A stretch of DNA of 64,000 nt from Streptomyces sp. yr375 (GTDB lineage Bacteria > Actinomycetota > Actinomycetes > Streptomycetales > Streptomycetaceae), in assembly GCF_900110755.1 (NCBI RefSeq), contig NZ_FOFF01000004.1, positions 186,001-250,000 on the forward strand, given 5' to 3'. The stretch's first letter is position 1. Every line of letters starts with the position of its first letter. The translations under genes and the position numbers were made by a program. The notes under the pieces are model-generated. The model ran no database searches. It was not told the DNA's origin and worked only from the letters and a program-made list of their open reading frames with translations. Of this stretch, positions 1 to 64,000 are shown piece by piece.

Positions 1-495
1 CTCCAGGAACTGGTGGAGTGCCTCCACCACGAACCGGTGGTCGTCCAGTTGCGGCAGGCCGGACACCGTCACCGCGCCGATGATGCCCACGCCCTCCACG
101 TTGATGGGGAAGGAGCCGCCGTGGGCCGCGTACTCGTCCTGGTCCAGGCGGGCGGAGTCCTCGAACGTCGTGCCCTTCGCGCGGTAGCGGGCGCCCACCA
201 GGTAGGAGGAGGCGCCGAAGCGTTCCACGACCCGGCGCTTACGGGCGATCCAGGCGTCGTTGTCGGGGGTCGAACCGGGCAGGGCCGCGTGGAAGAGCTG
301 CTGGCCGGCGCGGTGGATGTCGACGGCGACCGGCGCTTGGCGCTCGCGGGCCAGCTCCACCAGCAGTGAGCCGAGCGCCCACGCGTCGTCGTTCGTGAAC
401 TGGCGGAAGATCAGCCGCCGTTCCTGACCCTGGAGCTCCTCCAGGGTCGGGGTGATCTCCGGGGTGAACTTCGGGGTGATCTCGTGGGTGCCCAT
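1..495 (-). CDS. UPF0303 / heme-degrading-domain-like protein (3' end outside window)
   Basis: The reading frame encodes at least 165 residues and lacks only its last few codons, which lie beyond the window edge. The product resembles the small UPF0303 proteins that databases label heme-degrading domain-containing (GlcG/HbpS-like fold); true activity in this subgroup is not established. Visible family features are the stretch RLIFRQFTNDDAWALG, the basic RKRRVVERFG segment and the late glycine-rich HGGSFPINVEGVGIIGAVTVSG. The ATG overlaps the stop of the upstream oxidoreductase gene by one base (TAATG), so the two are probably one transcript with coupled translation. The N-terminus has a short ITPKFTPEITP internal repeat that is probably not part of the fold. 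Confidence 0.65.
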   Translation of the reverse strand, partial: MGTHEITPKFTPEITPTLEELQGQERRLIFRQFTNDDAWALGSLLVELARERQAPVAVDIHRAGQQLFHAALPGSTPDNDAWIARKRRVVERFGASSYLVGARYRAKGTTFEDSARLDQDEYAAHGGSFPINVEGVGIIGAVTVSGLPQLDDHRFVVEALHQFLE

Positions 496-1598
496 TACAG
501 CGTCACCGCCACCTTGTCTCGTGCCGAACGGCGGGCCGCCTCCAGGACGTCGAGGGCGGCGGCCGCCTCGACGGCGGTCACCGGATTGGGGCCGCCGTCG
601 ATCAGTGCCTTGGCCACCGCAGCGTAGTAGGCCGGGTAGTCGCCGGGGAGGGTCCGTACGGGTCGTCCGCCGCCGGTCGGCGGCGACTCTCCGGCGCCGA
701 CCCGCCCCCACAGCTCCGCCGGCTCCGCACCCCAGCCGTCGGAACCGGAACCGGAACGGGATCCGGAACCGGAGCCGTCGGGTCGCTCGCCCGCCCGCAG
801 GGCCGCCTCCTGCGGATCGAGGCCGTACTTCACATAGCCCGCCGTCGAGCCCAGCACCCGGAAACGCGGGCCGAGCTGGGCGGTCGTCGCGGACACGTGG
901 AGGTGGGAACGGACGCCGTTGGCGTGCGTCAGCGCGATGAACGTGTCGTCGTCGGTCTCCGCGCCCGGACGGCGGACGTCCGTCTCGGCGTAGACGCAGA
1001 CCACCGGGCCGAACAGGACGAGCGCCTGGTCGACGACGTGACTGCCGAGGTCGTACAGCAGACCTCCGATCTCTGCCGGATCGCCGGACTCCCGCCAGCC
1101 GCCCTTCGGCAGCGGCCGCCACCGCTCGAACCGGGACTCGAAGCGCCATACGTCGCCCAGCTCGCCGTCCGCCAGCAGCGCGCGCAGGGTCAGGAAGTCG
1201 TTGTCCCAGCGGCGGTTCTGGAAGACGGAGAGGAGCAGGCCGCGCTCCTCGGCGAGGGCGGCCAGCTCACGCGCCTCGGCCGCGGTGCCGGCGACCGGCT
1301 TGTCGACGACGACCGGCAGACCGGCCTTCAGGGCGGCGGTCGCGAGCGGGACGTGCGTCTTGTTCGGGGACGCGATGACGACCAGGTCCAGCTCGTCGGC
1401 GCGGGCCAGCAGGTCTTCGGGGGTGGCGGCGACGCGTACGTCCGGGAACTCGGCGCGGGCCTGCTCCTGCCGCTCGGGGTTCGAGGTGACCACCGTGTCG
1501 AGGACGAGGCCCTCGGTCGCGGCGATCAGCGGGGCGTGGAACACGGAGCCGGCGAGACCGTAGCCGATCAGGCCCACGCGGAGAGGAGTACCTGTCAT
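495..1598 (-). CDS. Gfo/Idh/MocA family NAD(P)-dependent oxidoreductase
   Basis: The 367-residue product belongs to the Gfo/Idh/MocA dehydrogenases, cytosolic enzymes that oxidise sugars, inositols or related polyols. The N-terminal Rossmann motif is VGLIGYGLAG near residue 10. The family motif DKPVAG, which contains the catalytic-region lysine, is near residue 95, and a C-terminal alpha/beta substrate domain follows. A low-complexity Ser/Gly/Arg insert (GSGSGSRSGSGSDGWG) near residue 270 looks recent. The ATG at 1598 was preferred over an upstream in-frame start because the extension would run through the palindromic operator. The gene is divergent from a ROK-family sugar regulator, which suggests sugar-responsive control. 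Substrate cannot be read from sequence. Confidence 0.85.
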   Translation of the reverse strand: MTGTPLRVGLIGYGLAGSVFHAPLIAATEGLVLDTVVTSNPERQEQARAEFPDVRVAATPEDLLARADELDLVVIASPNKTHVPLATAALKAGLPVVVDKPVAGTAAEARELAALAEERGLLLSVFQNRRWDNDFLTLRALLADGELGDVWRFESRFERWRPLPKGGWRESGDPAEIGGLLYDLGSHVVDQALVLFGPVVCVYAETDVRRPGAETDDDTFIALTHANGVRSHLHVSATTAQLGPRFRVLGSTAGYVKYGLDPQEAALRAGERPDGSGSGSRSGSGSDGWGAEPAELWGRVGAGESPPTGGGRPVRTLPGDYPAYYAAVAKALIDGGPNPVTAVEAAAALDVLEAARRSARDKVAVTL

Positions 1599-1606
1599 GC
1601 GGTCCA

Positions 1607-1629
1607 CTTTCGCAACGCTGTTGCCAAAG
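1607..1629. promoter_or_regulatory. 23-bp imperfect palindrome, likely operator of the ROK regulator
   Basis: Arms CTTTCGCAAC and GTTGCCAAAG flank a GCT centre; nine of ten arm positions pair. The site lies in the 56-bp gap between the divergent oxidoreductase and ROK genes, 9 bp from the oxidoreductase start and about 25 bp from the regulator start. Size, symmetry and position fit an operator for a winged-helix ROK repressor that controls both directions. Confidence 0.55.
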
Positions 1630-1654
1630 CGCAAGCGCGGGTGAGAATGGAGGC

Positions 1655-2971
1655 GTGAACAGGACGAACGGCGCGGGCGGCAGCACGGGTGCGGGTGGGG
1701 GCAAGGGCATGGGTACGGGTACGGGGGCTGGCGTGGGCCCAGTCACCGGCGGAGGCGCAGGCATCGGCACAGGCACCGGCGCGGGCGTCAACCTGCTGGC
1801 CCTGCGCAACCACAACGCCGCGCTCGTGCTCGACCTGCTGCGCACGGCCGGTCCGGACGGCATCAGCCGGCTCGAACTCGCCGAGCGCACCGGGCTCACC
1901 CCGCAGGCGGTCAGCAAGATCACCGCCCGGCTGCGGCAGGAGGGGCTGGCGGCGGAGGCGGGCCACCGCGCCTCGACCGGCGGCAAGCCGCGCACGGTCC
2001 TGCGGCTGGTCCCCGAGGCCGGCCACGCCATCGGCGTCCACCTGGACCGGGACGAGCTGCGGGTCGTGCTGGCCGAGCTCGACGGGCGCGTGGTGGCGGA
2101 ACGGTGCGTTCCGCTGTCGCTGGGCGCGGGGGCGGAGACGGTGGTGGGAGCGGTGGTGCGGGTGGTGCGGGAGGTGATGGAGGCGGCGGAGCCGGTGGTG
2201 GTGAGCCCCGCACCCCCCACAACCCCCACCCCCATCTCCAGCCCCACCCCCATCTCCAGCCCCACCCCCATCTCCAGCCCCACCCTCCTCGGTGTCGGCG
2301 TTGCTCTCCCCGGTCCCCTCGATCACGCGCACGGCGTGCTGCACCGCGTCACAGGCTTCCCCGAGTGGGACGGGTTTCCGTTGCGGGAGGTGTTGGCGGC
2401 GCGTCTCGGGGTGCCGGTGATCGTGGACAAGGACACCAACGCCGCCGCGCTCGGCCTCGCCGTCGGCGGCGAGCGCGGCTCCTTCGCCTGTCTCCACCTC
2501 GGGACGGGCCTCGGCGCCGGTCTGGTGATCGGCGGGACCGTGCACCGGGGCGCGCGCACCGGCGCGGGGGAGTTCGGGCACCAGGTCATCCAGTTGGACG
2601 GGCCGCCCTGCACCTGCGGCAACCGGGGCTGCGTCGAGGCGCTGTGCCTGGCGGCCATCGGCCGGGGGGACGTGGCCGAGGCGGCACGCGTGCTCGGCGA
2701 GGCCGCCGCCAACCTGGCCGGACTGCTCGACATCGACGCCGTACTGCTGGGCGGCCGTACGATCGCGGCCGACCCGGAGCCGTTCGTCGACGGAGTCGCC
2801 GCCGTCCTCGCCGCCCGCGCCCGCCGCGAGGGTTCCCCGGAGGGCGCCGTCCCGGTCCGCCTCGCCCCCGGCGGGGCCCGGGCCGTCGCGGCGGGCGCGG
2901 CACAGTTGTCGCTGGCACCGGTGTTCGGCCGGAGGGACGGTCGGCTCTCCCCTGAACGAGGGGATTCGTAG
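1655..2971 (+). CDS. ROK family transcriptional regulator (sugar kinase-like repressor)
   Basis: The 438-residue product has a winged-helix DNA-binding domain near residues 45-110 (LDLLRTAGPDGISRLELAERTGLTPQAVS region) followed by a ROK sugar-binding domain. The DKDTNAAALG motif is intact, as is the ROK zinc motif CTCGNRGCVE. The GTG start has GGAGG six bases upstream. Two unusual low-complexity parts stand out: an N-terminal Gly/Thr-rich leader of about 45 residues, and a Pro/Ser/Thr insert with three exact TPISSP repeats that interrupts the ROK fold before LGVGVALPGPLD. The neighbouring divergent oxidoreductase is the likely regulatory target. The effector sugar is unknown. Confidence 0.85.
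   Translation: MNRTNGAGGSTGAGGGKGMGTGTGAGVGPVTGGGAGIGTGTGAGVNLLALRNHNAALVLDLLRTAGPDGISRLELAERTGLTPQAVSKITARLRQEGLAAEAGHRASTGGKPRTVLRLVPEAGHAIGVHLDRDELRVVLAELDGRVVAERCVPLSLGAGAETVVGAVVRVVREVMEAAEPVVVSPAPPTTPTPISSPTPISSPTPISSPTLLGVGVALPGPLDHAHGVLHRVTGFPEWDGFPLREVLAARLGVPVIVDKDTNAAALGLAVGGERGSFACLHLGTGLGAGLVIGGTVHRGARTGAGEFGHQVIQLDGPPCTCGNRGCVEALCLAAIGRGDVAEAARVLGEAAANLAGLLDIDAVLLGGRTIAADPEPFVDGVAAVLAARARREGSPEGAVPVRLAPGGARAVAAGAAQLSLAPVFGRRDGRLSPERGDS
2228..2281 (+). repeat. Three exact 18-bp tandem repeats inside the ROK gene
   Basis: The unit ACCCCCATCTCCAGCCCC occurs three times head to tail without mismatch and adds six residues (TPISSP) per copy in frame. It is a coding minisatellite, so copy number should vary between close relatives. 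Confidence 0.9.
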
Positions 2972-3039
2972 GGGATTCGTACGGTCGTACGGTGTGCCGT
3001 GGCTCCTCGCGCCGCGGCCTCGTGCAGGCTCACGTGTTC

Positions 3040-3960
3040 ATGCGACTGTGCCCGCCTGTCTCCCTCTGCCTCGCCGTCGCCGCCGTCCTCCTCCCCGCCC
3101 CCGTGCCCGCCTTGGCGCACGCGGAGGCCGGTCCGAGCTGCGCGGGCCCCGACGCCGGTGACTTCCCCCTCACCACCCGCCTCCGCGGCGGCCCCGACTC
3201 CTACCGGGCCGGGGGCGGATTCGGCACCTGGTATCTCGACCTCACCAACACCACCCGCCGCACCTGCGACGGCGTCCACCCCGTCGTCGTCCTGGTCGAC
3301 GCCAGGCGCGCCCTGAAACCGTCCCAGCCGCACCTGGAGTTCTACGCCGACGGACGACCGCACCCGGTGCGCTTCGAAGCCACCGACGACGCCGAACTGG
3401 TCGGAGCGTTCACCGACGAGAACGCCGACGTCCAGGCCGACGAAGCGGCCGAAGCCGACGACTTCCCCGGTTTCACCGTCGGCCCCGGCCGCACCGTCAC
3501 CGTCAAGCTGCGCCTCGCGCTCGGCTCGGACGCCGTCCGCAACACCGTCACCGCCAACGCGGCGGTCGTCCAGCGGCACGGTGACGACGGCGACTGGATC
3601 GGCCAGTCGAACGACTACCGCTTCACCGTCGAGTCCGACGCCAACCCCGACGCCACCCCTGACCCCGACCCCGACCTCGACCCCGACCCCGACGGCGATG
3701 CAGCCACCGCCCCCACCTCGACCCCCACCTCCGCCCCTGACTCGTCCCCCCGAACGCCCACCCCCACGACCGCCACGCCCCCCACCCCGCACCCCTCCGC
3801 CACCGACACCGGCCCCTTCTCCCTCGCCGACCAGGCCGAGGAACTCGCCCGTACCGGTCTCGCCTCGCCCACCGTCCTCGCCGCCGCTGCCGGCGCCTGC
3901 TTCCTCGCCGCAGGAGCGGCCCTGCTGCTGGCCCGACGACTGGCCCGCCGACGCCGCTGA
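3040..3960 (+). CDS. Secreted protein with C-terminal LARTG sorting signal
   Basis: The product has a signal peptide (MRLCPPVS followed by a hydrophobic run ending PALAHAE), then an extracellular domain of about 170 residues with two cysteines (GPSCAG, RRTCDG) that could form a disulphide. A long Asp/Pro/Thr-rich spacer follows. The end is a classic surface-anchor tail: LARTG, a hydrophobic helix (VLAAAAGACFLAAGAALLLA) and RRLARRRR. LAXTG is the motif type used by Streptomyces housekeeping sortases, and a sortase gene lies 1.7 kb downstream. The ligand or function of the ectodomain is unknown. An in-frame GTG 48 bp upstream is possible, but the ATG at 3040 starts directly with the signal peptide. 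Confidence 0.75.
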   Translation: MRLCPPVSLCLAVAAVLLPAPVPALAHAEAGPSCAGPDAGDFPLTTRLRGGPDSYRAGGGFGTWYLDLTNTTRRTCDGVHPVVVLVDARRALKPSQPHLEFYADGRPHPVRFEATDDAELVGAFTDENADVQADEAAEADDFPGFTVGPGRTVTVKLRLALGSDAVRNTVTANAAVVQRHGDDGDWIGQSNDYRFTVESDANPDATPDPDPDLDPDPDGDAATAPTSTPTSAPDSSPRTPTPTTATPPTPHPSATDTGPFSLADQAEELARTGLASPTVLAAAAGACFLAAGAALLLARRLARRRR

Positions 3961-4043
3961 ACCGGAACCATGTCTCTGCTGAACCGGAACCATGTCTCTG
4001 CTGAACCGGGACCACGTCTCGGCTGAACCGGGATCGCATCTCA
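3956..4043 (+). repeat. Four 22-bp tandem repeats beginning at the stop codon
   Basis: The unit GCTGAACCGGAACCATGTCT(CT) occurs twice exactly (3956-3977, 3978-3999) and twice with substitutions (4000-4021, 4022-4043). The first copy contains the TGA stop of the LARTG-protein gene, so every copy carries the same TGA triplet. The array makes up most of the gap before the HAD phosphatase gene. Confidence 0.9.
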
Positions 4044-4194
4044 GCCAGCGAACGCCCCGAAACCGGCCATTCCCTCAAGATCGGGCTTGTGGCTAGGCTG
4101 GGGCGCGCGCAGCAACGGCGCACCCGCGCAGCAACCGCGTATCCACGCGGAACGGCGTACTCGCGTACTCGCGTACGGCAGGGAGATCCCGCAC

Positions 4195-4974
4195 ATGGCA
4201 GACCGCAAGCCCATCGAGTCGTGGCTCACCGACATGGACGGTGTGCTCATCCACGAGGGCGTGCCGATTCCCGGCGCCGACGCCTTCCTGAAGAAGCTGC
4301 GCGAGTCCGGCAAGCCGTTCCTGGTGCTCACCAACAACTCGATCTACACCCCGCGCGACCTGCACGCCCGCCTCCAGCGCATGGGCCTGGACGTGCCGAT
4401 CGCGAACATCTGGACCTCGGCGCTGGCCACCGCCCAGTTCCTCGGCGACCAGCGGCCGGACGGCACGGCGTACGTCATCGGCGAGGCGGGGCTGACCACC
4501 GCGCTGCACGACATCGGCTACATCCTCACCGACCACGAGCCCGACTACGTCGTCCTCGGCGAGACCCGCACCTACTCCTTCGAGGCGATGACGAAGGCCG
4601 TCCGGCTCATCAACGACGGCGCCCGTTTCATCTGCACCAACCCGGACGAGACCGGCCCCTCCGCCGAGGGCCCGCTCCCGGCCACCGGGGCCGTCGCCGC
4701 GCTGATCACCAAGGCGACCGGCAAGAACCCGTACTTCGCGGGCAAGCCCAACCCCCTGATGATGCGCACCGGCCTGAACGCCATCGGCGCGCACTCCGAG
4801 ACCAGCGCGATGATCGGCGACCGCATGGACACCGACGTGCTGGCCGGCATGGAGGCCGGCATGCAGACGTTCCTCGTGCTCACCGGCCTGACCCGGCCCG
4901 AGCAGGTCGAGAACTTCCCGTACCGCCCGTCGAAGATCGTGGACTCGATCGCGGACCTCGTCGACCGCATCTGA
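4195..4974 (+). CDS. HAD-IIA (NagD-like) phosphatase
   Basis: The 259-residue cytosolic product has the HAD superfamily motifs in order: DMDGVL (nucleophile Asp and acid Asp), TNNS (motif II), the KPNPLMM lysine region and MIGDRMDTDV (metal-binding Asp pair). The cap insertion between motifs II and III is of the IIA type seen in NagD and p-nitrophenyl phosphatases, so a small phosphorylated metabolite (nucleotide or sugar phosphate) is the expected substrate. The ATG is preceded by AGGGAG. It sits among surface-protein genes without an obvious functional link. Confidence 0.88.
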   Translation: MADRKPIESWLTDMDGVLIHEGVPIPGADAFLKKLRESGKPFLVLTNNSIYTPRDLHARLQRMGLDVPIANIWTSALATAQFLGDQRPDGTAYVIGEAGLTTALHDIGYILTDHEPDYVVLGETRTYSFEAMTKAVRLINDGARFICTNPDETGPSAEGPLPATGAVAALITKATGKNPYFAGKPNPLMMRTGLNAIGAHSETSAMIGDRMDTDVLAGMEAGMQTFLVLTGLTRPEQVENFPYRPSKIVDSIADLVDRI

Positions 4975-5054
4975 AACCCGTGGCATCCCGGAACCCACCC
5001 GGACGGAGCAGCGAGAACCCCCAGGGGATGCGCTCCGGGTCCGGGCGGGGGACT

Positions 5055-5070
5055 CTCCAGATAGCTGGAG
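5055..5070 (+). promoter_or_regulatory. Hairpin overlapping the ribosome-binding site of the next gene
   Basis: CTCCAG and CTGGAG flank the tetraloop ATAG. The right arm supplies most of the GGAGG that lies six bases before the ATG at 5078, so folding would hide the ribosome-binding site. Confidence 0.45.
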
Positions 5071-5077
5071 GTTCACG

Positions 5078-5692
5078 ATGGGTTCATGGAAAGTAACTCT
5101 CTGTGCGGGCGTCGCGGTCGTCGCCGCGGTGCTCATCCCCACGGCCTATGCCTCGGACGAGGGCGGCAGCGTCACCATGACGCCGTCCGCGCCCACCCCC
5201 GGCGCCGAGGTCACGCTGAAGGTCGGCGGCTGCGGCGGCAGGACCGCCACCGCGACCTCGGACGCCTTCGTCACGGACGCCCGACTCGTCACCACGGGCG
5301 GCGGCACACTCGCCGGCGACACCCGGGTCCGCACCTCGATCGGTCCGGGCATCTACGACGTGAAGATCACCTGCGTCGACTCCGAGGTACGGGGCCGGAT
5401 CACGGTCGTGGCATCGACGCGGACCCGGCCGGGCGAGTCGACCACACCCACCTGGCCCGCCTCTCCCGACTCCCCCGACTCACCCCCCTCTCCCATCGCC
5501 CCCGTACACGCGGGCGGCGGCGGCACAGCCCCGCTGGCCCCGGTCGCCCCGCTCGCCTCGGCCGACGAGGCGCGCGTGGGCGAAGGCGGAGGCCCAGGCA
5601 CCGCGCAGACGGTGATCGGGCTGGTGCTCGCGGGTGTCGCCGCGACGGTCGTCGTGTTCCGTGGCCTGCGCCGCAGACGTGCGACGGACTGA
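5078..5692 (+). CDS. Secreted, C-terminally membrane-anchored protein of unknown function
   Basis: The 204-residue product has a signal peptide (KVTLCAGVAVVAAVLIPTAYA), an immunoglobulin-like region of about 100 residues that starts VTMTPSAPTPGAEVTLKVGGCGG and has two cysteines, a Pro/Ser spacer, and a C-terminal hydrophobic helix (VIGLVLAGVAATVVVF) with a RGLRRRR tail. The architecture is that of a surface-anchored protein, but no LPXTG or LAXTG is visible before the helix, so it may simply stay as a membrane protein. The stop lies three bases before the sortase start, so both are likely co-transcribed and functionally linked. Confidence 0.7.
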   Translation: MGSWKVTLCAGVAVVAAVLIPTAYASDEGGSVTMTPSAPTPGAEVTLKVGGCGGRTATATSDAFVTDARLVTTGGGTLAGDTRVRTSIGPGIYDVKITCVDSEVRGRITVVASTRTRPGESTTPTWPASPDSPDSPPSPIAPVHAGGGGTAPLAPVAPLASADEARVGEGGGPGTAQTVIGLVLAGVAATVVVFRGLRRRRATD

Positions 5693-5695
5693 GCC

Positions 5696-6355
5696 ATGTC
5701 CGAACGAGAACGTTCCGGCGGTCGTCTCCTCACCGGTCTGGCCTGGGCGGTGCTGCTGCTCGGGCTGTGGCTGTGGGGCCGCGAGGTGACCGACGTACGG
5801 CACGGCACATCCGCCCCGGCCACGGGTGACATGGCCGCGGTGGGCCGTCCCCCGGACGCCGAACTCCCGCCCGCTGCCAAGCCGTTGGGGCAGGCGTTGC
5901 CCCAGCGCATCGACATACCCGAACTCGGCGTGCAGGCCCCGGTCGTCGCGCGCGGTCTGGACACCGAGGGGGCCATCGACCCACCGCCCTTCGACCAGGC
6001 GGGCGTCGTCGGCTGGTACGCGGCCGGCGCGAAACCCGGCGCCAAGGGCACGGCCCTGCTGGTCGGGCACGTCGACACGGAGACCCGGCCCGCCGTCTTC
6101 TACAAGCTCAGCACCCTCAGGGCGGGCGAGACGGTACGGGTGGTGCGGGACGACGGGAAGGTCGCCGAGTTCACCGTCGACGACGTCGAGGTCGTCCAGC
6201 GCGACCACTTCGACGCCCAACAGGCCTACGGCACCCGCCAGTCGGACCGCGCCGAACTGCGCCTGATCACCTGCGGCGGCACCTACGACCGGGCCAGGCA
6301 CAGCTACACGGCCAACGTGATCGTCTCGGCGTACCTGACAGGCACAGCCGTCTGA
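5696..6355 (+). CDS. Class F sortase
   Basis: The 219-residue transpeptidase-type protein has one N-terminal membrane helix (LLTGLAWAVLLLGLWLW) and an extracytoplasmic sortase barrel. The catalytic triad is visible: His in LLVGHVDT, Cys in RLITCGG and Arg in the YDRARHSY segment. Class F sortases are common in Actinobacteria, join sorting-signal proteins to the cell wall, and are less well characterised than class E. The gene follows a membrane-anchored secreted protein by three bases and lies downstream of an LARTG-tailed protein, which are natural candidates as partners, although the class F motif preference is usually given as LPXTG. Confidence 0.88.
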   Translation: MSERERSGGRLLTGLAWAVLLLGLWLWGREVTDVRHGTSAPATGDMAAVGRPPDAELPPAAKPLGQALPQRIDIPELGVQAPVVARGLDTEGAIDPPPFDQAGVVGWYAAGAKPGAKGTALLVGHVDTETRPAVFYKLSTLRAGETVRVVRDDGKVAEFTVDDVEVVQRDHFDAQQAYGTRQSDRAELRLITCGGTYDRARHSYTANVIVSAYLTGTAV

Positions 6356-6454
6356 CACTACGTCACACCAGGTCACGGCACATCGCGTGACGTGAGGTCC
6401 TATGTCAGGATTGGGGCCGGGGTAGGCAACTCCGTGCACCCAAGGGGGATTTGG

Positions 6455-7507
6455 ATGTACGTCAGGAGCAAGACCGCGTGCCTGTTGGGCGCGGCACTGC
6501 TGCTCACCGGATGCTCGGCGGGCAACGGCGGCGGCAACGGCAACGGCGGTGGCAAGGGCGAGAAGCCCAGAAATCCCACGAGCGCCCCCGCCCCCACCCC
6601 CGAGCCCGTCACCCAACTACCCCAACAACCCAAAGAATCCGACCCCTTCTGGGTCAACCCGGACGGCGCGGCGGCCCGTCAGGCGGCGGCGTACGAGAAG
6701 GCCGGAAAGACGGCCGAGGCCGCCCAGGTGCGGGAGATCGCCGAGCAGCCGACCGGCCAGTGGCTCGGCCCGGAGAACCCGGAACAGGAGGCCCGCGGCT
6801 TCACCGAGGCCGCCGACCGGGCGGACCGCACCCCGCTGCTCGTCCTCTACAACATCCCGCACCGCGACTGCGGCCAGTACTCCCAGGGCGGCGCGGCCGA
6901 CGGAGCCGCCTACCGCGACTGGATCGCCGCGGTGGCCCGTGGCATCGCCGACCGCCCGGCGCTCGTCGTCCTCGAACCCGACGCCCTCCTCCACCTGGTG
7001 GACGGCTGCACCCCGCAGGAGTTCCACGAGGAGCGCTACGACCTCCTCGACGACGCCGTCACCGCCCTCAAGTCCCTGAAGAACACGAAGGTCTACCTGG
7101 ACGCGGGCAACGCCGGCTGGGGCCACCCCGACCAGATCTTCGAGCCCTTGCGACGCGCGGGCCTGGAGCGGGCCGACGGCTTCGCGGTCAACGTCTCCAA
7201 CTTCTACTCCACCGAGACCTCCGTCGACTACGGCAGGCAGCTCTCGGCGAAGCTCGGCGGCAAACACTTCGTCATCGACACCAGCCGCAACGGCAACGGC
7301 CCCTACGAGGACGGCGACCCGGCGGAACGCTGGTGCAACCCGCCGGGCCGCGCCCTCGGCCCCACCCCGACGACCACGACGGCCGACCCCCTGGTGGACG
7401 CCTACCTGTGGGTGAAGCGCCCGGGCGAGTCGGACGGCGAGTGCAAGGGCGGCCCGAAGGCGGGCGATTGGTGGCCGACATACGCACTACAACTCGCCCG
7501 CGGCTGA
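6455..7507 (+). CDS. Glycoside hydrolase family 6 lipoprotein (endoglucanase-like)
   Basis: The 350-residue product has a lipoprotein signal (LLGAALLLTGCS) and a Gly/Asn-rich linker, then a GH6 catalytic domain. Recognisable family segments are VVLEPDALLHLVDGC with a catalytic-region Asp, YLDAGNAGWG, FAVNVSNFYSTE, HFVIDTSRNGNGP and the late DAYLWVKRPGESDG. GH6 enzymes hydrolyse beta-1,4-glucan by inversion. The gene converges on glxA-cslA, and the equivalent gene in S. lividans has been called cslZ and tied to the glycan made by CslA; the assignment here rests on context. The ATG at 6455 follows CAAGGGGGA. The lipid anchor would keep it at the outer face of the membrane. Confidence 0.85.
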   Translation: MYVRSKTACLLGAALLLTGCSAGNGGGNGNGGGKGEKPRNPTSAPAPTPEPVTQLPQQPKESDPFWVNPDGAAARQAAAYEKAGKTAEAAQVREIAEQPTGQWLGPENPEQEARGFTEAADRADRTPLLVLYNIPHRDCGQYSQGGAADGAAYRDWIAAVARGIADRPALVVLEPDALLHLVDGCTPQEFHEERYDLLDDAVTALKSLKNTKVYLDAGNAGWGHPDQIFEPLRRAGLERADGFAVNVSNFYSTETSVDYGRQLSAKLGGKHFVIDTSRNGNGPYEDGDPAERWCNPPGRALGPTPTTTTADPLVDAYLWVKRPGESDGECKGGPKAGDWWPTYALQLARG

Positions 7508-7565
7508 CCACACCGAGAAGCCGCCGCACCGGAAGCCGCCGCACCGAGAGCTGAGGCACCGAGGG

Positions 7566-9512
7566 CTACGACACCCTCACCCACCGAGCCTCGCTGGGCA
7601 CGCCCCGCCCGTCATCCGCGAACACCATGTACCACCCGGACGGAACCAGGTTCCGATTACCAGGCACGGTCACCGTCACCTTGTCTCCCGCCACCCGGAA
7701 TCCCAACGCCACCGACCGCTGATCCACATCGGTGACATGCGTCGACGCGCTGGGCCGTATCAGCCGCACCTTCCGGATACGCGCCGCGTCCTTGGAAACA
7801 AAGGTCCCCGAAGCCCCCCGGGCGATACTCCTCGGCCCCCCGGAAAGATCGGGCCGCTCCCCCCGATAGAGATAGGGCGGCGAATAGACCTCGATCCGCT
7901 GCTCGAACTTCCCCGGCTTCGTGTTCGCCGCGTCCCCGTACAGCGAGTCGGAACCGAAGAACATCACCCGCCCGTCGGGCAACAGCAGTGACCCGGAATG
8001 GTAGTTCCTGCCCACCAGCGGATCGGCGACCCGCTCGAAGGAATTACGCTCCGGATGATAAAGACGGGCCTGCCGGATATTGGAGTCCCCGCGCCCCCGA
8101 TAGTCCTCCGAGCCGCCCGACACCAGCACACTGTCGTCGGGCAGTACGGAGACCTGCGGATACCGTGTCCCCTTCGCCAGCGAGGGGCCGTTCACGAAAC
8201 GCGGGCTCTCGTCGAGCAGGTCCACGAGCCGCGTCCGCGCACTGGACCGTGGCGACTCGCCGACGCCCCCACCCCCGACGACCATGTACCGCTCGTCCTG
8301 CGCGGGCGGCAGCAGCACGGTCGCCGAGGTCTCCATCAGGTCCGGATCGCTCAGACCCGGCAGCTTGGTGAACCCGTTGCCGGCCACGTCCCAGATCCCG
8401 GGATCGCGCCCCACGTCCGCCGGCCCGTACCCCGCATTGGACCCGGAGTAGAAAATCTTCCCGTCCTGCGTCAGAAACAGCGCGGGATACGTGGGAAACT
8501 GCCGTGTCTTCTTCGTGTACGTCCATTTCCGGGTCGCCGGATCGAACACCTCGTTCTTCCCCGGCACCAACTGCCCGATGTCGTCCAGTCCCGAGACGCT
8601 GAGGATCTTCCCGTCGCCCAAGGTGGTCAGCGTCGGATACCAGCGGGCCTCGTTCATCGGATCGACCTTGATGTACTTCTCGGCGACCGGATCGAATTCG
8701 TACGCGTCCCGGATCCCCTGGAAGTCCTTCTTGTCGAGGGCGAGTTTCTGCGCAATACCGTACGTATTGCGCCCGTCGACGCCGTTCAGCCCCCCGATCC
8801 GGTAATTGTCCTGCGTACCGGTCTCGTATCTCGTCCCCGATTTCTGCGCCTCGACGTAGATACGGCCCAGCCCCGGATCGTTGCGCAGGAACTTCCCGGT
8901 CTTCTTGTCGAACACCTTCGTCGCGCGCGGCACGAGCACCGGGTCCTTCGACACGAACGTCTTCCGGTTCTCGCGCCCGGTGAACCTCGTGCCCGCCGGC
9001 AGCGTGATCGGCCGGTCCGGGTTCTCGTTGTGGACGATCATCAGCCCGCCGGCCTTGGTGACGTCGCCCTTCAGTTTCTCGTACCGCTTGGTGCCGCCCG
9101 CGATGAGGACGGAGCCGTCCGCGAGCTGGGTGTGGCCGGTGCAGAACAGGTCGTTGGGCGTCGGCACCTTCTTGATCGTGCCCCGCGCCGGGTCCCAGAT
9201 CCGGGTGTCGAACCTCTTCGCGTCGAAGTTGTCCTGGTTGTTGCCCGAGCCCGCGACCAGCAGCACCTTCCCGGTGTGCAGGAGCACCGCGTGGATGGTG
9301 TCCTGGCGGTACTCCTTGGGGAACTCGACGATCTGCCAGTGCCCTTCGGCCGCCTTGTACTCGGGCCGGTTGATCGCGTACTGGTGGTAACTCTCCGTCC
9401 CGAAGCGGTAGAGCCAGGGCCCGTTCATCCCGGCCAGCACGGCGACGACCGCCGTGGTGATCGCGAACCTGCGGGCCCGCCGACGGGCGAACCGCCCGAC
9501 CTCGTCCGTCAT
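7566..9512 (-). CDS. glxA: Galactose oxidase-like copper radical oxidase GlxA
   Basis: The 648-residue product has an N-terminal membrane anchor (residues 15-32, preceded by an Arg-rich cytoplasmic end), a seven-bladed Kelch-type propeller and a C-terminal DUF1929 domain. Candidate cofactor residues are Cys124 in DLFCTGH for the Tyr-Cys crosslink, the Tyr-His pair in GRNYHSGSLLLPDGR and a His in STHVTD. GlxA of S. lividans is a mononuclear copper oxidase needed with CslA for the polar glycan and for aerial development. The ATG overlaps the cslA stop by four bases (ATGA), which indicates translational coupling. Confidence 0.92.
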   Translation of the reverse strand: MTDEVGRFARRRARRFAITTAVVAVLAGMNGPWLYRFGTESYHQYAINRPEYKAAEGHWQIVEFPKEYRQDTIHAVLLHTGKVLLVAGSGNNQDNFDAKRFDTRIWDPARGTIKKVPTPNDLFCTGHTQLADGSVLIAGGTKRYEKLKGDVTKAGGLMIVHNENPDRPITLPAGTRFTGRENRKTFVSKDPVLVPRATKVFDKKTGKFLRNDPGLGRIYVEAQKSGTRYETGTQDNYRIGGLNGVDGRNTYGIAQKLALDKKDFQGIRDAYEFDPVAEKYIKVDPMNEARWYPTLTTLGDGKILSVSGLDDIGQLVPGKNEVFDPATRKWTYTKKTRQFPTYPALFLTQDGKIFYSGSNAGYGPADVGRDPGIWDVAGNGFTKLPGLSDPDLMETSATVLLPPAQDERYMVVGGGGVGESPRSSARTRLVDLLDESPRFVNGPSLAKGTRYPQVSVLPDDSVLVSGGSEDYRGRGDSNIRQARLYHPERNSFERVADPLVGRNYHSGSLLLPDGRVMFFGSDSLYGDAANTKPGKFEQRIEVYSPPYLYRGERPDLSGGPRSIARGASGTFVSKDAARIRKVRLIRPSASTHVTDVDQRSVALGFRVAGDKVTVTVPGNRNLVPSGWYMVFADDGRGVPSEARWVRVS

Positions 9513-11392
9513 CCCTCACGTCCCCCCGCCCGTCCGACGGGCAGCCCCACCGGCACCCGCCCCCCTGCCGTGCCCGCCGCTCCCGCCGCACCCGGCTTCC
9601 GGGGTTCGCTCGACGGCCCGCACTCCCGCTCCCGCTCCCGCTCCCGCTTCCGCTCCTGCTCCCGCTCCTGCTCCCGCCGCCCGGCCGCCTCCCGCGCCAC
9701 GACCCGCCACGCCACGATCGGCGAGGCCGTGACCAGCAGCGCGAACGACGCCCAGACGATCATCGCGGGATGGGCGTGCCCGAACACGAACCCGGCGACG
9801 ATCGACGCGGCGAAGACCAGCACGAAGAACAGATGGATCCGGAACGTCCCGAACAGCGTGTCCGGGCTGGCGGAGTCCCCCTTCGGCGTCACCACGAACC
9901 GGCTCTTGCGCCGCAGTACGGCGTCCATGAGCGAGCGGGCGTACACCGGCGCCGACAGCGCGGACATGACCATGCCCGCGATCCCGCCCGACCCCTCCGG
10001 CTCGTGCGGGGAGACGTTGTGCCGCCGGTTCCACAGGTACAGGCCGATCTGCAGCGCCGAGGCGTTGCCGTACAGCATCAGCCACACCGCCGGGTCGATG
10101 TTCACGCCCGAGGCGCCCAGCCCCAGGAACAGCGCGCAACTCAGCGCCGCCAGAATCCAGTTGAGGGCCGACATGGGGTAGAAGACGATCATCAGCGTGT
10201 AGTTGAGAAGCTTGCCCGGCGGCATGCTGTAGAAGCCCTTCCAGTACTGCTTGAGGATCGTCTCGTACGTCCCCCGGGACCAGCGCAGTTGCTGTGTGAA
10301 GAAGTCCGTCCAGGCGGCCGGCCCCTCACCGACCGCGAGCACGTCCGGGGTGTAGACCGACCGCCACTTGCGTCCCGTGGCCGGATTGCGCGCACGGTGC
10401 ATCTCGAATCCGGTGGCCATGTCCTCGGTGATCGAGTCGTACAGCCCGCCGATCTGCCGGAGCGCGCTGATCCGTACGGCGTTGGAGGTGCCGACGAACA
10501 TCGGCGCGCCGTAGCGGTTGCCGGCCCGCTGGATCAGGGCGTGGAACAGGAACTGCTGCGACTCGGCGGCCTTGGTGACGAACGTGTCGTAATTCCCGTA
10601 CACCTGCGGGCCGATGACGAAGCCGATGTCCGGGTCGCGGAAGTAACCCAGCATCCGTTCCAGGTAGTTGGGCAGCGGTACGTGGTCGGTGTCGACGGAG
10701 GCGAAGTAGTCGTAGGCGTCGCCGTGGGCCTCCAGCCAGGCGTTGTAGTTGCCGTGTTTGGTCTTCGCGCGGTGCGGGCCCGACGGCCGGTTCCAGCGCT
10801 CGACGCCCTTGCGGCTGAAGTGGTGCACGCCCAGGCGCGCGCAGACCTGCTTCACCTCCGGGTCGTCCCCCTCGTCGAGCAGCCAGACGTGCAGCAGACC
10901 CTGGTGGCGCAGCCGGACGGCCGCCTGAAGGGTCTTCGTCACCATCTCCAGGGGCTCCTTGCCGGGCACGAAGGAGGTGAGGAAGGCGACGCGGGTGCCG
11001 GTCTCGGGCACCACCGGGACCGGGTCGCGGGCGACCAGGGTGGCGTGCGCGTTCGACAGCACGTTCAGACAGCGGAAGAACTCGATCAGCCCGATCGACA
11101 CCAGCATCACGATGTCGAGGGCCGGCAGAAAGTCGTGGGCGGGATGGTCGCGCTCGGTCCAGTGCGCCGGCCTCAGCAGCCACACCAGCAGCACCACCGA
11201 CAGCAGCGGCGCCGCACAGAGCATCAGCGAGGCCCGGATCCGATGCGGCTCCCGCGCCAGCAGCGAACGGTAACGGACGGTGTACGGTCTGCCCGGCTCC
11301 GGCTGGGTGAGGGGTCCCGCCAGCCGGCTGTAGTGCTCGTAGTCGTACCTCGGAAGAGACCCTGAACCATCAGCCCACACGCGGAGAACCAC
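9509..11392 (-). CDS. cslA: Cellulose synthase-like glycosyltransferase CslA (GT2)
   Basis: The integral membrane GT2 enzyme polymerises a beta-glycan at hyphal tips in Streptomyces. The cytosolic catalytic domain shows LLDEGDD, SVDTDH (DXD), SITEDMATG (TED) and QQLRWSRGT (QXXRW), flanked by two N-terminal and several C-terminal membrane helices. The C-terminus ends in a charged REQEREQERKRERERERE tail encoded by near-hexamer repeats. I chose the GTG at 11392, eight bases after a GGGGG run; longer in-frame starts at 11428 and 11473 lack a ribosome-binding site, and the extension would contain a TTA codon. It overlaps glxA by four bases. Confidence 0.92.
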   Translation of the reverse strand: MVLRVWADGSGSLPRYDYEHYSRLAGPLTQPEPGRPYTVRYRSLLAREPHRIRASLMLCAAPLLSVVLLVWLLRPAHWTERDHPAHDFLPALDIVMLVSIGLIEFFRCLNVLSNAHATLVARDPVPVVPETGTRVAFLTSFVPGKEPLEMVTKTLQAAVRLRHQGLLHVWLLDEGDDPEVKQVCARLGVHHFSRKGVERWNRPSGPHRAKTKHGNYNAWLEAHGDAYDYFASVDTDHVPLPNYLERMLGYFRDPDIGFVIGPQVYGNYDTFVTKAAESQQFLFHALIQRAGNRYGAPMFVGTSNAVRISALRQIGGLYDSITEDMATGFEMHRARNPATGRKWRSVYTPDVLAVGEGPAAWTDFFTQQLRWSRGTYETILKQYWKGFYSMPPGKLLNYTLMIVFYPMSALNWILAALSCALFLGLGASGVNIDPAVWLMLYGNASALQIGLYLWNRRHNVSPHEPEGSGGIAGMVMSALSAPVYARSLMDAVLRRKSRFVVTPKGDSASPDTLFGTFRIHLFFVLVFAASIVAGFVFGHAHPAMIVWASFALLVTASPIVAWRVVAREAAGRREQEREQERKRERERERECGPSSEPRKPGAAGAAGTAGGRVPVGLPVGRAGGREG

Positions 11393-11597
11393 GTGTAATT
11401 CCCCCCAACTGCCGCGTATCCGCAGCATCTTGAGGACTAGGGTTCTATGGGGATCAGCTTGATCGCAAGACACGAAACGCGCTGTTTACCGGTCATACGG
11501 GCGCATTGTGGCGTATGTGGGAGTGTTGTGGTTTTGGTGGAACCGATGTGCGAAATCGCACGCAGATACGAAACTCGGATGCGGGCGCGGATACGAA

Positions 11598-11629
11598 CGA
11601 AGGCCCCTCGCTTTCGCGAGGGGCCTTCG
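11598..11629 (-). terminator. Terminator hairpin of the first tRNA-Lys
   Basis: A 14-bp perfect stem (CGAAGGCCCCTCGC and its complement) with a four-base loop begins eight bases past the 3' end of the tRNA gene. Confidence 0.75.
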
Positions 11630-11636
11630 GTGTCTG

Positions 11637-11710
11637 TGCGCCGCCAGGGACTCGAACCCCGGACCCGCTGATTAAGAGTCAGCTGCTCTAACCAACTGAG
11701 CTAGCGGCGC
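11637..11710 (-). tRNA. tRNA-Lys (CTT), copy 1
   Basis: The 74-nt cloverleaf has acceptor stem GCGCCGC/GCGGCGC, anticodon stem GCTGA/TCAGC and loop CTCTTAA with anticodon CTT, and T-loop TTCGAGT. CCA is not encoded. The sequence is identical to the copies at 16904 and 28912. Confidence 0.97.
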
Positions 11711-11926
11711 CTGCTGACGAGAGAACTCTACAGGACTTCCGAGGGTGCCCCGGACCATCCGGCCCGCCAAGGCCGTCACCCGTCCCCGCGGCGGGCCGGG
11801 GCATTGGGCCGGCCCGGTCCCGCGTACATCATTCGGACCGTCAGCATGCGCGTCGGGAAGACAGTTGAGAAACTGGCGTACGTGCACAGTCGCGGACATT
11901 TCCAACTGGAGTGTGAGGGGAATCGC

Positions 11927-13339
11927 ATGGAGGCTCCGGTATTCGAGGAATTCGATCCCGCGAGCGATTGCGACTGCCCCGGATGCGTATCCCGGCGGCG
12001 GGCGGTCCTGAATTCCCCGTCCGCCCGGTTTGGCGGTCACCCGCCTGCCCATCGCGCCCTGATCGTCGCCACCGCGACGGCCGCCGCGCTCGGCGCCGCC
12101 CACGCGCTGCCCGCCGTCGCCGCCCCGCAGGCCCCCGAGCGGCCCGGCGTTCCCGCAGGTGACGAGCCCGACACCCCGCAGGGCGGCAAGGCGCCGCTGC
12201 ACGGACCGGCCGGGCGGCCGGCGCACCCCGGGGGAGTGGCGGGACCGGTCAAGACGCCCGCGACGACCCGGGCGGACATCATCAGGCGGGCCAAGGAATG
12301 GGTTTCGGCGCAGGTGCCGTACAGCATGAGCACCTACTGGTACGACGGTTACCGGCAGGACTGCTCGGGCTTCGTGTCCATGGCCTGGAACCTGCCCCGG
12401 AACGAGTGGACGGGCAGCCTCAACCAGTACGGGACGCGGATTTCCAGCGAGGAACTCCAGCCCGGCGACATTCTCCTGTTCCACAATCCGACCGACCCCG
12501 AGAAAGGCTCGCACGTCGTTGTCTTCGGCGGCTGGACGGACTACACGCACAGCTACTACATCGCCTACGAGCAGACCCGTCCGACCACCCGCCGGCAGGC
12601 CACCCCGTACGCCTATTGGAGCAATTCCGACCGCTATGTGCCGTACCGCTACAAGGGGCTCACGGCGACCCCACCGGACACCGGCACGGGTGTCGCGGAA
12701 CCGGTGGGCAGTGGTGAAGGGACCAAGGGGGAGAGCGGGGACGTCGCCGCGACGCCGTTCCCGGGGCGGATGGCCTTCGGGCCGGGTGCGAACAACAGGT
12801 ACGTCACGCTGCTGGGCCGGCTTCTGGTCGAGCGCGGGGGCGCGCGCTTCTACGCCTCGGGCCCCGGCCCGCGCTGGTCCGCCTCCGACGGCTGGGCCAC
12901 CCTGGCCTTCCAGCGCGCCCAGGGCTGGACCGGCGCCGACGCCGACGGCATCCCCGGCCCCAGGACCTGGTCGCTGCTGGTCAGCGGGAAGGGCAGGAAC
13001 ATCGACGACGCCCCGCTGCCCCCCGGCACGGGCACCGGCACCGGGACCGGTGCGGCCCCCGTGACCGGCGCCGCCGGACCGCCCGCCTCGGCGCCCCGGA
13101 TCCCCGCGTACCCCGGCCGGGGCGTGTTCCGGCCCGGCGCGCGGAACGCGTACGTCACCCAGTTGGGGCGGCAGTTGGTGAAGAAGGGGTTCGGCAGGTA
13201 CTACACGACCGGGCCGGGACCGCGTTGGGGCGAGGCGGACCGGCGCGCGGTCGAGGCCTTCCAGCGCGCCCAGGGCTGGCGCGGCGGCGCGGCCGACGGC
13301 TACCCGGGCCCGGAGACCTGGCGGCGGCTCTTCCCGTAG
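11927..13339 (+). CDS. NlpC/P60-family cell-wall hydrolase with two C-terminal binding repeats
   Basis: The 470-residue product starts with a cytoplasmic-looking segment containing CDCPGC, then a hydrophobic stretch (LIVATATAAALGAAHALPAVAA) that can export or anchor it. The NlpC/P60 domain is near residues 120-250, with catalytic Cys in QDCSGFVSMAW and His in GSHVVVFGGW. Two similar repeats of about 75 residues follow (YVTLLGRLLVERGGARFYASG and YVTQLGRQLVKKGFGRYYTTG, each ending in AFQRAQGW..G..GPxTW), which look like peptidoglycan-binding modules. Expected role: cleavage of peptide crosslinks in peptidoglycan. The ATG at 11927 follows GAGGGG. Confidence 0.85.
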   Translation: MEAPVFEEFDPASDCDCPGCVSRRRAVLNSPSARFGGHPPAHRALIVATATAAALGAAHALPAVAAPQAPERPGVPAGDEPDTPQGGKAPLHGPAGRPAHPGGVAGPVKTPATTRADIIRRAKEWVSAQVPYSMSTYWYDGYRQDCSGFVSMAWNLPRNEWTGSLNQYGTRISSEELQPGDILLFHNPTDPEKGSHVVVFGGWTDYTHSYYIAYEQTRPTTRRQATPYAYWSNSDRYVPYRYKGLTATPPDTGTGVAEPVGSGEGTKGESGDVAATPFPGRMAFGPGANNRYVTLLGRLLVERGGARFYASGPGPRWSASDGWATLAFQRAQGWTGADADGIPGPRTWSLLVSGKGRNIDDAPLPPGTGTGTGTGAAPVTGAAGPPASAPRIPAYPGRGVFRPGARNAYVTQLGRQLVKKGFGRYYTTGPGPRWGEADRRAVEAFQRAQGWRGGAADGYPGPETWRRLFP

Positions 13340-13405
13340 ACGGCGTGAACCACAACGACAACCCCACTGTCATGGCGTATCTGGCGCGGAGGCTGGAGGC
13401 ACGCA

Positions 13406-14512
13406 ATGCACACGACCACTTCACAGACACCCGAGTCCGAGGGACCGTCCAGGCCCACTCGGCTCATCCAGAACGAGGCGACCACCGAGATCCCCGTCCA
13501 CCTGCTGTTCCGCGACGAACCCGAGCCGCGGCCGGTGCCGCTCGGGCCGGCCGTGGTGGGGAGCCGGGCGGGCACCGGCGAGCAGCCGCGGCTGCGCAGG
13601 CCGACGCCGGCCGGGCCGCGGCCGGTGGCGCAGGTCGACCCCGACCTGGTGGAGCGGCCCGCGCGGGTGCTGCCGGGCGCGGCGGGCGTGTTCGCCGGGA
13701 CCTGCGGGGCGGCCGGGTGCGTGGCCGCCTCGTGGTGGGCCGGGGTGCTGCCGCCGCTCGCGGCGCAGGCGCTGCGGCTGCCGGAGTTCGCGGGCGCCGG
13801 GCTCGGCCCCGCCCAGTGGGCCGCGTACGCGGGTGCGGGCGCCCTGGGCCTGTTCGGCTTCGGCGGCCTGGCCCGGGGGCGGACCGGGCGGGCCTGGGTG
13901 CTCGGCCTGTTCGGCCGCTACCGGGGGACCGTCCGGCGCACCGGCCTGCTGTGGGTGAACCCGCTGCTGCTGCGCCGCCGGGTGGACGTACGGCTGCGGC
14001 ACTGGCGCAGTGAGCCGATGCCGGCCGCCGACGGCAGCGGGGTCGCGTTGCGGGTGGTGGCGCTGGTGGTGTGGCGGGTGCGGGACACCGCGCGGGCCAC
14101 GCTCGGGGTCGACGACCACGAGACGTATCTGCGCGAGTGCGTCGAGGCGGCCCTCGCCCGGATCCCGGTGGAGACGCCGGGCGCGGGGCGGGGGTCGGTG
14201 GAGGCGGCGGGCGAGGCGCTGACCCGGCTGGTCGCGCGGGACGCGGGCGCGATCGGTCTCGAGGTGTTCTCGGTGCAGCCGGTCCGGGTCGAGTACGCCC
14301 CCGAGGTCGCCCCCGCGATGCACCGTCGCCGGATCGCCGCGCTCGACGCCCAGCACCGGGCGACCGTGCTGACGTCGGTCGTCGACTCGGTGGAGGACAC
14401 GGTGACCCGGCTGACCATGCGGGGACTCGTGGAACTCGACGACTACGAGCGCAAGGCACTGGTGAAGGACCTGACGGTCGCCTTCTGCGCGGGCCGCGGA
14501 GAGCAGGGCTGA
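13406..14512 (+). CDS. SPFH/band 7 domain membrane protein
   Basis: The 368-residue product has a hydrophilic N-terminus of about 85 residues, two hydrophobic segments near residues 90-155 (VFAGTCGAAGCVAASWWAGVL and WAAYAGAGALGLFGFGG), then a band 7 type domain (RTGLLWVNPLLLRRRVDVRLRHW, VALRVVALVVWRVRDTARATLGVDD, IGLEVFSVQPVRVEYAP). Such stomatin/prohibitin-like proteins form membrane scaffolds; a specific role is not visible. The C-terminal helix (ALDAQHRATVLTSVVDSVEDTVTRL) is amphipathic and could drive oligomerisation. It lies 66 bp after the NlpC/P60 gene and could share its transcript. Confidence 0.8.
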   Translation: MHTTTSQTPESEGPSRPTRLIQNEATTEIPVHLLFRDEPEPRPVPLGPAVVGSRAGTGEQPRLRRPTPAGPRPVAQVDPDLVERPARVLPGAAGVFAGTCGAAGCVAASWWAGVLPPLAAQALRLPEFAGAGLGPAQWAAYAGAGALGLFGFGGLARGRTGRAWVLGLFGRYRGTVRRTGLLWVNPLLLRRRVDVRLRHWRSEPMPAADGSGVALRVVALVVWRVRDTARATLGVDDHETYLRECVEAALARIPVETPGAGRGSVEAAGEALTRLVARDAGAIGLEVFSVQPVRVEYAPEVAPAMHRRRIAALDAQHRATVLTSVVDSVEDTVTRLTMRGLVELDDYERKALVKDLTVAFCAGRGEQG

Positions 14513-14549
14513 CGGGCCACGGGCACGTTCTGAGCTTGGCTTGAGCTCT

Positions 14550-14567
14550 CCCGGGCCCGCGCCCGGG
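14550..14567. terminator. Short GC-rich hairpin after the SPFH gene
   Basis: CCCGGGC and GCCCGGG flank CCGC, 37 bases past the SPFH stop and before the next ribosome-binding site. No U-tract, as is common in Streptomyces. Confidence 0.4.
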
Positions 14568-14624
14568 TACGTTCCCTGCACGCCGACACGACCAGGTCGG
14601 CGGCCTGGAACATCGGGGGAGCTC

Positions 14625-15089
14625 ATGGAAGCCTTCTTCTACATCGTGCCGTCGCTCATGATCGCCGGTCTGCTGTTCGGCGTGCTCAACATCGTCCGCC
14701 GCTCCCGGCGGGTGGCCCGGGCCTGGGGCGGCGGCCTGACGGCAGAGGCGCGCTGTCTGCGGTCGTACACGACGACGAGCGGCGGTGCCGGCGACACCTC
14801 GGTGCACACGACCCTGCACCACGTCTACGAGTTCACCACCCGCGAGGGCCGCACCGTCCGCTTCGAGGAGGAGAACGGCCCCGGGACGATCATCGAGGGC
14901 GACATCGTGGTCGTCCACTACGCGGCCGACCACCCCGAGGAGGCCACGGCCAAGGCCCCCGCGCGGGGCAGGCTCCTCGCCGAGTCGGGATGCCTGCTGT
15001 TCTTCCTCGGCGCGGTCATCGCCTTCTGCGTCTTCTTCATGGTGACGGCCCACTGGATGTTCGACGAAAGCGACGGCCTCCTGCCATAG
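14625..15089 (+). CDS. DUF3592-type membrane protein
   Basis: The 154-residue product has one hydrophobic helix at each end (YIVPSLMIAGLLFGVLNIV and LLFFLGAVIAFCVFFMVTAHWMF) around a soluble beta-rich domain (EARCLRSYTTTSG, HHVYEFTTREGRTVRFEEENGPG, IVVVHYAADHPEEA). This is the DUF3592 layout: a small domain held between two membrane segments. Function is unknown. The ATG at 14625 follows CGGGGGAG. Confidence 0.78.
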   Translation: MEAFFYIVPSLMIAGLLFGVLNIVRRSRRVARAWGGGLTAEARCLRSYTTTSGGAGDTSVHTTLHHVYEFTTREGRTVRFEEENGPGTIIEGDIVVVHYAADHPEEATAKAPARGRLLAESGCLLFFLGAVIAFCVFFMVTAHWMFDESDGLLP

Positions 15090-15160
15090 CCCTCAAGCCC
15101 CCAACCCCTCAAGCCGCCAAGCTCTCAAGCCGCCAAGCCCTCAAGCCGCCAAGCCCTCAG
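15090..15160 (+). repeat. Degenerate 16-bp tandem repeat between genes
   Basis: Units related to CCCTCAAGCCGCCAAG occur about four times head to tail after the DUF3592 stop. They fill most of the gap before the acyl-CoA ligase gene. Confidence 0.8.
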
Positions 15161-15200
15161 GTCTCCACATCTGACGATGCGTCAACTATCGTGCGCAGCC

Positions 15201-16856
15201 ATGGAGTTCACGGAGTCCGGGGAGTTCAGGAAGTCCAGGAAGTCCAGGGAGCCCGCCAGGGGTACCGTCGCCGAACTCGTGGCGGCCCGGTGGGGCGACC
15301 ACCGGCCGGGGCTGTGGTGCGCGGACCCCGAGGGCACGGGCCTCACGGTCCTCACCCATCACGAGGTCGCCGCCGGTGCCGCCGCGCGGGCGGCGCTGCT
15401 GGCCGACCTGCTGCCGCCGGACGGGCCGCCGCACATCGGGGTGCTGTTGGACAACACCCCGGAGTTCCCGCTGTGGCTGTCCGGCGCGGCGCTCGCCGGT
15501 GCGGCGGTCGCGGGCGTCAACCCCACCCGGCGGGGCCCCGAACTGGCCCGTGACATCCTGCACACCGAGTGCCGGCTCCTCATCACCGAGCCCACCCACC
15601 TCCCGCTCCTCAGGGGCCTCGACCTGCCCGGAGTCCGGCTGCTGAGCACCGGCACCCCGGAGTACGACGCCCTGCTCGCGCCGTATACGGACGCCCGCCC
15701 CGACCCCTCCCGCGCCACCCCCACCGACCACCTCCTCCTCTACTTCACCTCCGGTTCGACCGGCGCTCCCAAGGCCGCCCTGTGCAGCCAGGGCCGGCTG
15801 GCCGCCGCCGGGCGTGCGCTGGCCGGGCAGTTCGGCGTCCGTCCGGACGACGTGCACTACGTCTGCATGCCGATGTTCCACGGCAACGCGGTGATCGCCG
15901 ACTGGGCGCCCGCGCTGGTCGCCGGGGCCGGGGTGGCGCTGCGGCGGCGCTTCTCGGCCTCCGGTTTCCTGGCGGACGTACGGCGCTACCGGGCGACGTA
16001 CTTCACCTACGTGGGCCGGGCGATCCAGTACGTCCTGGCCACCGAGCCGCGCCCCGACGACCGCGACCACGCGCTGCGGCTCGGCTTCGGCACCGAGGCG
16101 GGGGCGGTGGACGCGGCGGCCTTCGCGCGGCGCTTCGGGGTGCGGCTGGTGGAGGGGTACGGCTCCTCGGAGGGCGGGGCGGCGGTGCAGTGGTCGCCGG
16201 GGACACCGGCGGGCGCGGTCGGCCGGGCGGGGCCCGGGCTGGTCGTCCTCGACCCGCGGACGGGCGCGGAGTGTCCGCCGGCCGAGTTCGACCCGGCCGG
16301 CCGGCTGCTGAACGGCGACGCGGCGATCGGGGAGCTGGTCAACCGGGGGCCGAACCCCTTCGAGGGCTACTGGCGCAACCCGGCGGCGGAGGCGGAGCGC
16401 CGCCGCGCGGACGGCGCGTACTGGACCGGCGACCTCTTCTACCGCGACCGCGCCGGCTTCCTCTACTTCGCGGGCCGCACCGACGACCGGCTCCGCGTCG
16501 ACGGCGAGAACCTGGCCGCCGCGATGATCGAGAACATCCTCGCCCGGTACGAGGGGGCGGCGGCCGTCGCCGTCTACGCCGTCCCGGACCCGGTGACCGG
16601 CGACCAGGTGATGGCGACGCTGGCCGGCACCTTCGACCCGCTCGACTTCGCCGAGTTCCTGCTCGCCCAGCCCGACCTGGGCACGAAGATGGCACCCCGG
16701 TTCGTGCGGGTGGTGGAACGCATGCCCGTCACCGCGACGAACAAGATCCACCGTGCGCTGCTGCGGAGGGAGGGCGTCCGCTGCGCCGACCCGGTGTGGT
16801 GGCGACCGCAGGGCCAGGCGACGTACCGCAGGCTGACGGCCGACGACGAAAGCTGA
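15201..16856 (+). CDS. AMP-binding acyl-CoA synthetase / ligase
   Basis: The product of about 551 residues is a member of the ANL adenylating enzymes, which activate a carboxylic acid as acyl-AMP and then form the CoA thioester. Visible motifs are YFTSGSTGAPKAAL (A3, P-loop-like), GYGSSEGG (A5), the YWTGDLFYRDRAGFLYFAGRTDDRLRVDGENL region (A7-A8 hinge) and TATNKIHRALL with the catalytic A10 lysine. The organisation resembles long-chain or fatty-acid transporter-type ligases; the acid substrate is unknown. The start is uncertain: neither ATG 15201 nor the in-frame ATG 15177 has a clear ribosome-binding site, and the first residues (EFTESGEFRKSRKSRE) are encoded by short direct repeats. Confidence 0.85.
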   Translation: MEFTESGEFRKSRKSREPARGTVAELVAARWGDHRPGLWCADPEGTGLTVLTHHEVAAGAAARAALLADLLPPDGPPHIGVLLDNTPEFPLWLSGAALAGAAVAGVNPTRRGPELARDILHTECRLLITEPTHLPLLRGLDLPGVRLLSTGTPEYDALLAPYTDARPDPSRATPTDHLLLYFTSGSTGAPKAALCSQGRLAAAGRALAGQFGVRPDDVHYVCMPMFHGNAVIADWAPALVAGAGVALRRRFSASGFLADVRRYRATYFTYVGRAIQYVLATEPRPDDRDHALRLGFGTEAGAVDAAAFARRFGVRLVEGYGSSEGGAAVQWSPGTPAGAVGRAGPGLVVLDPRTGAECPPAEFDPAGRLLNGDAAIGELVNRGPNPFEGYWRNPAAEAERRRADGAYWTGDLFYRDRAGFLYFAGRTDDRLRVDGENLAAAMIENILARYEGAAAVAVYAVPDPVTGDQVMATLAGTFDPLDFAEFLLAQPDLGTKMAPRFVRVVERMPVTATNKIHRALLRREGVRCADPVWWRPQGQATYRRLTADDES

Positions 16857-16866
16857 GGGGAAAGGC

Positions 16867-16898
16867 GAAGGGCCCCTCGTGTTCACGAGAGGCCCTTC
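16867..16898 (-). terminator. Terminator hairpin of the second tRNA-Lys
   Basis: A 15-bp stem with one mismatch (GAAGGGCCCCTCGTG against CACGAGAGGCCCTTC) lies five bases past the 3' end of the tRNA gene. It converges on the acyl-CoA ligase gene and may serve both. Confidence 0.7.
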
Positions 16899-16903
16899 CA
16901 CTG

Positions 16904-16977
16904 TGCGCCGCCAGGGACTCGAACCCCGGACCCGCTGATTAAGAGTCAGCTGCTCTAACCAACTGAGCTAGCGGCGC
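16904..16977 (-). tRNA. tRNA-Lys (CTT), copy 2
   Basis: The sequence is identical over 74 nt to the copy at 11637: anticodon CTT in loop CTCTTAA, no encoded CCA. Confidence 0.97.
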
Positions 16978-17101
16978 ATGACCCTCGCCTTCCGCCTTCG
17001 GCGGCTGGCGACGGAGAAAATACTACCTGGTCCGCGGGGGTGCTTCCGACCAGTTTCCGGGTGGCCGCGGATGACGCCCGGATCACCCGCCGGCCCGGCT
17101 G

Positions 17102-17860
17102 CTAGATCGCGAGGGAGAGCAGGACCGGTGCCGCGTTCCTGTTCAGGGCGTCGGCGGCCTGGCGGAGGCGGTGGGCGTGGGCGACGGGGAGGGACAGCGC
17201 GAGGCAGCCGGCCGTGGCGCCGGCGGTGATCGGGACGGCCGCGCAGACCGTGCCCACCGCGTACTCCTGGAGGTCGAGCACCGGGACCGTGGGCGGCTGC
17301 GCCTCCAGGCGGGAGAGGAGCAGCGTGTCGTTGGTGATGGTGCGGGAGGTGAGCCGGGCCATCTTGTGCCGGGAGAGGTGGTCGCGCCGGCCGTTGTGGT
17401 CGAGCTGGCCGAGCAGGCTCTTGCCGAGGGCGGTGGCGTGCGCGGAGGAGCGGAAGTCGAACCATTCGTTCACGGACGGTGTGCCGGGGCCGTCGGCGTA
17501 CTGGGTGATGGTGACCTCGCCGTCGACGTACCGGCTGATGTAGACGGCGGCGCCGACGCAGTCGCGGAGCCGGTCGAGGGTGTGCTGGAGTTTGTCGTGC
17601 AGGGCCTGCTCGTGCTGGTGCGCGGAGCCCAGCCGGGTGAGGGCGTCGCCCGTGACGTACGCGCCGTCGGCGATCTGCTCGACGTAGCCCTCGCGGCGCA
17701 GCATGCGCAGCAGTGTGGTCAGCCGGTCGGCGGTGAGGCCGGTCTGGCGGGCGAGTCGGGCGTCGGTGACGCCGGTGGAGTGCCGTGCCACCGTCTCCAG
17801 GACGCGCAGTGCTTCCTGGGCCGAGTGGTACGGCGCGGTCGGCTCGTGCTTCAGCGCCAC
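17102..17860 (-). CDS. IclR family transcriptional regulator
   Basis: The 252-residue product has an N-terminal winged helix-turn-helix (ALRVLETVARHSTGVTDARLARQTGLTADRLTTLLRMLRREGYVEQ) and a C-terminal IclR effector domain (GAAVYISRYVDGEVTITQYADGPG, SSAHATALGKSLLGQL, AVPITAGATAGCLALSLP). IclR proteins usually control catabolic or uptake operons in response to a small acid or sugar. The GTG start follows a GGGGGG run. It lies 121 bp downstream of the ehu-type transporter operon on the same strand, so it may regulate that operon, but no operator was identified. Confidence 0.85.
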   Translation of the reverse strand: MALKHEPTAPYHSAQEALRVLETVARHSTGVTDARLARQTGLTADRLTTLLRMLRREGYVEQIADGAYVTGDALTRLGSAHQHEQALHDKLQHTLDRLRDCVGAAVYISRYVDGEVTITQYADGPGTPSVNEWFDFRSSAHATALGKSLLGQLDHNGRRDHLSRHKMARLTSRTITNDTLLLSRLEAQPPTVPVLDLQEYAVGTVCAAVPITAGATAGCLALSLPVAHAHRLRQAADALNRNAAPVLLSLAI

Positions 17861-17981
17861 GGTTTCCCCCCTGGTCGCTTTCTGGCCGTGATCCGTGATC
17901 CGTGAACCGAGATCCTGACAGCGAATCAGCTTCCACGATAACGGCCAGGGGGTCGCGGGGGAGGGGTTGTGGAGGAGAACC

Positions 17982-18785
17982 TCACAGCACCGCGCCGAGA
18001 AACTCCCGGGTCCGTTCCTGTTCCGGTGCGCCGAAGATCTGCTCCGGTGGCCCCGACTCGACGACCCGGCCCGAGTCGAACATCAGGACCTGGTCGGAGA
18101 TGTCCCGGGCGAAGTTCATCTCGTGGGTCACGCAGAGCATGGTGATGTCGGTGGTGCGGGCGATGTCCCGCAGGACGTCGAGGACGCCCGCGACCAGCTC
18201 GGGGTCCAGCGCCGAGGTGACCTCGTCGAGGAGCAGCACCTGCGGGCGCATCGCCAGCGCCCGTGCGATCGCCACGCGCTGCTGCTGCCCGCCGGACAGC
18301 CGGGTGGGCCGGGCGTCGCACTTGTCGGCGAGGCCCACCAGGTCGAGCAGTTCCCGGGCGCGCTGCTCGGCCTCGTCCCCGGACAGGCCGAGGACGGTCA
18401 TCGGGGCCTCGGTGATGTTGCGCAGCACGCTCATGTTCGGGAACAGGTTGAACTGCTGGAACACCATGCCGATCTTCTTGCGGACCTCGCGGACCCGCTT
18501 CTCGGGGGCGGGGAACAGCTTCTCGCCGGCGACGGTGATCGTCCCCTCGTCCGGCTTGGTCAGGGTCATCAGCAGCCGCAGGATCGTCGTCTTGCCGGAG
18601 CCGGACGGGCCGATCAGCGTGACGTGTTTGCCGGACTCCACGGCGAAGTCGAGCCGGTCGAGCACGGTGGTGGACCCGAACCGCTTGCTGACCTGCTCCA
18701 GGCGGATCAGCTCGCTGCCGTCCACCGGCGGATTGCCGCCCGCGTCGGCATCGGCTTCTTTCATCAGGGGGGTGTCAGTGGACAA
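17982..18785 (-). CDS. ehuA: ABC transporter ATP-binding protein, EhuA-like
   Basis: The 267-residue ATPase of the polar amino acid/compatible solute importer class shows Walker A GPSGSGKT, Q-loop VFQQFNLFPNMSV, signature LSGGQQQR, Walker B VLLLDEVTSALDP and the switch His in CVTHEMNFARDI. It is the last gene of a four-gene operon whose binding protein looks like EhuB (ectoine/hydroxyectoine uptake). The TTG start was chosen because GGAG lies seven bases upstream, inside the end of ehuD; it gives an 11-bp overlap. The ATG seven codons later lacks a ribosome-binding site. ATP hydrolysis here would energise osmolyte or amino acid uptake. Confidence 0.82.
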   Translation of the reverse strand: MSTDTPLMKEADADAGGNPPVDGSELIRLEQVSKRFGSTTVLDRLDFAVESGKHVTLIGPSGSGKTTILRLLMTLTKPDEGTITVAGEKLFPAPEKRVREVRKKIGMVFQQFNLFPNMSVLRNITEAPMTVLGLSGDEAEQRARELLDLVGLADKCDARPTRLSGGQQQRVAIARALAMRPQVLLLDEVTSALDPELVAGVLDVLRDIARTTDITMLCVTHEMNFARDISDQVLMFDSGRVVESGPPEQIFGAPEQERTREFLGAVL

Positions 18786-19425
18786 GTCGTCGCTCCAGGG
18801 CTCGTAGGAGGAGGGAGGCCAGGTAGGAGATGAGGATGAAGGCCACGCCGATCACGGTCAGCGGCTCGGTGAACTGGAAGTGCTCCTGGGAGAAGAGCCG
18901 CGCCTGCCCGAGCATGTCGAGGACGGTGATCGCCATCAGCATCGGCGTGTCCTTGAGCATGGAGATCACGTAGTTGCCGAGCGCCGGGACGACCCGCCGG
19001 ATGGCCTGCGGCAGGATGACCACCCGCCAGGTCCGGCCGACCGGCAGGTTCAGCGCCGTCGCCGCCTCCCACTGCCCGGCGGGCACCGCCTCGATGCCGG
19101 CCCGGTAGACCTGCATCGTGTACGTCGAGTAGTGCAGGCCGATCGCGAAGACGCCGGTGGTCAGCGCCGAGAAGGTCAGGCCCCACTCGGGGAGCACGTA
19201 GAAGAGGAAGAACAACTGCACCAGCAGCGGGGTGTCGCGCACGAACTCCGTGACCACGCCCACCGGCCAGCGCACCCACCGCGACGGCGTCCGCATCAGC
19301 AGCGCCCAGAGCAGTCCGAGGGCGAAGGAGATCAGCGAGCCGAGGGCGAGGGCTCGCAGGGTGATCAGCAGCCCGTCCCGGAAGTGCGGCATGAAGTCGG
19401 CGACCGCGCCCCAGTCCCACGTCAT
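18775..19425 (-). CDS. ehuD: ABC transporter permease, EhuD-like
   Basis: The 216-residue inner-membrane permease of the polar amino acid family has about five hydrophobic helices and the cytoplasmic EAA loop AVPAGQWEAATALNLPVGRTWRVVILPQAI. RDTPLLVQLFFLFYVLPEWG is typical of the HisMQ-type subunits. The ATG overlaps the stop of the preceding permease gene by four bases. It would pair with the EhuC-like subunit to form the channel for the solute delivered by the binding protein. Confidence 0.82.
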   Translation of the reverse strand: MTWDWGAVADFMPHFRDGLLITLRALALGSLISFALGLLWALLMRTPSRWVRWPVGVVTEFVRDTPLLVQLFFLFYVLPEWGLTFSALTTGVFAIGLHYSTYTMQVYRAGIEAVPAGQWEAATALNLPVGRTWRVVILPQAIRRVVPALGNYVISMLKDTPMLMAITVLDMLGQARLFSQEHFQFTEPLTVIGVAFILISYLASLLLRALERRLVH

Positions 19426-20114
19426 CGGGCACCCCCTCCGGCGACGGCGCCGGCTCCGGGGCTGACCGCGGTGCCGACGCCCGCCTTGAGCCGCTGTTCG
19501 AGGCCGCGCATCACCCGGGTGAGCAGGAACGCGATCACGAAGTAGACGACCAGCAGATACGTGTAGATCTCCGCGCTCTCCTGGAGCGCGAGCCGGACCA
19601 GGTTCCCGCTGAACGCCAGGTCGCCCATGCCCATGACCGACACCAGGGCGGTGCCCTTGAGCAGTTCGATCAGCAGGTTGCAGAACGGCGGGATCATCTC
19701 CGGCACCGCCTGCGGCAGCAGGATCAGCCGCGTCCGCTGCCAGGGCGTGAAGCTCAGCGCGATCCCGCTCTCCTGCTGCGCCGGGTCTACGGCTTTCAGC
19801 GCGCCGCGCACGATCTCCGAGCCGTACGCCCCGTAGGTCAGGCCGAGCGCGAGCGTGCCCGCCCACATCGGCACCAACTGCCAGCCGAACGCCGGGGGCA
19901 GCACGAAGAACACCCAGAAGATCATCACCAGCGCGGAGGTCCCGCGGAACACCTCGGTGTAGAACCCGGCGAGGAAGCGGACGATCCACAGCCGGTGGGC
20001 GCGCGCGACGCCGGCCACGAAGGCGACGGCCGCGGCCAGCAGCGCGCTGCACACGAGCAACTGGACGGTGACCCAGATCCCTTGCAGCACAAGCCCCCAG
20101 AGCCCGGCGGTCAT
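19422..20114 (-). CDS. ehuC: ABC transporter permease, EhuC-like
   Basis: The 230-residue membrane permease is of the HisMQ type: FRGTSALVMIFWVFFVLPPAFGW matches the conserved family segment, and AVDPAQQESGIALSFTPWQRTRLILLPQAV is the EAA loop that contacts the ATPase. The C-terminal 20 residues are Gly/Ala-rich and probably disordered. The ATG overlaps the stop of the binding-protein gene by four bases (ATGA), and its own stop overlaps the next permease start in the same way, so the operon is fully coupled. Confidence 0.82.
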   Translation of the reverse strand: MTAGLWGLVLQGIWVTVQLLVCSALLAAAVAFVAGVARAHRLWIVRFLAGFYTEVFRGTSALVMIFWVFFVLPPAFGWQLVPMWAGTLALGLTYGAYGSEIVRGALKAVDPAQQESGIALSFTPWQRTRLILLPQAVPEMIPPFCNLLIELLKGTALVSVMGMGDLAFSGNLVRLALQESAEIYTYLLVVYFVIAFLLTRVMRGLEQRLKAGVGTAVSPGAGAVAGGGAR

Positions 20115-21049
20115 GAGGTGCCCCCCAGGGTCCCGCCGCCGCACAACTCCTTCGCTGTCAGAGAGGTCGTCTCGGCCTCGCTGAACCCGAACGGCGTGAG
20201 GAGGCGGAGCAGTTCCCCGCTCTTCTTCATCTTCCGCAGCTCGGCGTTGAAGCCGTCCCGCAGCCGTGTCTCGGTCAGCCGGAAGGCGAACGCGCCCCCG
20301 TCGACATGCGGTCGGCCGTCGACGAGGGGCTTGAAAGGCTCGGTCGCCTCCGCCTTGGCCGACTTCCGCACCACCTCACGGGTGGTCAGCGCGGTACCGG
20401 CGAACACGTCGACCCGCCCGGCCTCTACGGCGTTCAGCCCCGCGACCTGGTCCGGCACGATGAGGATGTCGCTCTCCTCGTACCCGGCGTCGACGACGTA
20501 CCGGATCTCCGCGTAACCGGTCCCGGTTGCGAACCTGGCCTTCTTCTCGACGACGTCCTGGTAGTCGTGCAGCCCCTTCGGATTGCCCTTGCGGACGATG
20601 AAGGAGTCGAGCATCTGGTAGTCGGGGTCGGCGAAAAGCACCTGCTCGCAGCGCTCGGGGGTGATGTACATCCCGGCGGCGACGACGTCGAACTGCTGCG
20701 AGGCGAGCCCCGGAATGAGCGACCCGAACTCGGTGGGCACGGGCTGGACTTTCCCGATCCCGAGCCGCTCGAAGACGACCCGGGCCAGCTCAGGGGCCTC
20801 CCCGGTCAACTTCCCGTCCCTGTCGATGTACCCGAACGGGATCTCCCCGGCGATGCCCAGCCGTACGACACCGGCCGCCTTCAGCCGGTCGAGGAGGTCG
20901 CCGCCGCTCTCGGCCGACGCGGTCGCCACCCGGGAGCAGCCGGCGGCACCCAGCACGCCGGCCGCCGCCACCCCCGCGAGCAGCGACCGACGGGTGGTCC
21001 CGGTCCCAGGTATGTGTTCGCGTTCGCGATGTTCCAGTGGTGGAGCCAT
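20111..21049 (-). CDS. ehuB: Substrate-binding lipoprotein, EhuB-like (ectoine/hydroxyectoine type)
   Basis: The 312-residue solute-binding protein of family 3 has a twin-arginine lipoprotein signal (TTRRSLLAGVAAAGVLGAAGC). The mature domain has the SBP_bac_3 pattern: GVVRLGIAGEIPFGYIDRDG, LTGEAPELARVVFERLG, EFGSLIPGLASQQFDVVAAGMYITPER and GRVDVFAGTAL. The pattern and gene order (binding protein, two permeases, ATPase) match the EhuBCDA importers for ectoine and hydroxyectoine; specificity is inferred and a related amino acid remains possible. No strong ribosome-binding site precedes the ATG at 21049, so the start could lie a little downstream. First gene of the operon. Confidence 0.8.
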   Translation of the reverse strand: MAPPLEHREREHIPGTGTTRRSLLAGVAAAGVLGAAGCSRVATASAESGGDLLDRLKAAGVVRLGIAGEIPFGYIDRDGKLTGEAPELARVVFERLGIGKVQPVPTEFGSLIPGLASQQFDVVAAGMYITPERCEQVLFADPDYQMLDSFIVRKGNPKGLHDYQDVVEKKARFATGTGYAEIRYVVDAGYEESDILIVPDQVAGLNAVEAGRVDVFAGTALTTREVVRKSAKAEATEPFKPLVDGRPHVDGGAFAFRLTETRLRDGFNAELRKMKKSGELLRLLTPFGFSEAETTSLTAKELCGGGTLGGTS

Positions 21050-21157
21050 GGCGGCGCGGCTACCCGGGGAGATGCGACTTATGCAGCGCGCTTTCCGCCC
21101 CGTTTCCCTCCAATGGCCGAACGCGGGGTCACCTGCACGGCAGTCCTGCTGTTTCGG

Positions 21158-21610
21158 TTAGTCGGCCACGCTCGTGAGGAACGTACGGATCTCACCGGCA
21201 AGGCTGCGCATGTCCTCGCCTGCCGCGTGCACCGTGGTGACTTCGAAGTGCCATTCCTCGGAGGGTGCGCGGTCGTGGATGCCCCAGGTCAGATGGACGT
21301 GGCCGCCGGGGTGGTGCTCGGCCGAGAGGGTCAGGTCGTAGGAGAGGGAGTGCCAGGTGCGCGCCCCTGCCCAGCCTCGGAAGTCCTCGGCGAGCGAGGC
21401 GAAGAAGGCGTCGAGCCCGTCGCCGTTCCAGGTCCGTACCGAGGTCTCGACGCTCCCCCAGGGCCCGTCGGCCCTGACGAGGAAGTCGAGAGTCGGCTCG
21501 TCCTCGTACGGCTGCGTCGGCCCCGAGAGCGACAGGCGGGCGGGGCCGGGCCCGGCCCCGGGCTTTCCCAGCCGGACGACCGGGCCGTCGGAAACGTCGT
21601 CGTCGATCAC
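21158..21610 (-). CDS. DUF6228-like protein of unknown function
   Basis: The 150-residue acidic protein has no signal peptide or membrane segment. The core includes EDEPTLDFLVRADGPWGSVETSVRTWNGDGLDAFFASLAEDFRGWAGARTWHSLSYDLTLSAEHHPGGHVHLTWGIHDR, which fits a small family of actinobacterial hypothetical proteins (DUF6228 by memory), often found near toxin-immunity or accessory loci. The start is GTG. It lies immediately downstream of a decayed amidase fragment on the same strand. Confidence 0.65.
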   Translation of the reverse strand: MIDDDVSDGPVVRLGKPGAGPGPARLSLSGPTQPYEDEPTLDFLVRADGPWGSVETSVRTWNGDGLDAFFASLAEDFRGWAGARTWHSLSYDLTLSAEHHPGGHVHLTWGIHDRAPSEEWHFEVTTVHAAGEDMRSLAGEIRTFLTSVAD

Positions 21611-21674
21611 CTGAACAGGCTAGAAGATCCAGGCTCGGCGACCGGCCGCACCAGCGCGTGACCATACGCGCCCG

Positions 21675-21885
21675 GAGACGCCGGGTCACCCGGGCCGCCC
21701 CGGCGAACCGCAGGGTGTGGAAGGCGGCCACCGGGTCGGTGAAGTCGGGGTCGGTCTCCTGGACGTACGCGCCGAGTGCCGCCAGCCGCTCCACGGCCCG
21801 TCGTACCGCCGCCGCGACCCCCGCCCGCACCGCGACCTGCCCGCCCGCCCAGCGACGGCGAGTACGGCACCCGCAGCGCCCGCAT
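21675..21885 (-). pseudogene. Amidase C-terminal fragment, frameshifted and truncated
   Basis: Two adjacent frames together read like the C-terminal part of an amidase-signature enzyme: MRALRVPYSPSLGG in one frame, then QVAVRAGVAAAVRRAVERL continuing with ALGAYVQETDPDFTDPVAAFHTLRFAGAARVTRRL in the next. The break is at a GGGC triplication (21839-21850), which looks like gain of one 4-bp unit. The catalytic Ser-Ser-Lys part upstream is missing, and the remaining C-terminus is cut short before the DUF6228 gene. Most likely a relic. Confidence 0.6.
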
Positions 21886-21926
21886 GCCCCCGCCGTGAAC
21901 GACCCGCCCGCCGGCCGGCCGGGGCG

Positions 21927-22922
21927 TCAGTGTCCGGGCACGTATCCGCGTTGTTTGTCGACCACGTTCTTCAGGGGCCGTCCCGCCGCCCACCGCTCGA
22001 ACAACTCGACGAACTGCACGCCGAGTTCGTCCCGCCAGCCGACCGTGTCGCCGCTCATGTGCGGCGAGATCAGCAGTCCCGGTACCTGCCACAACGGGCT
22101 GTCCGGGGGCAGGGGTTCAGTGGTCAGGACGTCCAGTGCCGCGCCCGCGATCCAGCGGCGCTCCAACGCCCGTACGAGCGCGTCCTCGACGACCAACTGC
22201 CCGCGTCCGACGTTCACGAAGCACGCGGACGGCTGCATCACGCCGAACCGCCGGGTGTCGAACATGCCGTGGGTCTGCGCGGTGAGGGGGGCGGCGGCGA
22301 TCACCCAGTCGGCGCGGGCGAGTAGGCGGTCGAGGTCGTCGGGGCCGTGGATGCCGGTGCGCGGGACCCGGCCGACGACGGACGTGGTCATGCCGAGCGC
22401 CTTCAGCACACGGGCGATCGCCCGCCCGATCGGCCCCGACCCGACGACGACGGCCCGCGTCCCGGCGACCCGCCGGCTCTCCCGGTGCCGCCACTCGCCC
22501 CGCCGCTGGAACTCCCAGGTGCGCGGCAGATCCTTCGCCATCGCCAGGACCAGCGCGGCCACGTACTCGGCGATGGGCTGGTCGAACACCCCGCGCGCGT
22601 TCGTCACGACCGTGTCCGACGCGGTGAGTTCGGGGCACAGCAGATGGTCCACGCCCGCGCTCGCCGTGTGCACCCAGCGCGGTCTGGGCCCCTCGCCGGG
22701 CCAGGCGGCGCGCACCGCGTGCGAGGTGAAGTCCCAGACCAGCAGGGCGTCCGCCGCCGGGAGCAGCGCGCCGAGCGAGTCCTCGTCGGCGTGCAGCACC
22801 CGGACCTGCCCGGTGAGCCGCCCGAGCCGGGGCAGCGGATCGGCGTCCAGGACGAGCAGCGTGGGGAGAGCGGGCACGGACCTGGCCGCGGCGGCGGAGC
22901 CGGAGCCGGAGGCGACGGTCAT
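21927..22922 (-). CDS. D-isomer-specific 2-hydroxyacid dehydrogenase family protein
   Basis: The 331-residue NAD-dependent enzyme reduces 2-keto acids or oxidises D-2-hydroxyacids. The Rossmann motif VVVGSGPIGRAIARVLKALGM is near residue 140. The catalytic set is visible as Arg in NVGRGQLV, Glu in LDVLTTEPLPPDSPLW and His in LISPHMSG. AEYVAALVLAMAKDLP is the family dimer-region motif. The ATG at 22922 follows GGGAG. The region just upstream carries three 19-bp tandem repeats that could be regulatory. Substrate unknown. Confidence 0.85.
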   Translation of the reverse strand: MTVASGSGSAAAARSVPALPTLLVLDADPLPRLGRLTGQVRVLHADEDSLGALLPAADALLVWDFTSHAVRAAWPGEGPRPRWVHTASAGVDHLLCPELTASDTVVTNARGVFDQPIAEYVAALVLAMAKDLPRTWEFQRRGEWRHRESRRVAGTRAVVVGSGPIGRAIARVLKALGMTTSVVGRVPRTGIHGPDDLDRLLARADWVIAAAPLTAQTHGMFDTRRFGVMQPSACFVNVGRGQLVVEDALVRALERRWIAGAALDVLTTEPLPPDSPLWQVPGLLISPHMSGDTVGWRDELGVQFVELFERWAAGRPLKNVVDKQRGYVPGH

Positions 22923-22936
22923 CACGTGCTCCCTCT

Positions 22937-23003
22937 CGCTCGTGACCGACAGACCCGCTTGTGACCCACGGGCCCGCTCGTGACCCACGGGCCCACTCGT
23001 CAC
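22937..23003 (-). repeat. Three 19-bp tandem repeats upstream of the hydroxyacid dehydrogenase
   Basis: Units related to CGCTCGTGACCCACGGGCC lie at 22937-22955, 22956-22974 and 22975-22993, with a partial fourth copy. The array ends 15 bp before the dehydrogenase start, in its probable 5' untranslated or promoter region. Confidence 0.85.
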
Positions 23004-23169
23004 CACGGTCTGACGTGCGCGGATTGACCACGTTCGCACCCGAACCTACCGTCGTCAACACGGCGTTCCCTACGGCTCGTTGAGCATCCTGTCTCCCGGT
23101 GCGGGCGGTGCCGCCCCGCACGCCGTACGTCCCGGTCGAGGGCGGTCTCGATCTCGACCGCCGGGTGCG

Positions 23170-23400
23170 CGGGCACGAGACGCTCCGGACGCCGTCCGCA
23201 CACTGGTCGCGGTCGCGCCCGGGGTCCTGGCCGAGCCGCGCATCCCCGTCGTCTCGGCCAACCAGGTGACCATGTGGGCGGCGCTGCGCCGACTGGGTAC
23301 CCGGGCGGTGGGACCGTATCAAGCGCTGCTGGACGCCTCGGCGCGTGTACGGCCGCCCCCCGTACTGCCGGAAGAAGAGCAGCAGGAAGGCTGGACATGA
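23170..23400 (+). pseudogene. 3' remnant of a maleate isomerase/Asp-Glu racemase-like paralogue
   Basis: The frame ends with [37 protein letters not shown], which parallels the C-terminal part of the next gene product ([28 protein letters not shown]). No N-terminal two-thirds, including the cysteine motif, is present upstream, where the frame reads as low-complexity Arg/Pro/Gly. The TGA overlaps the ATG of the intact paralogue by four bases, so the old operon junction is retained. It may still be translated as a leader for the next gene. Confidence 0.6.
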
Positions 23401-24128
23401 CCGCACTCGGTTTCCTCTACCCGGGCCATTCGGGCGAGGACGACTACCCCCGTATCGAGCAACTCCTCGGCAGCGACGTCCGCTTGGACGTGGTCCACAC
23501 CGACGTTGGAGAGGACGCGCACCGGGTCGACGCGCTGCGCCGGCTGGGCGCGCCCGAGCGGCTGGCGGACGGCGTGGGACAACTGCGGCTCGCGGGCGCG
23601 GAGGCGATCGTGTGGGCCTGCACCGGCGGCGGCTTCGTGCACGGCTGGGACGGCGCGCAGCAACAGGTGCGGGCGCTGGCCATGGCCGCCGGGATGCCGG
23701 CCTCGTCCACCTCCTTCGCCTTCGTACACGCGGCCAAGGAGATCGGCGTCGGGCGGGTCGCCGTCGGGGCGACGTATCCGGACGACGTGTCCGGGCTGTT
23801 CGTCGAGTTCCTGCGGGCGGGCGGGGTGGAGGTGACGGCGCTGAGCAGCGCCGGGATCGTCACCGCCGCCGAGGTCGGCACCTGGGACGAGGAGCGGGTG
23901 CTGGCGCTGGCCCGGGCGGCCGACGGGCCCGGGGCGGAGGCGGTCCTGCTGCCCGACACCGCCCTCCACACCGCCGCGTATCTCCCCGTCCTGGAGAAGG
24001 AGCTCGGCAAGCCGGTCCTCACCGCCAACCAGGTCACCGTCTGGGAGGCGCTGCGGCTGACGGACCGCCGGGTGAACGCGCCGGGCCTCGGCACCCTGTT
24101 CACCCGCGAGCCGCTCGTGCAGGTGTGA
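23397..24128 (+). CDS. Maleate cis-trans isomerase / arylmalonate decarboxylase-like protein
   Basis: The 243-residue member of the Asp/Glu racemase superfamily has the first active-site cysteine in [12 protein letters not shown]. The position of the second cysteine is occupied by Asp in [38 protein letters not shown]. Maleate isomerases use two cysteines, so the chemistry here may be decarboxylation-like or racemisation of another acid. The neighbouring upstream remnant shows that the genome once had two tandem paralogues. A flavin-dependent oxidoreductase gene follows after 107 bp. Substrate unknown. Confidence 0.75.
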
Positions 24129-24235
24129 GGCCGGTCCCGGACCCGGAGCCCCCTCCCGGCACCCGGGGAATAAGCGGGGACACTCTCCTGTTGGTCGTCC
24201 GAGGACAGCACACGGCCGACAACAGGAGGACCCCC

Positions 24236-25393
24236 GTGGCGGCAGGCGAGACGGCGGCACGCGAGACGGCGACCGAGGCGACGGACGCAACGGCGACCGA
24301 GGTGACGGCGGCGGACGACATCCGCGGCGTGGCGCAGGGCAGTGCCCCGGCCCCCCTCTCCGTCCTGGACCTGGTCACCGTCGGTTCCGGCCGTACCGCC
24401 ACCGACGCGCTGCGCACCAGCGTCGACCTCGCGCGGTTCACCGAGTCGCGCGGCTTCCACCGCTACTGGGTCGCCGAGCACCACTCGATGCCCGGCGTCG
24501 CCTCGTCCTCGCCCGCGGTGATCCTCGCCCACCTCGCCGCCCACACCGACCGCATCCGGCTCGGCTCGGGCGGTGTGATGCTGCCCAACCACGCGCCGCT
24601 CGTCATCGCCGAGCAGTTCGGCACCCTGGAGGCGCTGGCCCCGCGCCGCGTCGACCTCGGACTCGGCCGCGCCCCGGGCACCGACGGGGCGACGGCCGCC
24701 GCCCTGCGCCGCACCGACGGCCTGCGCGACGGGGCCGACGACTTCCCCGAGCAACTCGCCGAGCTCATCCGCTTCCTGGACGACGACTTCCCCGACGGCC
24801 ACCCCTACCGCCGTATCCACGCGATCCCCGGCCCCGTCCAGGGCACGACCCCGGGCGGGGTGCAGTCGGCGCACCGGCCGCCGGTCTGGCTGCTGGGCTC
24901 CTCCGGCTTCAGCGCCCGGCTGGCCGGCGTGCTCGGTCTGCCGTTCGCCTTCGCGCACCACTTCTCCGCGCAGAACACCGTTCCGGCGCTCGACCTGTAC
25001 CGGGAGTCGTTCCGGCCGTCCGCGGTGCTCGCCGAGCCGTACGCGCTGATCGGCGTCTCGGTGCTGGCCGCCGACGACGAGCGGGAGGCGCGCCGGCAGG
25101 TGGTGGCCACCGGTCTCAACATGGTCCGCCTGCGTGGCGGGCGGCCCGGTCTGTTCCCCTCTCCCGAGGAGGCGGAGGCGCATCAATTCAGCTCGCTGGA
25201 GCGGGAGTTCGTCGACTCCTGGGGCGCGAACATCATCCACGGCACCGCCGACGAGGTCCGCGCCGGCCTCGACCTTCTCCACAAGCGCACCGGGGCCGAC
25301 GAGTTGATGCTCACCAGTCACGCCCACCGCGGCGAACTGCGGCTGCGCTCCTACGAACTGGTCGCGGACGCCTACGGGTTGCCGACCGCGTAG
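24236..25393 (+). CDS. LLM class flavin-dependent oxidoreductase
   Basis: The 385-residue luciferase-like monooxygenase family protein (bacterial luciferase fold, FMN or F420) has family segments [76 protein letters not shown] and [28 protein letters not shown]. The AEHH motif is typical of the group with FMN. An N-terminal 40-residue Ala/Thr-rich segment ([22 protein letters not shown]) precedes the barrel and looks disordered. The GTG start follows AGGAGGA. The 3' end overlaps the convergent GGDEF-EAL gene by 22 bp. Substrate unknown. Confidence 0.87.
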
Positions 25394-27204
25394 GACTCGG
25401 TGTTCAGCAGCTCCGAGATCCGGTCCGGCGACACCGGGCGGGAGTACAGCCAGCCCTGCCCGGTGTCGCAGCCGATGCTGCGCAGCCGGGTCGCCTGCGC
25501 GGACGTCTCCACGCACTCGGCGGTCACGGTCAGCCCGAGCCGGTGGGCGAGGTCGATCATCGCCTCGACGACGACCTCGTCGGCCGGGTTCGGCGCGCCG
25601 CCGCCCTCGTACTGGAAGCCGCGCACGAAGGACCCGTCCAGCTTCAGCACCGACACCGGCAGCCGGCTCAGATAGGCGAGGTTGGAGTAGCCGGTGCCGA
25701 AGTCGTCGATGGCGATGCCCACGCCCATGTCGCTGAGCGCCTGCAACGCCTGCAACGGCCGCCCCGCCGACCCCATCACGGCCGACTCGGTGAGCTCCAA
25801 CTGCAGGAGATGCGGGGCGAGTCCGGTCTCGGCGAGGACTTTCGCGACGTCCGCCACCAGGTCGGAGTCCCACACCTGACGGACCGCCACGTTAACACTG
25901 ACGAACAGCGGAGGTTCGTCCGGATTGTCCACCTGCCACTGCCGTGCCTGGCGGCAGGCGGTGGCCAGAATCCATCGGCCGAGCGGCACGATCGAGCCGT
26001 CCTCCTCGGCCAGTGCGACGAACCGATTCGGCGACAGCAGCCCGAACCGGGGGTGGTCCCAGCGGACGAGCGCCTCCACCCCGCGCAGCCGGCCGTCCGA
26101 CATGCCGACCAGCGGCTGATAGTCGAGCCGGAACTCTCCGCGTTCGATCGCCGGCCGCAGCGTGGAGGCCAGGGCCTGGCGGGTCATCAGATGGGCGTTG
26201 CGCTCGGGGTCGAACAGCGTCCAGCGGTCCTTGCCGTCGACCTTCGCCCAGTACAGCGTCGTGTCGGCGGCCTGCATCAGCCCGGTCGCGGTGGTGCCGG
26301 CCGCGTGCCGCTCCACGACACCGATCGACGCCGACACGTTCAGCCGGTGCCCGGCCAGGTCGAAGGGGGCCTGGAGGGCCTTGAGCACGGACTCGGCGAG
26401 GTCGGCGAGCTGCTCGGTGCCGGTGGAGTCCTCCACCAGCAGCGCGAACTCGTCACCGCCCAGCCGCGCCACCAGTGGCACGCTCGGCCGGGTCCGCCCG
26501 GCCTCCTCGGCGCACTCCGTCAGTCGGTCGGCGACGGCGGCCAGCAGCCGGTCGCCCACCCGGTGACCGAGGGTGTCGTTGACGGCCTTGAAGCCGTCCA
26601 GGTCCAGATAGCACAGGCCGATCCGGCCGGTGCCGCTCTGCTCGTAGGCCTCCGCCTCCAGCGCGGCCGACACCCGCTCGAAGAACAGGGTGCGGTTGGG
26701 CAGCCGGGTCACCGGGTCGTGCATCTGCAGATGCCGCAGCCTGGCCTGGAGATCGCGGTGGGCGCTGACATCGGCGACGGACAGCAGCACGCCGGGCGTG
26801 TCGGCGTCCAGCGGGGAGACGGTGACCTGCGCCCACAGCGAGCGCCCGTCGGGCTGCTTCAGCCGCCGGGTGCAGCGCAGTTTCGCCTGCCGGCCGCGCA
26901 GCACCTCGCGGTAGGCGTGCCAGGTCCGCACGTCGGAGGCCAGGTCCAGCAGGTCGGCGGCGACCCGCCCGACCAGCCGCGCACCGCCGCCGCCGAGCAG
27001 CGCGCCGAGCGCGTCGTTGGCGTCGACGATCAGACCCTCGCGGTCGACCACGGCCATGGCCAGCGGCGCAGCCGCGAACACGGAACGGTAGGCCGGCGGC
27101 CGGTAGGCCCCGGGCCCGCTGTCCGTACTGTAGATGTCACTCTCTGTGACGGCTGACCGGTCGAGGTCTGCCGCGGGCGTCGGCCCTTCGGACGTTCCGC
27201 TCAC
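25372..27204 (-). CDS. cdgA: PAS-GGDEF-EAL cyclic-di-GMP turnover protein, CdgA-like
   Basis: The 610-residue cytosolic protein has PAS (about residues 45-165), GGDEF (about 170-335) and EAL (about 345-600) domains. The GGDEF active site is [13 protein letters not shown], intact; the product-inhibition I-site RXXD is replaced by PSVP. The EAL motif [24 protein letters not shown] and KLDGSFV are present, so phosphodiesterase activity is likely too. In S. coelicolor the gene near this place is cdgA, a BldD target; identity is inferred from context. The GTG start has GGGAG upstream. Role: setting c-di-GMP and so developmental timing. Confidence 0.85.
27136..27150. promoter_or_regulatory. BldD-like box at the 5' end of the cdgA-like gene
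   Basis: GTCAC and GTGAC flank TCTCT, and TCAC-N5-GTGA matches the described BldD half-site spacing tnAC-N5-GTnA. It lies 54-68 bp inside the predicted coding region. BldD binding at cdgA is known in S. coelicolor; this precise site is my inference. Confidence 0.35.
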
Positions 27205-27520
27205 CGCTCGCTCCCGCAGTGCACTCGATCGCTGTCCGTGCAGGAAAGTGTGTCGATCATAGAGGCTGCCCCCGGACCCGCGCAGCCACTGCCCAGTGTC
27301 CCCGAACAACCCACCCTTCTGACAGATCGTTTCTGCCCGCACCTGGCCCGGTTCTGTGGCAGGACGACCGCTTGTGACGTTCCGTGAGAATTCCGGGGGT
27401 GTCGAAGTGATGCCCGCTTTCCGGCTCCTCACTCGTCTGGGGCAGACAAACAGGGCGTAGTACGACAAATTCACACAGGCTGGGTGGCGGTGTCCCGTGA
27501 ACCGCCCCCGGAGGTCCGAA
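27205..27520. other. Divergent intergenic region, cdgA-like to M6 protease
   Basis: 316 bp hold the promoters of the two divergent genes. Base composition is less GC-rich than the flanks in places (TATGATCGACACACTTTCC near 27250 and a TACGACAAATTCACACAGG stretch near 27461). Apart from short AT-richer tracts I see no clear gene, repeat or known box. Confidence 0.5.
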
Positions 27521-28834
27521 GTGCCGCGACTGCCGCGACGTCCGCGCCTGCTCCAGCGCCCCCGACTGCGCAGTACCGCCGCCATGTTCACCACCCTCTC
27601 GGCACTCGCCGCGAACTCCCTGATCGGCGGCCCGGCGATCGCCGAACCCTTCTCCGTCGCCCCCTGCGCCCTGACCCGCACCACCGCCCACCACTCCGAG
27701 GGCCTGGACGCCTGGAACCCGGCGTACCCCCGCCCGGCCCGCGCCCTCGACGCGGTGATGATCTTCCTGTCCTTCCCGGACGCGGCCCCCCTGACCACCC
27801 CCGCCGAACTGGCCGCCGACCACTTCCCCGCCACCACCCGCTTCTTCCGGCAGGCGTCCTACGGCCGCTTCACGCTGCGCCCGCATCCGCTGAAGCACTG
27901 GATCCGGATGCCGAAGCCGTCCACCGCGTACGCCATACAGCGCGACTGGCGGCCCGAGAACCGGGCCGCGTACCTGCACGACGCGCTGGCCGCCACCGAC
28001 CCCCAGGTCGATTTCTCCCGCTATGACCTCGTCTACTTCGTCGCCGACCCGGACGCGCCCGGCGTCGACTCGGACGCGACGAAGGTCGTCAACCTGGACA
28101 CCCCGCTGCGGGCCGACGGCACGGACATCCGGCGGGTCGTCACGGTCTTCGAGAAGCATCCCCCGGACCGTCTCGTCCTCGCCCACGAGACCGGCCACGT
28201 CTTCGACCTGCCCGATCTCTACCACCGCCCCGCCGACGGCAAGGGCGACTGGGACACCTACGTCGGCGACTGGGACCTGATGGGCAGCCAGTTCGGACTC
28301 GCCCCCGACCTGTTCGCCTGGCACAAGTGGAAGCTGGGCTGGCTGCGACCCCGCCAGGTGGCGTGCGTACGGGGGCCGGGGCCGACCCGGCTGACCCTGG
28401 AGCCGCTCGGCGCGGGACCGGGCGTACCGGTCGCCCGCGCCTCCGGGGCGCCGGCCTTCGGGCTCGGCCACGGCATCAAGCTCGCGGTGGTGCGCACGGG
28501 CCCCGACAGCGTGCTGGCCTTCGAGGCGCGCGGCCCGGTGGGCGACGACCACGCGGCCTGCCGGGCCGGCGTCCTCGTCTACCGCGTGAGCAGCGGCGCG
28601 CGGTCCGGCCGCGGCCCGGTCGAGGTGATCGACGCTCATCCGCGCACCGAGGCCTGCTGGGAGAACTCCGTCTACCCGCCCCTCGCGGACGCCCCGGTCG
28701 CCCTCGGCGAGAGCTTCACGGTGCCGGGGAGCGGAGACGGAGACGGGGACGGGGGCGGGGTGCGGGTGGCGGTGGAGGGGCGCACGGTGTCGGGGGAGTG
28801 GACGGTGACGATCACGCCGAGGGTGAGGGGCTGA
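27521..28834 (+). CDS. M6 family secreted metalloprotease
   Basis: The product of about 437 residues has an Arg-rich N-terminus and a hydrophobic export signal (AAMFTTLSALAANSLIGGPAIA), then an immune-inhibitor-A-like (M6) peptidase domain. The zinc site is LVLAHETGHVFDLPDLY (HEXXH plus downstream Asp), and DWDLMGSQFG is the family Met-turn-like segment. The C-terminal part is beta-rich (VLAFEARGPVGDD, VLVYRVSSGAR, PRTEACWENSVYPPL). Likely an extracellular protease. The GTG at 27521 has GGAGG six bases upstream; an in-frame GTG 24 bp earlier is a weaker alternative. A Gly/Asp run encoded by GGAGACGG-like repeats lies near the end. Confidence 0.83.
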   Translation: MPRLPRRPRLLQRPRLRSTAAMFTTLSALAANSLIGGPAIAEPFSVAPCALTRTTAHHSEGLDAWNPAYPRPARALDAVMIFLSFPDAAPLTTPAELAADHFPATTRFFRQASYGRFTLRPHPLKHWIRMPKPSTAYAIQRDWRPENRAAYLHDALAATDPQVDFSRYDLVYFVADPDAPGVDSDATKVVNLDTPLRADGTDIRRVVTVFEKHPPDRLVLAHETGHVFDLPDLYHRPADGKGDWDTYVGDWDLMGSQFGLAPDLFAWHKWKLGWLRPRQVACVRGPGPTRLTLEPLGAGPGVPVARASGAPAFGLGHGIKLAVVRTGPDSVLAFEARGPVGDDHAACRAGVLVYRVSSGARSGRGPVEVIDAHPRTEACWENSVYPPLADAPVALGESFTVPGSGDGDGDGGGVRVAVEGRTVSGEWTVTITPRVRG

Positions 28835-28875
28835 GTAGGGGAGTGGGGGAGTCTTTTTGGGGGAGGGGTACGCAA

Positions 28876-28903
28876 AAGGCCCCTCGCTGATGCGAGGGGC
28901 CTT
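28876..28903 (-). terminator. Terminator hairpin of the third tRNA-Lys
   Basis: A 12-bp perfect stem (AAGGCCCCTCGC and its complement) with TGAT loop lies eight bases past the 3' end of the tRNA gene. It is nearly the same hairpin as after copy 1. Confidence 0.75.
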
Positions 28904-28911
28904 GCCGTCTG

Positions 28912-28985
28912 TGCGCCGCCAGGGACTCGAACCCCGGACCCGCTGATTAAGAGTCAGCTGCTCTAACCAACTGAGCTAGCGGCGC
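28912..28985 (-). tRNA. tRNA-Lys (CTT), copy 3
   Basis: The sequence is identical over 74 nt to the copies at 11637 and 16904. Its first 10 bases overlap the 3' end of an upstream protein gene on the same strand. Confidence 0.97.
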
Positions 28986-29563
28986 TTGGTGACGTCGTAG
29001 ACCTTAGCATCCTGATCCTGGGGAGGAGAAATCGAAATCCGCACGGCCGAACGGGCCGCCCGGACCGCCGCCCACAGCAGGATCTCGGGCCCCGGCAGCC
29101 AGGGGTGACGGGTGTCCGGGGCGACCATCCAGCGCGTCGAGGCACCCTCCAGCGCCGGGGCGAGCGCGGGCACGGTCACCGCGTCCCCGGTGCCGTGGCA
29201 CAGCAGCGGCGGCACGGTGGCGGCCCGGCCGTCCCGGCGGCCGTCGGCGCTCCACTCCTCCCACTCCAGCAGCGAGGGCAGTCGCTGGGCCGTCCCCGGC
29301 GCCGCGAACAGCAGCGTCCGCCCCCGGAACGCGGCCACCGGGCCGGAGCCCGGCCCCTCGCTCCACAGCCGGTCCAGCATCAGCCGCCCGAACATCGCCG
29401 GCGCGCTGACGATGTCGAACACCGACCCGCAGGGCAGGACCACCGGGGCCTGCGGCCGCTCCTCCCAGAGGGCGAGCGTGCTGCGCGGATACGTTCCGGC
29501 GGAGGCCAGCCAGGTGGCGCCGTCCGGGGTGACGCCGATGGTTTCGTCGCATGCGCTGCTCAT
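28976..29563 (-). CDS. Small primase/polymerase-N-like protein of unknown function
   Basis: The 195-residue protein resembles a group of short Streptomyces proteins that databases assign to the bifunctional primase-polymerase N-terminal domain (ATWLASAGTYPRSTLALWEERPQAPVVLPCGSVFDIVSAPAMFGRLMLDRL). It lacks the catalytic domain of real prim-pol enzymes, so enzymatic activity is doubtful. The reading frame ends inside the tRNA-Lys gene, where the TAG of the tRNA D-arm region acts as the stop. A start at the ATG 29563 has no strong ribosome-binding site. Confidence 0.6.
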   Translation of the reverse strand: MSSACDETIGVTPDGATWLASAGTYPRSTLALWEERPQAPVVLPCGSVFDIVSAPAMFGRLMLDRLWSEGPGSGPVAAFRGRTLLFAAPGTAQRLPSLLEWEEWSADGRRDGRAATVPPLLCHGTGDAVTVPALAPALEGASTRWMVAPDTRHPWLPGPEILLWAAVRAARSAVRISISPPQDQDAKVYDVTKRR

Positions 29564-29677
29564 ACCGACATGTCTACCGGCAGTGAGCGCCCGAATTCAC
29601 AGGGTTGCGGGAAACGGGTACGGACCCGCACCGGACCGGGTATCTTGCCCACCCGGCATATGCCGGCAGCCCCTTGT

Positions 29678-30049
29678 TCACGCCGACGGGTCGGCGTGCC
29701 CCCGCCCCTCGGCGTCGCCGCGCAGCAGATCCCGGCCGAACTCGACCATCTTCTTCGCGTAGTCCTCGGTCCACTCGGCCCGTACGGCGATGTCCGCCGA
29801 CGTCAGCCGGTCGAAGCGGCGCGGATCGGCGAGCTGCGCCGCCGCCATCGCCTGGAACTCCACCGCCCGGTCGGCCGCCGCCCGGAACGCGAGCGCCAGC
29901 TCCGTCGCCCGGGTCAGCAGCGCGCCCGGATCGTCTATCGACTCCAGGTCGAAGAAGTGCTCCGGATCACCGGCCGCCTCGGCGGGCTCGAAGAGCAGGG
30001 GCGCGGGGCGTAGCCGCGGTTCGTTCCGACGCGGCGTGGGCTCCGCCAT
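29678..30049 (-). CDS. Conserved hypothetical protein
   Basis: The 123-residue, mostly helical soluble protein has no signal or membrane segment. The ATG is preceded by GGAGG seven bases upstream, which strongly supports a real gene. A helical core (LLTRATELALAFRAAADRAVEFQAMAAAQLADPRRFDRLTSADIAVRAEWTEDYAKKMVEFGRDLLRG) is likely conserved in Streptomyces. I do not recognise a family. Confidence 0.65.
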   Translation of the reverse strand: MAEPTPRRNEPRLRPAPLLFEPAEAAGDPEHFFDLESIDDPGALLTRATELALAFRAAADRAVEFQAMAAAQLADPRRFDRLTSADIAVRAEWTEDYAKKMVEFGRDLLRGDAEGRGHADPSA

Positions 30050-30174
30050 ATCTCGGCCTCCTCATACGGTTCGGATGCGGACCACCCCCCATTCTCCCCC
30101 GCCAACGCAAGAGACCAGCGGCCCGCACCTTCAAGGCTCCCGGGCCTCCCGATGTTCCCGGCACATCAGGGCCG

Positions 30175-30402
30175 CCAGGTCACCCGGTGTTCCGCAAGAT
30201 GCGCCAGCACCGCGTGGTTCGCTTCCCAGCCGTCCGGGGCTGTGTTCATCGGCCGCCTTCGGCGGCGTGCCGGACTCCGTCCGGCGGGAGGTGGTGTCGT
30301 GGTCGGTGTGCTTTGCCGGGCGGTGAGTCTCACGGCTTCCAGGTCACCCGGTGTTCCGCAAGATGCGCAAGCACCGCGTGATTGGCCTCCCAGCCGTCCG
30401 GG
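30175..30402. repeat. 64-bp direct repeat copying the 3' end of the helicase gene
   Basis: 30175-30238 and 30339-30402 match with about five substitutions and no indel at an offset of 164 bp. The second copy is the last coding part of the helicase gene (GWEANHAVLAHLAEHRVTWKP); the first lies downstream and encodes the same tail with one change (WRP). Two hairpins lie between the copies. Confidence 0.85.
30253..30285 (-). terminator. Two adjacent hairpins after the helicase gene
   Basis: GCCGCC-TTC-GGCGGC (about 30253-30267) and GCCGGAC-TCC-GTCCGGC (30269-30285) lie 45-77 bp past the helicase stop. They are likely the terminator of the nuclease-helicase operon. Confidence 0.55.
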
Positions 30403-31697
30403 AATTTGACGACGGTGCCGAGCTGGATCGGTTCTGTTGAGGGGTAGTCGTCCAGGAGGTCGGTGACGCCTGCGCGGCAGACGACCACGCAGGCGTGGCG
30501 GTGGCGGGAGGCCAGGACGCACAGGCGGCCCGTTTCCAGGTGGAAGGCGGTGGCGTCGGGGCGGCCGGAGAGCGGGTGCAGGATCACCGTGACGTCGAAC
30601 TCCATGCCCTGGAGGCGGTTCGCCGTGTCCACGGTGACGTCTGTGACGCCCAGTTCCGCCAGCGCCGCTCGGACCGCCGCCGCCTGGTCGCGGTGGGCCG
30701 TGCCGACGGCGATCCGGTCGGGGGTCAGGGGGGTCGGGGCCGGGGAGCGCTCCGACACCGCCTCGCCGGCTCGGTCCAGCAGGCGTCGGACGACCGTCGC
30801 GACCGCCCGTACCGCCTCCGGGTCGGTGCGCGGGGTGTGCCGGGCGGGCAGCTCCAGCAGGCCCCAGCCCGACTCCGCGGCCTCGTCGATCACCCGGTCG
30901 GCGCCCGAGCCGTCCGAGGCCACGGCGAAGGACAGCCGGCGGTCGCCGTGCCCGGTGCCGCTGCGGAACGGCGTGAAGGGGTAGAAGGCGTCCGAGACCA
31001 GGGGCGCGGCCGACGCCGGGAGCCGCCAGGACACCGGCAGCCGGTGCTGCGGCAGTTCCGGGTTGTGCGCGAGGAGCGTGCTCACCGCCGAGGCCGACGG
31101 GTCGTACGACAGGCCCGCCCACTGCTCGCCGCCCACGATCGAGAACGGGTCGAGCTGCCCCGGGTCGCCCACGAACAGCGCCCGCTCGAACAGCCCGGCC
31201 ACGGCCAGCAGCCCGTCCGACCGCATCTGGTAGGCCTCGTCCACGATCGCGTGCCGCCACGGCTCGTCGACCTTCACGTGCGCCCACTTGGCGGCGGTGG
31301 AGATCACCACCGGCAGCCCTGCCAGCTCCGCCGCCTTCGCCGACTTCCGGACGTTCGGCAGCTCGTCCAGCACCTTGTCGTACGGGTCGGCGTCGCTGCT
31401 GTGCAGCCGGCCCACCGGCAGCTCGGGGTTCTTCTCGGCGAGCCGTACGACCAGGTCGTCGACCTGTGCGTTGGTCTGCGCGACGACCATCAACGAGCGT
31501 CCCGCGTCGGCCAGTTCAAGCGCCGCGCGGACGACGAGCGTGGACTTCCCGGCGCCCGGCGGGGAGTCGACGACCACCCCGCGCGCGGTGCCGTGCAGCG
31601 TGTCGCGCAGGATCGCGTCGGTGGCCCGGCCGGCGGCGGCACCGGGATCGAACACGGCCGTGCCGGTCTGGGCGGTCTGGGTGGCCTCGGCGGTCAC
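30330..31697 (-). CDS. SF1B (Upf1/DNA2-like) helicase/ATPase
   Basis: The 455-residue P-loop NTPase has Walker A DSPPGAGKSTL, motif Ia VVAQTNAQVDDL, Walker B HAIVDEAYQM, motif III LFVGDPGQLDPF, motif IV SWRLPAS, motif V VDTANRLQGMEFDVTVI and motif VI LCVLASRHRHACVVV. This order is that of SF1B helicases of the Upf1/DNA2/RecD side. It is the third gene of a coupled cassette: GTGA overlaps the previous stop, with AGGAGG seven bases upstream. With a RecB/Cas4-like nuclease in the same operon, a role in DNA processing, repair or defence is likely but unproven. The C-terminal tail is duplicated downstream. Confidence 0.8.
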   Translation of the reverse strand: MTAEATQTAQTGTAVFDPGAAAGRATDAILRDTLHGTARGVVVDSPPGAGKSTLVVRAALELADAGRSLMVVAQTNAQVDDLVVRLAEKNPELPVGRLHSSDADPYDKVLDELPNVRKSAKAAELAGLPVVISTAAKWAHVKVDEPWRHAIVDEAYQMRSDGLLAVAGLFERALFVGDPGQLDPFSIVGGEQWAGLSYDPSASAVSTLLAHNPELPQHRLPVSWRLPASAAPLVSDAFYPFTPFRSGTGHGDRRLSFAVASDGSGADRVIDEAAESGWGLLELPARHTPRTDPEAVRAVATVVRRLLDRAGEAVSERSPAPTPLTPDRIAVGTAHRDQAAAVRAALAELGVTDVTVDTANRLQGMEFDVTVILHPLSGRPDATAFHLETGRLCVLASRHRHACVVVCRAGVTDLLDDYPSTEPIQLGTVVKFPDGWEANHAVLAHLAEHRVTWKP

Positions 31698-33310
31698 AGG
31701 GTGTCCTCCTGGGTCACGGAGTCGGGGGCTTCGGGCGTCTGCTCGCCGGGCGGTCCGCCGTGCGTCCACGGCGTGTCCTCCGGGTCGGGCAGCTTCGCGC
31801 CGCCGCGCTGTTCGTGTTCGAAGAGCGTGAAGCAGAGCCGGTCGCCCTTCTCGGGCACGGACCCCGCCTCGGGCTCCTTGCCGCGGCCCATCTTGTCGAC
31901 GATCCGCAGCACCAGCAGCCCTTCACCCCCATCGCCCTCTTCGCCCGCCTCGTCGTCCCAGCGCACGAACTCCGCCGCCTGCGGCTTCCCGCCCAGCGAG
32001 CGGAACACCCGCGCCCGCTCGCCGAGCCGCGGCCGGTCGTCCGTCCGCACGGTGACCAGCGGGCGCGGGCTCGGCCGCTTGCCCTCGCTGTACGTCATCA
32101 CGACGTCGACGACCTCCCCCACGAACGCCTCCCCGGCCAGCCGCCGCCCCGCCATCACCAGCGGATCGTCCAGCGCCTCCTGGGCCTCCAGTCGGGCCTG
32201 TTCGCGCTCGCGCGTGGCGAGCTTGTTGGCGGCGGTCACCGCGTCGTCCCGGCGCGGCTGCGGGGGCTCGCCGGCGACGACCCGGTCGCGGTGGCCGGTG
32301 AACGACCAGCGGTCGCGCGTCCACCGCTCCTCGACATGCGCGCCCTCGGGCAGCGCCCGCAGCAGCTCCAGGCCGTCCCACACCTTCTCCCAGGTGGGGA
32401 GCGTACGGCTGCGCACCAGCTCGTGGATCTCCCGCTCGGCGGCGGTGAGCGCGCCCAGCCGGTCGTCGGCCTGCACGCCGTCCTCGGCGGCGGCCAGGGC
32501 GGTCCGCGCGCGGTCGTAGCGCTCGATGGCCGGGGCGAGCAGCTTGTTGTCGAACGCCGGGTCGGTCGCCGGACCGGCCGGCGGGCACTCCAACTGCCCC
32601 TGCGCGTCCCGCGCCAGCTCCGCCCGCAGCGCGGCCCGCGCCCCCGACTCGCCCGCCGGCGGGGCGAGCCAGGCCAGCAGCGCGCCCAGATGCTGGTCCT
32701 CCAGGCTGGACTGCCCGGTCGCCCAATGCCGGCCCAGCACCTCCGTCAGCGCCAGCAGCAGCGACGACCCCGGCACCCGCGACCGCTCCCCGAAATGCGT
32801 CAGCCACCGCCCGAGCAGCGGCACGCGCGGCGGCGCGGGATACGGCGTCTGCGGGTCCTGCTCCGCCGTCCGCCGAAAGCGCATGGAGCGCCCCAGGAGG
32901 CGTACGAAGTCGACGCCCGCGCGGCTCGGCACGATCAACTGGGGTGCGTCCGCGCACAGTTCGACTTCGACCTTGACGCGCTTGCCGGTCTCCGGGTCGC
33001 TCTCGCTGCGCTCGGCCGCCTCCACGGCGTCGGCGTAGCCGTCGATGTAGGGCAGGACGACGTCGGCCAGTTCGGCGAGGAACGCGAACCTGAGGTCGCG
33101 GTCGCGCGGCTGCGCCACGACCAGCAGCCGTGGCGCGTCCCGGTCGGTGCCGACCAGCGCGCCCAGCGGCGCGCCGGCCTCACCGGCGGTGGTCAGCGGC
33201 ACGAGGACCAGCGGCCGCGCGGAGAGGTGCCGGTGGCGGACGGTGGCGGTGGGCTGGGCGCGGCCGGTGGAGACGGCCTCCAGACGGGCGAGGGTGGCGA
33301 TCAGCGACAC
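31694..33310 (-). CDS. Protein of unknown function in the nuclease-helicase cassette
   Basis: The product of 538 residues has no signal peptide and no membrane helix. It is mostly helical in the middle (ALAAAEDGVQADDRLGALTAAEREIHELVRSRTLPTWEKVWDGLELLRAL) and basic-acidic mixed at the end, with a coiled-coil-like stretch (TAANKLATREREQARLEAQEALDD). The last third (VGEVVDVVMTYSEGKRPSPRPLVTVRTDDRPRLGERARVFRSLGGKPQAAEFVRWDD) looks like a small beta-barrel. No catalytic motif is recognised. The GTG start overlaps the nuclease stop by 10 bp and the stop overlaps the helicase GTG by four, so it is made in step with both, probably as an adaptor or structural partner. Confidence 0.7.
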   Translation of the reverse strand: MSLIATLARLEAVSTGRAQPTATVRHRHLSARPLVLVPLTTAGEAGAPLGALVGTDRDAPRLLVVAQPRDRDLRFAFLAELADVVLPYIDGYADAVEAAERSESDPETGKRVKVEVELCADAPQLIVPSRAGVDFVRLLGRSMRFRRTAEQDPQTPYPAPPRVPLLGRWLTHFGERSRVPGSSLLLALTEVLGRHWATGQSSLEDQHLGALLAWLAPPAGESGARAALRAELARDAQGQLECPPAGPATDPAFDNKLLAPAIERYDRARTALAAAEDGVQADDRLGALTAAEREIHELVRSRTLPTWEKVWDGLELLRALPEGAHVEERWTRDRWSFTGHRDRVVAGEPPQPRRDDAVTAANKLATREREQARLEAQEALDDPLVMAGRRLAGEAFVGEVVDVVMTYSEGKRPSPRPLVTVRTDDRPRLGERARVFRSLGGKPQAAEFVRWDDEAGEEGDGGEGLLVLRIVDKMGRGKEPEAGSVPEKGDRLCFTLFEHEQRGGAKLPDPEDTPWTHGGPPGEQTPEAPDSVTQEDTL

Positions 33311-34476
33311 ATCGCCTCCAGGGCTTCGGCACGCAGTCGCGCGGCCCTGCGCAGGGCGGCCACGGCCGGGTCCGCCGGGTCCCCGGCCTCGCCGTGCGCC
33401 GCCGCGAGGACGCCGTCCACGGTCGTCAGCCCGCCCAGTTCGGCGCGCACCGACCGGCCCAGCGAGGTGACCGCGCCGGCCGCGCGGGAGCGGTCGCGGC
33501 AGTGGAAGGCCAGCTCGCAGGCGGCCAGGCACTCGGGCGCGTACGTCGCCGGGACGGCCTCGACGGCGGCCGTGAGCTGCTCGGCGGGCAGTCCGGGGGA
33601 GAAGCAGGTGCCCTCGGGGAGGGCGTCGGCGATGTCCTGGATGCGGGTGAGGCGGGCCAGTTGGCGGCTGGTGACCGCGCGCTGCTTGCGTACGTCCACG
33701 GCGGAGGCGGTGGGCAGGTTGGAGAAGTCCTTGGGGCAGACCAGGAGCACCCGGTGGCGCACGCGCGGGGGAGGGTCGAGGCGGGCGGCGACCTGCTCGA
33801 GGGCCAGCACGTAGACGGCGGCCTGGCGGGCGGCCGCGCCGACCTTCGCCGGGTCCGCCGAACCGTCCAGCATCGGGAAGGACTTGATCTCCACGACCGT
33901 CCACCCGCCGTCCGGGTGGACCACCACCGCGTCGGGCTCCAGGAAGGCGGGGGAGCCCGCGACGTCGAGGGCGATCATCGGGTGGTCCAGGAGCGTCCAG
34001 GTGCCGCTCGCCGCGGTGGCCTCGCGCAGTGCCAGCGCCGTGCGCGCGGTGCGGCCCTCGGGGCCGATCGCCGACAGGTCGGGCACCGCCGCCCGGGTGG
34101 GCGGTTCGGCGCCCGGGTCCAGCCGCTCGTGCACCAGCCGCAGCAGCTCCGCGCCGCCGTCCGCCTTCACCTTCGCCTCGAACGCGTTGCCGCGCGTGAG
34201 GGCGAACTGCGACTGTCCGAACGCCGACGGCGAGCCCAGCGCACCGGCCAGCGCCGCTTTGTCCACCCCTGCGCCGTCGAGGATCGCGCGCCGCTTGCAG
34301 CCAGGGTTCGCGGCGAGCGCCGCGAGGGCGCGGGCGTCCAGCGCCTTGGCCGGTACGTCTGGCCCGCGCAGGTCAGCGAGCCGCTGCCGGAGCGCCGTCC
34401 CCCGCGTCCGAGGGAGAGGCGTCCGGCTCGGCTCCGGGCCGGGGCCGTGACTCGCGCTGCCGTGGAATTCGCTCAC
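33301..34476 (-). CDS. RecB/Cas4-like PD-(D/E)XK nuclease with four-cysteine pattern
   Basis: The nuclease core is visible as FLEPDAVVVHPDGGWTVVEIKSFPML (PD...EXK) followed by ARQAAVYVLALEQVA (QxxxY-type motif). One cysteine lies before the core (NPGCKRRAIL) and three after it (ECLAACELAFHCR), an arrangement like the iron-sulphur clasp of Cas4 and AddB, though the spacing C-x3-C-x5-C differs by one residue from the usual C-x2-C-x5-C. No cas1, cas2 or CRISPR array is present. The start is uncertain (GTG 34476, or GTG/TTG further upstream); every option overlaps the PAP2 gene by at least about 100 bp. First gene of the cassette. Confidence 0.75.
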   Translation of the reverse strand: MSEFHGSASHGPGPEPSRTPLPRTRGTALRQRLADLRGPDVPAKALDARALAALAANPGCKRRAILDGAGVDKAALAGALGSPSAFGQSQFALTRGNAFEAKVKADGGAELLRLVHERLDPGAEPPTRAAVPDLSAIGPEGRTARTALALREATAASGTWTLLDHPMIALDVAGSPAFLEPDAVVVHPDGGWTVVEIKSFPMLDGSADPAKVGAAARQAAVYVLALEQVAARLDPPPRVRHRVLLVCPKDFSNLPTASAVDVRKQRAVTSRQLARLTRIQDIADALPEGTCFSPGLPAEQLTAAVEAVPATYAPECLAACELAFHCRDRSRAAGAVTSLGRSVRAELGGLTTVDGVLAAAHGEAGDPADPAVAALRRAARLRAEALEAMCR

Positions 34477-35329
34477 CCGGGGAAGTCTGGCATCCGCCAC
34501 TGACAATCGGGTCCGATGTGCCGGGAGAGTCCGCCGGGAGCAGCGGGACCCGGGCCGTGAACCACACCCGCGCCCGGTCCGCGCCGCGCATCACCAGCGG
34601 GGTCAGCAGCAGCCCGACGCCCATCACGGCCGCGCCCGCGACGGCGTCGAGGAAGTAGTGGTTGGCGGTGCCCATCACCACGATCGTCGTGACCAGCGGG
34701 TAGCCGACGGCCGCCGTCCTCGCCAGTCGGCTGCCGCTGCCGTACCGCCACAGCATGACGCCGCACCACAGGGCCCAGCCGACGTGCAGGCTCGGCATCG
34801 CCGCGTACTGGTTGGTCATGCCCCCCATGCCGCGCGGTGCGCTCGCCTCGCCGCCCCACCAGCCGTACGAGCTGTACTGGGCCATCGTGTCCACGAAGCC
34901 GTGGCCCGCCGACAGCAGCCGGGGCGGGCAGGTCGGCAGCAGCGTGAAGCCTATGAGGCCCATGAACGTGGACGTCATCAGCCAGGTGCGGGCCGCCCGG
35001 TAGAGGTGGGAGCGGGACCGGAACAGCCAGACCAGGATCGCGGGTGTCACCAGGTAGTGCAGCGACGCGTACCAGAAGTCGGCCGGCACGCCGATCCACG
35101 CCTCGCTGCGGAACAGCCGGTTCAGCGGGTGTTCGGCGTTGATGTGCAGGAACTTCTCGACGCGCAGGATCGCCAGGCCGTGGTCGACGGCGGTCGTGAC
35201 ATCGCCCCGCGCGAGCAGCCGGCCCGCCGAGTAGCAGGCGTACACGAGCAGGATCAGGGGCAGCTCGGTCCACCAGCGCAGCCGTGTCCGCGGGACCGCC
35301 TCGGTGCCTGGTGTCTCGGTCTGCGGCAT
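34373..35329 (-). CDS. PAP2-family membrane phosphatase (Aur1/inositol-type)
   Basis: The 318-residue integral membrane protein has about six helices. PAP2 signature elements are visible: MPSLHVGWALW (PSXH) and ANHYFLDAVAGAAV (catalytic His and Asp). The order and the AMPSLH context match the phosphatidic acid phosphatase/Aur1-like subgroup that acts on lipid phosphates. The last about 70 residues are hydrophilic, rich in Pro, Arg and Ser, and their codons overlap the nuclease gene start by about 104 bp. The ATG follows GGGGGAGG. Substrate not readable. Confidence 0.83.
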   Translation of the reverse strand: MPQTETPGTEAVPRTRLRWWTELPLILLVYACYSAGRLLARGDVTTAVDHGLAILRVEKFLHINAEHPLNRLFRSEAWIGVPADFWYASLHYLVTPAILVWLFRSRSHLYRAARTWLMTSTFMGLIGFTLLPTCPPRLLSAGHGFVDTMAQYSSYGWWGGEASAPRGMGGMTNQYAAMPSLHVGWALWCGVMLWRYGSGSRLARTAAVGYPLVTTIVVMGTANHYFLDAVAGAAVMGVGLLLTPLVMRGADRARVWFTARVPLLPADSPGTSDPIVSGGCQTSPGERIPRQRESRPRPGAEPDASPSDAGDGAPAAAR

Positions 35330-35577
35330 CCGATCGCCTCCCCCTTCGTGTCGCTGTCTCGTGGCCGTCTGCTGGCTGGTGTCCGGTCGCCGCGGCGCCC
35401 GGTGGCGCGGGACGTGCCACTTTACGGCGTATGTGCGCGCCTCTCATGGCCGCCCCGGATGTCAAAGACGCCGGGATCGCCCGCCGGGTTGCCCCTTTTC
35501 AGGGTGAGCGATGATGGAGGTGATCCGCCTCTGATTTCCCCCTGATCGCTCCCAGGGTTTCCCCGGAAAGGTCCCCC

Positions 35578-36171
35578 ATGGCACCGCGCATCCTGCTGGC
35601 CCGGCACGGACAGACGCAGTGGTCGCTGTCCGGAAAGCACACCGGCAGGACCGACATACCCCTCCTGGAGGAGGGCCGCCGGGGGGCCAAGCTGCTCGGC
35701 GAGCGGCTGCACCGGGCGCCGTTCGACGGTCTCGCGGACGTCGAGATACGCACCAGCCCGCTGGTCCGCGCGCGGGAGACGTGCGAACTCGCCGGCTTCG
35801 GCGACCGGGCCACCACCTGGGACACCCTCATGGAGTGGCACTACGGCGCGTACGAGGGCCTGACCCCCGCCGAGATACAGGCCGTCCGCCCCGGCTGGCT
35901 CATCTGGCGCGACGGCGTCCCCGAGGGCGAGACCCTCGCCGAGGTGACCGCCCGCGCGGACGAGGTCGTCGCCTGGGCCCGCGCGGCCGACCGGGACGTG
36001 CTGGTCTTCGCCCACGGGCACATCCTTCGCTCCATAGGAGCCCGCTGGCTGGGCCTGCCGCTGGACTTCGCGGCCCGCATCCGCCTGAACCCGACGTCCC
36101 TGTCGGTCCTGGGCTGGGCCTACGGCGAACCGGCGATCGAGAGCTGGAACGACCTGGGGCACCTCGCCTGA
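35578..36171 (+). CDS. Histidine phosphatase (phosphoglycerate mutase-like) protein
   Basis: The 197-residue cytosolic protein starts with [10 protein letters not shown], the RHG phosphohistidine motif. The second catalytic half is [20 protein letters not shown] with the acid-base His; Glu in [10 protein letters not shown] completes the active site. The short length fits a phosphatase of broad small-molecule range rather than a mutase. A 14-bp perfect palindrome (CCTGAGGCCTCAGG) at 36167-36180 overlaps the stop codon and may aid termination before the convergent regulator gene. Confidence 0.85.
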
Positions 36172-36210
36172 GGCCTCAGGGCCTCAGGACCTCAGAGCCC
36201 TAGGGCGGGT

Positions 36211-37647
36211 TCACATCGTCCTTGGTGTGGAGGCGTGCCGTTCCAGGAACGTCGACACGCCGCCCGCCCGCCGGTGCGGCAGCAGGACGCGTGCCGTGCC
36301 GGCCAGCATCGTCTGGATCCGGGACGACTGGACCTGGCCCAGCAGGTCCAGGACCCGCATCCCGGCCACCGCCGCCTCGTCGGGACGGCCCCCGCGCGCG
36401 AGGTCGTCCGCCAGTTGGGCCGTGTACAGGGCGATGTTCCGGGTGAAGTGCGGGTCCTGGAGGTCCGCCGCCCGGCCCGCGTGCCGGGCCGCGCGCGGCC
36501 AGTCGCCCAGCGTCGACCAGCACTGCGCCTTGAGCCCCTCCAGCTCGGCCGCGCCGTAGAAGCTCATCCACTCGGGGTCGTCGTCGCAGGGACCCCGCTC
36601 GAAGAGGGCCTGCGCGCGGACGAGGGCCTGTTCGCAGCCGGTGCGGTCGGCGAGCCCGGCCCAGCCGCCCGCCTCGCGCAGCGCGAGCAGCGACATCAGG
36701 CGGGGCGAGCCCAGCGGGCGGGCGACGCGCTGGGCGGCCTGGGCGGCGCGGACGGCCTCGCGGGGGCGGCCCGCGTCCCGCGCGAGGAACGCCGTGTTGC
36801 AGAACGCGTGCGCCTCCAGCGCCTCGTCCCCGGTCATCCGGGCGGTCGCGAGGGCCTCCGCGTAGTGCGAGCGCGCGTCGTCGAACCGGCCCGAGTCGTG
36901 GGCCAGCCAGCCCACCGAGATGGCGAGTTCACCGGCGCCGGAGTGCAGCCGGTCGGCGGTCGTCTGGCGGGTCGTCCCGGCGTCCAGCAGCGCGAAGGCG
37001 GCGCGCAGCGGAGCGGCCGCGCGCCGGTAGAGGCCGTCCGCGCCGTGCCGGTCGTCCAGCAGCCGGATTCTGCGGACCGCTTCTTCGAGGGCGCCCGCCT
37101 CGGTCGTCCCCGCGCGGCCCACGGGCCGTGCGGCCGACGACGCGTCGCGGGCGAGCGCGAAGGGGCCCAGGGTGGCGGCGGCCATCGTGGCGCCTCCGCC
37201 GGTCATGAATGCGCGACGCAGCACGTCGCTCTCCTCGTGGTCGTGGTGGTGCGTGTCGTACGGGTCCTGCGTGTCATACGGCTCGTGCGTTGCGCCCGTC
37301 TCACCTGTCTCACCCGTCTCCCCCGGGCCCGGGCTGTCACCGGCGGTGCGCGCCGCCCGGCCGCGAACGGACGCGCGGGGCGCGAACCCCAGGTCGGTGA
37401 GCGTGCGGCCGGGGAACATGTGCAGGAACACCCGTTCGTACGCGTAGTTGGGGCAGCGGATCTCCCCCGCCTCGACCCGCCCGATGTAGCGCGCGTCACA
37501 ACTGACCCGCTCGCCGATCTCGCGCGCGGCCCGTCGTACGAGCGCGGCGAACTCGGCCGGTGAGCGCGGTCCGCGCACCTGCCGGAAGGCGAGGTTGGGC
37601 CGGGCCGGCCGGTCGGGCCGAAGGGGGGGAACCGTTGACGACGCCAT
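36211..37647 (-). CDS. HTH/TPR-like regulator with internal twin-arginine-like segment
   Basis: The 478-residue protein has an N-terminal XRE-type helix-turn-helix (AALVRRAAREIGERVSCDARYIGRVEAGEIRCPNYAYERVFLHMFPG), an acidic linker with GETGETGETGA and PYDTQDPYDT repeats, a segment RRAFMTGGGATMAAATLGPFALA that resembles a Tat signal in the middle of the protein, and a C-terminal helical TPR-like array (FDDARSHYAEALATARM, PREAVRAAQAAQRVARPLG). This is the layout of the Streptomyces NsdA-like regulators, which affect development and antibiotic timing. No target is visible. Confidence 0.72.
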   Translation of the reverse strand: MASSTVPPLRPDRPARPNLAFRQVRGPRSPAEFAALVRRAAREIGERVSCDARYIGRVEAGEIRCPNYAYERVFLHMFPGRTLTDLGFAPRASVRGRAARTAGDSPGPGETGETGETGATHEPYDTQDPYDTHHHDHEESDVLRRAFMTGGGATMAAATLGPFALARDASSAARPVGRAGTTEAGALEEAVRRIRLLDDRHGADGLYRRAAAPLRAAFALLDAGTTRQTTADRLHSGAGELAISVGWLAHDSGRFDDARSHYAEALATARMTGDEALEAHAFCNTAFLARDAGRPREAVRAAQAAQRVARPLGSPRLMSLLALREAGGWAGLADRTGCEQALVRAQALFERGPCDDDPEWMSFYGAAELEGLKAQCWSTLGDWPRAARHAGRAADLQDPHFTRNIALYTAQLADDLARGGRPDEAAVAGMRVLDLLGQVQSSRIQTMLAGTARVLLPHRRAGGVSTFLERHASTPRTM

Positions 37648-37903
37648 GGCCGGGTCCTCTCGTGCGAACCGTCGAACCATGCCGGATTTGGGGTGAGTTG
37701 TCCGTGTGGCACCCTTGTTCCCGGCGGGCAAGAACGTACCTGCTGTGGCCCGGTCGTCACACGGTGTTTGGCTACAAACCGGATATCTCATCCGCGATCT
37801 GCCATGAACTGCCATCCTTTGCGGCGGACTTCCGCCGTAGCCCTTGACGCCGTGCCGCGTTGAGCCTTGCGGAGTACAGGCGGGCTGCGCGGTGGAGGTC
37901 GGG

Positions 37904-38293
37904 ATGGAGACCAGCCAGAGCAACGATCCTTGTATGCCGTCGGTGGCGGCGTGCGACCTAGTGACGGTGCCCACCCGTCAGGGGCTGGAGGCGGTGGACA
38001 TCCTGCGGCGGGGGCCGGCCGCGGACGGAGTGGGGCCCGTCCTGCACGACGACGGCTGCGGCACGCTCGGCTTCGTGGTGCCGGCCGGGACGGCGGCGGC
38101 CTGGGACGTACCGGGCAGCACCTGCACGGAGACCGACGGCCGCGGCCTGCGGCTCGCCCCCGAGCCGCCGGTCGAGGGCTCGGACTGGCTGGTGCCCCCC
38201 GGCGAGGCGGACCTCGCGACGGACCCGGCGGTGCTGCGGCGGGCGCTGGGCGAGGCGGCCCGCCTGATCGAGGCGGCGGACAGCCACCGCTGA
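37904..38293 (+). CDS. Conserved Streptomyces hypothetical protein
   Basis: The 129-residue protein begins METSQSNDPCMPSVAACDLVTVPTRQGLEAVDILRR and ends in an alpha-helix (PAVLRRALGEAARLIEAADSHR). Four cysteines and an ADGVGPVLHDDGCGTLGFVVPAGTAAAWDVPGS core are visible. No signal peptide or catalytic motif. The ATG has GGAGG five bases upstream, which picks it over the upstream in-frame ATG at 37844. Function not recognised. Confidence 0.7.
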   Translation: METSQSNDPCMPSVAACDLVTVPTRQGLEAVDILRRGPAADGVGPVLHDDGCGTLGFVVPAGTAAAWDVPGSTCTETDGRGLRLAPEPPVEGSDWLVPPGEADLATDPAVLRRALGEAARLIEAADSHR

Positions 38294-38351
38294 GCCCGCG
38301 GCCGGCCGGCCGGGCGCGCGGGGAGCGCTCGCGGCCTGCGAAAATGCGGGT

Positions 38352-39221
38352 ATGGCAAAGTCCAGGAACACCCGGCGCGAGCGGGACGCCGAAGCCGCCG
38401 TCGTCGAGACCGTCGACGGCGGCCTCGCCCAGCTCGTACCCGACCGGGACCGCGCGCGGGCCTGGACGCTGCTCATCGACGGAGCCCCCCAGTCGCACGT
38501 CGACCTGGACGACCCCGCCCACCTCTCCTTCGAGTACCAGCGGCGCATCGGCCACGTCATCGACCTCACCGCACCGCCCGGCAAGCCCGTGCACGCCGTG
38601 CACCTCGGCGGCGGCGCCTTCACCCTCGCGCGCTACGTCGCCGCCACCCGCCCCCGCTCCACCCAGCAGGTCGTCGAACGGGACGCCGCCCTCGTCCAAC
38701 TGGTGCGCCGGGAGCTGCCGTTGGACCCGGGGGCGCGGATCAGGGTCAGGTCGCTCGACGCGCGCGAGGGGCTCGCCAAGGTGCCCGACGGCTGGGCCGA
38801 CCTCGTCATAGCCGACGTGTTCGGCGGCGCCCGCACCCCCGCCCACCTCACCTCGACCGAGTTCCTCGACGAGGTCCGCAGGGCGCTGAAGCCCGGCGGC
38901 CGCTACGTCGCAAACCTCGCCGACGGCCCGCCGCTGGCCCACCTGCGCGGCCAGATCGCCACCGCCGCCGCCCGCTTCCCGGAACTCGCGCTGCTCGCCG
39001 ACCCGACCGTGCTGCGCGGCAGACGGTTCGGCAACGCCGTACTCGTCGCCTGCGACCTGCCCCTGCCGATCGCCGAACTGACCCGCCGGGCCGCCTCCGA
39101 CCCGCACCCCGGCCGCCTCGAACACGGCCGCGCCCTCACCGACTTCACCGGCGGCGCGACACCGGTCACGGACGCGTCGGCGGTGGCGTCCCCGGCCCCG
39201 CCGCCGTCGGTGTTCCACTAG
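38352..39221 (+). CDS. Spermidine synthase-like (PABS domain) protein
   Basis: The 289-residue protein has the S-adenosyl-methionine-type fold of spermidine synthases: AVHLGGGAFTLARYVAATRP (GGG motif), QVVERDAALVQLVRREL, RIRVRSLDAREGLAKVPDGWADLVIADVFGG (acidic active-site segment) and EFLDEVRRALKPGGRYVANLAD. It stands alone without a decarboxylase partner, so a methyltransferase-like or aminopropyl transfer role on an unknown substrate is possible. The last about 20 codons overlap the convergent hypothetical gene. Confidence 0.8.
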   Translation: MAKSRNTRRERDAEAAVVETVDGGLAQLVPDRDRARAWTLLIDGAPQSHVDLDDPAHLSFEYQRRIGHVIDLTAPPGKPVHAVHLGGGAFTLARYVAATRPRSTQQVVERDAALVQLVRRELPLDPGARIRVRSLDAREGLAKVPDGWADLVIADVFGGARTPAHLTSTEFLDEVRRALKPGGRYVANLADGPPLAHLRGQIATAAARFPELALLADPTVLRGRRFGNAVLVACDLPLPIAELTRRAASDPHPGRLEHGRALTDFTGGATPVTDASAVASPAPPPSVFH

Positions 39222-39693
39222 CTCCCGGTCGGCTGTCGGTGGCCTGTTCCCACAGGTCAAGACCCGTGCGCAACAGTTCGCGCACGGCCGTCGTCTCGTC
39301 CTCCGTCCAGTCCTCGCCGCCGAAGACCTTTTCGTAGGCGCTGTCGTGGACCGGTCCCTGCACGGGAAGGGGCGGGCCGGCCGGCAGGCTGCGTGCGAGG
39401 TCCTCGAAGAAGTTCCACGCCTCCAGCAGCAGGCCCGCCGACGCCGAGTCGCCGTGCGGGCACTCGACCCACCGCTGTACGGCGTCCAGATCGAGCGTGC
39501 CCTCTCCGTCCGGGACGAGCTCCCAGCGGTTGCGGTCGCACTGCTCCCGCAACGCCTCGTGGCCGGGGAACGTCAGCAGCCGCCCCCGCTCGTCGACGGC
39601 CACCACGTCAGGGGCGTCGCCCTCGCCGGGGCGCCAGATCAGGAGCAGGTCCGCCGTCCTGCTCGTGATGCGGTACGGATAGTGATCGGTCAT
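39166..39693 (-). CDS. Hypothetical protein, acidic
   Basis: The 175-residue soluble protein starts MTDHYPYRITSRTADLLLIWRPGEGD, with a helical end (SAYEKVFGGEDWTEDETTAVRELLRTGLDLWEQA). Pro/Gly/Thr-rich C-terminus. The start follows GGGAG. The last 56 bp overlap the convergent spermidine-synthase-like gene. I do not recognise a family. Confidence 0.65.
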   Translation of the reverse strand: MTDHYPYRITSRTADLLLIWRPGEGDAPDVVAVDERGRLLTFPGHEALREQCDRNRWELVPDGEGTLDLDAVQRWVECPHGDSASAGLLLEAWNFFEDLARSLPAGPPLPVQGPVHDSAYEKVFGGEDWTEDETTAVRELLRTGLDLWEQATDSRPGASGTPTAAGPGTPPPTRP

Positions 39694-39766
39694 GCGGTGT
39701 CTCCCGAGGCAGGCGCGGCACGCCCCCACGGCGTGCCGCGCCCTGTTCCCATGGTGGCAGTCGGTG

Positions 39767-41197
39767 TCAGTGCGTCGCGACGTCCGGCAGTGTGCCCGTG
39801 CGGGCCGCCTCGCCGTACCAGTGGGCGCTGGACTTCGGGGTGCGGGTCTGGGTCGCGTAGTCCACGTACACCGCGCCGAAGCGCTTCTCGTAGCCGTACG
39901 CCCACTCGAAGTTGTCCAGCAGGGACCACAGGTAGTAGCCGCGGACGTCCGCGCCGTCGGTGATGGCGCGGCGGACCGCCGAGAGGTGGCCGTGCAGGTA
40001 GGCGACGCGCTCCGGGTCGTGGACGCGGCCGTCGGGGTCGGGCTTGTCGTCGTAGGCCGCGCCGTTCTCCGTGATGTAGAGGGGCAGGCCCGGGGCCTCC
40101 CGGGTGTAGCGCATGATCAGGTCGTGCAGGCCCGTCGGGTCGATCGTCCAGCCCATCTCCGTGCGCTCGCCCGGAGTCTGGTGGAACGCCACGTCGTCGG
40201 CGGCCGGCCACGGGGAGTGGGCGCTCGCGCCGTGCCCGTCCGAGCGCGGGCCCTGCGCCGTGGTGTCCGCAGCCGAGACCAGCGTCGGCGTGTAGTAGTT
40301 CAACCCCAGTGCGTCCAGCGGCTGGTTGACGGCGCGCAGGTCGCCGTCCAGGACGTACGACCAGTCCGTCAGGGACGAGGTCGCCGCGAGCAGGGTCTCC
40401 GGGTACGCGCCCCGCAGGATCGGGTCGTGGAAGACGCCGTTCGCCAGGTCGTCGATCTTGCGGACCGCCGCCAGGTCCGCCGGGTCGCCCGGTGAAAGCG
40501 GGCGCACCACCGAGGAGTTGAGGCTGATCGCCACCGAGTTGCGGGCCGGCATCGCCGCGCGCAGCGCCGAAGTGCCCAGGCCGTGCGCCAGGTTGAGATG
40601 GTGGGCCGCCTTCAGCGAGGCCGCCGGGTCGGTCCGGCCCGGCGCGTGCACGCCGGACGCGTAGCCCAGGAACGCGCTGCACCAGGGCTCGTTGAGCGTG
40701 ATCCAGTTCTCCACGCGGTCGCCGAGCGCCTCCCCGACGATCTGTGCGTACTCGGCGAACCGGAACGCCGTGTCCCGCTCCGGCCAGCCGCCCGCGTCCT
40801 CCAACTCCTGGGGCAGGTCCCAGTGGTAGAGCGTGACGGCCGGCTTGATGCCCTTCGCCAGCAGCTCGTCCACCAGCTTGCGGTAGAAGTCCAGGCCCAC
40901 CTGCACCGCCGGACCGCGGCCCGTCGGCTGGACCCGCGACCAGGAGATCGAGAAGCGGTACGCCGACAGGCCCAGGTCCGCCATCAGCGCCACGTCGTCG
41001 CGGTAGCGGTGGTAGTGGTCGACAGCGATGTCACCGGTCTCGCCGCCGGCCGTCTTGCCCGGCGTATGGCTGAAGGTGTCCCAGATCGAAGGGGTACGGC
41101 CGTCCTCCCGCACCGCCCCCTCGATCTGGTACGCGGAGGTCGCCGCGCCCCAGAGGAAGGCGGGAGGAAAGGTGACCGGAGTAACGGGCTCAGGCAT
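39767..41197 (-). CDS. bglC: Beta-glucosidase BglC (GH1), cello-oligosaccharide hydrolase
   Basis: The 476-residue intracellular GH1 enzyme has the catalytic acid Glu in [10 protein letters not shown] and the nucleophile Glu in [28 protein letters not shown] is the family N-terminal signature. It hydrolyses cellobiose and cellotriose to glucose. It lies downstream of the cebEFG operon with its own CebR box that overlaps the start, so it responds to the same inducer. In S. scabies the equivalent enzyme also affects thaxtomin control; here only the core role can be inferred. Confidence 0.93.
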
Positions 41198-41210
41198 GGA
41201 AGCGCTCCCA
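41197..41210 (-). promoter_or_regulatory. CebR box at the bglC start (one mismatch)
   Basis: The minus strand reads TGGGAGCGCTTCCA against the CebR consensus TGGGAGCGCTCCCA. The last A is the first base of the bglC ATG, and GGGAG inside the box lies seven bases before the ATG, so the operator also supplies the ribosome-binding site. Confidence 0.85.
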
Positions 41211-41420
41211 TGAAAGGTCGTCGCAGGTCATCGAGACGACGGGGTTGAGGGGGGTGGTGGTGCGAGGTGACACGAGGGGGCCGGGGCGACGGTGACCCGG
41301 CCCCCCTCCGAGAACGCGAAGAACGTACAGAACGCGCTGGACACGCTGGACACGATGGACGTGAACGACGCGCTGGACGTCGTGGAACCGCAGGACAGGG
41401 CGGGCAGGCACCGCAGGGCC

Positions 41421-42344
41421 TCAGCCCTTCACCGCGCCCTGCATGATGCCGCCCACTATCTGCTTGCCGAAGACCGCGAAGACCAGCAGCAGCGGCAGGG
41501 TGCCCAGCAGCGCGCCCGCCATGATCAGGGACTGGTCCGGGGTGTAGCCGCGGCCCAGGCCCGCGACCGCGACCTGCACGGTCGGGTTGCCGGTCTGGCT
41601 CAGCACCAGGAACGGCCACAGGAAGTCGTTCCACGTCTGGACGAACATCAGCATGCCGAGCACCGCCATCGCGGGGCGCGCCGCGGGGAACACCACGTGC
41701 CACACCACGCGCCAACTGCTCGCGCCGTCCATCCGGGCCGCCTCGATGATCTCGTCCGGCAGCGCCTGGATCAGGTACTGCCGCATGAAGAACACCCCGA
41801 ACGCGCTCACCAGCGACGGCAGGATCACCGACTGCAACTGGTCGGTCCACTCCAGCTTCGCGACCAGCATGTACAGCGGGATGATGCTCAGTTGCGGCGG
41901 CACCATCATCGTGCCGATCACGATCAGCATCAGCGCGCCCCGGCCCCGGAAGCGGAGCTTGGCGAAGGCGAACCCGGCGATCGTGGAGAGGAAGACGATC
42001 GTCGCCGCCGAAGTCCCCGCCACGATCGTCGTGTTGACGAACGCCTTGCCCAGATTGGCGTCGTTCCAGGCCACATCGAGGTTGTGGAAGAGGTTCGAGC
42101 CGAACACGAACGGCGGCGGGTTCTGCGCCAGCCGGTTGTTGTCCCGGGACGCGGCGATCGCCGTCCACACCAGCGGGAACAGCGAGACGATGGTGAACAC
42201 GCCCAGGATGAGATAGGCGACCGGGCCGCCGTGCATCTGCCCGCCCGCCCGCGCGGACTTGGGCCGCCGCACCCGGCGGGCCGTCGGCACGGTGTCCTCG
42301 GGTCGTACGGACGTCTCGGTCGTTGTCGTTGTCGTCGTCGTCAC
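41421..42344 (-). CDS. cebG: Cello-oligosaccharide ABC permease CebG
   Basis: The 307-residue inner-membrane permease has about six helices. The EAA loop is EIIEAARMDGASSWRVVWHVVFPAARP. The N-terminus has a run of eight Thr codons (MTTTTTTTTETS) and is cytoplasmic. It pairs with CebF for uptake of cellobiose and cellotriose. AGGAG lies eight bases before the GTG start; only 11 bp separate it from cebF. No ATPase gene is in the operon: Streptomyces Ceb uses the shared MsiK ATPase, encoded elsewhere. Confidence 0.9.
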   Translation of the reverse strand: MTTTTTTTTETSVRPEDTVPTARRVRRPKSARAGGQMHGGPVAYLILGVFTIVSLFPLVWTAIAASRDNNRLAQNPPPFVFGSNLFHNLDVAWNDANLGKAFVNTTIVAGTSAATIVFLSTIAGFAFAKLRFRGRGALMLIVIGTMMVPPQLSIIPLYMLVAKLEWTDQLQSVILPSLVSAFGVFFMRQYLIQALPDEIIEAARMDGASSWRVVWHVVFPAARPAMAVLGMLMFVQTWNDFLWPFLVLSQTGNPTVQVAVAGLGRGYTPDQSLIMAGALLGTLPLLLVFAVFGKQIVGGIMQGAVKG

Positions 42345-42355
42345 GGCCGGTACTC

Positions 42356-43375
42356 CTAACTACTGGCGCGCAGCCGGCGCGAGATGACGTAGTTGACGAT
42401 GCCGATGACGATCAGGATCAGGAACATCGTCCAGGCGATCGCCGAGGCCCGGCCCAGGTGCTGGTTCACCCAGCCCTGCTCGTACAGATACAGGCCCAGC
42501 GTCTGGAACTGGTGCTCCGCGCCGCCCGACGCGCCCTTGTTGGCGTCGAAGAGGAGCGGCTCGCCGAAGACCTGACTGGCGCCGATCGTGGACACGACGA
42601 CCGTGAACAGGATCGTCGGGCGCAGCGACGGCAGCGTGACGTGCAGGAACTGCTTCCAGCGGCTCGCGCCGTCCAGCGCCGCCGACTCGTACAGGTCCTG
42701 CGGTATCGCCTGCATCGCGGCCAGGTAGATCAGCGCGTTGTAGCCCGTCCACCGCCAGACGACGATCGTCGACACCGCGATCTGCGACGGCCACTTGTCG
42801 TTCTGCCAGTCGATCGCGTCGATCCCGGCGAAGTGCAGCGCCCAGTTGATCATGCCGTAGTCGCGCCCGAAGAGCAGCACGAAGACGAGCGAGGCGGCGG
42901 CGATCGACGTCGCGTACGGCGCGAGCATCGCGACCCGGTAGAACGTCGAGGCGCGCAGCTTGTAGTTGAGGATGTGGGCGAGGCCCATCGCCATCAGCAA
43001 CTGCGGGACGGTGGAGATGATCCCGATGGTCAGGGTGTTCTTCGCCGCGTTCCAGAAGAAGTCGTCGTCGAAGATGCGCGTGTAGTTGCGCATCCCCACC
43101 CACGTCATGTCGGTGGGCGCGGTCAGCTCCACCTGGTGCAGCGAGGCCCAGCCGGTGTACACGAGCGGGAACAGCCCGAACGCGAGAAACAGCAGGAAGA
43201 ACGGCGAGACGAACGCGTACGGACTCCAGCGCATGTCCCGCTGCCAGCGGCGGGACAGCCGGGACCGGCGCCTCTGCTCCGCCTCCGTGGCGCCGCCGGG
43301 CGGGCGGCCCGGGGCCGCGCCCCCCTCCTTCACGGGGGGCGCGGCGGTGTCGTGGCGGGTGGCCATACGGGTCAC
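42356..43375 (-). CDS. cebF: Cello-oligosaccharide ABC permease CebF
   Basis: The 339-residue permease has a Gly/Pro-rich cytoplasmic N-terminus of about 45 residues and six helices. The EAA loop QDLYESAALDGASRWKQFLHVTLPSLRP is typical of carbohydrate importers of the MalF type. The GTG overlaps the cebE stop by four bases (GTGA), so translation is coupled to the binding protein. Confidence 0.9.
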   Translation of the reverse strand: MTRMATRHDTAAPPVKEGGAAPGRPPGGATEAEQRRRSRLSRRWQRDMRWSPYAFVSPFFLLFLAFGLFPLVYTGWASLHQVELTAPTDMTWVGMRNYTRIFDDDFFWNAAKNTLTIGIISTVPQLLMAMGLAHILNYKLRASTFYRVAMLAPYATSIAAASLVFVLLFGRDYGMINWALHFAGIDAIDWQNDKWPSQIAVSTIVVWRWTGYNALIYLAAMQAIPQDLYESAALDGASRWKQFLHVTLPSLRPTILFTVVVSTIGASQVFGEPLLFDANKGASGGAEHQFQTLGLYLYEQGWVNQHLGRASAIAWTMFLILIVIGIVNYVISRRLRASS

Positions 43376-44700
43376 TTGTCCAGGTTGTTGTCGATGGTCT
43401 TGGTCGCCGTCTGCCAGGCTTCCGCCGCCGACTTGCCCTTCGTCACGAGGATGACGCCGTTGTCGGTCAGGCCCTGCTGGATGATCTGGTCCTTCGGGCC
43501 GATCACCTGCACCGGCGTGGTCTTGGCGGCCTCGGAGAAGACCGTGCCGATCGGCGAGTCACCGGTCATCTCGTTCTTCGCGCCGGTCACCTCCGCCATG
43601 GTGTACGTGCTCGGCGCGCTCGGGAAGTTGCCCTGCACCTTGAACAGCTTCGCCTGCTGCTCGGGCGCGGTCAGCCAGGTGACGAGCGCCTCGGCCTCCT
43701 TCACGTGCTTGCCGCTCTTCGGCACGCCCAGGAAGGAACCGCCCCAGTTGCCGGACTTGGGCGCGACGGCCACGTCCCACTTGCCGGCGTCCTCCGGCTT
43801 CGCCTTGCCCTTGATGGTGCCGAGCATCCACGGCGGGCAGGCGATGGTGGCGAACTTGCTGTTCGCGATCGTCGTGTCCCACGACTGCTGGAACTGCGTC
43901 TGCGGCTGGACCAGACCGTCCTCGGCGGCCTTCGCGGTGAGGTCGAAGGCGGCCTTCACGGCCGGGTTCGTCTTGTAGATGATCTCGCCGGAGGAGTCGT
44001 AGAACTTCTCCTTCTCACTGCTGAGGATGGCGTTGATCAGGCCGCCGGGGGAGTCCATGAAGAACGTGCCGGCCTTGGCCTTCTTCTTGTACTGCTGGCC
44101 TGCGGTGACGAACTTGTTCCAGTCGCCCGCCCACAGCTTGCCGACCTCGGTGCGGTCGGTGGGCAGCCCGGCCGCCTGGAAGAGGTCCTTGCGGTAGCAC
44201 AGGGCCATCGGGCCGACGTCGGTGCCGAGACCGATCGTCGCGCCGTCCTTGGTCGTGGCCTGCGCCCACTTCCAGTCCAGCCAGTTGCTCTTGCTCACCC
44301 CCGAGACCTTCGACATGTCCTCGAATCTGCTGGCCTGCGTCGCCACGACCTCGGCGATGTTGCCCACTTCGATGGCCTGGACGTCCTGGAGGCCGCTGTT
44401 GGTGGTGAGGTGGTTGACGAGCGCCGGGTAGTAGTTCTCGTTCCGCTCCGTGACATTCTCGGCGATCTTGATGTCGGGGTGGAGCTTCTCGTACTCGGTG
44501 TAGAGCCCGGCTTCCTTGAAGCCCATCGTGCCGAACAGACCCAGGGTGATCGTGGTCTTGCCGCTGCCGCCGCCCGACGTACCGCCGGAAGCGTTGTCGT
44601 CGCCGCTGTCGTCGGCACAGCCGGCCAGCAGCCCGGCGCCCAGCGACGCGACGGCCGCGAGGACCACCACCCTGCGGGTGGATCGGGTACGTGCTCGCAT
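43372..44700 (-). CDS. cebE: Cello-oligosaccharide-binding lipoprotein CebE
   Basis: The 442-residue extracellular solute-binding protein of family 1 has a lipoprotein signal (VVVLAAVASLGAGLLAGC). Mature features are TTITLGLFGTMGFKEAGLYTEYEKLHPDIKIAENVTERNENYYPALVNHL and the C-terminal LTAPEQQAKLFKVQGNFPSAPST. The CebE family binds cellobiose and cellotriose with high affinity. ATG 44700 follows AGGAGG. A perfect CebR box lies 118 bp upstream of the start; this is the first gene of the operon. Confidence 0.92.
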   Translation of the reverse strand: MRARTRSTRRVVVLAAVASLGAGLLAGCADDSGDDNASGGTSGGGSGKTTITLGLFGTMGFKEAGLYTEYEKLHPDIKIAENVTERNENYYPALVNHLTTNSGLQDVQAIEVGNIAEVVATQASRFEDMSKVSGVSKSNWLDWKWAQATTKDGATIGLGTDVGPMALCYRKDLFQAAGLPTDRTEVGKLWAGDWNKFVTAGQQYKKKAKAGTFFMDSPGGLINAILSSEKEKFYDSSGEIIYKTNPAVKAAFDLTAKAAEDGLVQPQTQFQQSWDTTIANSKFATIACPPWMLGTIKGKAKPEDAGKWDVAVAPKSGNWGGSFLGVPKSGKHVKEAEALVTWLTAPEQQAKLFKVQGNFPSAPSTYTMAEVTGAKNEMTGDSPIGTVFSEAAKTTPVQVIGPKDQIIQQGLTDNGVILVTKGKSAAEAWQTATKTIDNNLDK

Positions 44701-45071
44701 TACGTCCTCCTGTTGCCCTGACGTGCCGACCCCCCGGCCAACTGCATTGTTGGGCCCGTTAGTTACTCGCTGCGGCTCGGGCGGGGAACGTGCGGGATGT
44801 GTATGTGTCAGGTACCGTGGGAGCGCTCCCACAAGTGATGTGTTGAAGAGTCGTCGGTTCGGGCGGGGGTGTCAAGGGTGGGGGCGCGGAAGGATGCGTT
44901 CAGTTATCGGGCTGTTAGCTAACCCGGGGGAGTGGCGCGTGTAAGCCGCGTTTCATCCCATAGCGGACCGGAGGATGGGGTCGCGGCGACGCCGGGCGGC
45001 CGACCGGTCGAACGGGCGGGACTGTTAGATTTCCAGGCCAGCGTGGACAAACAGGCGGGAAGGCGGGGCCC
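44701..45071. other. cebE-cebR intergenic region with promoters
   Basis: 371 bp divide divergent cebE and cebR. The only clear element is the CebR box at 44818-44831, nearer the cebE side. The remainder has an AT-richer stretch (TCAGTTATCGGGCTGTTAGC near 44900) that could hold a promoter for cebR. No further repeat or gene is visible. Confidence 0.6.
44818..44831. promoter_or_regulatory. Perfect CebR operator upstream of cebE
   Basis: TGGGAGCGCTCCCA is a perfect 14-bp palindrome identical to the CebR consensus. It lies in the cebE promoter region. Confidence 0.92.
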
Positions 45072-46127
45072 ATGGCAAGCCACGGAGCGCGGGGGCGGAG
45101 CGGTGGTCGGCCGACCCTCGAAGAGGTGGCCGCACGCGCCGGCGTCGGCCGCGGCACGGTCTCCCGGGTGATCAACGGTTCGCCGAGAGTCAGCGACGCG
45201 ACCCGCGCGGCGGTGGAGGCGGCGGTCGCCGAGCTCGGCTATGTCCCGAACACCGCGGCCCGCGCGCTCGCCGCCAACCGTACGGACGCGATCGCGTTGG
45301 TGGTGCCCGAGCCGGAGACCCGGTTCTTCGCGGAGCCGTACTTCTCGGACATGCTGCGCGGCGTCGGCACGGAACTGTCGGAGACCGAGATGCAGTTGCT
45401 GCTGATCTTCGCGGGTAGCGACCGCGAACGACGCCGACTGGCCCAGTACTTGGCGGCGCACCGGGTGGACGGCGTGCTGCTGGTCTCGGTCCACGCGGAC
45501 GACCCGCTGCCCGACCTGCTCGCGCAACTGGAGATCCCCGCGGTGATCAGCGGCCCGCGTTCGGCGGGGGAGACGCTTCCGTCGGTGGACTCCGACAACT
45601 ACGGCGGCGGCCGCTCGGCGGTCGAGCACCTCCTCTCCCGCGGTCGCACCCGCATCGCCCACATCACCGGCCGCCTCGACGTGTACGGCGCGCAGCGGCG
45701 CGTCGACGGCTACCGCGACGCCCTGCTGGACGCGGGGTACGGGGCGGACGAAGGCCTCATCGCGCCGGGCGACTTCACCGAGGAGGGCGGCCACCGCGCG
45801 ATGCGCGAACTCCTCGCCCGCACCCCGGCCCTCGACGCGGTCTTCGCCGGTTCCGACGTCATGGCGGCGGGCGCCCGCCAGGCCCTGCGCGAGGCGGGCC
45901 GCCGTATCCCGGAGGACGTGGCGCTGGTGGGCTACGACGACTCGGCGATCGCCCGCCACATGGATCCGCCGCTGACGAGTGTCCGCCAGCCGATAGAGGA
46001 GATGGGCCGCCGGATGCTGGACCTGCTCCTGACGGAGATCGCGGACCGCCGCCCGGCGGTCTCCCGGGAACTGGAACGCCGTCAGGTGGTGCTGGCCACG
46101 GAGCTGGTGGAGCGGGCCTCTTCGTAA
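45072..46127 (+). CDS. cebR: LacI-family repressor CebR
   Basis: The 351-residue LacI repressor has an N-terminal HTH (TLEEVAARAGVGRGTVSRVINGSPRVSDATRAAVEAAVAELGYVPNTAARALA) and a periplasmic-binding-protein-like core (TDAIALVVPEPETRFFAEPYFSDMLRGVGTEL, VDGVLLVS, AHITGRLDVYGAQRRVDGYRDAL, ALVGYDDSAIARHMDPPLTSVRQP). CebR binds TGGGAGCGCTCCCA and releases it on binding cellobiose/cellotriose. It is divergent from the operon it controls. The start is ATG 45072 in GGGGCCCATGG. Confidence 0.92.
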   Translation: MASHGARGRSGGRPTLEEVAARAGVGRGTVSRVINGSPRVSDATRAAVEAAVAELGYVPNTAARALAANRTDAIALVVPEPETRFFAEPYFSDMLRGVGTELSETEMQLLLIFAGSDRERRRLAQYLAAHRVDGVLLVSVHADDPLPDLLAQLEIPAVISGPRSAGETLPSVDSDNYGGGRSAVEHLLSRGRTRIAHITGRLDVYGAQRRVDGYRDALLDAGYGADEGLIAPGDFTEEGGHRAMRELLARTPALDAVFAGSDVMAAGARQALREAGRRIPEDVALVGYDDSAIARHMDPPLTSVRQPIEEMGRRMLDLLLTEIADRRPAVSRELERRQVVLATELVERASS

Positions 46128-46170
46128 GCCGGGCACGGCCCCCGGCCCTCGGCCCCGGCCCTGGGAAACG

Positions 46171-46212
46171 CATCAGCCGGTGACTTCCCCTAGGGGAAGT
46201 CACCGGCTGATG
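46171..46212. terminator. 42-bp perfect palindrome, bidirectional terminator
   Basis: The arms, beginning CATCAGCCGGTGACTTCCCC and mirrored after the TA centre, pair completely over 21 bp. It lies between the convergent cebR (+) and tRNA-His (-) and most likely terminates both. Confidence 0.75.
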
Positions 46213-46218
46213 ACTCAG

Positions 46219-46291
46219 GGTGAGTGACGGGACTCGAACCCGCGGCATCCTGGACCACAACCAGGTGCTCTACCAGCTGAGCTACACCCAC
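46219..46291 (-). tRNA. tRNA-His (GTG)
   Basis: The 73-nt cloverleaf has acceptor stem GTGGGTG/CACTCAC, anticodon loop TTGTGGT with anticodon GTG and a C discriminator. A G at position -1 (46292) is encoded, as tRNA-His requires. CCA is not encoded. Confidence 0.97.
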
Positions 46292-46409
46292 CACGTTCGG
46301 TAGTTGGACTTTGTGGTCTCCCTACCGGCCGAGAAAAAGTGTACAGGGTCCGAAGGGGTGCTCGTGCACGGCTTTTCCGGGCGACCCCCGACCGCCCCTA
46401 CGGGGCGCG

Positions 46410-47012
46410 TTACGGGGCGCGCAGGACGTGCTTGGCGGCGATGGTCTTCGCCGTGTCGGAGTCCGGGCCGGGCTGCGGTACGAAGACGGCCTCGCGGTAG
46501 TAGCGCAGTTCCGCGATGGACTCGCGGATGTCGGCGAGGGCGCGGTGGTTGCCGCTCTTCTCGGGGCTGTTGAAGTACGCCCTCGGGTACCAGCGCCGGG
46601 CCAGCTCCTTGATCGACGACACGTCGACGATCCGGTAGTGCAGGTAGGTCTCCAGAGCCGACATGTCCCGGGCCAGGAACCCGCGGTCGGTGCCGACGGA
46701 GTTGCCGCACAGCGGCGCCTTCCCCGGCTCCTTCACATGCTCCCGGACGTAGGCCAGCACCTGCGCCTCGGCCTCCGCGAGCGTCGTCCCGCCGGCCAGC
46801 TCGTCGAGCAGCCCGGACCGGGTGTGCATCTCGCGCACCACGTCGGGCATCGTCTCCAGGGCTTTGGACGGCGGGCGGACGACGATGTCCACGCCGTCGC
46901 CGAGGATGTTCAGCTCGGAGTCGGTGACGAGGGCGGCAACCTCGATGAGAGCGTCGTCCGACAGCGAGAGGCCGGTCATCTCGCAGTCGATCCACACCAT
47001 GCGATCGTTCAT
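46410..47012 (-). CDS. orn: Oligoribonuclease Orn
   Basis: The 200-residue DEDD exonuclease has motif [11 protein letters not shown], motif [17 protein letters not shown] and motif [19 protein letters not shown] with the DEDDh His and Asp. It degrades short RNAs of 2-5 nt and, in c-di-GMP-signalling bacteria, pGpG. In Streptomyces the gene (ornA) is adjacent to adpA and needed for proper aerial growth. It lies downstream of adpA on the same strand but beyond a strong terminator, so it probably has its own promoter. Confidence 0.95.
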
Positions 47013-47107
47013 GCGACCACCCTAAAGCTGACGTCGGCTTTTGAGGTGCTCACGGCGGTGTGGGCTTTGTCCGGGTGGGCTTCGTCCGTGTCGGCCTCGT
47101 CCCGGGA

Positions 47108-47147
47108 ACGCGGGAGGGGGCTGGGTCGGCCCAGCCCCCTCCCGCGT
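47108..47147 (-). terminator. Strong terminator after adpA
   Basis: An 18-bp perfect stem with a TCGG loop begins 11 bp past the adpA stop. It separates adpA from orn. Confidence 0.8.
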
Positions 47148-47158
47148 CACAAGGTCGT

Positions 47159-48388
47159 TCACATACCGCTGCGCTGCCCCGGCAGGCTCGCCCGCGAGGT
47201 CGCGTACGCGTCGCGCGCGTGCTCGGACGGCAGGGACGCCGACGAGCCCATCGCGCCCGCGCCGGCCGTGCGCCGGATCTGCGGCGGGACCGGTCCCGGC
47301 CCGTCCGCGTGCAGCGACTGCGACGAGGGCGGCGGGGACGACGGCTCGTTGTCCGTCGTCCGTTCGCCCTGCGGCCTACGGGCCCGGTACGCCGCCCGGT
47401 ACGCAGCCGGGGACGACCCCAACTGGCGGCGGAAGTGGCCGCGCAGGGCCACCGGCGAGCGGAACCCGCACCGGCCCGCGACCTCGTCCACCGAGTAGTC
47501 CGACGTCTCCAGCAGCCGCTGCGCCTGCAGCACCCGCTGGGTGATCAGCCACTGCAGTGGCGCGCTGCCGGTCAGTGACCGGAAACGGCGGTCGAAGGTA
47601 CGGCGGCTCATATAGGCGCGGGCCGCCAGCGTCTCCACGTCGAACTGCTCGTGGAGGTGCTCCAGCGCCCAGGCGACGACCTCGGCGAGCGGGTCGGCGC
47701 CGATCTCCTCTGGTAAAGACCGGTCGAGATAGCGCTCCTGGCCGCCCGACCGGCGCGGCGGGACCACCAGACGCCGGGCCAGCGCGCCCGCCGCCTCGTT
47801 GCCGTGATCCGTCCGCACGATGTGCAGACAGAGATCGATTCCGGCCGCCGTACCCGCCGACGTCAGGACGTCTCCGTCGTCCACGAAGAGTTCTCGTGGG
47901 TCCACATGCACCGACGGATAGCGCTTGGCCAGCGTCGGTGCGTACATCCAGTGGGTCGTCGCCGGTCGGCCGTCCAGCAGGCCTGCGGCGGCCAGCACGA
48001 ACGCGCCGGTGCACAGGCCCACGATGCGGGCACCCTCTTCGTGCGCCCGGCGCAGCGCGTCGAGCGCGTCCTCCGGTGGCGGAGAAGTGATCGAACGCCA
48101 GGCCGGCACGACGACCGTGCCCGCCCGTGAGATCGCTTCCAAGCCATGTGGCGCGGTGAGTTCCAGGCCCCCCGTGGTCCGCAGCGGGCCTTCTTCGCCG
48201 CCGCACACCAGCAAGCGGTAGCGCGGTACGCCGGCGTCCTGGCGGTCAATCCCGAACACCGACAGTGGAATGGAACTCTCGAATATGGGGCCGCCGCTGA
48301 ACAGCAGCACCGCGACGATCTCCTTGCGGCGTCGCCCGGAGAGTTTCCGGGCCGCGGCTTCCGGCGCGGCAGTGGAGTCGTGGCTCAT
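47159..48388 (-). CDS. adpA: AraC/DJ-1-type master regulator AdpA
   Basis: The 409-residue protein has an N-terminal ThiJ/PfpI (DJ-1-like) dimerisation domain and a C-terminal AraC double HTH (FDVETLAARAYMSRRTFDRRFRSLTGSAPLQWLITQRVLQAQRLLETSDYSVDEVAGRCGF). AdpA controls hundreds of genes for aerial growth and antibiotics. A single TTA leucine codon at 47714-47716 (residue 225) lies between the two domains, so translation depends on the bldA tRNA as in other Streptomyces. The C-terminal about 90 residues are variable and Pro/Ser-rich. Its promoter region carries an AdpA-type site, consistent with autoregulation. Confidence 0.95.
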   Translation of the reverse strand: MSHDSTAAPEAAARKLSGRRRKEIVAVLLFSGGPIFESSIPLSVFGIDRQDAGVPRYRLLVCGGEEGPLRTTGGLELTAPHGLEAISRAGTVVVPAWRSITSPPPEDALDALRRAHEEGARIVGLCTGAFVLAAAGLLDGRPATTHWMYAPTLAKRYPSVHVDPRELFVDDGDVLTSAGTAAGIDLCLHIVRTDHGNEAAGALARRLVVPPRRSGGQERYLDRSLPEEIGADPLAEVVAWALEHLHEQFDVETLAARAYMSRRTFDRRFRSLTGSAPLQWLITQRVLQAQRLLETSDYSVDEVAGRCGFRSPVALRGHFRRQLGSSPAAYRAAYRARRPQGERTTDNEPSSPPPSSQSLHADGPGPVPPQIRRTAGAGAMGSSASLPSEHARDAYATSRASLPGQRSGM

Positions 48389-48766
48389 CCTGCTAAGCCC
48401 CCCTCGGTGGTCGCGGCTCCTCGGTTGTGTCGCTCCTGCACGTTTCCCCTCGGTCCTGCACGAGTCCCCCGCCGTAGACAGTCAAGATCGAAATCTACTG
48501 TGTCGCATGATGCCGGCGTGGCCAGTTCAGCACCCGGCAGATTGTCGACATGGCAACTTGGCGTGAAGCATTCGATCACGAAGCGTTGCACTAGTGGGCC
48601 GTACAGGGAAGTGCGCCTCGGTGTGGTGGCCAATCCCCGTAGGGTGCACAGGGGCTCTGAGGCCCTTTCCGTGCAGGTCAAACGGGGGGTGGGGGGTAGT
48701 TTCGGCAAGGGATGCGCACTGCCCGGAAGTTGGCTGAAAAGATGCGGGTCCGTGCGCGAAAACCGG
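48389..48766. other. adpA control region
   Basis: 378 bp lie before adpA and after the end of a small membrane protein gene. It is AT-richer than its flanks (for example GTCAAGATCGAAATCTACTG at 48481). It holds one perfect AdpA consensus site (48519-48528) and a 9/10 match (TGGCGTGAAG, 48559-48568). No gene is visible. The adpA promoter is expected here. Confidence 0.6.
48519..48528 (+). promoter_or_regulatory. AdpA-binding consensus site upstream of adpA
   Basis: TGGCCAGTTC matches TGGCSNGWWY at all ten positions and lies 131-140 bp before the adpA start. AdpA represses its own gene in S. griseus and S. coelicolor by binding such sites. Confidence 0.5.
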
Positions 48767-49108
48767 TCAACCGACCGGTGAGTTTCCCCCGGAGTGACGA
48801 CCGCCACGGTGCGACCCCGATCCGGTGCGCTGATGGCGCCCCCGGTGGTGCGCCTGCGGCGTGTGGTCCTCCGCGAGCAGCCGGGCCGCGTACCGCTCGG
48901 AGCGGCGCAGCAGCACCCGGCAGACGGCCGTGACGGCGGCCAGGCCCAGGGCGGTGCCCGCGGTGCCGGCCAGCGAGGTGCCGTACCAGAGGAGGACCAC
49001 CGGAACCAGGACGCAACTGAAGGCGGCCCAGCGCATCAGGTCGGTCGTCCGGTCTTCGCGGGGGTGGGTGCCGGGGCGGGTGCCGGGGGTGGCGCGGGGC
49101 GAGAGCAC
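48767..49108 (-). CDS. Small two-helix membrane protein
   Basis: The 113-residue protein has a basic N-terminus, two hydrophobic segments (WAAFSCVLVPVVLLWYGTSLAG and GTALGLAAVTAVCRVLL) and a His/Gly-rich C-terminal tail (HTPQAHHRGRHQRTGSGSHRGGRHSGG). The GTG at 49108 follows GGAG and was chosen over an ORF start 207 bp further upstream. Lies directly upstream of the adpA promoter region. Function unknown. Confidence 0.65.
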   Translation of the reverse strand: MLSPRATPGTRPGTHPREDRTTDLMRWAAFSCVLVPVVLLWYGTSLAGTAGTALGLAAVTAVCRVLLRRSERYAARLLAEDHTPQAHHRGRHQRTGSGSHRGGRHSGGNSPVG

Positions 49109-49470
49109 GGGGCGGGCTCCTTCCTGGGGGCGGCGCGGGGGCGGTGCGGCGGCGGTACCGGGGGGCCGGTGGTGCAAGGGGTTCAACGCCGCTCCGGGCG
49201 GTCGGTCACTGCCGAGGTCGGTTCCGCGTAAGTGAACGCTGTGCAAACCGCCTGTACGGGGCAGCAGCCATTGCGTTACGGGCGTCCGCTCGGGCATGCT
49301 CCCTGGAACCCCCACCGGGGGTGTGCGTGATCTGGGCCTGGGAGGCGTGCCGCCGTACCCTTGGGGGTATGGGGTTGGGAAGATGATTCCCGGACAGCTC
49401 CCCAGCTCCGTCGATCACCGCCGCCCCGCCCGTATGTCCCGTATATAAGGATCGATTCGCCGAGACAGCC
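49109..49470. other. Divergent intergenic region before the universal stress protein
   Basis: 362 bp divide the small membrane protein gene (-) and the stress protein gene (+). It contains short inverted elements such as TACCC-TTG-GGGGTA near 49355 and the sequence GTATATAAGGATCG just before the stress gene, which includes its ribosome-binding site. No gene or longer repeat is visible. Confidence 0.5.
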
Positions 49471-49998
49471 ATGGCCGGTCACGAATTCTTCGAACCCGCG
49501 GACCGCAAGCGGCCCGTCGCCGACCCTACGGCGGCCGAGCCCCTGGCGGCGGAAGACGCACGCCATTCCTGCGATCCAGCCTTCAAGCACGGCGTGGTCG
49601 TCGGCTTCGACGGCTCCACGTCCAGTGAGCGCGCGCTCGCGTACGCCATCGGCATGGCCCACCGCTCCGGCTCGGGCCTGATCATCGTCCACGTCGCGAA
49701 CCGGCTGCCCACCACGGTGTGGGCGGGCTGCGAGCCGCCCGTCTTCGTCGACGTGCCGGACCACCGCACCGAGGTGCTCGGTCTGGAGCTCGCGTGCGCG
49801 GAGTACCTCGCCGAGGTGCCCTGGATCCTGGTCGAGCGCGGCGGCGACATCTGCCACGAACTCGAAGAGGTGGGGCGGGAGTACGAGGCCGACGCGATCG
49901 TCGTCGGCTCGACGCACGGCATCGTGGGGCGGATCTTCGGCTCGGTCGCCGGGCGGCTCGCCAAGCGGGCGAAGCGGCCGGTCATCGTGATCCCGTAA
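49471..49998 (+). CDS. Universal stress protein
   Basis: The 175-residue UspA-domain protein has GVVVGFDGSTSSERALAYAIGMA near residue 41 and the nucleotide-binding GSTHGIVGRIFGSVAGRLAKRAKRPVIVIP at the end (G-2X-G-9X-G pattern), so it is of the ATP-binding kind. A 40-residue hydrophilic N-terminus precedes the domain. Such proteins help survival in starvation or hypoxia; a particular signal cannot be assigned. Confidence 0.9.
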   Translation: MAGHEFFEPADRKRPVADPTAAEPLAAEDARHSCDPAFKHGVVVGFDGSTSSERALAYAIGMAHRSGSGLIIVHVANRLPTTVWAGCEPPVFVDVPDHRTEVLGLELACAEYLAEVPWILVERGGDICHELEEVGREYEADAIVVGSTHGIVGRIFGSVAGRLAKRAKRPVIVIP

Positions 49999-50129
49999 TT
50001 TCGCGATTCTTGGCGATCCTTCGCGTTCCTTGGCGATCCGCCCGAATTCGTGGCTCTCGCAGGGTGTTTGTGTGTTTGTGAAGGGCATATATCGCTCACA
50101 CAACTGCACGTGCGTGAAGGGAGCCCGCC

Positions 50130-50696
50130 GTGGACAATGACGTCTCCGCGGGAAGCAGCACCACTACGATCGCCGGCCGACTCGCCCTCGGCGTCACCCT
50201 GTTGGCCTTCGGCCTCGGGAACACCGGCCTCATCGACGGCGTGACGGCCGCGGACGCCGTCGCCGTCGCCCACTACGTCGGCGGCGTCGCGCTGTTCGTC
50301 GCCGGCCTGTTCGCCCTCCGGGACCGCGACACGGCCTCCGGCACCGCCTACACCGTCCTGGGCGCGTTCTGGTTCACCTGGGCGGTCTCGGCCGGGGCGC
50401 AGGTCTCCGACAACGCGGCAGGGCTCTTCCTGCTGCTGTTCGCCCTCGTGGCGCTGTCCCTGACGCTCGCCGGTGGCGACCAACTCGGCCAGGGCGTGTA
50501 CGGGTTGTTCTTCGTCGCGCTCGCGTTGATGGCCGTCGCGCGGTTCGCCGGAAGTGACGGGCTGACCAAGGTCGGTGGCTGGTTCGCCGTCGCGGCGGGA
50601 GTGGTTGCTTGGTATGCGGCGACGGCGGCGCTGGCTCACTGGCCTACGGCGTTTTTGCGGCGGGCTGCCCGCCCCGGGGTGACGGCCACGGGCTGA
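50130..50696 (+). CDS. GPR1/FUN34/YaaH acetate uptake transporter
   Basis: The 188-residue membrane protein has six hydrophobic helices. LALGVTLLAFGLGNTGLIDG resembles the N-terminal signature of acetate/succinate channels of the YaaH family (usually NPAPLGL in E. coli SatP, which is not conserved here). FALRDRDTASGTAYTVLGAFWFTWAV is another family segment. It is likely to import acetate or other short acids. GTG start after AAGGGAG. A terminator follows. Confidence 0.85.
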   Translation: MDNDVSAGSSTTTIAGRLALGVTLLAFGLGNTGLIDGVTAADAVAVAHYVGGVALFVAGLFALRDRDTASGTAYTVLGAFWFTWAVSAGAQVSDNAAGLFLLLFALVALSLTLAGGDQLGQGVYGLFFVALALMAVARFAGSDGLTKVGGWFAVAAGVVAWYAATAALAHWPTAFLRRAARPGVTATG

Positions 50697-50743
50697 TTGG
50701 CGGCCGGGGCCGGGGAGTTGGGCATCCCCGGTGACGGGGACGA

Positions 50744-50774
50744 CCCCCCACGTGTCGGTAGCGCACGTGGGGGG
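50744..50774 (+). terminator. Terminator after the acetate transporter gene
   Basis: CCCCCCACGTG and CACGTGGGGGG pair over 11 bp with a nine-base loop, 48 bp past the stop. Confidence 0.75.
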
Positions 50775-50798
50775 CCGTTCTGTTGTCTCGCCTCTGCG

Positions 50799-50844
50799 GC
50801 GCGTCGTGGTTGCTCGCGCAGTTCCCCGCGCCCCTTCGGGGCGC
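50799..50844 (-). repeat. Streptomyces intergenic repeat element, copy A
   Basis: Read on the minus strand it contains AGGGGCGCGGGGAACTGCGC, then GAGCAACCACGACGC, the type of short element scattered in many Streptomyces genomes. It includes the hairpin GCGCCCC-TTC-GGGGCGC at the end of glmS and may work as its terminator. A related copy is at 61800. Confidence 0.65.
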
Positions 50845-52661
50845 TACTCCACCGTTACTGACTTGGCCAGGTTGCGGGGCTTGTCGATGTCTCGGCCGAG
50901 GGCCTTTGCCGTGTAGTAGGCGAGGAGTTGGAGGGGGATGCCCATGAGGATGGGGTCGAGTTCGTCCTCGTTCTTGGGGACGATGATCGTCTGGTCGGCC
51001 TTCTCCTGGTCCTGGTGGGCGACCGCGAGGATCCTGCCGCTGCGGGCCTTGATCTCCTCCAGGGCCGCGCGGTTCTTCTCCAGCAGGTCGTCGTTCGGGA
51101 CGATCGCGACCGTCGGGAGCGCGGGCTCGATGAGGGCCAGCGGGCCGTGCTTCAGCTCGGAGGCGGGGTAGGCCTCGGCGTGGATGTACGAGACCTCCTT
51201 GAGCTTCAGGGAGGCCTCACGGGCCACCGGGTAGCCCCGGACGCGGCCGATGAAGAGCATGGAGCGGGCCTCGGCGAACTCCTCGGCCAGCTTCTTGATC
51301 TCCTCCTCGTGGGAGAGGATCTCCGCGATCTGGCCGGGCAGCTTGCGCAGGCCCTCGATGATCCGCTTGCCGTCGCGCACGGACAGGTCGCGGGTGCGGC
51401 CGAGGTGCAGGGCGAGCAGCGCGAAGGCCACCGTCATGTTGGTGAAGCACTTGGTGGAGACGACGCAGACCTCGGGGCCGGCGTGCACGTACATGCCGCC
51501 GTCGGCCTCGCGGGCGATCGCCGAACCGACCACGTTGACGATGCCCAGCACCCGCGCGCCCTTGCGCTTCAGCTCCTGGACGGCCGCCAGCACGTCGTAC
51601 GTCTCACCGGACTGGGAGACGGCGATGTACAGCGTGTCGGGGTCGACGACCGCGTTGCGGTAGCGGAACTCGGACGCGGGCTCGGCGTCCGCGGGGATGC
51701 GGGCCAGCTCCTCGATCATCTGGGCGCCGATCATGCCCGCGTGGTACGAGGTGCCGCAGCCGAGGATCTTCACGCGGCGGATCTGGCGCGCCTCGCGGGC
51801 GTCCAGGTTGAGGCCGCCGAGGTGCACGGTGGAGAAGCGGTCGTCGATGCGGCCGCGCAGCACGCGGTCCACGGCGTCGGCCTGCTCGTGGATCTCCTTG
51901 TGCATGTAGGTGTCGTGGCCGCCCATGTCGTAGGAGGCGGCCTCCCACTCCACGGTGGTGGGCTCGGCCGTGGTGCGGGTGCCCTCCGTGGTGTAGGTGC
52001 GGAAGTCGTCGGCCTTGAGGGTGGCCATCTCGCCGTCGTCCAGCGTGACTATCTGGCGGGTGTGGGCGACCAGCGCGGCGATGTCCGAGGCGACGAACAT
52101 CTCCTTCTCGCCGATGCCGAGGACGACCGGGGAGCCGTTGCGGGCGACGACGATGCGGTCGTTGAAGTCGGCGTGCATGACGGCGATGCCGTAGGTGCCC
52201 TCGACGACGCGCAGCGCCTCGCGGACCTTGTCCTCCAGCTTGTCGGCCTGCGAGCGGGCGACGAGGTGGACGAGGACCTCGGTGTCGGTCTCCGAGAGGA
52301 ACTCGACGCCGTCCGCTTCCAGCTTCCTGCGCAGGTCGGAGGCGTTGTCGATGATGCCGTTGTGCACGACGGCGACCTTGAGGTCGGCCGACATGTGCGG
52401 GTGGGCGTTCACGTCGGACGGGGCGCCGTGGGTGGCCCAGCGGGTGTGGGCGATGCCGGTGGTGCCCTTGAAGCGCGCCGGGACCTTGGCCTCCAGGTCA
52501 CGGACCCGGCCCTTGGCCTTGACCATCTTCAGGCCGGCCGTCTTCGGGGAGGTGACGACTATGCCCGCGGAGTCGTACCCGCGGTACTCCAGGCGCTGCA
52601 GGCCCTCCAGGAGCAGGGGAGCGACGTCACGCTTCCCGATGTATCCGACGATTCCGCACAT
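50844..52661 (-). CDS. glmS: Glutamine--fructose-6-phosphate aminotransferase GlmS
   Basis: The 605-residue enzyme makes glucosamine-6-phosphate for peptidoglycan. It has an N-terminal glutaminase domain starting MCGIVGYIG with the catalytic Cys after Met, HTRWATHG and two SIS isomerase domains (KILGCGTSYHAG, AVSQSGETYD, ELKHGPLALIEP). The end is KSVTVE, the conserved C-terminus of the family. Streptomyces may carry more than one glmS gene; I cannot tell which paralogue this is. A small conserved gene lies just upstream on the same strand. Confidence 0.95.
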   Translation of the reverse strand: MCGIVGYIGKRDVAPLLLEGLQRLEYRGYDSAGIVVTSPKTAGLKMVKAKGRVRDLEAKVPARFKGTTGIAHTRWATHGAPSDVNAHPHMSADLKVAVVHNGIIDNASDLRRKLEADGVEFLSETDTEVLVHLVARSQADKLEDKVREALRVVEGTYGIAVMHADFNDRIVVARNGSPVVLGIGEKEMFVASDIAALVAHTRQIVTLDDGEMATLKADDFRTYTTEGTRTTAEPTTVEWEAASYDMGGHDTYMHKEIHEQADAVDRVLRGRIDDRFSTVHLGGLNLDAREARQIRRVKILGCGTSYHAGMIGAQMIEELARIPADAEPASEFRYRNAVVDPDTLYIAVSQSGETYDVLAAVQELKRKGARVLGIVNVVGSAIAREADGGMYVHAGPEVCVVSTKCFTNMTVAFALLALHLGRTRDLSVRDGKRIIEGLRKLPGQIAEILSHEEEIKKLAEEFAEARSMLFIGRVRGYPVAREASLKLKEVSYIHAEAYPASELKHGPLALIEPALPTVAIVPNDDLLEKNRAALEEIKARSGRILAVAHQDQEKADQTIIVPKNEDELDPILMGIPLQLLAYYTAKALGRDIDKPRNLAKSVTVE

Positions 52662-52685
52662 ATATACGTATCCCCAAGCTTCGGT

Positions 52686-52943
52686 TCAGCCGTAGACGAT
52701 GCGCCGCAGTTGCCTGAGCGTGAGCTCGGGCGGGGCCACCGCACGGTATTTCAGGTCCGCCTCGATCCGTTCGAAGATCTCCGCGTTCACCAGGCCCTGG
52801 GCCTGGAGTTCGCGGTGGCGGCGACGGACGTAGTCCTCGGTCGTCTCGTCGAAGTAGGCGAGCACGTCCTGGATCACCCGTAGCGCCTCGCCCCGCTGGA
52901 GGGGCGTGGAGCGCGTCAGGTGATCAACGAGTTCGTCGTGCAC
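52686..52943 (-). CDS. Small conserved helical protein upstream of glmS
   Basis: The 85-residue protein (97 if it starts at the in-frame TTG at 52979) is helical and acidic: VHDELVDHLTRSTPLQRGEALRVIQDVLAYFDETTEDYVRRRHRELQAQGLVNAEIFERIEADLKYRAVAPPELTLRQLRRIVYG. I chose the GTG at 52943 because the shorter form begins the conserved part and has AGGA upstream. It lies 24 bp before glmS and is likely co-transcribed. Function not known. Confidence 0.65.
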   Translation of the reverse strand: MHDELVDHLTRSTPLQRGEALRVIQDVLAYFDETTEDYVRRRHRELQAQGLVNAEIFERIEADLKYRAVAPPELTLRQLRRIVYG

Positions 52944-53114
52944 CCGGTAGATCCTGAGGGACGCGAGCCGGTTTCGCAAGAAACCTGCCCGATTTCGGGC
53001 ACGCGCCTGTTAAGGAACCTTGGGACAACATTGAATGTGTTATGAGCCCCTGTTCGCGAATCGTCCATATGGCGTCTTGCGGCTGGTCGTCCGAGGCCAC
53101 GAGTTTCAGACGTC

Positions 53115-54713
53115 ATGGACACTCCTCGCATGGGCGTACCCGACCAGCTCGCCGCACACATGAGCATGGCCGAGCAGCACGAGTACCTGCGCGCCAAGTT
53201 CTCCCGGCGCTCGATGATCAGAACCGGCGCGGTCACGCTGGGCGCCGTCTCCGGTGGCGCGTTCGTGACCGGTGCCACGGCCCAGGCCGCCGTACAGGCC
53301 CAGGCGCGGACGCAGACCCCGAAGCCCGCGCCGACCACCGAGCGGGTCGACGGCTCGCTCGTCGCCCCGTTCGGCCGCCACCTCGCCTACGGCAGCGACC
53401 CGCGCACCGAGATCTCCGTCTCCTGGCAGGTCCCGGTCGCGGTGAAGAAGCCCTTCATCCGTGTCGGCGTCCACCCCTGGGACCTTTCCCGCAAGATCGA
53501 GGCCGAGGTGCGGACCCTGTTCACGCCGGCCGGGGTCGGCGCGAGCGGCAACCACACCCAGTACTACCTGCACGCCAAGCTCACCCACCTCAAGCCCGGC
53601 AAGACGTACTACTACGGCGTCGGCCACGCCGGTTTCGACCCGGCCGCGCCGCACCTGCTGGGCACCCTGGGCACCTTCACCACCGCCCCCGCCCACAAGG
53701 CGCCGTTCACCTTCACCGCCTTCGGCGACGAGGGCGTCAGCTACCACGGCCTGGCCAACAACAGCCTGCTCCTCGGCCAGAACCCGGCCTTCCACCTGCA
53801 CGCCGGTGACATCGCCTACGCCGACCCGTCGGGTTCCGGCCAGAGCTCGGACACCGGCTTCGACTCGCGGATCTGGGACCAGTTCCTCGCCCAGACCGAG
53901 TCCGTCGCCAAGTCCGTGCCGTGGATGCCGGCCTTCGGCAACCACGACATGGAGGCCTGGTACTCGCCCAACGGCTACGGCGGCGAGGAAGCCCGCTGGA
54001 ACCTGCCCGACAACGGCCCGGACAAGAAGAACCTCCCGGGCGTCTACTCCTTCGTCTACGGCAACACGGCGGTCATCTCGCTCGACGCCAACGACATCTC
54101 GTTCGAGATCCCGGCCAACCTCGGCATCTCGGGCGGCACCCAGACCACGTGGCTGGAGGCGCAGCTCAAGAAGCACCGCGCCTCGAAGGACGTCGACTTC
54201 ATCGTCGTCTTCTTCCACCACTGCGCCTACTGCACGTCCACCGCGCACGCCTCGGAGGGCGGTGTCCGCCAGGAGTGGGTGCCGCTGTTCGAGAAGTACA
54301 CCGTCGACCTGGTGATCAACGGCCACAACCACCAGTACGAGCGCACCGACGTCATCAAGAAGGGCGCGGTCGCCAAGAAGCTCCCGATCGGCGGCACCGC
54401 CTACCCGGAGACCGAGGGCGTCGTCTACGTCACGGCGGGCGCGGCCGGCCGCAGCCTGTACGCGTTCACCGCCCCGCTGTCCTACGAGGGCCACGAGAAC
54501 GAGGTCGAGTCGGTGGCCTCCTTCATCAACACCAAGTCGGGCAAGGTCAACGAGACGGTCACCTGGTCGCGCGTGCGCTACCTCGACTACTCGTTCCTGC
54601 GCGTCGACGTCACCCCCGCCGCGAAGGGCCGTACGGCCACCCTGACCGTGCGCGGCATCGCCGAGACCGGCGACCAGATCGACCACTTCACGGTGGCCCG
54701 CAAGGCCAAGTAG
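53115..54713 (+). CDS. Tat-exported purple acid phosphatase-like metallophosphoesterase
   Basis: The 532-residue protein has a twin-arginine signal (SRRSMIRTGAVTLGAVSGGAFVTG), an N-terminal fibronectin-type domain (EISVSWQVPVAVKKPFIRVGVHPWDLS) and a metallophosphatase core: FGDEGVSYHG, GDIAYADPSG, PAFGNHDMEAW, VVFFHHCAYCTS and NGHNHQYERTD. This set is the dinuclear-metal site of purple acid phosphatases (Asp, Asp-Tyr, Asn-His, His, His). It is expected to scavenge phosphate from esters outside the cell. The Tat route fits a protein folded with metal inside. No clear PHO box was found upstream. Confidence 0.88.
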   Translation: MDTPRMGVPDQLAAHMSMAEQHEYLRAKFSRRSMIRTGAVTLGAVSGGAFVTGATAQAAVQAQARTQTPKPAPTTERVDGSLVAPFGRHLAYGSDPRTEISVSWQVPVAVKKPFIRVGVHPWDLSRKIEAEVRTLFTPAGVGASGNHTQYYLHAKLTHLKPGKTYYYGVGHAGFDPAAPHLLGTLGTFTTAPAHKAPFTFTAFGDEGVSYHGLANNSLLLGQNPAFHLHAGDIAYADPSGSGQSSDTGFDSRIWDQFLAQTESVAKSVPWMPAFGNHDMEAWYSPNGYGGEEARWNLPDNGPDKKNLPGVYSFVYGNTAVISLDANDISFEIPANLGISGGTQTTWLEAQLKKHRASKDVDFIVVFFHHCAYCTSTAHASEGGVRQEWVPLFEKYTVDLVINGHNHQYERTDVIKKGAVAKKLPIGGTAYPETEGVVYVTAGAAGRSLYAFTAPLSYEGHENEVESVASFINTKSGKVNETVTWSRVRYLDYSFLRVDVTPAAKGRTATLTVRGIAETGDQIDHFTVARKAK

Positions 54714-54780
54714 CCCCGTACGCACCACGGTGTGCCCGGAAGGCAGGGCGCACACCCCCGGCAGGCGGTCCTCGCCCGCG

Positions 54781-55650
54781 CTACAGGCGCTTGAGGACCG
54801 CCTGTTTGGCCATCGTGAACTCCTCGTCCGTCAGGACCCCGTCCCGGTGCAACTCGCCGAGCTCGCGCAGGCGGCGCAGCAGCGCGTCGTGGTCGTCGGC
54901 GGGCTCCGGCGCCGGGAGGAGGGCGCCCACCGGTCCTGCGGTCGTCGTGGCCGACGGGTGCGGCAGGCGGGCCTGGACCGCCGCCGCGACCAGCGCCATC
55001 AGCGGGTCCTTGCGGAAGCCCCACAGCTCGACGGCGTTCGGGTCGTACTTCGGCCGGGCCTTGGTGGGCGCGCCGCGCACGGTGAACCGCAGGTGGCCGT
55101 TCTCCAGGCCGGCCGACGGCTGCCATTCGACGCCCGTTATGTCGGCGACCGCGATCGTGCGGGCGCCGGCGGCGGCCTTGGCGTCCTCCGTCTTCCAGTT
55201 CCACTCCAGGCGCACCTGCTCGCCGTCGAAGCTAGCCGTGCCGTCCCCGGCGGCGGCCGTGAGCGGTACGGACGGCCCCGGCAGCAGATACGCGTCCACC
55301 GGGCCGGCCGGTACCTGGTCCAGCGCCAGCGCGCCCCGCACCTCGTCCACGAGGTACTCGGCGACGCCGTACCGGTCGGACTCGACGACGAGTTGGTACG
55401 GGTCGTGCGGCTCGGCCAGCCGGCCGCCGGTCGCGTGCAGCAGGGGGTCCGCGCCGTCGCGCAACCGCAGCCTCAGCCGCCCGGCCTTCTTGCCCTGCTC
55501 GACCGAGATCCCCGCCAACGCGCCCAGCGGGACGACGAGTTCACCCAGCTCCCGGCGTAGCAGGCCGACGTTCTTGTCCCGCCCCGGGGTCAGGCGCAGG
55601 GTGTCGCCGTCGAAGACCCAGGTGCCGTCCTTCTGGATGATTTCCGCCAT
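54781..55650 (-). CDS. DUF4429 and SHOCT domain protein
   Basis: The 289-residue protein has two DUF4429 repeats (WVFDGDTLRLTP..VPLGALAGISVEQ.. and ASFDGEQVRLEW..IAVADITGVEWQP..) and a C-terminal SHOCT helix pair (LLRRLRELGELHRDGVLTDEEFTMAKQAVLKRL). Both are widespread, PH-like and oligomerisation modules respectively, without known catalysis. It probably binds membranes or proteins. The gene stands alone between the phosphatase and des operon. Confidence 0.82.
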   Translation of the reverse strand: MAEIIQKDGTWVFDGDTLRLTPGRDKNVGLLRRELGELVVPLGALAGISVEQGKKAGRLRLRLRDGADPLLHATGGRLAEPHDPYQLVVESDRYGVAEYLVDEVRGALALDQVPAGPVDAYLLPGPSVPLTAAAGDGTASFDGEQVRLEWNWKTEDAKAAAGARTIAVADITGVEWQPSAGLENGHLRFTVRGAPTKARPKYDPNAVELWGFRKDPLMALVAAAVQARLPHPSATTTAGPVGALLPAPEPADDHDALLRRLRELGELHRDGVLTDEEFTMAKQAVLKRL

Positions 55651-55673
55651 GGGGCGATTGTTCCAAAGAACGC

Positions 55674-55712
55674 GGCGGGCGCCCCCGAGGACCGTACTCG
55701 GGGGCGCCCGCC
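55674..55712 (-). terminator. Terminator of the desABCD operon
   Basis: GGCGGGCGCCCCCGAG and its complement pair over 16 bp around a seven-base loop, nine bp after the desD stop. Confidence 0.8.
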
Positions 55713-55720
55713 TGTCGTGA

Positions 55721-57490
55721 TCAGAACCCTGTGACGGGATTCTTCAGGGTTCCGATCAGTTGGAGGGCGCCCGAGGGGTCCGCCAGGTCCACCATCTGCC
55801 GGTTGTCGCGCAGTTGGAGCCGGTTGAGGCAGGACAGGGCGAACTCGGGCGCGAACAGGTCGTACTGGCGGAACTTGTCGGCCAGTTCGGGGTTGGCGTC
55901 CTGGTAGGCGCGGGTGACCTCGGCGACCGTGCGCCAGAAGTCGTCCTCCGCGAGGATCCCCTCGGCGGCCAGGTCGGCGGCGAGGAAGCGGAAGAAGCAG
56001 TCGAAGACGTCGGTGAAGATGGACAGCAGTTTCTTGTCCTCGGGCACCTCGACGCGGATGCGCCGGACCTCGGGCGGCAGCACCGCGAGCGGGTCCAGGA
56101 CGGCGATCTCCTCGGCGATGTCCTTGTAGATCGCCCGCCGCACGACCCCGTCCGCCAGCACCAGGACGGTGTTCTCGCCGTGCGGCATGAAGACCAGGTC
56201 GTAGGCGTAGAAGCTGTGCAGCAGCGGCGTGTAGTAGGCCTGGAGGTAGTGCCGCAGCCACTCCGTCGGCGCCAGCCCCGACTGCTCGACGAGCGCGCCG
56301 GCCACCGACCGTCCCTCGTGGTCGACATGGACGAGCGAGGCCATCGTCGCGAGCGACTCGCCGTCGCGGAGCGTGGGCACCGGGCTCTCCCGCCACAGCG
56401 CGGCCAGCATCTTGCGGTACGGCGAGTAGCGGTCCGTCGCCGCCTCGTACTCCAGGTGCCGGTAGCCGACGGCCGCCCGCTCCCGGATGATCGACAGCCC
56501 CGTCGACTTCAACACCGGGTCGTTGTCGATGAGTTGGGCGAGCCAGTCGTTGATGGCGGGGGTCGCCTCCATGTACGCCGCCGAAAGGCCGCGCATGAAG
56601 CCCATGTTGAGGACGGACAGCGCCGTCTTCACGTAATGCTTCTCGGGATGCGAGGAGTTGAAGAACGTGCGGATGGATTGCTGCGCCAGATACTCGTCGT
56701 CGCCCTCGCCCAGGCACACCAGGTTGCCGCGCGCGATCTCGGCGGCGAAGGTGACGGTGAGCTTGTTCCACCACTGCCAGGGGTGGACGGGGATGAGGAG
56801 GTAGGCGGCGGGGTCCAGCCCCTGTTCGCGCAGCCGGTCGTCGAACCGCTCGACGGTCTTCTCGCCCAACTCCGCCCGTACGAACGACTCGTACTCGATG
56901 CCGACGCCGGCCGTGAACGCGGCCCGTGAGCGGTGCGCGGCCAGCCACACCAGCCGGACCGGGCTCGCCGTCTCCGGGGCGTACGACAGGTACTCGTGGA
57001 CGCCGAAGCCCAGCCGCCCGTTGTTGGCGACGAAGCAGGGGTGGCCCTCGGTCATCCCGGTCTCGATGGCCTGGAAGCCGCTTCTGACCAGCTCGGCGGA
57101 GGTGATCTGGGGCTTGGTGAGCTTGTAGCAGGTGCCGGAGAGGGTGGAGGAGATCTCCTCCAGGTAGACCGGCAGGATCTCGTCGCTGAGGCCCAGCGTC
57201 TGCTTCAGCTCGATGAAGAAGTCCAGTGCGGCGAGCGGGAGTTCGGCGTCGTCGCGGGTGCGGGTGATCGAGTCGGCGGCCACCTGCCAGTGGTCGAGGG
57301 CGCGGCGGACGGCGGTGAAGCGGTACGACGTCAGTCCGTCGTCGCTGCGGACGACGTACCGCCCGTCTTCCTCCGCGGGCGTGAGGAGCCGCTCGTGGGC
57401 GAACTCGGCGAGGGCCTTGCGGATCAGCAGGCGGTTGGCCTTCTCCCAGCGCTCGGGGGAGAGGTGGGCGACGGCGTCGGCGAGGCTCAT
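55721..57490 (-). CDS. desD: Desferrioxamine NIS synthetase DesD (IucA/IucC family)
   Basis: The 589-residue NRPS-independent siderophore synthetase joins and cyclises hydroxamate units to desferrioxamine E/B using ATP. IucA/IucC family features include LIPVHPWQWWNKLTVTFA, the ATP-binding EYLAQQSIRTFFNSSHPEKHYVKTALSVLN, GLAPTEWLRHYLQAYYTPLLHSFYAYDLVFMPHGENTVLVLADG, and DCFFRFLAADL. The ATG overlaps the desC stop by four bases. It is the final gene of the operon and ends before a strong terminator. Confidence 0.95.
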   Translation of the reverse strand: MSLADAVAHLSPERWEKANRLLIRKALAEFAHERLLTPAEEDGRYVVRSDDGLTSYRFTAVRRALDHWQVAADSITRTRDDAELPLAALDFFIELKQTLGLSDEILPVYLEEISSTLSGTCYKLTKPQITSAELVRSGFQAIETGMTEGHPCFVANNGRLGFGVHEYLSYAPETASPVRLVWLAAHRSRAAFTAGVGIEYESFVRAELGEKTVERFDDRLREQGLDPAAYLLIPVHPWQWWNKLTVTFAAEIARGNLVCLGEGDDEYLAQQSIRTFFNSSHPEKHYVKTALSVLNMGFMRGLSAAYMEATPAINDWLAQLIDNDPVLKSTGLSIIRERAAVGYRHLEYEAATDRYSPYRKMLAALWRESPVPTLRDGESLATMASLVHVDHEGRSVAGALVEQSGLAPTEWLRHYLQAYYTPLLHSFYAYDLVFMPHGENTVLVLADGVVRRAIYKDIAEEIAVLDPLAVLPPEVRRIRVEVPEDKKLLSIFTDVFDCFFRFLAADLAAEGILAEDDFWRTVAEVTRAYQDANPELADKFRQYDLFAPEFALSCLNRLQLRDNRQMVDLADPSGALQLIGTLKNPVTGF

Positions 57491-58017
57491 ACGGCCACCG
57501 CCGTCGCCGCGTGGAACTGTTCCCGGGTGCAGAAACTCAGCAACGCCTTCTTCTCCGGCTTCTGTATCTCGCGCTCGGGCACGAACCCGACGGCCTCGTT
57601 GAGCGCGTGCACGGCCTTGTTGGACACGTCGGGCTCGACGACGACGCGGCGCACCGCCGGGTCCTCGAAGAGGTGCGCCATGACGGCGGTGATGACGGCG
57701 AGGGTGAATCCGTGCACCGGGGCGTCGGTGGCCGGGGTGAGGAAGTGCATGCCGACGTCACCGGCCAACGGTTCGTAGTGGCCGACGAGTTCGCGGTGGA
57801 CGGGGTCGTACTTCTCCATCAGGAAGGCGGGCACGCCGTCGCGCAGTCCGAGCAGCGCGTGATGGTGCTCGTCGGCGGCGACCTCCATGTAGGCGCGCTC
57901 GACGTCCACCAGTCCGGCGTCCTGCATCATCCAGTAGGCGGCCTTGGGATGCGTGACCCAGGCGTGCAGCAGCTCGGCGTCCTTGAGGGGGTCGAGCGGG
58001 CGGAAGGTGAAGGTCAT
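57487..58017 (-). CDS. desC: N-hydroxycadaverine acyltransferase DesC
   Basis: The 176-residue GNAT acyltransferase adds succinyl or acetyl groups to N-hydroxycadaverine. Family-like segments are [32 protein letters not shown] (as in IucB/RhbD acetylases), [10 protein letters not shown] and [44 protein letters not shown]. It overlaps both neighbours by four bases, as part of one coupled operon. Confidence 0.93.
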
Positions 58018-59303
58018 ACGGCGAACTCCTGGAACGCGATGGTCTTTTCGACCGGGTAGTACTCGCTGCCGAGCAGCTCGCGGATGATGGAGCTGTTGCG
58101 GTAGGCGCCCATGCCGAGGTCGGGGGAGGTGATGCTGTGGGTGTGCACGGCCGCGTTCTGGAGGAACACGCCCCGGCCCGTGGTGTCGATGGCGTAGTTG
58201 CGGGCGACGTCGAAGTTGCCCCGTGAGTCGTAGCGGAGCCTGTCCTTGACCGGGCTCAGGAACTCCGGTTCGGCGTACCGGTAGCCGGTGGCCAGGATCA
58301 GCCCCTGGGACTCCAGGGTGTAGTCCTTCTCCTGCTCCTCCTGGCGGAAGCCGAGCGTGTAGCCGCCGTCGGCGTAACTCGCGCTGTTGAGGGACGAGTT
58401 GGTGAGGAGGCGGGTGGGAACCGGGCCGCCGATGTTCTTCTGGTAGAGCAGGTCGAAGATCTCGTCGACGAGGTCGCCGTCGATGCCCTTGAACAGGCCC
58501 TTCTGCTCGGCCGTGAGGCGGTAGCGGGTCTGTTCCGGCAGGTCACGGAAGTAGTCGACGTACTCCGGGGAGGTCATCTCCAGGGTGAGCTTGGTGTATT
58601 CGAGCGGGAAGAAGCGGGGGGAGCGGGTGACCCAGTTCAGCCGGTAGCCGTGGACGTCGATCTCGCTGAGCAGGTCGTAGTAGATCTCGGCGGCGGACTG
58701 ACCGGAGCCGACGAGGGTGATCGACTCCTTCTTCTGCAGCTCCGCTTTGTGCTGCACATAGCGGGAGTTGTGGATGAAGTCGCCGCCGAGGCCGTGGCAG
58801 GCCTCGGGTATGTAGGGCGGGGTGCCGGTGCCGAGGACCAGGCGCCGAGTGCGGAACGTCTCCCCGGCGGCCGTCCGTACGGCGTACAGCTCGTCCTCGT
58901 CCTGGTAAGTCACCGCCGTGACCGTCGTGTCGAAGCGGACGCTGCTCAGCTTGTGGGCGGCCCAGCGGCAGTAGTCGTCGTACTCGACGCGCAGCGGGTA
59001 GAAGTTCTCGCGGATGTAGAAGGAGTACAACCGCCCTTTCTCCTTCAGGTAGTTGAGGAAGGAGTACGGGGACGTCGGGTCGGCGAGGGTGACCAGGTCC
59101 GACATGAACGGCGTCTGGAGGTGGGCGCCTTCGAGGAACATGCCGGCGTGCCACTCGAAGTCGGGCTTGGACTCCAGGAAGACGCCGTCGAGCGCGTCGA
59201 TCGGCTCGGTGAGGCAGGCCAGGCCGAGGTTGAACGGGCCGAGCCCGATGCCCACGAAGTCGTAGGTCCTCGTCGGGGAAACGGGCTCAGGAAGCGCGGT
59301 CAA
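58014..59303 (-). CDS. desB: Cadaverine N-hydroxylase DesB
   Basis: The 429-residue FAD- and NADPH-dependent amine N-monooxygenase hydroxylates cadaverine for desferrioxamine. FAD motif [20 protein letters not shown] motif [18 protein letters not shown] and the late ATGYRYAEP motif are all present. The TTG start follows GGGAG and gives a 17-bp overlap with desA. Confidence 0.94.
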
Positions 59304-60729
59304 GGGACTCTCCCAGGTACTGCTCGGCGTGGCCGGCGATCAGGTCGAGGACGGCCGTGATGTCGTCGGTCGTCGTCTCGGGGTTGAGCAGGGTGAACTT
59401 CAGGTAGTGGCGGGCGCCGACCTTGGTGCTCGCGACGACCGCGTCACCGGAGGCGAACAGGGCTTTGCGGGCGTAGAGGTTGGCGCGGTCGATCTCGGCC
59501 GGGTCGGTGACGGCGGCGGGGATGTAGCGGAACACCAGGGTGGAGAGGGACGGCTGGACGACGACGTCGAAGCGGGGGTCGGCGGCCAGCAGCCGCCATG
59601 CCTCGACGGCCAGGTCGCAGACCTCGTCGAAGAGCTGCCCGATGCCGTCGGCGCCCATCGTGCGCAGCGTCATCCACAGCTTGAGCGCGTCGAAACGGCG
59701 GGTGGTCTGGAGGGACTTGTCCACCTGGTTGGGGATGCGCTCCTGCACCATGCGGCGCGGGTTCAGGTACTCGGCGTGGTAGGTGGCGTGCTGGAGCGTG
59801 GCCGCGTCCCGGACCAGTACGGCGGACGAACTCACCGGCTGGAAGAAGGACTTGTGGTAGTCGACGGTGACGGAGTCGGCGCGCTCGATACCGTCGATCC
59901 GGCCCCGGTGCTTGAGGGAGGCGAGAAGTCCGCAGCCGTAGGCGGCGTCGACGTGCATCCAGGTGCCGTACTGGGCGCACAGCTCGGCGATCTCGGGCAG
60001 CGGGTCGATCGAGCCGAAGTCGGTGCTGCCGGCGGTCGCGACGACGGCCATCGGCGTCAGCCCGGCTTTCTTGCAGCGCTCCAGCTCATGGGCGAGCGCG
60101 ACGGTCTGCATCCGCTTGTCGGCGCCGACGGGGATCGACACCACCGAGTCCGCGCCGAGCCCGAGGAGTTTCGCGGACTTCTGCACGCTGAAGTGGCTGA
60201 CCTCGGAGGTGAAGACGCGCAGGGTGGCGAGGCCGTCGGTCTTGGCCTCCTCGCGGGCGAGCAGCAGCGCCTGGAGGTTGGACTGCGTGCCGCCGGAGGT
60301 GAAGATGCCGTCGGCGGCCGGTCCGAGGCCGATCCGCTCCGCCGTCCAGGCGATCAGTTTGCGCTCGATGAGGGTGCCGCCGGCCGACTGGTCCCAGGTG
60401 TCCAGGGAGGAGTTGACGGCGGACAGGACCGCCTCGCCCAGCACGGCGGGGATCACGACCGGGCAGTTGAGGTGGGCGAGGTAGCGGGGGTGGTGGAAGT
60501 AGATCGCGTCGCGGAGGTAGACCTCCTCCAGCTCGTCCAGGACGGCCGCGGTGTCGTGCAGCGGCTGGTCCAGGTCGATCCCGTCGATGCGGGGCGCGAG
60601 GGCGTCGACCGTGACGCCGGTGAACGGACGGTCGGTGGCGGCGAGTTTGGCGGCCACCCGCTCTACTCCTTCGGTCACGGAGCGGCGGTACGCCTCCGCG
60701 GTCGTGCCATTGAGCAGGTGCGAGCGCAT
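59287..60729 (-). CDS. desA: Lysine decarboxylase DesA (PLP-dependent)
   Basis: The 480-residue group II PLP decarboxylase converts L-lysine to cadaverine, the first step of desferrioxamine synthesis. The PLP lysine lies in [52 protein letters not shown] and [13 protein letters not shown] are typical of this group. The ATG follows GGAGG. A perfect iron box lies 82 bp upstream, so iron repression by DmdR1 is expected. Confidence 0.95.
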
Positions 60730-60810
60730 GGTGAGGGTCCTCCGGGGTAAGGGGACGGGTCCGCTGAGGGACGGTTCGAGGGGACGAGGTCTCGGATCCG
60801 ACCGGTTCGG

Positions 60811-60831
60811 CTTAGGTTAGCCTAACCTAAG
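60811..60831. promoter_or_regulatory. Iron box (DmdR1/DtxR-type) upstream of desA
   Basis: TTAGGTTAGCCTAACCTAA is a perfect 19-bp palindrome around a central C (21 bp with the outer C/G). It matches the DmdR1/IdeR iron-box consensus and sits in the desA promoter. Confidence 0.93.
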
Positions 60832-60926
60832 TTATCCGGTGGAGGGTATGCCTCTGCCGTGACCGCGATCGCGTTGACCACACCGGTGCCCCCGCACAAC
60901 TGCCAACGGAGGCACGGTCGTTGCTG

Positions 60927-61748
60927 CTACTCCGCGTCGCGGAGCTGTTCCTCGCTCATGCCGTGGCGCCAGTACCCGACGAAGGTGACCCGGCGCCGGT
61001 CGATGCCGCGCTCGCGCACGAAGTGCCGGCGCAACGCCTTCACGCACCCCGACTCGCCCGCGATCCACACGTACGGCTGCCCGGCGGGCGGCAGTTCGGC
61101 CGCCCGGAGGGCGTCGACGGAACTCTCCCCGACCACCCACGTGATCTCGGCGTCCGCCGCGGTCGCCAACTCCTGTACGTCGGCGGCGTCGTGCACCTCC
61201 AGCCACACCCGCGCCCGCTGCCCGGCAGGCAGCGACTCCAGGATCGACGCGATCGCCGGCAGCGCGGTCTCGTCGCCCCACAGCACGACCAGGTCGGTGC
61301 CCTGCGGCGGCCGGAACCGGATCGCCCGGTTGTCCGCGACGGCCGGCCCCAGCACGACGACCCGGTCCCCGACGACGGCCCCGGCGGCCCACGCGGAAGC
61401 GGGACCGGCCGGGGTGTGCAGCACGAAGTCGACGTCGATCTCGACGGGGCCACCACGCGGCGCACGCAGGCCGCGCAACGTGTACGACCGCATCACCGCC
61501 CGCACGTCGTCCGGCAGTTCACGCCACCCCTGCCACCACCCGTCCCCGAGCTCGAAGGGCACAGCGGGCGCGACCTGCCCGGGCTGCGGCAGAAACAGGG
61601 ACAGCGACTGATCCCACCCGTCGGAGAGGAAGTGCACGAGGTCTTCCCCACCGAAGGACACCCGCACGAGAGCCGGCGACAACCGCCGAACCCGCACGAC
61701 GTACAGCGAGAAAAACCGAAAGGGAGCGACGACAGCGGCGGTGGTCAT
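60927..61748 (-). CDS. Siderophore-interacting protein (FAD-binding ferric reductase)
   Basis: The 273-residue ViuB/SIP-family protein reduces ferric siderophore to release iron in the cytoplasm. FAD-binding signature VMRSYTLRGL (RxYT), PVEIDVDFVLHTPAGPASAWAAGAVVGDRVVVLGPA and the NAD(P)H part (VLWGDETALPAIASILESL, YVWIAGESGCVKALRRHFVRERG) are present. Lies between desE and desA on the same strand; in S. coelicolor this gene has been called desF. The ATG has AGGAG eight bases upstream. Confidence 0.88.
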   Translation of the reverse strand: MTTAAVVAPFRFFSLYVVRVRRLSPALVRVSFGGEDLVHFLSDGWDQSLSLFLPQPGQVAPAVPFELGDGWWQGWRELPDDVRAVMRSYTLRGLRAPRGGPVEIDVDFVLHTPAGPASAWAAGAVVGDRVVVLGPAVADNRAIRFRPPQGTDLVVLWGDETALPAIASILESLPAGQRARVWLEVHDAADVQELATAADAEITWVVGESSVDALRAAELPPAGQPYVWIAGESGCVKALRRHFVRERGIDRRRVTFVGYWRHGMSEEQLRDAE

Positions 61749-61799
61749 AAGGGGGCTCCTGAAGCTTCGTCAGCCTTTGAGCAGAGGGCAGGGCAGCGT

Positions 61800-61875
61800 T
61801 TTTAGGGGCGCGGGGCTGTATCGATTTGCGGCTCCGCCGCGTGGGCGCGACCAGCCACAACGGACCCGCAGCTCA
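61800..61875 (+). repeat. Streptomyces intergenic repeat element, copy B
   Basis: Contains AGGGGCGCGGGGCTGTATCG, a GCGGCTCCGCCGC hairpin, GCGCGACCAGCCACAACGG and ACCCGCAGC. This form is frequent in Streptomyces genomes. It sits between desE and the reductase gene, so it may form a terminator or mRNA stability element. Confidence 0.65.
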
Positions 61876-61898
61876 CCCACAACGTCAAGCCACCCTGA

Positions 61899-62948
61899 TC
61901 AGGCGACCTTCTTGGCCTTCTCAAGCGCCTCGGCGAGAGTCTCAAGCAACGGCGCACACTTGTCGTACGACAGAATCGGCTCCGGCGACCGAGCGATAAC
62001 CTGCCCGGCCTTGACTGCGGGCAGCGCCTTCCAGGTGGCCTCCGTGATCGCCGAAGGCTGAATCGTCGAGGACCGGTCGTCCATCATGATGATGTCCGCC
62101 GGGTACTTGTCGACGTTCTCCCAGCTCAGCGACTCGAACCAGCCACCGCCCTGCGCTTTCGCACTCTCCGGCGGTTCGACGAAGTTCACGCCGAGGGCCT
62201 TGAAGTACTCCAGGTCGATGGAGAGGTTGGTGCCGGAGACGTAGAACAGCGCCTCGCTCGCGGAACCGGCCAGCACCTTGATCTCGGGCTTGGCCTTGGC
62301 GGCGGCGCGCAGCCGGGCGGCGGCGGCCTCGAACCTCTTCTTGGCGTCGGTGACCGCGGCGGCCGTCATGTCGGCGCCGAGGGACTCGGCCAGCTCCCAC
62401 ATGCGCTGGAGCGGGGTGGTCAGTTGACGGTCGTAGACGGAGAGGGCGACGCTCGGGGCGAGCTTGGCGATCTTGTCCTTGGAGGCCTCGGGGACGTACC
62501 AGAGGGTGCCGGCGGTGTCGAACGTCGTGGAGATGAGCACGTCGGGGGCGAGGGCGGCGTACTTCTCTACGTTGAACTCGTCCCAGACGTTGCCGAGGAT
62601 CTCGACCTTGGTGATGTCCATGTCGCCGGCCTGGACGTCGGCCTTGCCCGCGGCGGTCCTGGTCGGGCCGAAGACGCCCTTGACCTGGATGCCGTAGTCG
62701 TGGAGGGCGGCGCCGACGCCGGTGAACGCGACGATGCTCGCGGGGATCTTGTCGAGGTTCACCGTGGTGCCGCGGTCGTCCTTGAAGGTCCACGGGCCGG
62801 ACTTGGCCGAGGCGCTCGCCGACGCCTTCGAGCCGCCGGTGCTCGCGTCCTCGTCCCCGCAGGCGGCGAGTACGGCACCGAGGCCGAGGGCACCACCTGC
62901 GGCGAGGATGCCACGGCGGGTGGGACGAGCGGCTCTGGCGTTGGGCAT
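61899..62948 (-). CDS. desE: Ferrioxamine-binding lipoprotein DesE
   Basis: The 349-residue siderophore-binding protein (family 8, FecB-like) has a lipoprotein signal preceded by a twin-arginine-like pair (RRGILAAGGALGLGAVLAAC). Fold features include VNLDKIPASIVAFTGVGAALHDYG, APDVLISTTFD and the C-terminal SYDKCAPLLETLAEALEKAKKVA. DesE binds ferrioxamine B/E outside the membrane and passes it to an ABC transporter encoded elsewhere. An iron box lies about 54 bp upstream. Confidence 0.93.
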   Translation of the reverse strand: MPNARAARPTRRGILAAGGALGLGAVLAACGDEDASTGGSKASASASAKSGPWTFKDDRGTTVNLDKIPASIVAFTGVGAALHDYGIQVKGVFGPTRTAAGKADVQAGDMDITKVEILGNVWDEFNVEKYAALAPDVLISTTFDTAGTLWYVPEASKDKIAKLAPSVALSVYDRQLTTPLQRMWELAESLGADMTAAAVTDAKKRFEAAAARLRAAAKAKPEIKVLAGSASEALFYVSGTNLSIDLEYFKALGVNFVEPPESAKAQGGGWFESLSWENVDKYPADIIMMDDRSSTIQPSAITEATWKALPAVKAGQVIARSPEPILSYDKCAPLLETLAEALEKAKKVA

Positions 62949-63001
62949 GAGTCTGGCTACCTTCGAACGGGGTGGAGCACCACCCGGGGGCGAGTTCGAA
63001 T

Positions 63002-63020
63002 GTAGGTTAGCCTAACCTTA
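63002..63020. promoter_or_regulatory. Iron box upstream of desE
   Basis: GTAGGTTAGCCTAACCTTA has a 15-bp perfect core around the central C and matches the DmdR1 consensus with small end mismatches. It lies in the desE promoter. Confidence 0.85.
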
Positions 63021-63072
63021 CTTATTGTCCAGAGGGGTGGGTCCGGCGGTCCGGGGTGGTCTCAGGGACGCC

Positions 63073-64000
63073 TCACAGCCCCAACTCGCGGGCGATCAGC
63101 ATCCGCTGCACCTCGCTCGTGCCCTCCCCGATCTCCAGGATCTTGGAGTCGCGCCACATGCGGGCCACCGGATACTCGTTCATGAAGCCGTAGCCGCCGT
63201 GGATCTGGGTGGCCTCGCGGGCGTTGTCGACGGCGATCGTCGAGGAGTGCAGCTTGGCGATCGCCGCCTCCTTCTTGAAGGGCTCGCCGGACACCAGCCG
63301 GGAGGCCGCGTCGCGCCAGGCGAGGCGGGCGGTGTGGGCCTTCATCTCCATGTCGGCGATCTTGAACTGGATGGCCTGGTTGGCGCCGATCGGACGGCCG
63401 AACGCGTGCCGTTCCTTCGCGTACTTCACCGACTCGTCCACACAGCCCTGCGCGAGCCCGGTGGCCAGAGCGGCGATGGCGACGCGGCCCTCGTCGAGGA
63501 TCCGCAGGAACTGCGCGTACCCGCGCCCCTCCTCGCCCACCAGGTTCGCCGCCGGGACGCGCACGTCGGCGAAGGACAGCTCACGGGTGTCGGAGGCGTT
63601 CCAGCCGACCTTCGAGTAGGGGGCGGCGACCGTGAAGCCCGGGGTGCCGGACGGGACGATGATCGCCGAGATCAGCGGCCTGCCGTCGGGCTGGCGGCCC
63701 GTCACCGTCGTGACCGTGACCAACCCCGTGATGTCCGTGCCCGAGTTGGTGATGAAGCACTTGGTGCCGTTGATCACCCACTCGTCGGTGTCCGGGTCGA
63801 GACGGGCCGTCGTCCGCGTCGCGCCCGCGTCCGAGCCGCCGTCGGGCTCGGTCAGGCCGAACGCGCCCAGCAGTTCCCCGGCGCACAGCCGCGGCAGCCA
63901 CTCCCGCTTCTGCTCCTCCGTGCCGAAGAGATGGATCGGCATGGCGCCCAGCGAGACGCCCGCCTCCAGGGTGATCGCCACCGACGAGTCGACGCGCGCG
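63073..64000 (-). CDS. acdH: Acyl-CoA dehydrogenase AcdH (5' end outside window)
   Basis: At least 309 residues of a flavin acyl-CoA dehydrogenase are present; the N-terminal about 75 residues lie beyond the window. Visible elements are GAFGLTEPDGGSDAGATRTTA, WVINGTKCFITNSGTDITGLVTVT (FAD and substrate binding), ERHAFGRPIGANQAIQFKIADMEMK, IHGGYGFMNEYPVARMWRDSKILEIGEGTSEVQRMLIAREL with the conserved catalytic Glu. In S. coelicolor acdH is next to des; assignment here is by family and position. Branched-chain acyl-CoA oxidation is the likely role. Confidence 0.88.
   Translation of the reverse strand, partial: ARVDSSVAITLEAGVSLGAMPIHLFGTEEQKREWLPRLCAGELLGAFGLTEPDGGSDAGATRTTARLDPDTDEWVINGTKCFITNSGTDITGLVTVTTVTGRQPDGRPLISAIIVPSGTPGFTVAAPYSKVGWNASDTRELSFADVRVPAANLVGEEGRGYAQFLRILDEGRVAIAALATGLAQGCVDESVKYAKERHAFGRPIGANQAIQFKIADMEMKAHTARLAWRDAASRLVSGEPFKKEAAIAKLHSSTIAVDNAREATQIHGGYGFMNEYPVARMWRDSKILEIGEGTSEVQRMLIARELGL

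Follow-up and report, generated by a model that had tools for sequence, protein, structure and literature searches.

Three coupled genes in a Streptomyces genome of 9.07 Mb probably encode a single DNA-end–processing helicase-nuclease of the DNA2/TM0106 type that is split over three polypeptides. The trio is a new arrangement of known parts and lies in the window, by which we mean the whole 64,000-nucleotide stretch that was analysed (Streptomyces sp. yr375, contig NZ_FOFF01000004.1, positions 186,001 to 250,000). A literature search that left subscription papers mostly outside its reach recognised no description of this gene set, and an earlier description is possible. We designate the genes NUC, MID and HEL, and their features, in window coordinates, are as follows.

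33301..34476, minus strand: NUC, PD-(D/E)XK nuclease subunit, 391 aa, GTG start
31694..33310, minus strand: MID, middle subunit, 538 aa, without sequence family (AlphaFold2 mean pLDDT 87.5)
30330..31697, minus strand: HEL, SF1B helicase motor of UPF1/DNA2 type, 455 aa (Pfam and structure-profile matches)
33301..33310, minus strand: NUC/MID overlap, 10 bp
31694..31697, minus strand: MID/HEL overlap, 4 bp
34297..34299, minus strand: NUC C60, first predicted Fe-S cysteine
33883..33939, minus strand: NUC catalytic stretch E180-x-D182 ... E196-x-K198
33499..33531, minus strand: NUC C316-x3-C320-x5-C326, predicted Fe-S cysteines
32171..33220, minus strand: MID residues 31-380, RNase H/3'-5' exonuclease-like domain, probably non-catalytic (predicted fold)
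31817..32146, minus strand: MID residues 389-498, predicted 1B beta-barrel of a UPF1-like helicase (predicted fold)
31539..31562, minus strand: HEL Walker A, PPGAGKST, residues 46-53
31227..31241, minus strand: HEL motif II, DEAYQ, residues 153-157

The three open reading frames share one strand and overlap by 10 bp and 4 bp, as the initial annotation had described. When the start nearest to the query's own start was chosen by script, which biases the counts towards agreement, 118 of 157 loci had a NUC/MID overlap of 10 bp and a further 21 one of 4 bp, and the MID/HEL overlap was 4 bp in 123 of 148 loci. The true start of NUC may differ from the one listed, because its first ~25 residues are unconserved and modelled with low confidence and its first part overlaps an upstream open reading frame (34373-35329).

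The last 73 bp of HEL (30330-30402) recur 164 bp downstream (30166-30238) with 90% identity, where they encode a second copy of the HEL tail (PDGWEANHAVLAHLAEHRVTW). Such tail-like repeats follow HEL in 20 of the 73 named loci having enough flank, are by eye often more alike within one genome than between genomes and possibly represent a recurrent small insertion or an att-like duplication. At locus L080 (10994-14824), HEL is separated from the following core gene by ~2 kb more than usual and the HEL tail differs, which suggests an insertion at the HEL 3' end. Elsewhere in the window, three identical tRNA-Lys(CTT) genes with different flanks lie on the minus strand (11636-11710, 16903-16977 and 28911-28985); the genes scanned between them were ordinary chromosomal genes, with no integrase. 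About 20 kb from the trio, a GlxA-type oxidase adjoins a cellulose-synthase–like glycosyltransferase (7566-11473), a pair known in Streptomyces as cslA-glxA.

The genes also travel together between genomes. In a sample of 296 genomes of the class, 49 gave a MID match, 48 a NUC match and 48 a HEL match (E <= 1e-30); the 48 genomes with each of the three are an identical set, none holds NUC only or HEL only, and the 49th MID genome gave a 71-residue match (E 3e-5). In two genomes of family f39 (G286 and G377), HEL lies ~36 kb and ~49 kb from NUC-MID and is still present. Among the first 158 loci fetched via a MID match, 154 contain all three genes, and the incomplete ones are two cut by the end of the stored DNA (L044, L073) and two from f39 (L136, L139). 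This identical genome set, including the two genomes in which HEL stands apart, together with the conserved overlaps, argues for one split enzyme. The earlier proposal of a linked nuclease/unknown/helicase unit therefore stands, separate occurrence in most genomes not having been seen, and at the level of sequence NUC, MID and HEL are a real unit.

Within its order, the trio has a core copy that is close to universal in Streptomyces. A survey of 197 genomes of the order with MID as sole query found it in 186, including 178 of the 181 Streptomyces genomes, and the three genomes of the genus that lack MID measure 4.8-6.0 Mb. Each of six genes flanking the core copy was present in 55-57 of the 57 named full-flank loci. 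A spread of MID beyond the class was rejected, since a profile search of 246 genomes of the phylum matched 10, every one in this class. Relatives named among the best 120 of 3874 and of 4094 matches belong to Streptosporangium, Planomonospora, Nonomuraea, Micromonospora, Parafrankia and Pseudofrankia; nearly all of these listed proteins are annotated as hypothetical or uncharacterised, and a few otherwise, for example 'Secreted protein' or 'serine/threonine-protein kinase'. A mobile or phage origin was also rejected, with no phage record and three plasmid records matching MID. One of these three, NZ_LT559118.1 (L161), is an 11.85-Mb Nonomuraea replicon filed as plasmid and presumably a chromosome.

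NUC is predicted to have the fold of a Cas4/Exo5/AddB-type nuclease with four conserved cysteines. Across 71 aligned rows, C60 is kept in 70, with an ambiguous letter in the remaining one, and C316, C320 and C326 are kept in all 71. Their x3/x5 spacing and the presence of the PD-(D/E)XK motifs match the one-plus-three arrangement of cluster cysteines in DNA2-type nucleases, and NUC is predicted to be stabilised by an Fe-S cluster. The whole active set is kept in 62 of 63 rows outside the accessory type beta described below. The exception, L144 (9613-10698), carries E196A and Q218E; its two scanned neighbours are a DUF6119 gene and a BTAD/NB-ARC regulator, and a second nuclease was not recognised there. 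Neither NUC nor MID matched an NCBIfam family or a PADLOC model, and comparison of NUC with PDB sequence profiles returned two designed proteins and one weak match, nothing useful.

HEL matches AAA_11 (6.3e-11) and AAA_12 (1.3e-7) of Pfam over the cut-off, and UvrD-helicase at just E 0.075. Its motifs follow in order and are invariant in the alignments, namely Walker A, DEAYQ, GDPGQLDP, SWRLP and later ones. Using an alignment query, the nearest solved structures were IGHMBP2, DNA2 and UPF1, with the alignment starting just before Walker A: positions 34-42 of HEL align to residue 203 of IGHMBP2, residue 642 of DNA2 and about residue 200 of the shorter UPF1 chains. The stalk and the 1B barrel precede this point in all three relatives. 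With only ~40 residues before Walker A, HEL is too short for the usual 1B barrel, and the barrel before RecA1 that is typical of UPF1-like SF1B helicases is absent from its own chain. PADLOC gave partial matches alone for HEL (best MkoC, 3.5e-8) and no full-length defence-model match for the core trio.

The missing part may be found in MID. No domain was recognised in MID at sequence level by Pfam, NCBIfam, PADLOC or PDB sequence profiles, and Foldseek gave no match at E <= 0.001, its top rows being elongation factors Tu with poor superposition. In the predicted model, an RNase H/exonuclease-like domain that lacks the catalytic D-x-E stands before a barrel region (residues 389-498) whose best structural matches are Senataxin and Sen1. 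The RNase H-like half appears to be without catalytic residues, and the 1B barrel of the HEL motor is predicted to come from MID. One split enzyme is thus suggested by the fold and cysteines of NUC, by the alignment of HEL from just before Walker A and by the Senataxin/Sen1-like barrel of MID. The initial annotation had correctly recognised the one-plus-three cysteines of NUC and the Upf1/DNA2-like SF1B character of HEL. Its view of MID as lacking a recognised domain holds for the sequence and fails for the predicted fold, which shows no metabolic fold. Its choice of MID as the key part of the trio was right.

Accessory copies of the trio place it beside other DNA-processing genes. NUC is preceded by a fourth gene, hyp281, in two plasmid copies and in loci of families f19 (Streptosporangiaceae, judged from the names of listed relatives), f6 and f48. 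This gene, whose 281-aa product matched no family, was not found in the window genome. One plasmid copy (L159) lies ~13 kb inside the end of a linear plasmid of 300 kb, the other (L160) ~4 kb inside the edge of a record that is labelled as circular. With hyp281 as marker, 20 of 246 Streptomyces genomes yielded 22 accessory places, all of which were examined. A strict linkage of hyp281 to the trio was rejected, because a distant relative occurs in the trio-less genome G279 (C44:290883-291515, L186; 36% identity, E 8.6e-19) and weak matches lie elsewhere in G039 and G210.

Two types of accessory copy were distinguished. In type alpha, SbcD is encoded divergently upstream (14 of the 22 places, in 12 genomes), with SbcC and SbcD confirmed by Pfam for L159 alone and fragmentary in L160 and L240. 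Adding L147 (f48), L151 and the two plasmids gives 18 alpha loci, in which both members of two terminal-repeat pairs are counted. The presence of SbcCD, a DNA-end nuclease, beside 14 of 22 accessory copies is consistent with one split enzyme acting on ends. In type beta (8 places in 8 genomes), the divergent gene of 541-546 aa encodes PprPDDEXK (PADLOC E 2.7e-104 for the L145 protein), which has its own D, E-x-K and cysteines and an intact active site. The catalytic residues of NUC are altered in all eight beta copies, six carrying E196L and K198R and two having changes at E180, D182, K198 and Y222, with all four cysteines kept in each. As the eight beta rows form one clade, one or two alteration events are indicated, not eight. 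The change of the active site where a second nuclease adjoins, with the cysteine fold retained, suggests that NUC has a structural as well as an enzymatic role and again fits one split enzyme.

The NUC, MID and HEL trees agree on the clades of the core and beta copies. Alpha copies form a single clade for NUC, and the outside row L141 falls inside it for MID and HEL. The trees include one locus per terminal-repeat pair and 17 outside rows, that of HEL is a quick version, and long branches were flagged by the program (L144 beside beta).

Further genes adjoin individual accessory copies. Directly beyond HEL of the beta copy L145 lies an HmaA-like SNF2/DEAD helicase (3477-7016; PADLOC E 0, 1290.7 bits). 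DEAD-type helicases with 'helicase associated' (HA) domains adjoin the accessory copies L151 (4672-7584) and L153 (10910-13150) and are reminiscent of the telomere-linked helicases of Streptomyces. Downstream of the alpha HEL of L245 is a 1085-aa open reading frame (15337-18594) without Pfam or PADLOC match.

Wadjet genes lie downstream of HEL on the same strand in 7 of the 18 alpha loci, as identified by PADLOC in L159 (JetA, JetC, JetD) and L147 (JetA2, JetB2) and by similarity to these genes in the others, with JetA2/JetB2 as the only type II query. Type I was found in L159, L160 and L239, and type II in L147, L238, L240 and L241. L239 and L240 are almost identical in NUC, MID and HEL and differ in Wadjet type, as does L238 from L159/L160, which indicates an exchange of the Wadjet genes at this position. 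A logical partner of Wadjet would be an enzyme able to dispose of the linear product. Some alpha copies were found close to chromosome ends. In the single-contig chromosomes G800 and G731, a copy of the alpha cassette lies 24 kb from each end, the two copies being 100% identical over 19.9 and 19.8 kb and thus part of terminal inverted repeats. It lies 4.7 kb from an end in G767 and 0.52 Mb from an end in G782, the fourth single-contig alpha genome; the beta copies of the single-contig genomes G698 and G073 lie 2.9 and 1.4 Mb inside. Enrichment of Wadjet and Lamassu towards Streptomyces chromosome ends is reported in PMC10482375. Two alpha SbcC proteins match the PADLOC LmuB model, so some Lamassu-type calls might be the alpha cassette.

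The gene coupling, co-occurrence, motifs and contexts were read from the DNA, and the domain roles of NUC, MID and HEL are suggested by predicted models. In the proposed mechanism, HEL would be the SF1B motor, expected to move 5'-3', the polarity of SF1B helicases, and the barrel of MID together with the RecA domains of HEL would make up the functional motor. The RNase H-like part of MID would tie this motor to NUC, which would cut the strand delivered to it and be stabilised by the predicted Fe-S cluster. The core copy would serve genome maintenance beside AdnAB, and the accessory copies would act on broken or foreign DNA together with SbcCD or PprPDDEXK. Both roles that the initial annotation had named as candidates, core repair and defence, have circumstantial support: the core copy is present in nearly all sampled genomes of the genus, and accessory copies stand beside SbcCD, Wadjet, PprPDDEXK and once HmaA. 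That the trio is primarily a defence system which degrades invading DNA, its core copy being a fixed anti-plasmid or anti-phage module, is nevertheless unlikely. The downstream Wadjet genes with their two types exchanged at one place, the PADLOC family of the beta partner and the adjoining HmaA would suit it, but defence genes are usually patchy, whereas the core copy is in 178/181 genomes of the genus with syntenic neighbours, neither NUC nor MID has a PADLOC model, and phage records gave no match to MID.

Two other explanations were considered. The proteins might work together with MID merely binding DNA or bridging its partners, its barrel resembling that of a helicase by coincidence of a common fold and not completing HEL. 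We regard this as quite unlikely, given that the part before Walker A missing from HEL relative to its solved relatives is the part predicted in MID, that the MID/HEL overlap is kept in most loci and that the core and beta clades recur in three gene trees. A target of RNA or RNA-DNA hybrids, as for Senataxin, Sen1 and UPF1, with the trio removing R-loops or degrading transcripts, is raised by the best barrel matches, and yet it is highly improbable: the nuclease partner is of a DNA-exonuclease class, accessory copies adjoin DNA-end and anti-plasmid genes, and DNA2 and IGHMBP2 are equally close to HEL.

The split DNA2-like enzyme may tentatively be extended to an actinomycete counterpart of MRN-DNA2, a joint proposal that we consider possible rather than probable. 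Its motor would be helicase-active only via the 1B barrel of MID. With SbcCD and the fourth protein it would form an end-resection machine that clears Wadjet-linearised DNA and polices chromosome ends, and NUC could be retired to an Fe-S scaffold when PprPDDEXK takes over. If this is true, a core Streptomyces helicase-nuclease unnamed in the family libraries searched comes to light, in organisms whose linear chromosomes lose arms via double-strand breaks. It would share out an SF1B helicase core over two proteins and pair a bacterial Mre11-Rad50 with a DNA2-like enzyme. The eight copies with altered active sites beside a second nuclease offer a natural experiment on subunit roles, and the Wadjet neighbourhood makes it testable what disposes of Wadjet-cut plasmids.

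Among known helicase-nucleases, the closest layout is that of TM0106-family proteins (TIGR03491), which have the same order of nuclease, RNase H-type domain and UPF1-like helicase in one chain instead of three. They were found in 25 of 98 class genomes (22 over the cut-off), and in 0 of the 6 genomes of the genus among these. In all five proteins scanned with Pfam, RNase_H_2 lies between residues 329 and 560 and AAA_11/AAA_12 at ~776-1187, behind the region covered by TIGR03491. By profile comparison, HEL resembles the TM0106 helicase (E 1.6e-33), and NUC the TM0106 nuclease (E 1e-4, probability 57; the score of 41 compares with a maximum of 18 in five column shuffles). HEL and NUC are unrelated to each other by profile comparison, so a relationship between them was rejected. 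HEL corresponds to the C-terminal UPF1-like helicase of TM0106. For MID, Pfam and profile matches to RNase_H_2 are absent, a sequence link to TM0106 was rejected as the profile comparison was not above shuffles, and an RNase H/exonuclease-like fold is predicted at that position. Judged by fold and position alone, MID may be the equivalent of the TM0106 middle part. The TIGR03491 model matched neither NUC nor anything else in the window genome, and membership in the family was rejected at the level of the family model. A mutual exclusion of TM0106 and the trio was also rejected, because G226 carries both. On the shared domain order, seen in 5/5 proteins, and the profile resemblance at both ends, the trio can be read as a TM0106-like enzyme divided near its domain joints.

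The other systems differ more clearly. Eukaryotic DNA2 joins nuclease and SF1B helicase in a single chain, has, to our knowledge, no RNase H-type domain and shows weak sequence similarity to NUC. AddAB, AdnAB and RecBCD have motors of the UvrD-type SF1A class, whereas the trio motor matches AAA_11/AAA_12 and is a separate chain from the nuclease; membership was rejected for this UPF1/DNA2-type HEL, and the AddAB likeness drawn in the initial annotation applies to the nuclease only. Unlike Cas4 and Exo5 nucleases, NUC travels with MID and HEL, and the flanking genes scanned (two within 4 kb) include no cas gene. SbcCD (Mre11-Rad50) and Wadjet are neighbours of the alpha copies, not relatives of the trio, and do not stand beside the core copy. 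PprPDDEXK, whose usual partner is PprDinG (a name that occurs in PADLOC), is the family of the divergent gene in beta loci and here stands beside the trio instead. Finally, the main helicase-nuclease of Streptomyces is AdnAB according to PMC5869714, and the core trio would therefore be a second end- or fork-processing enzyme.
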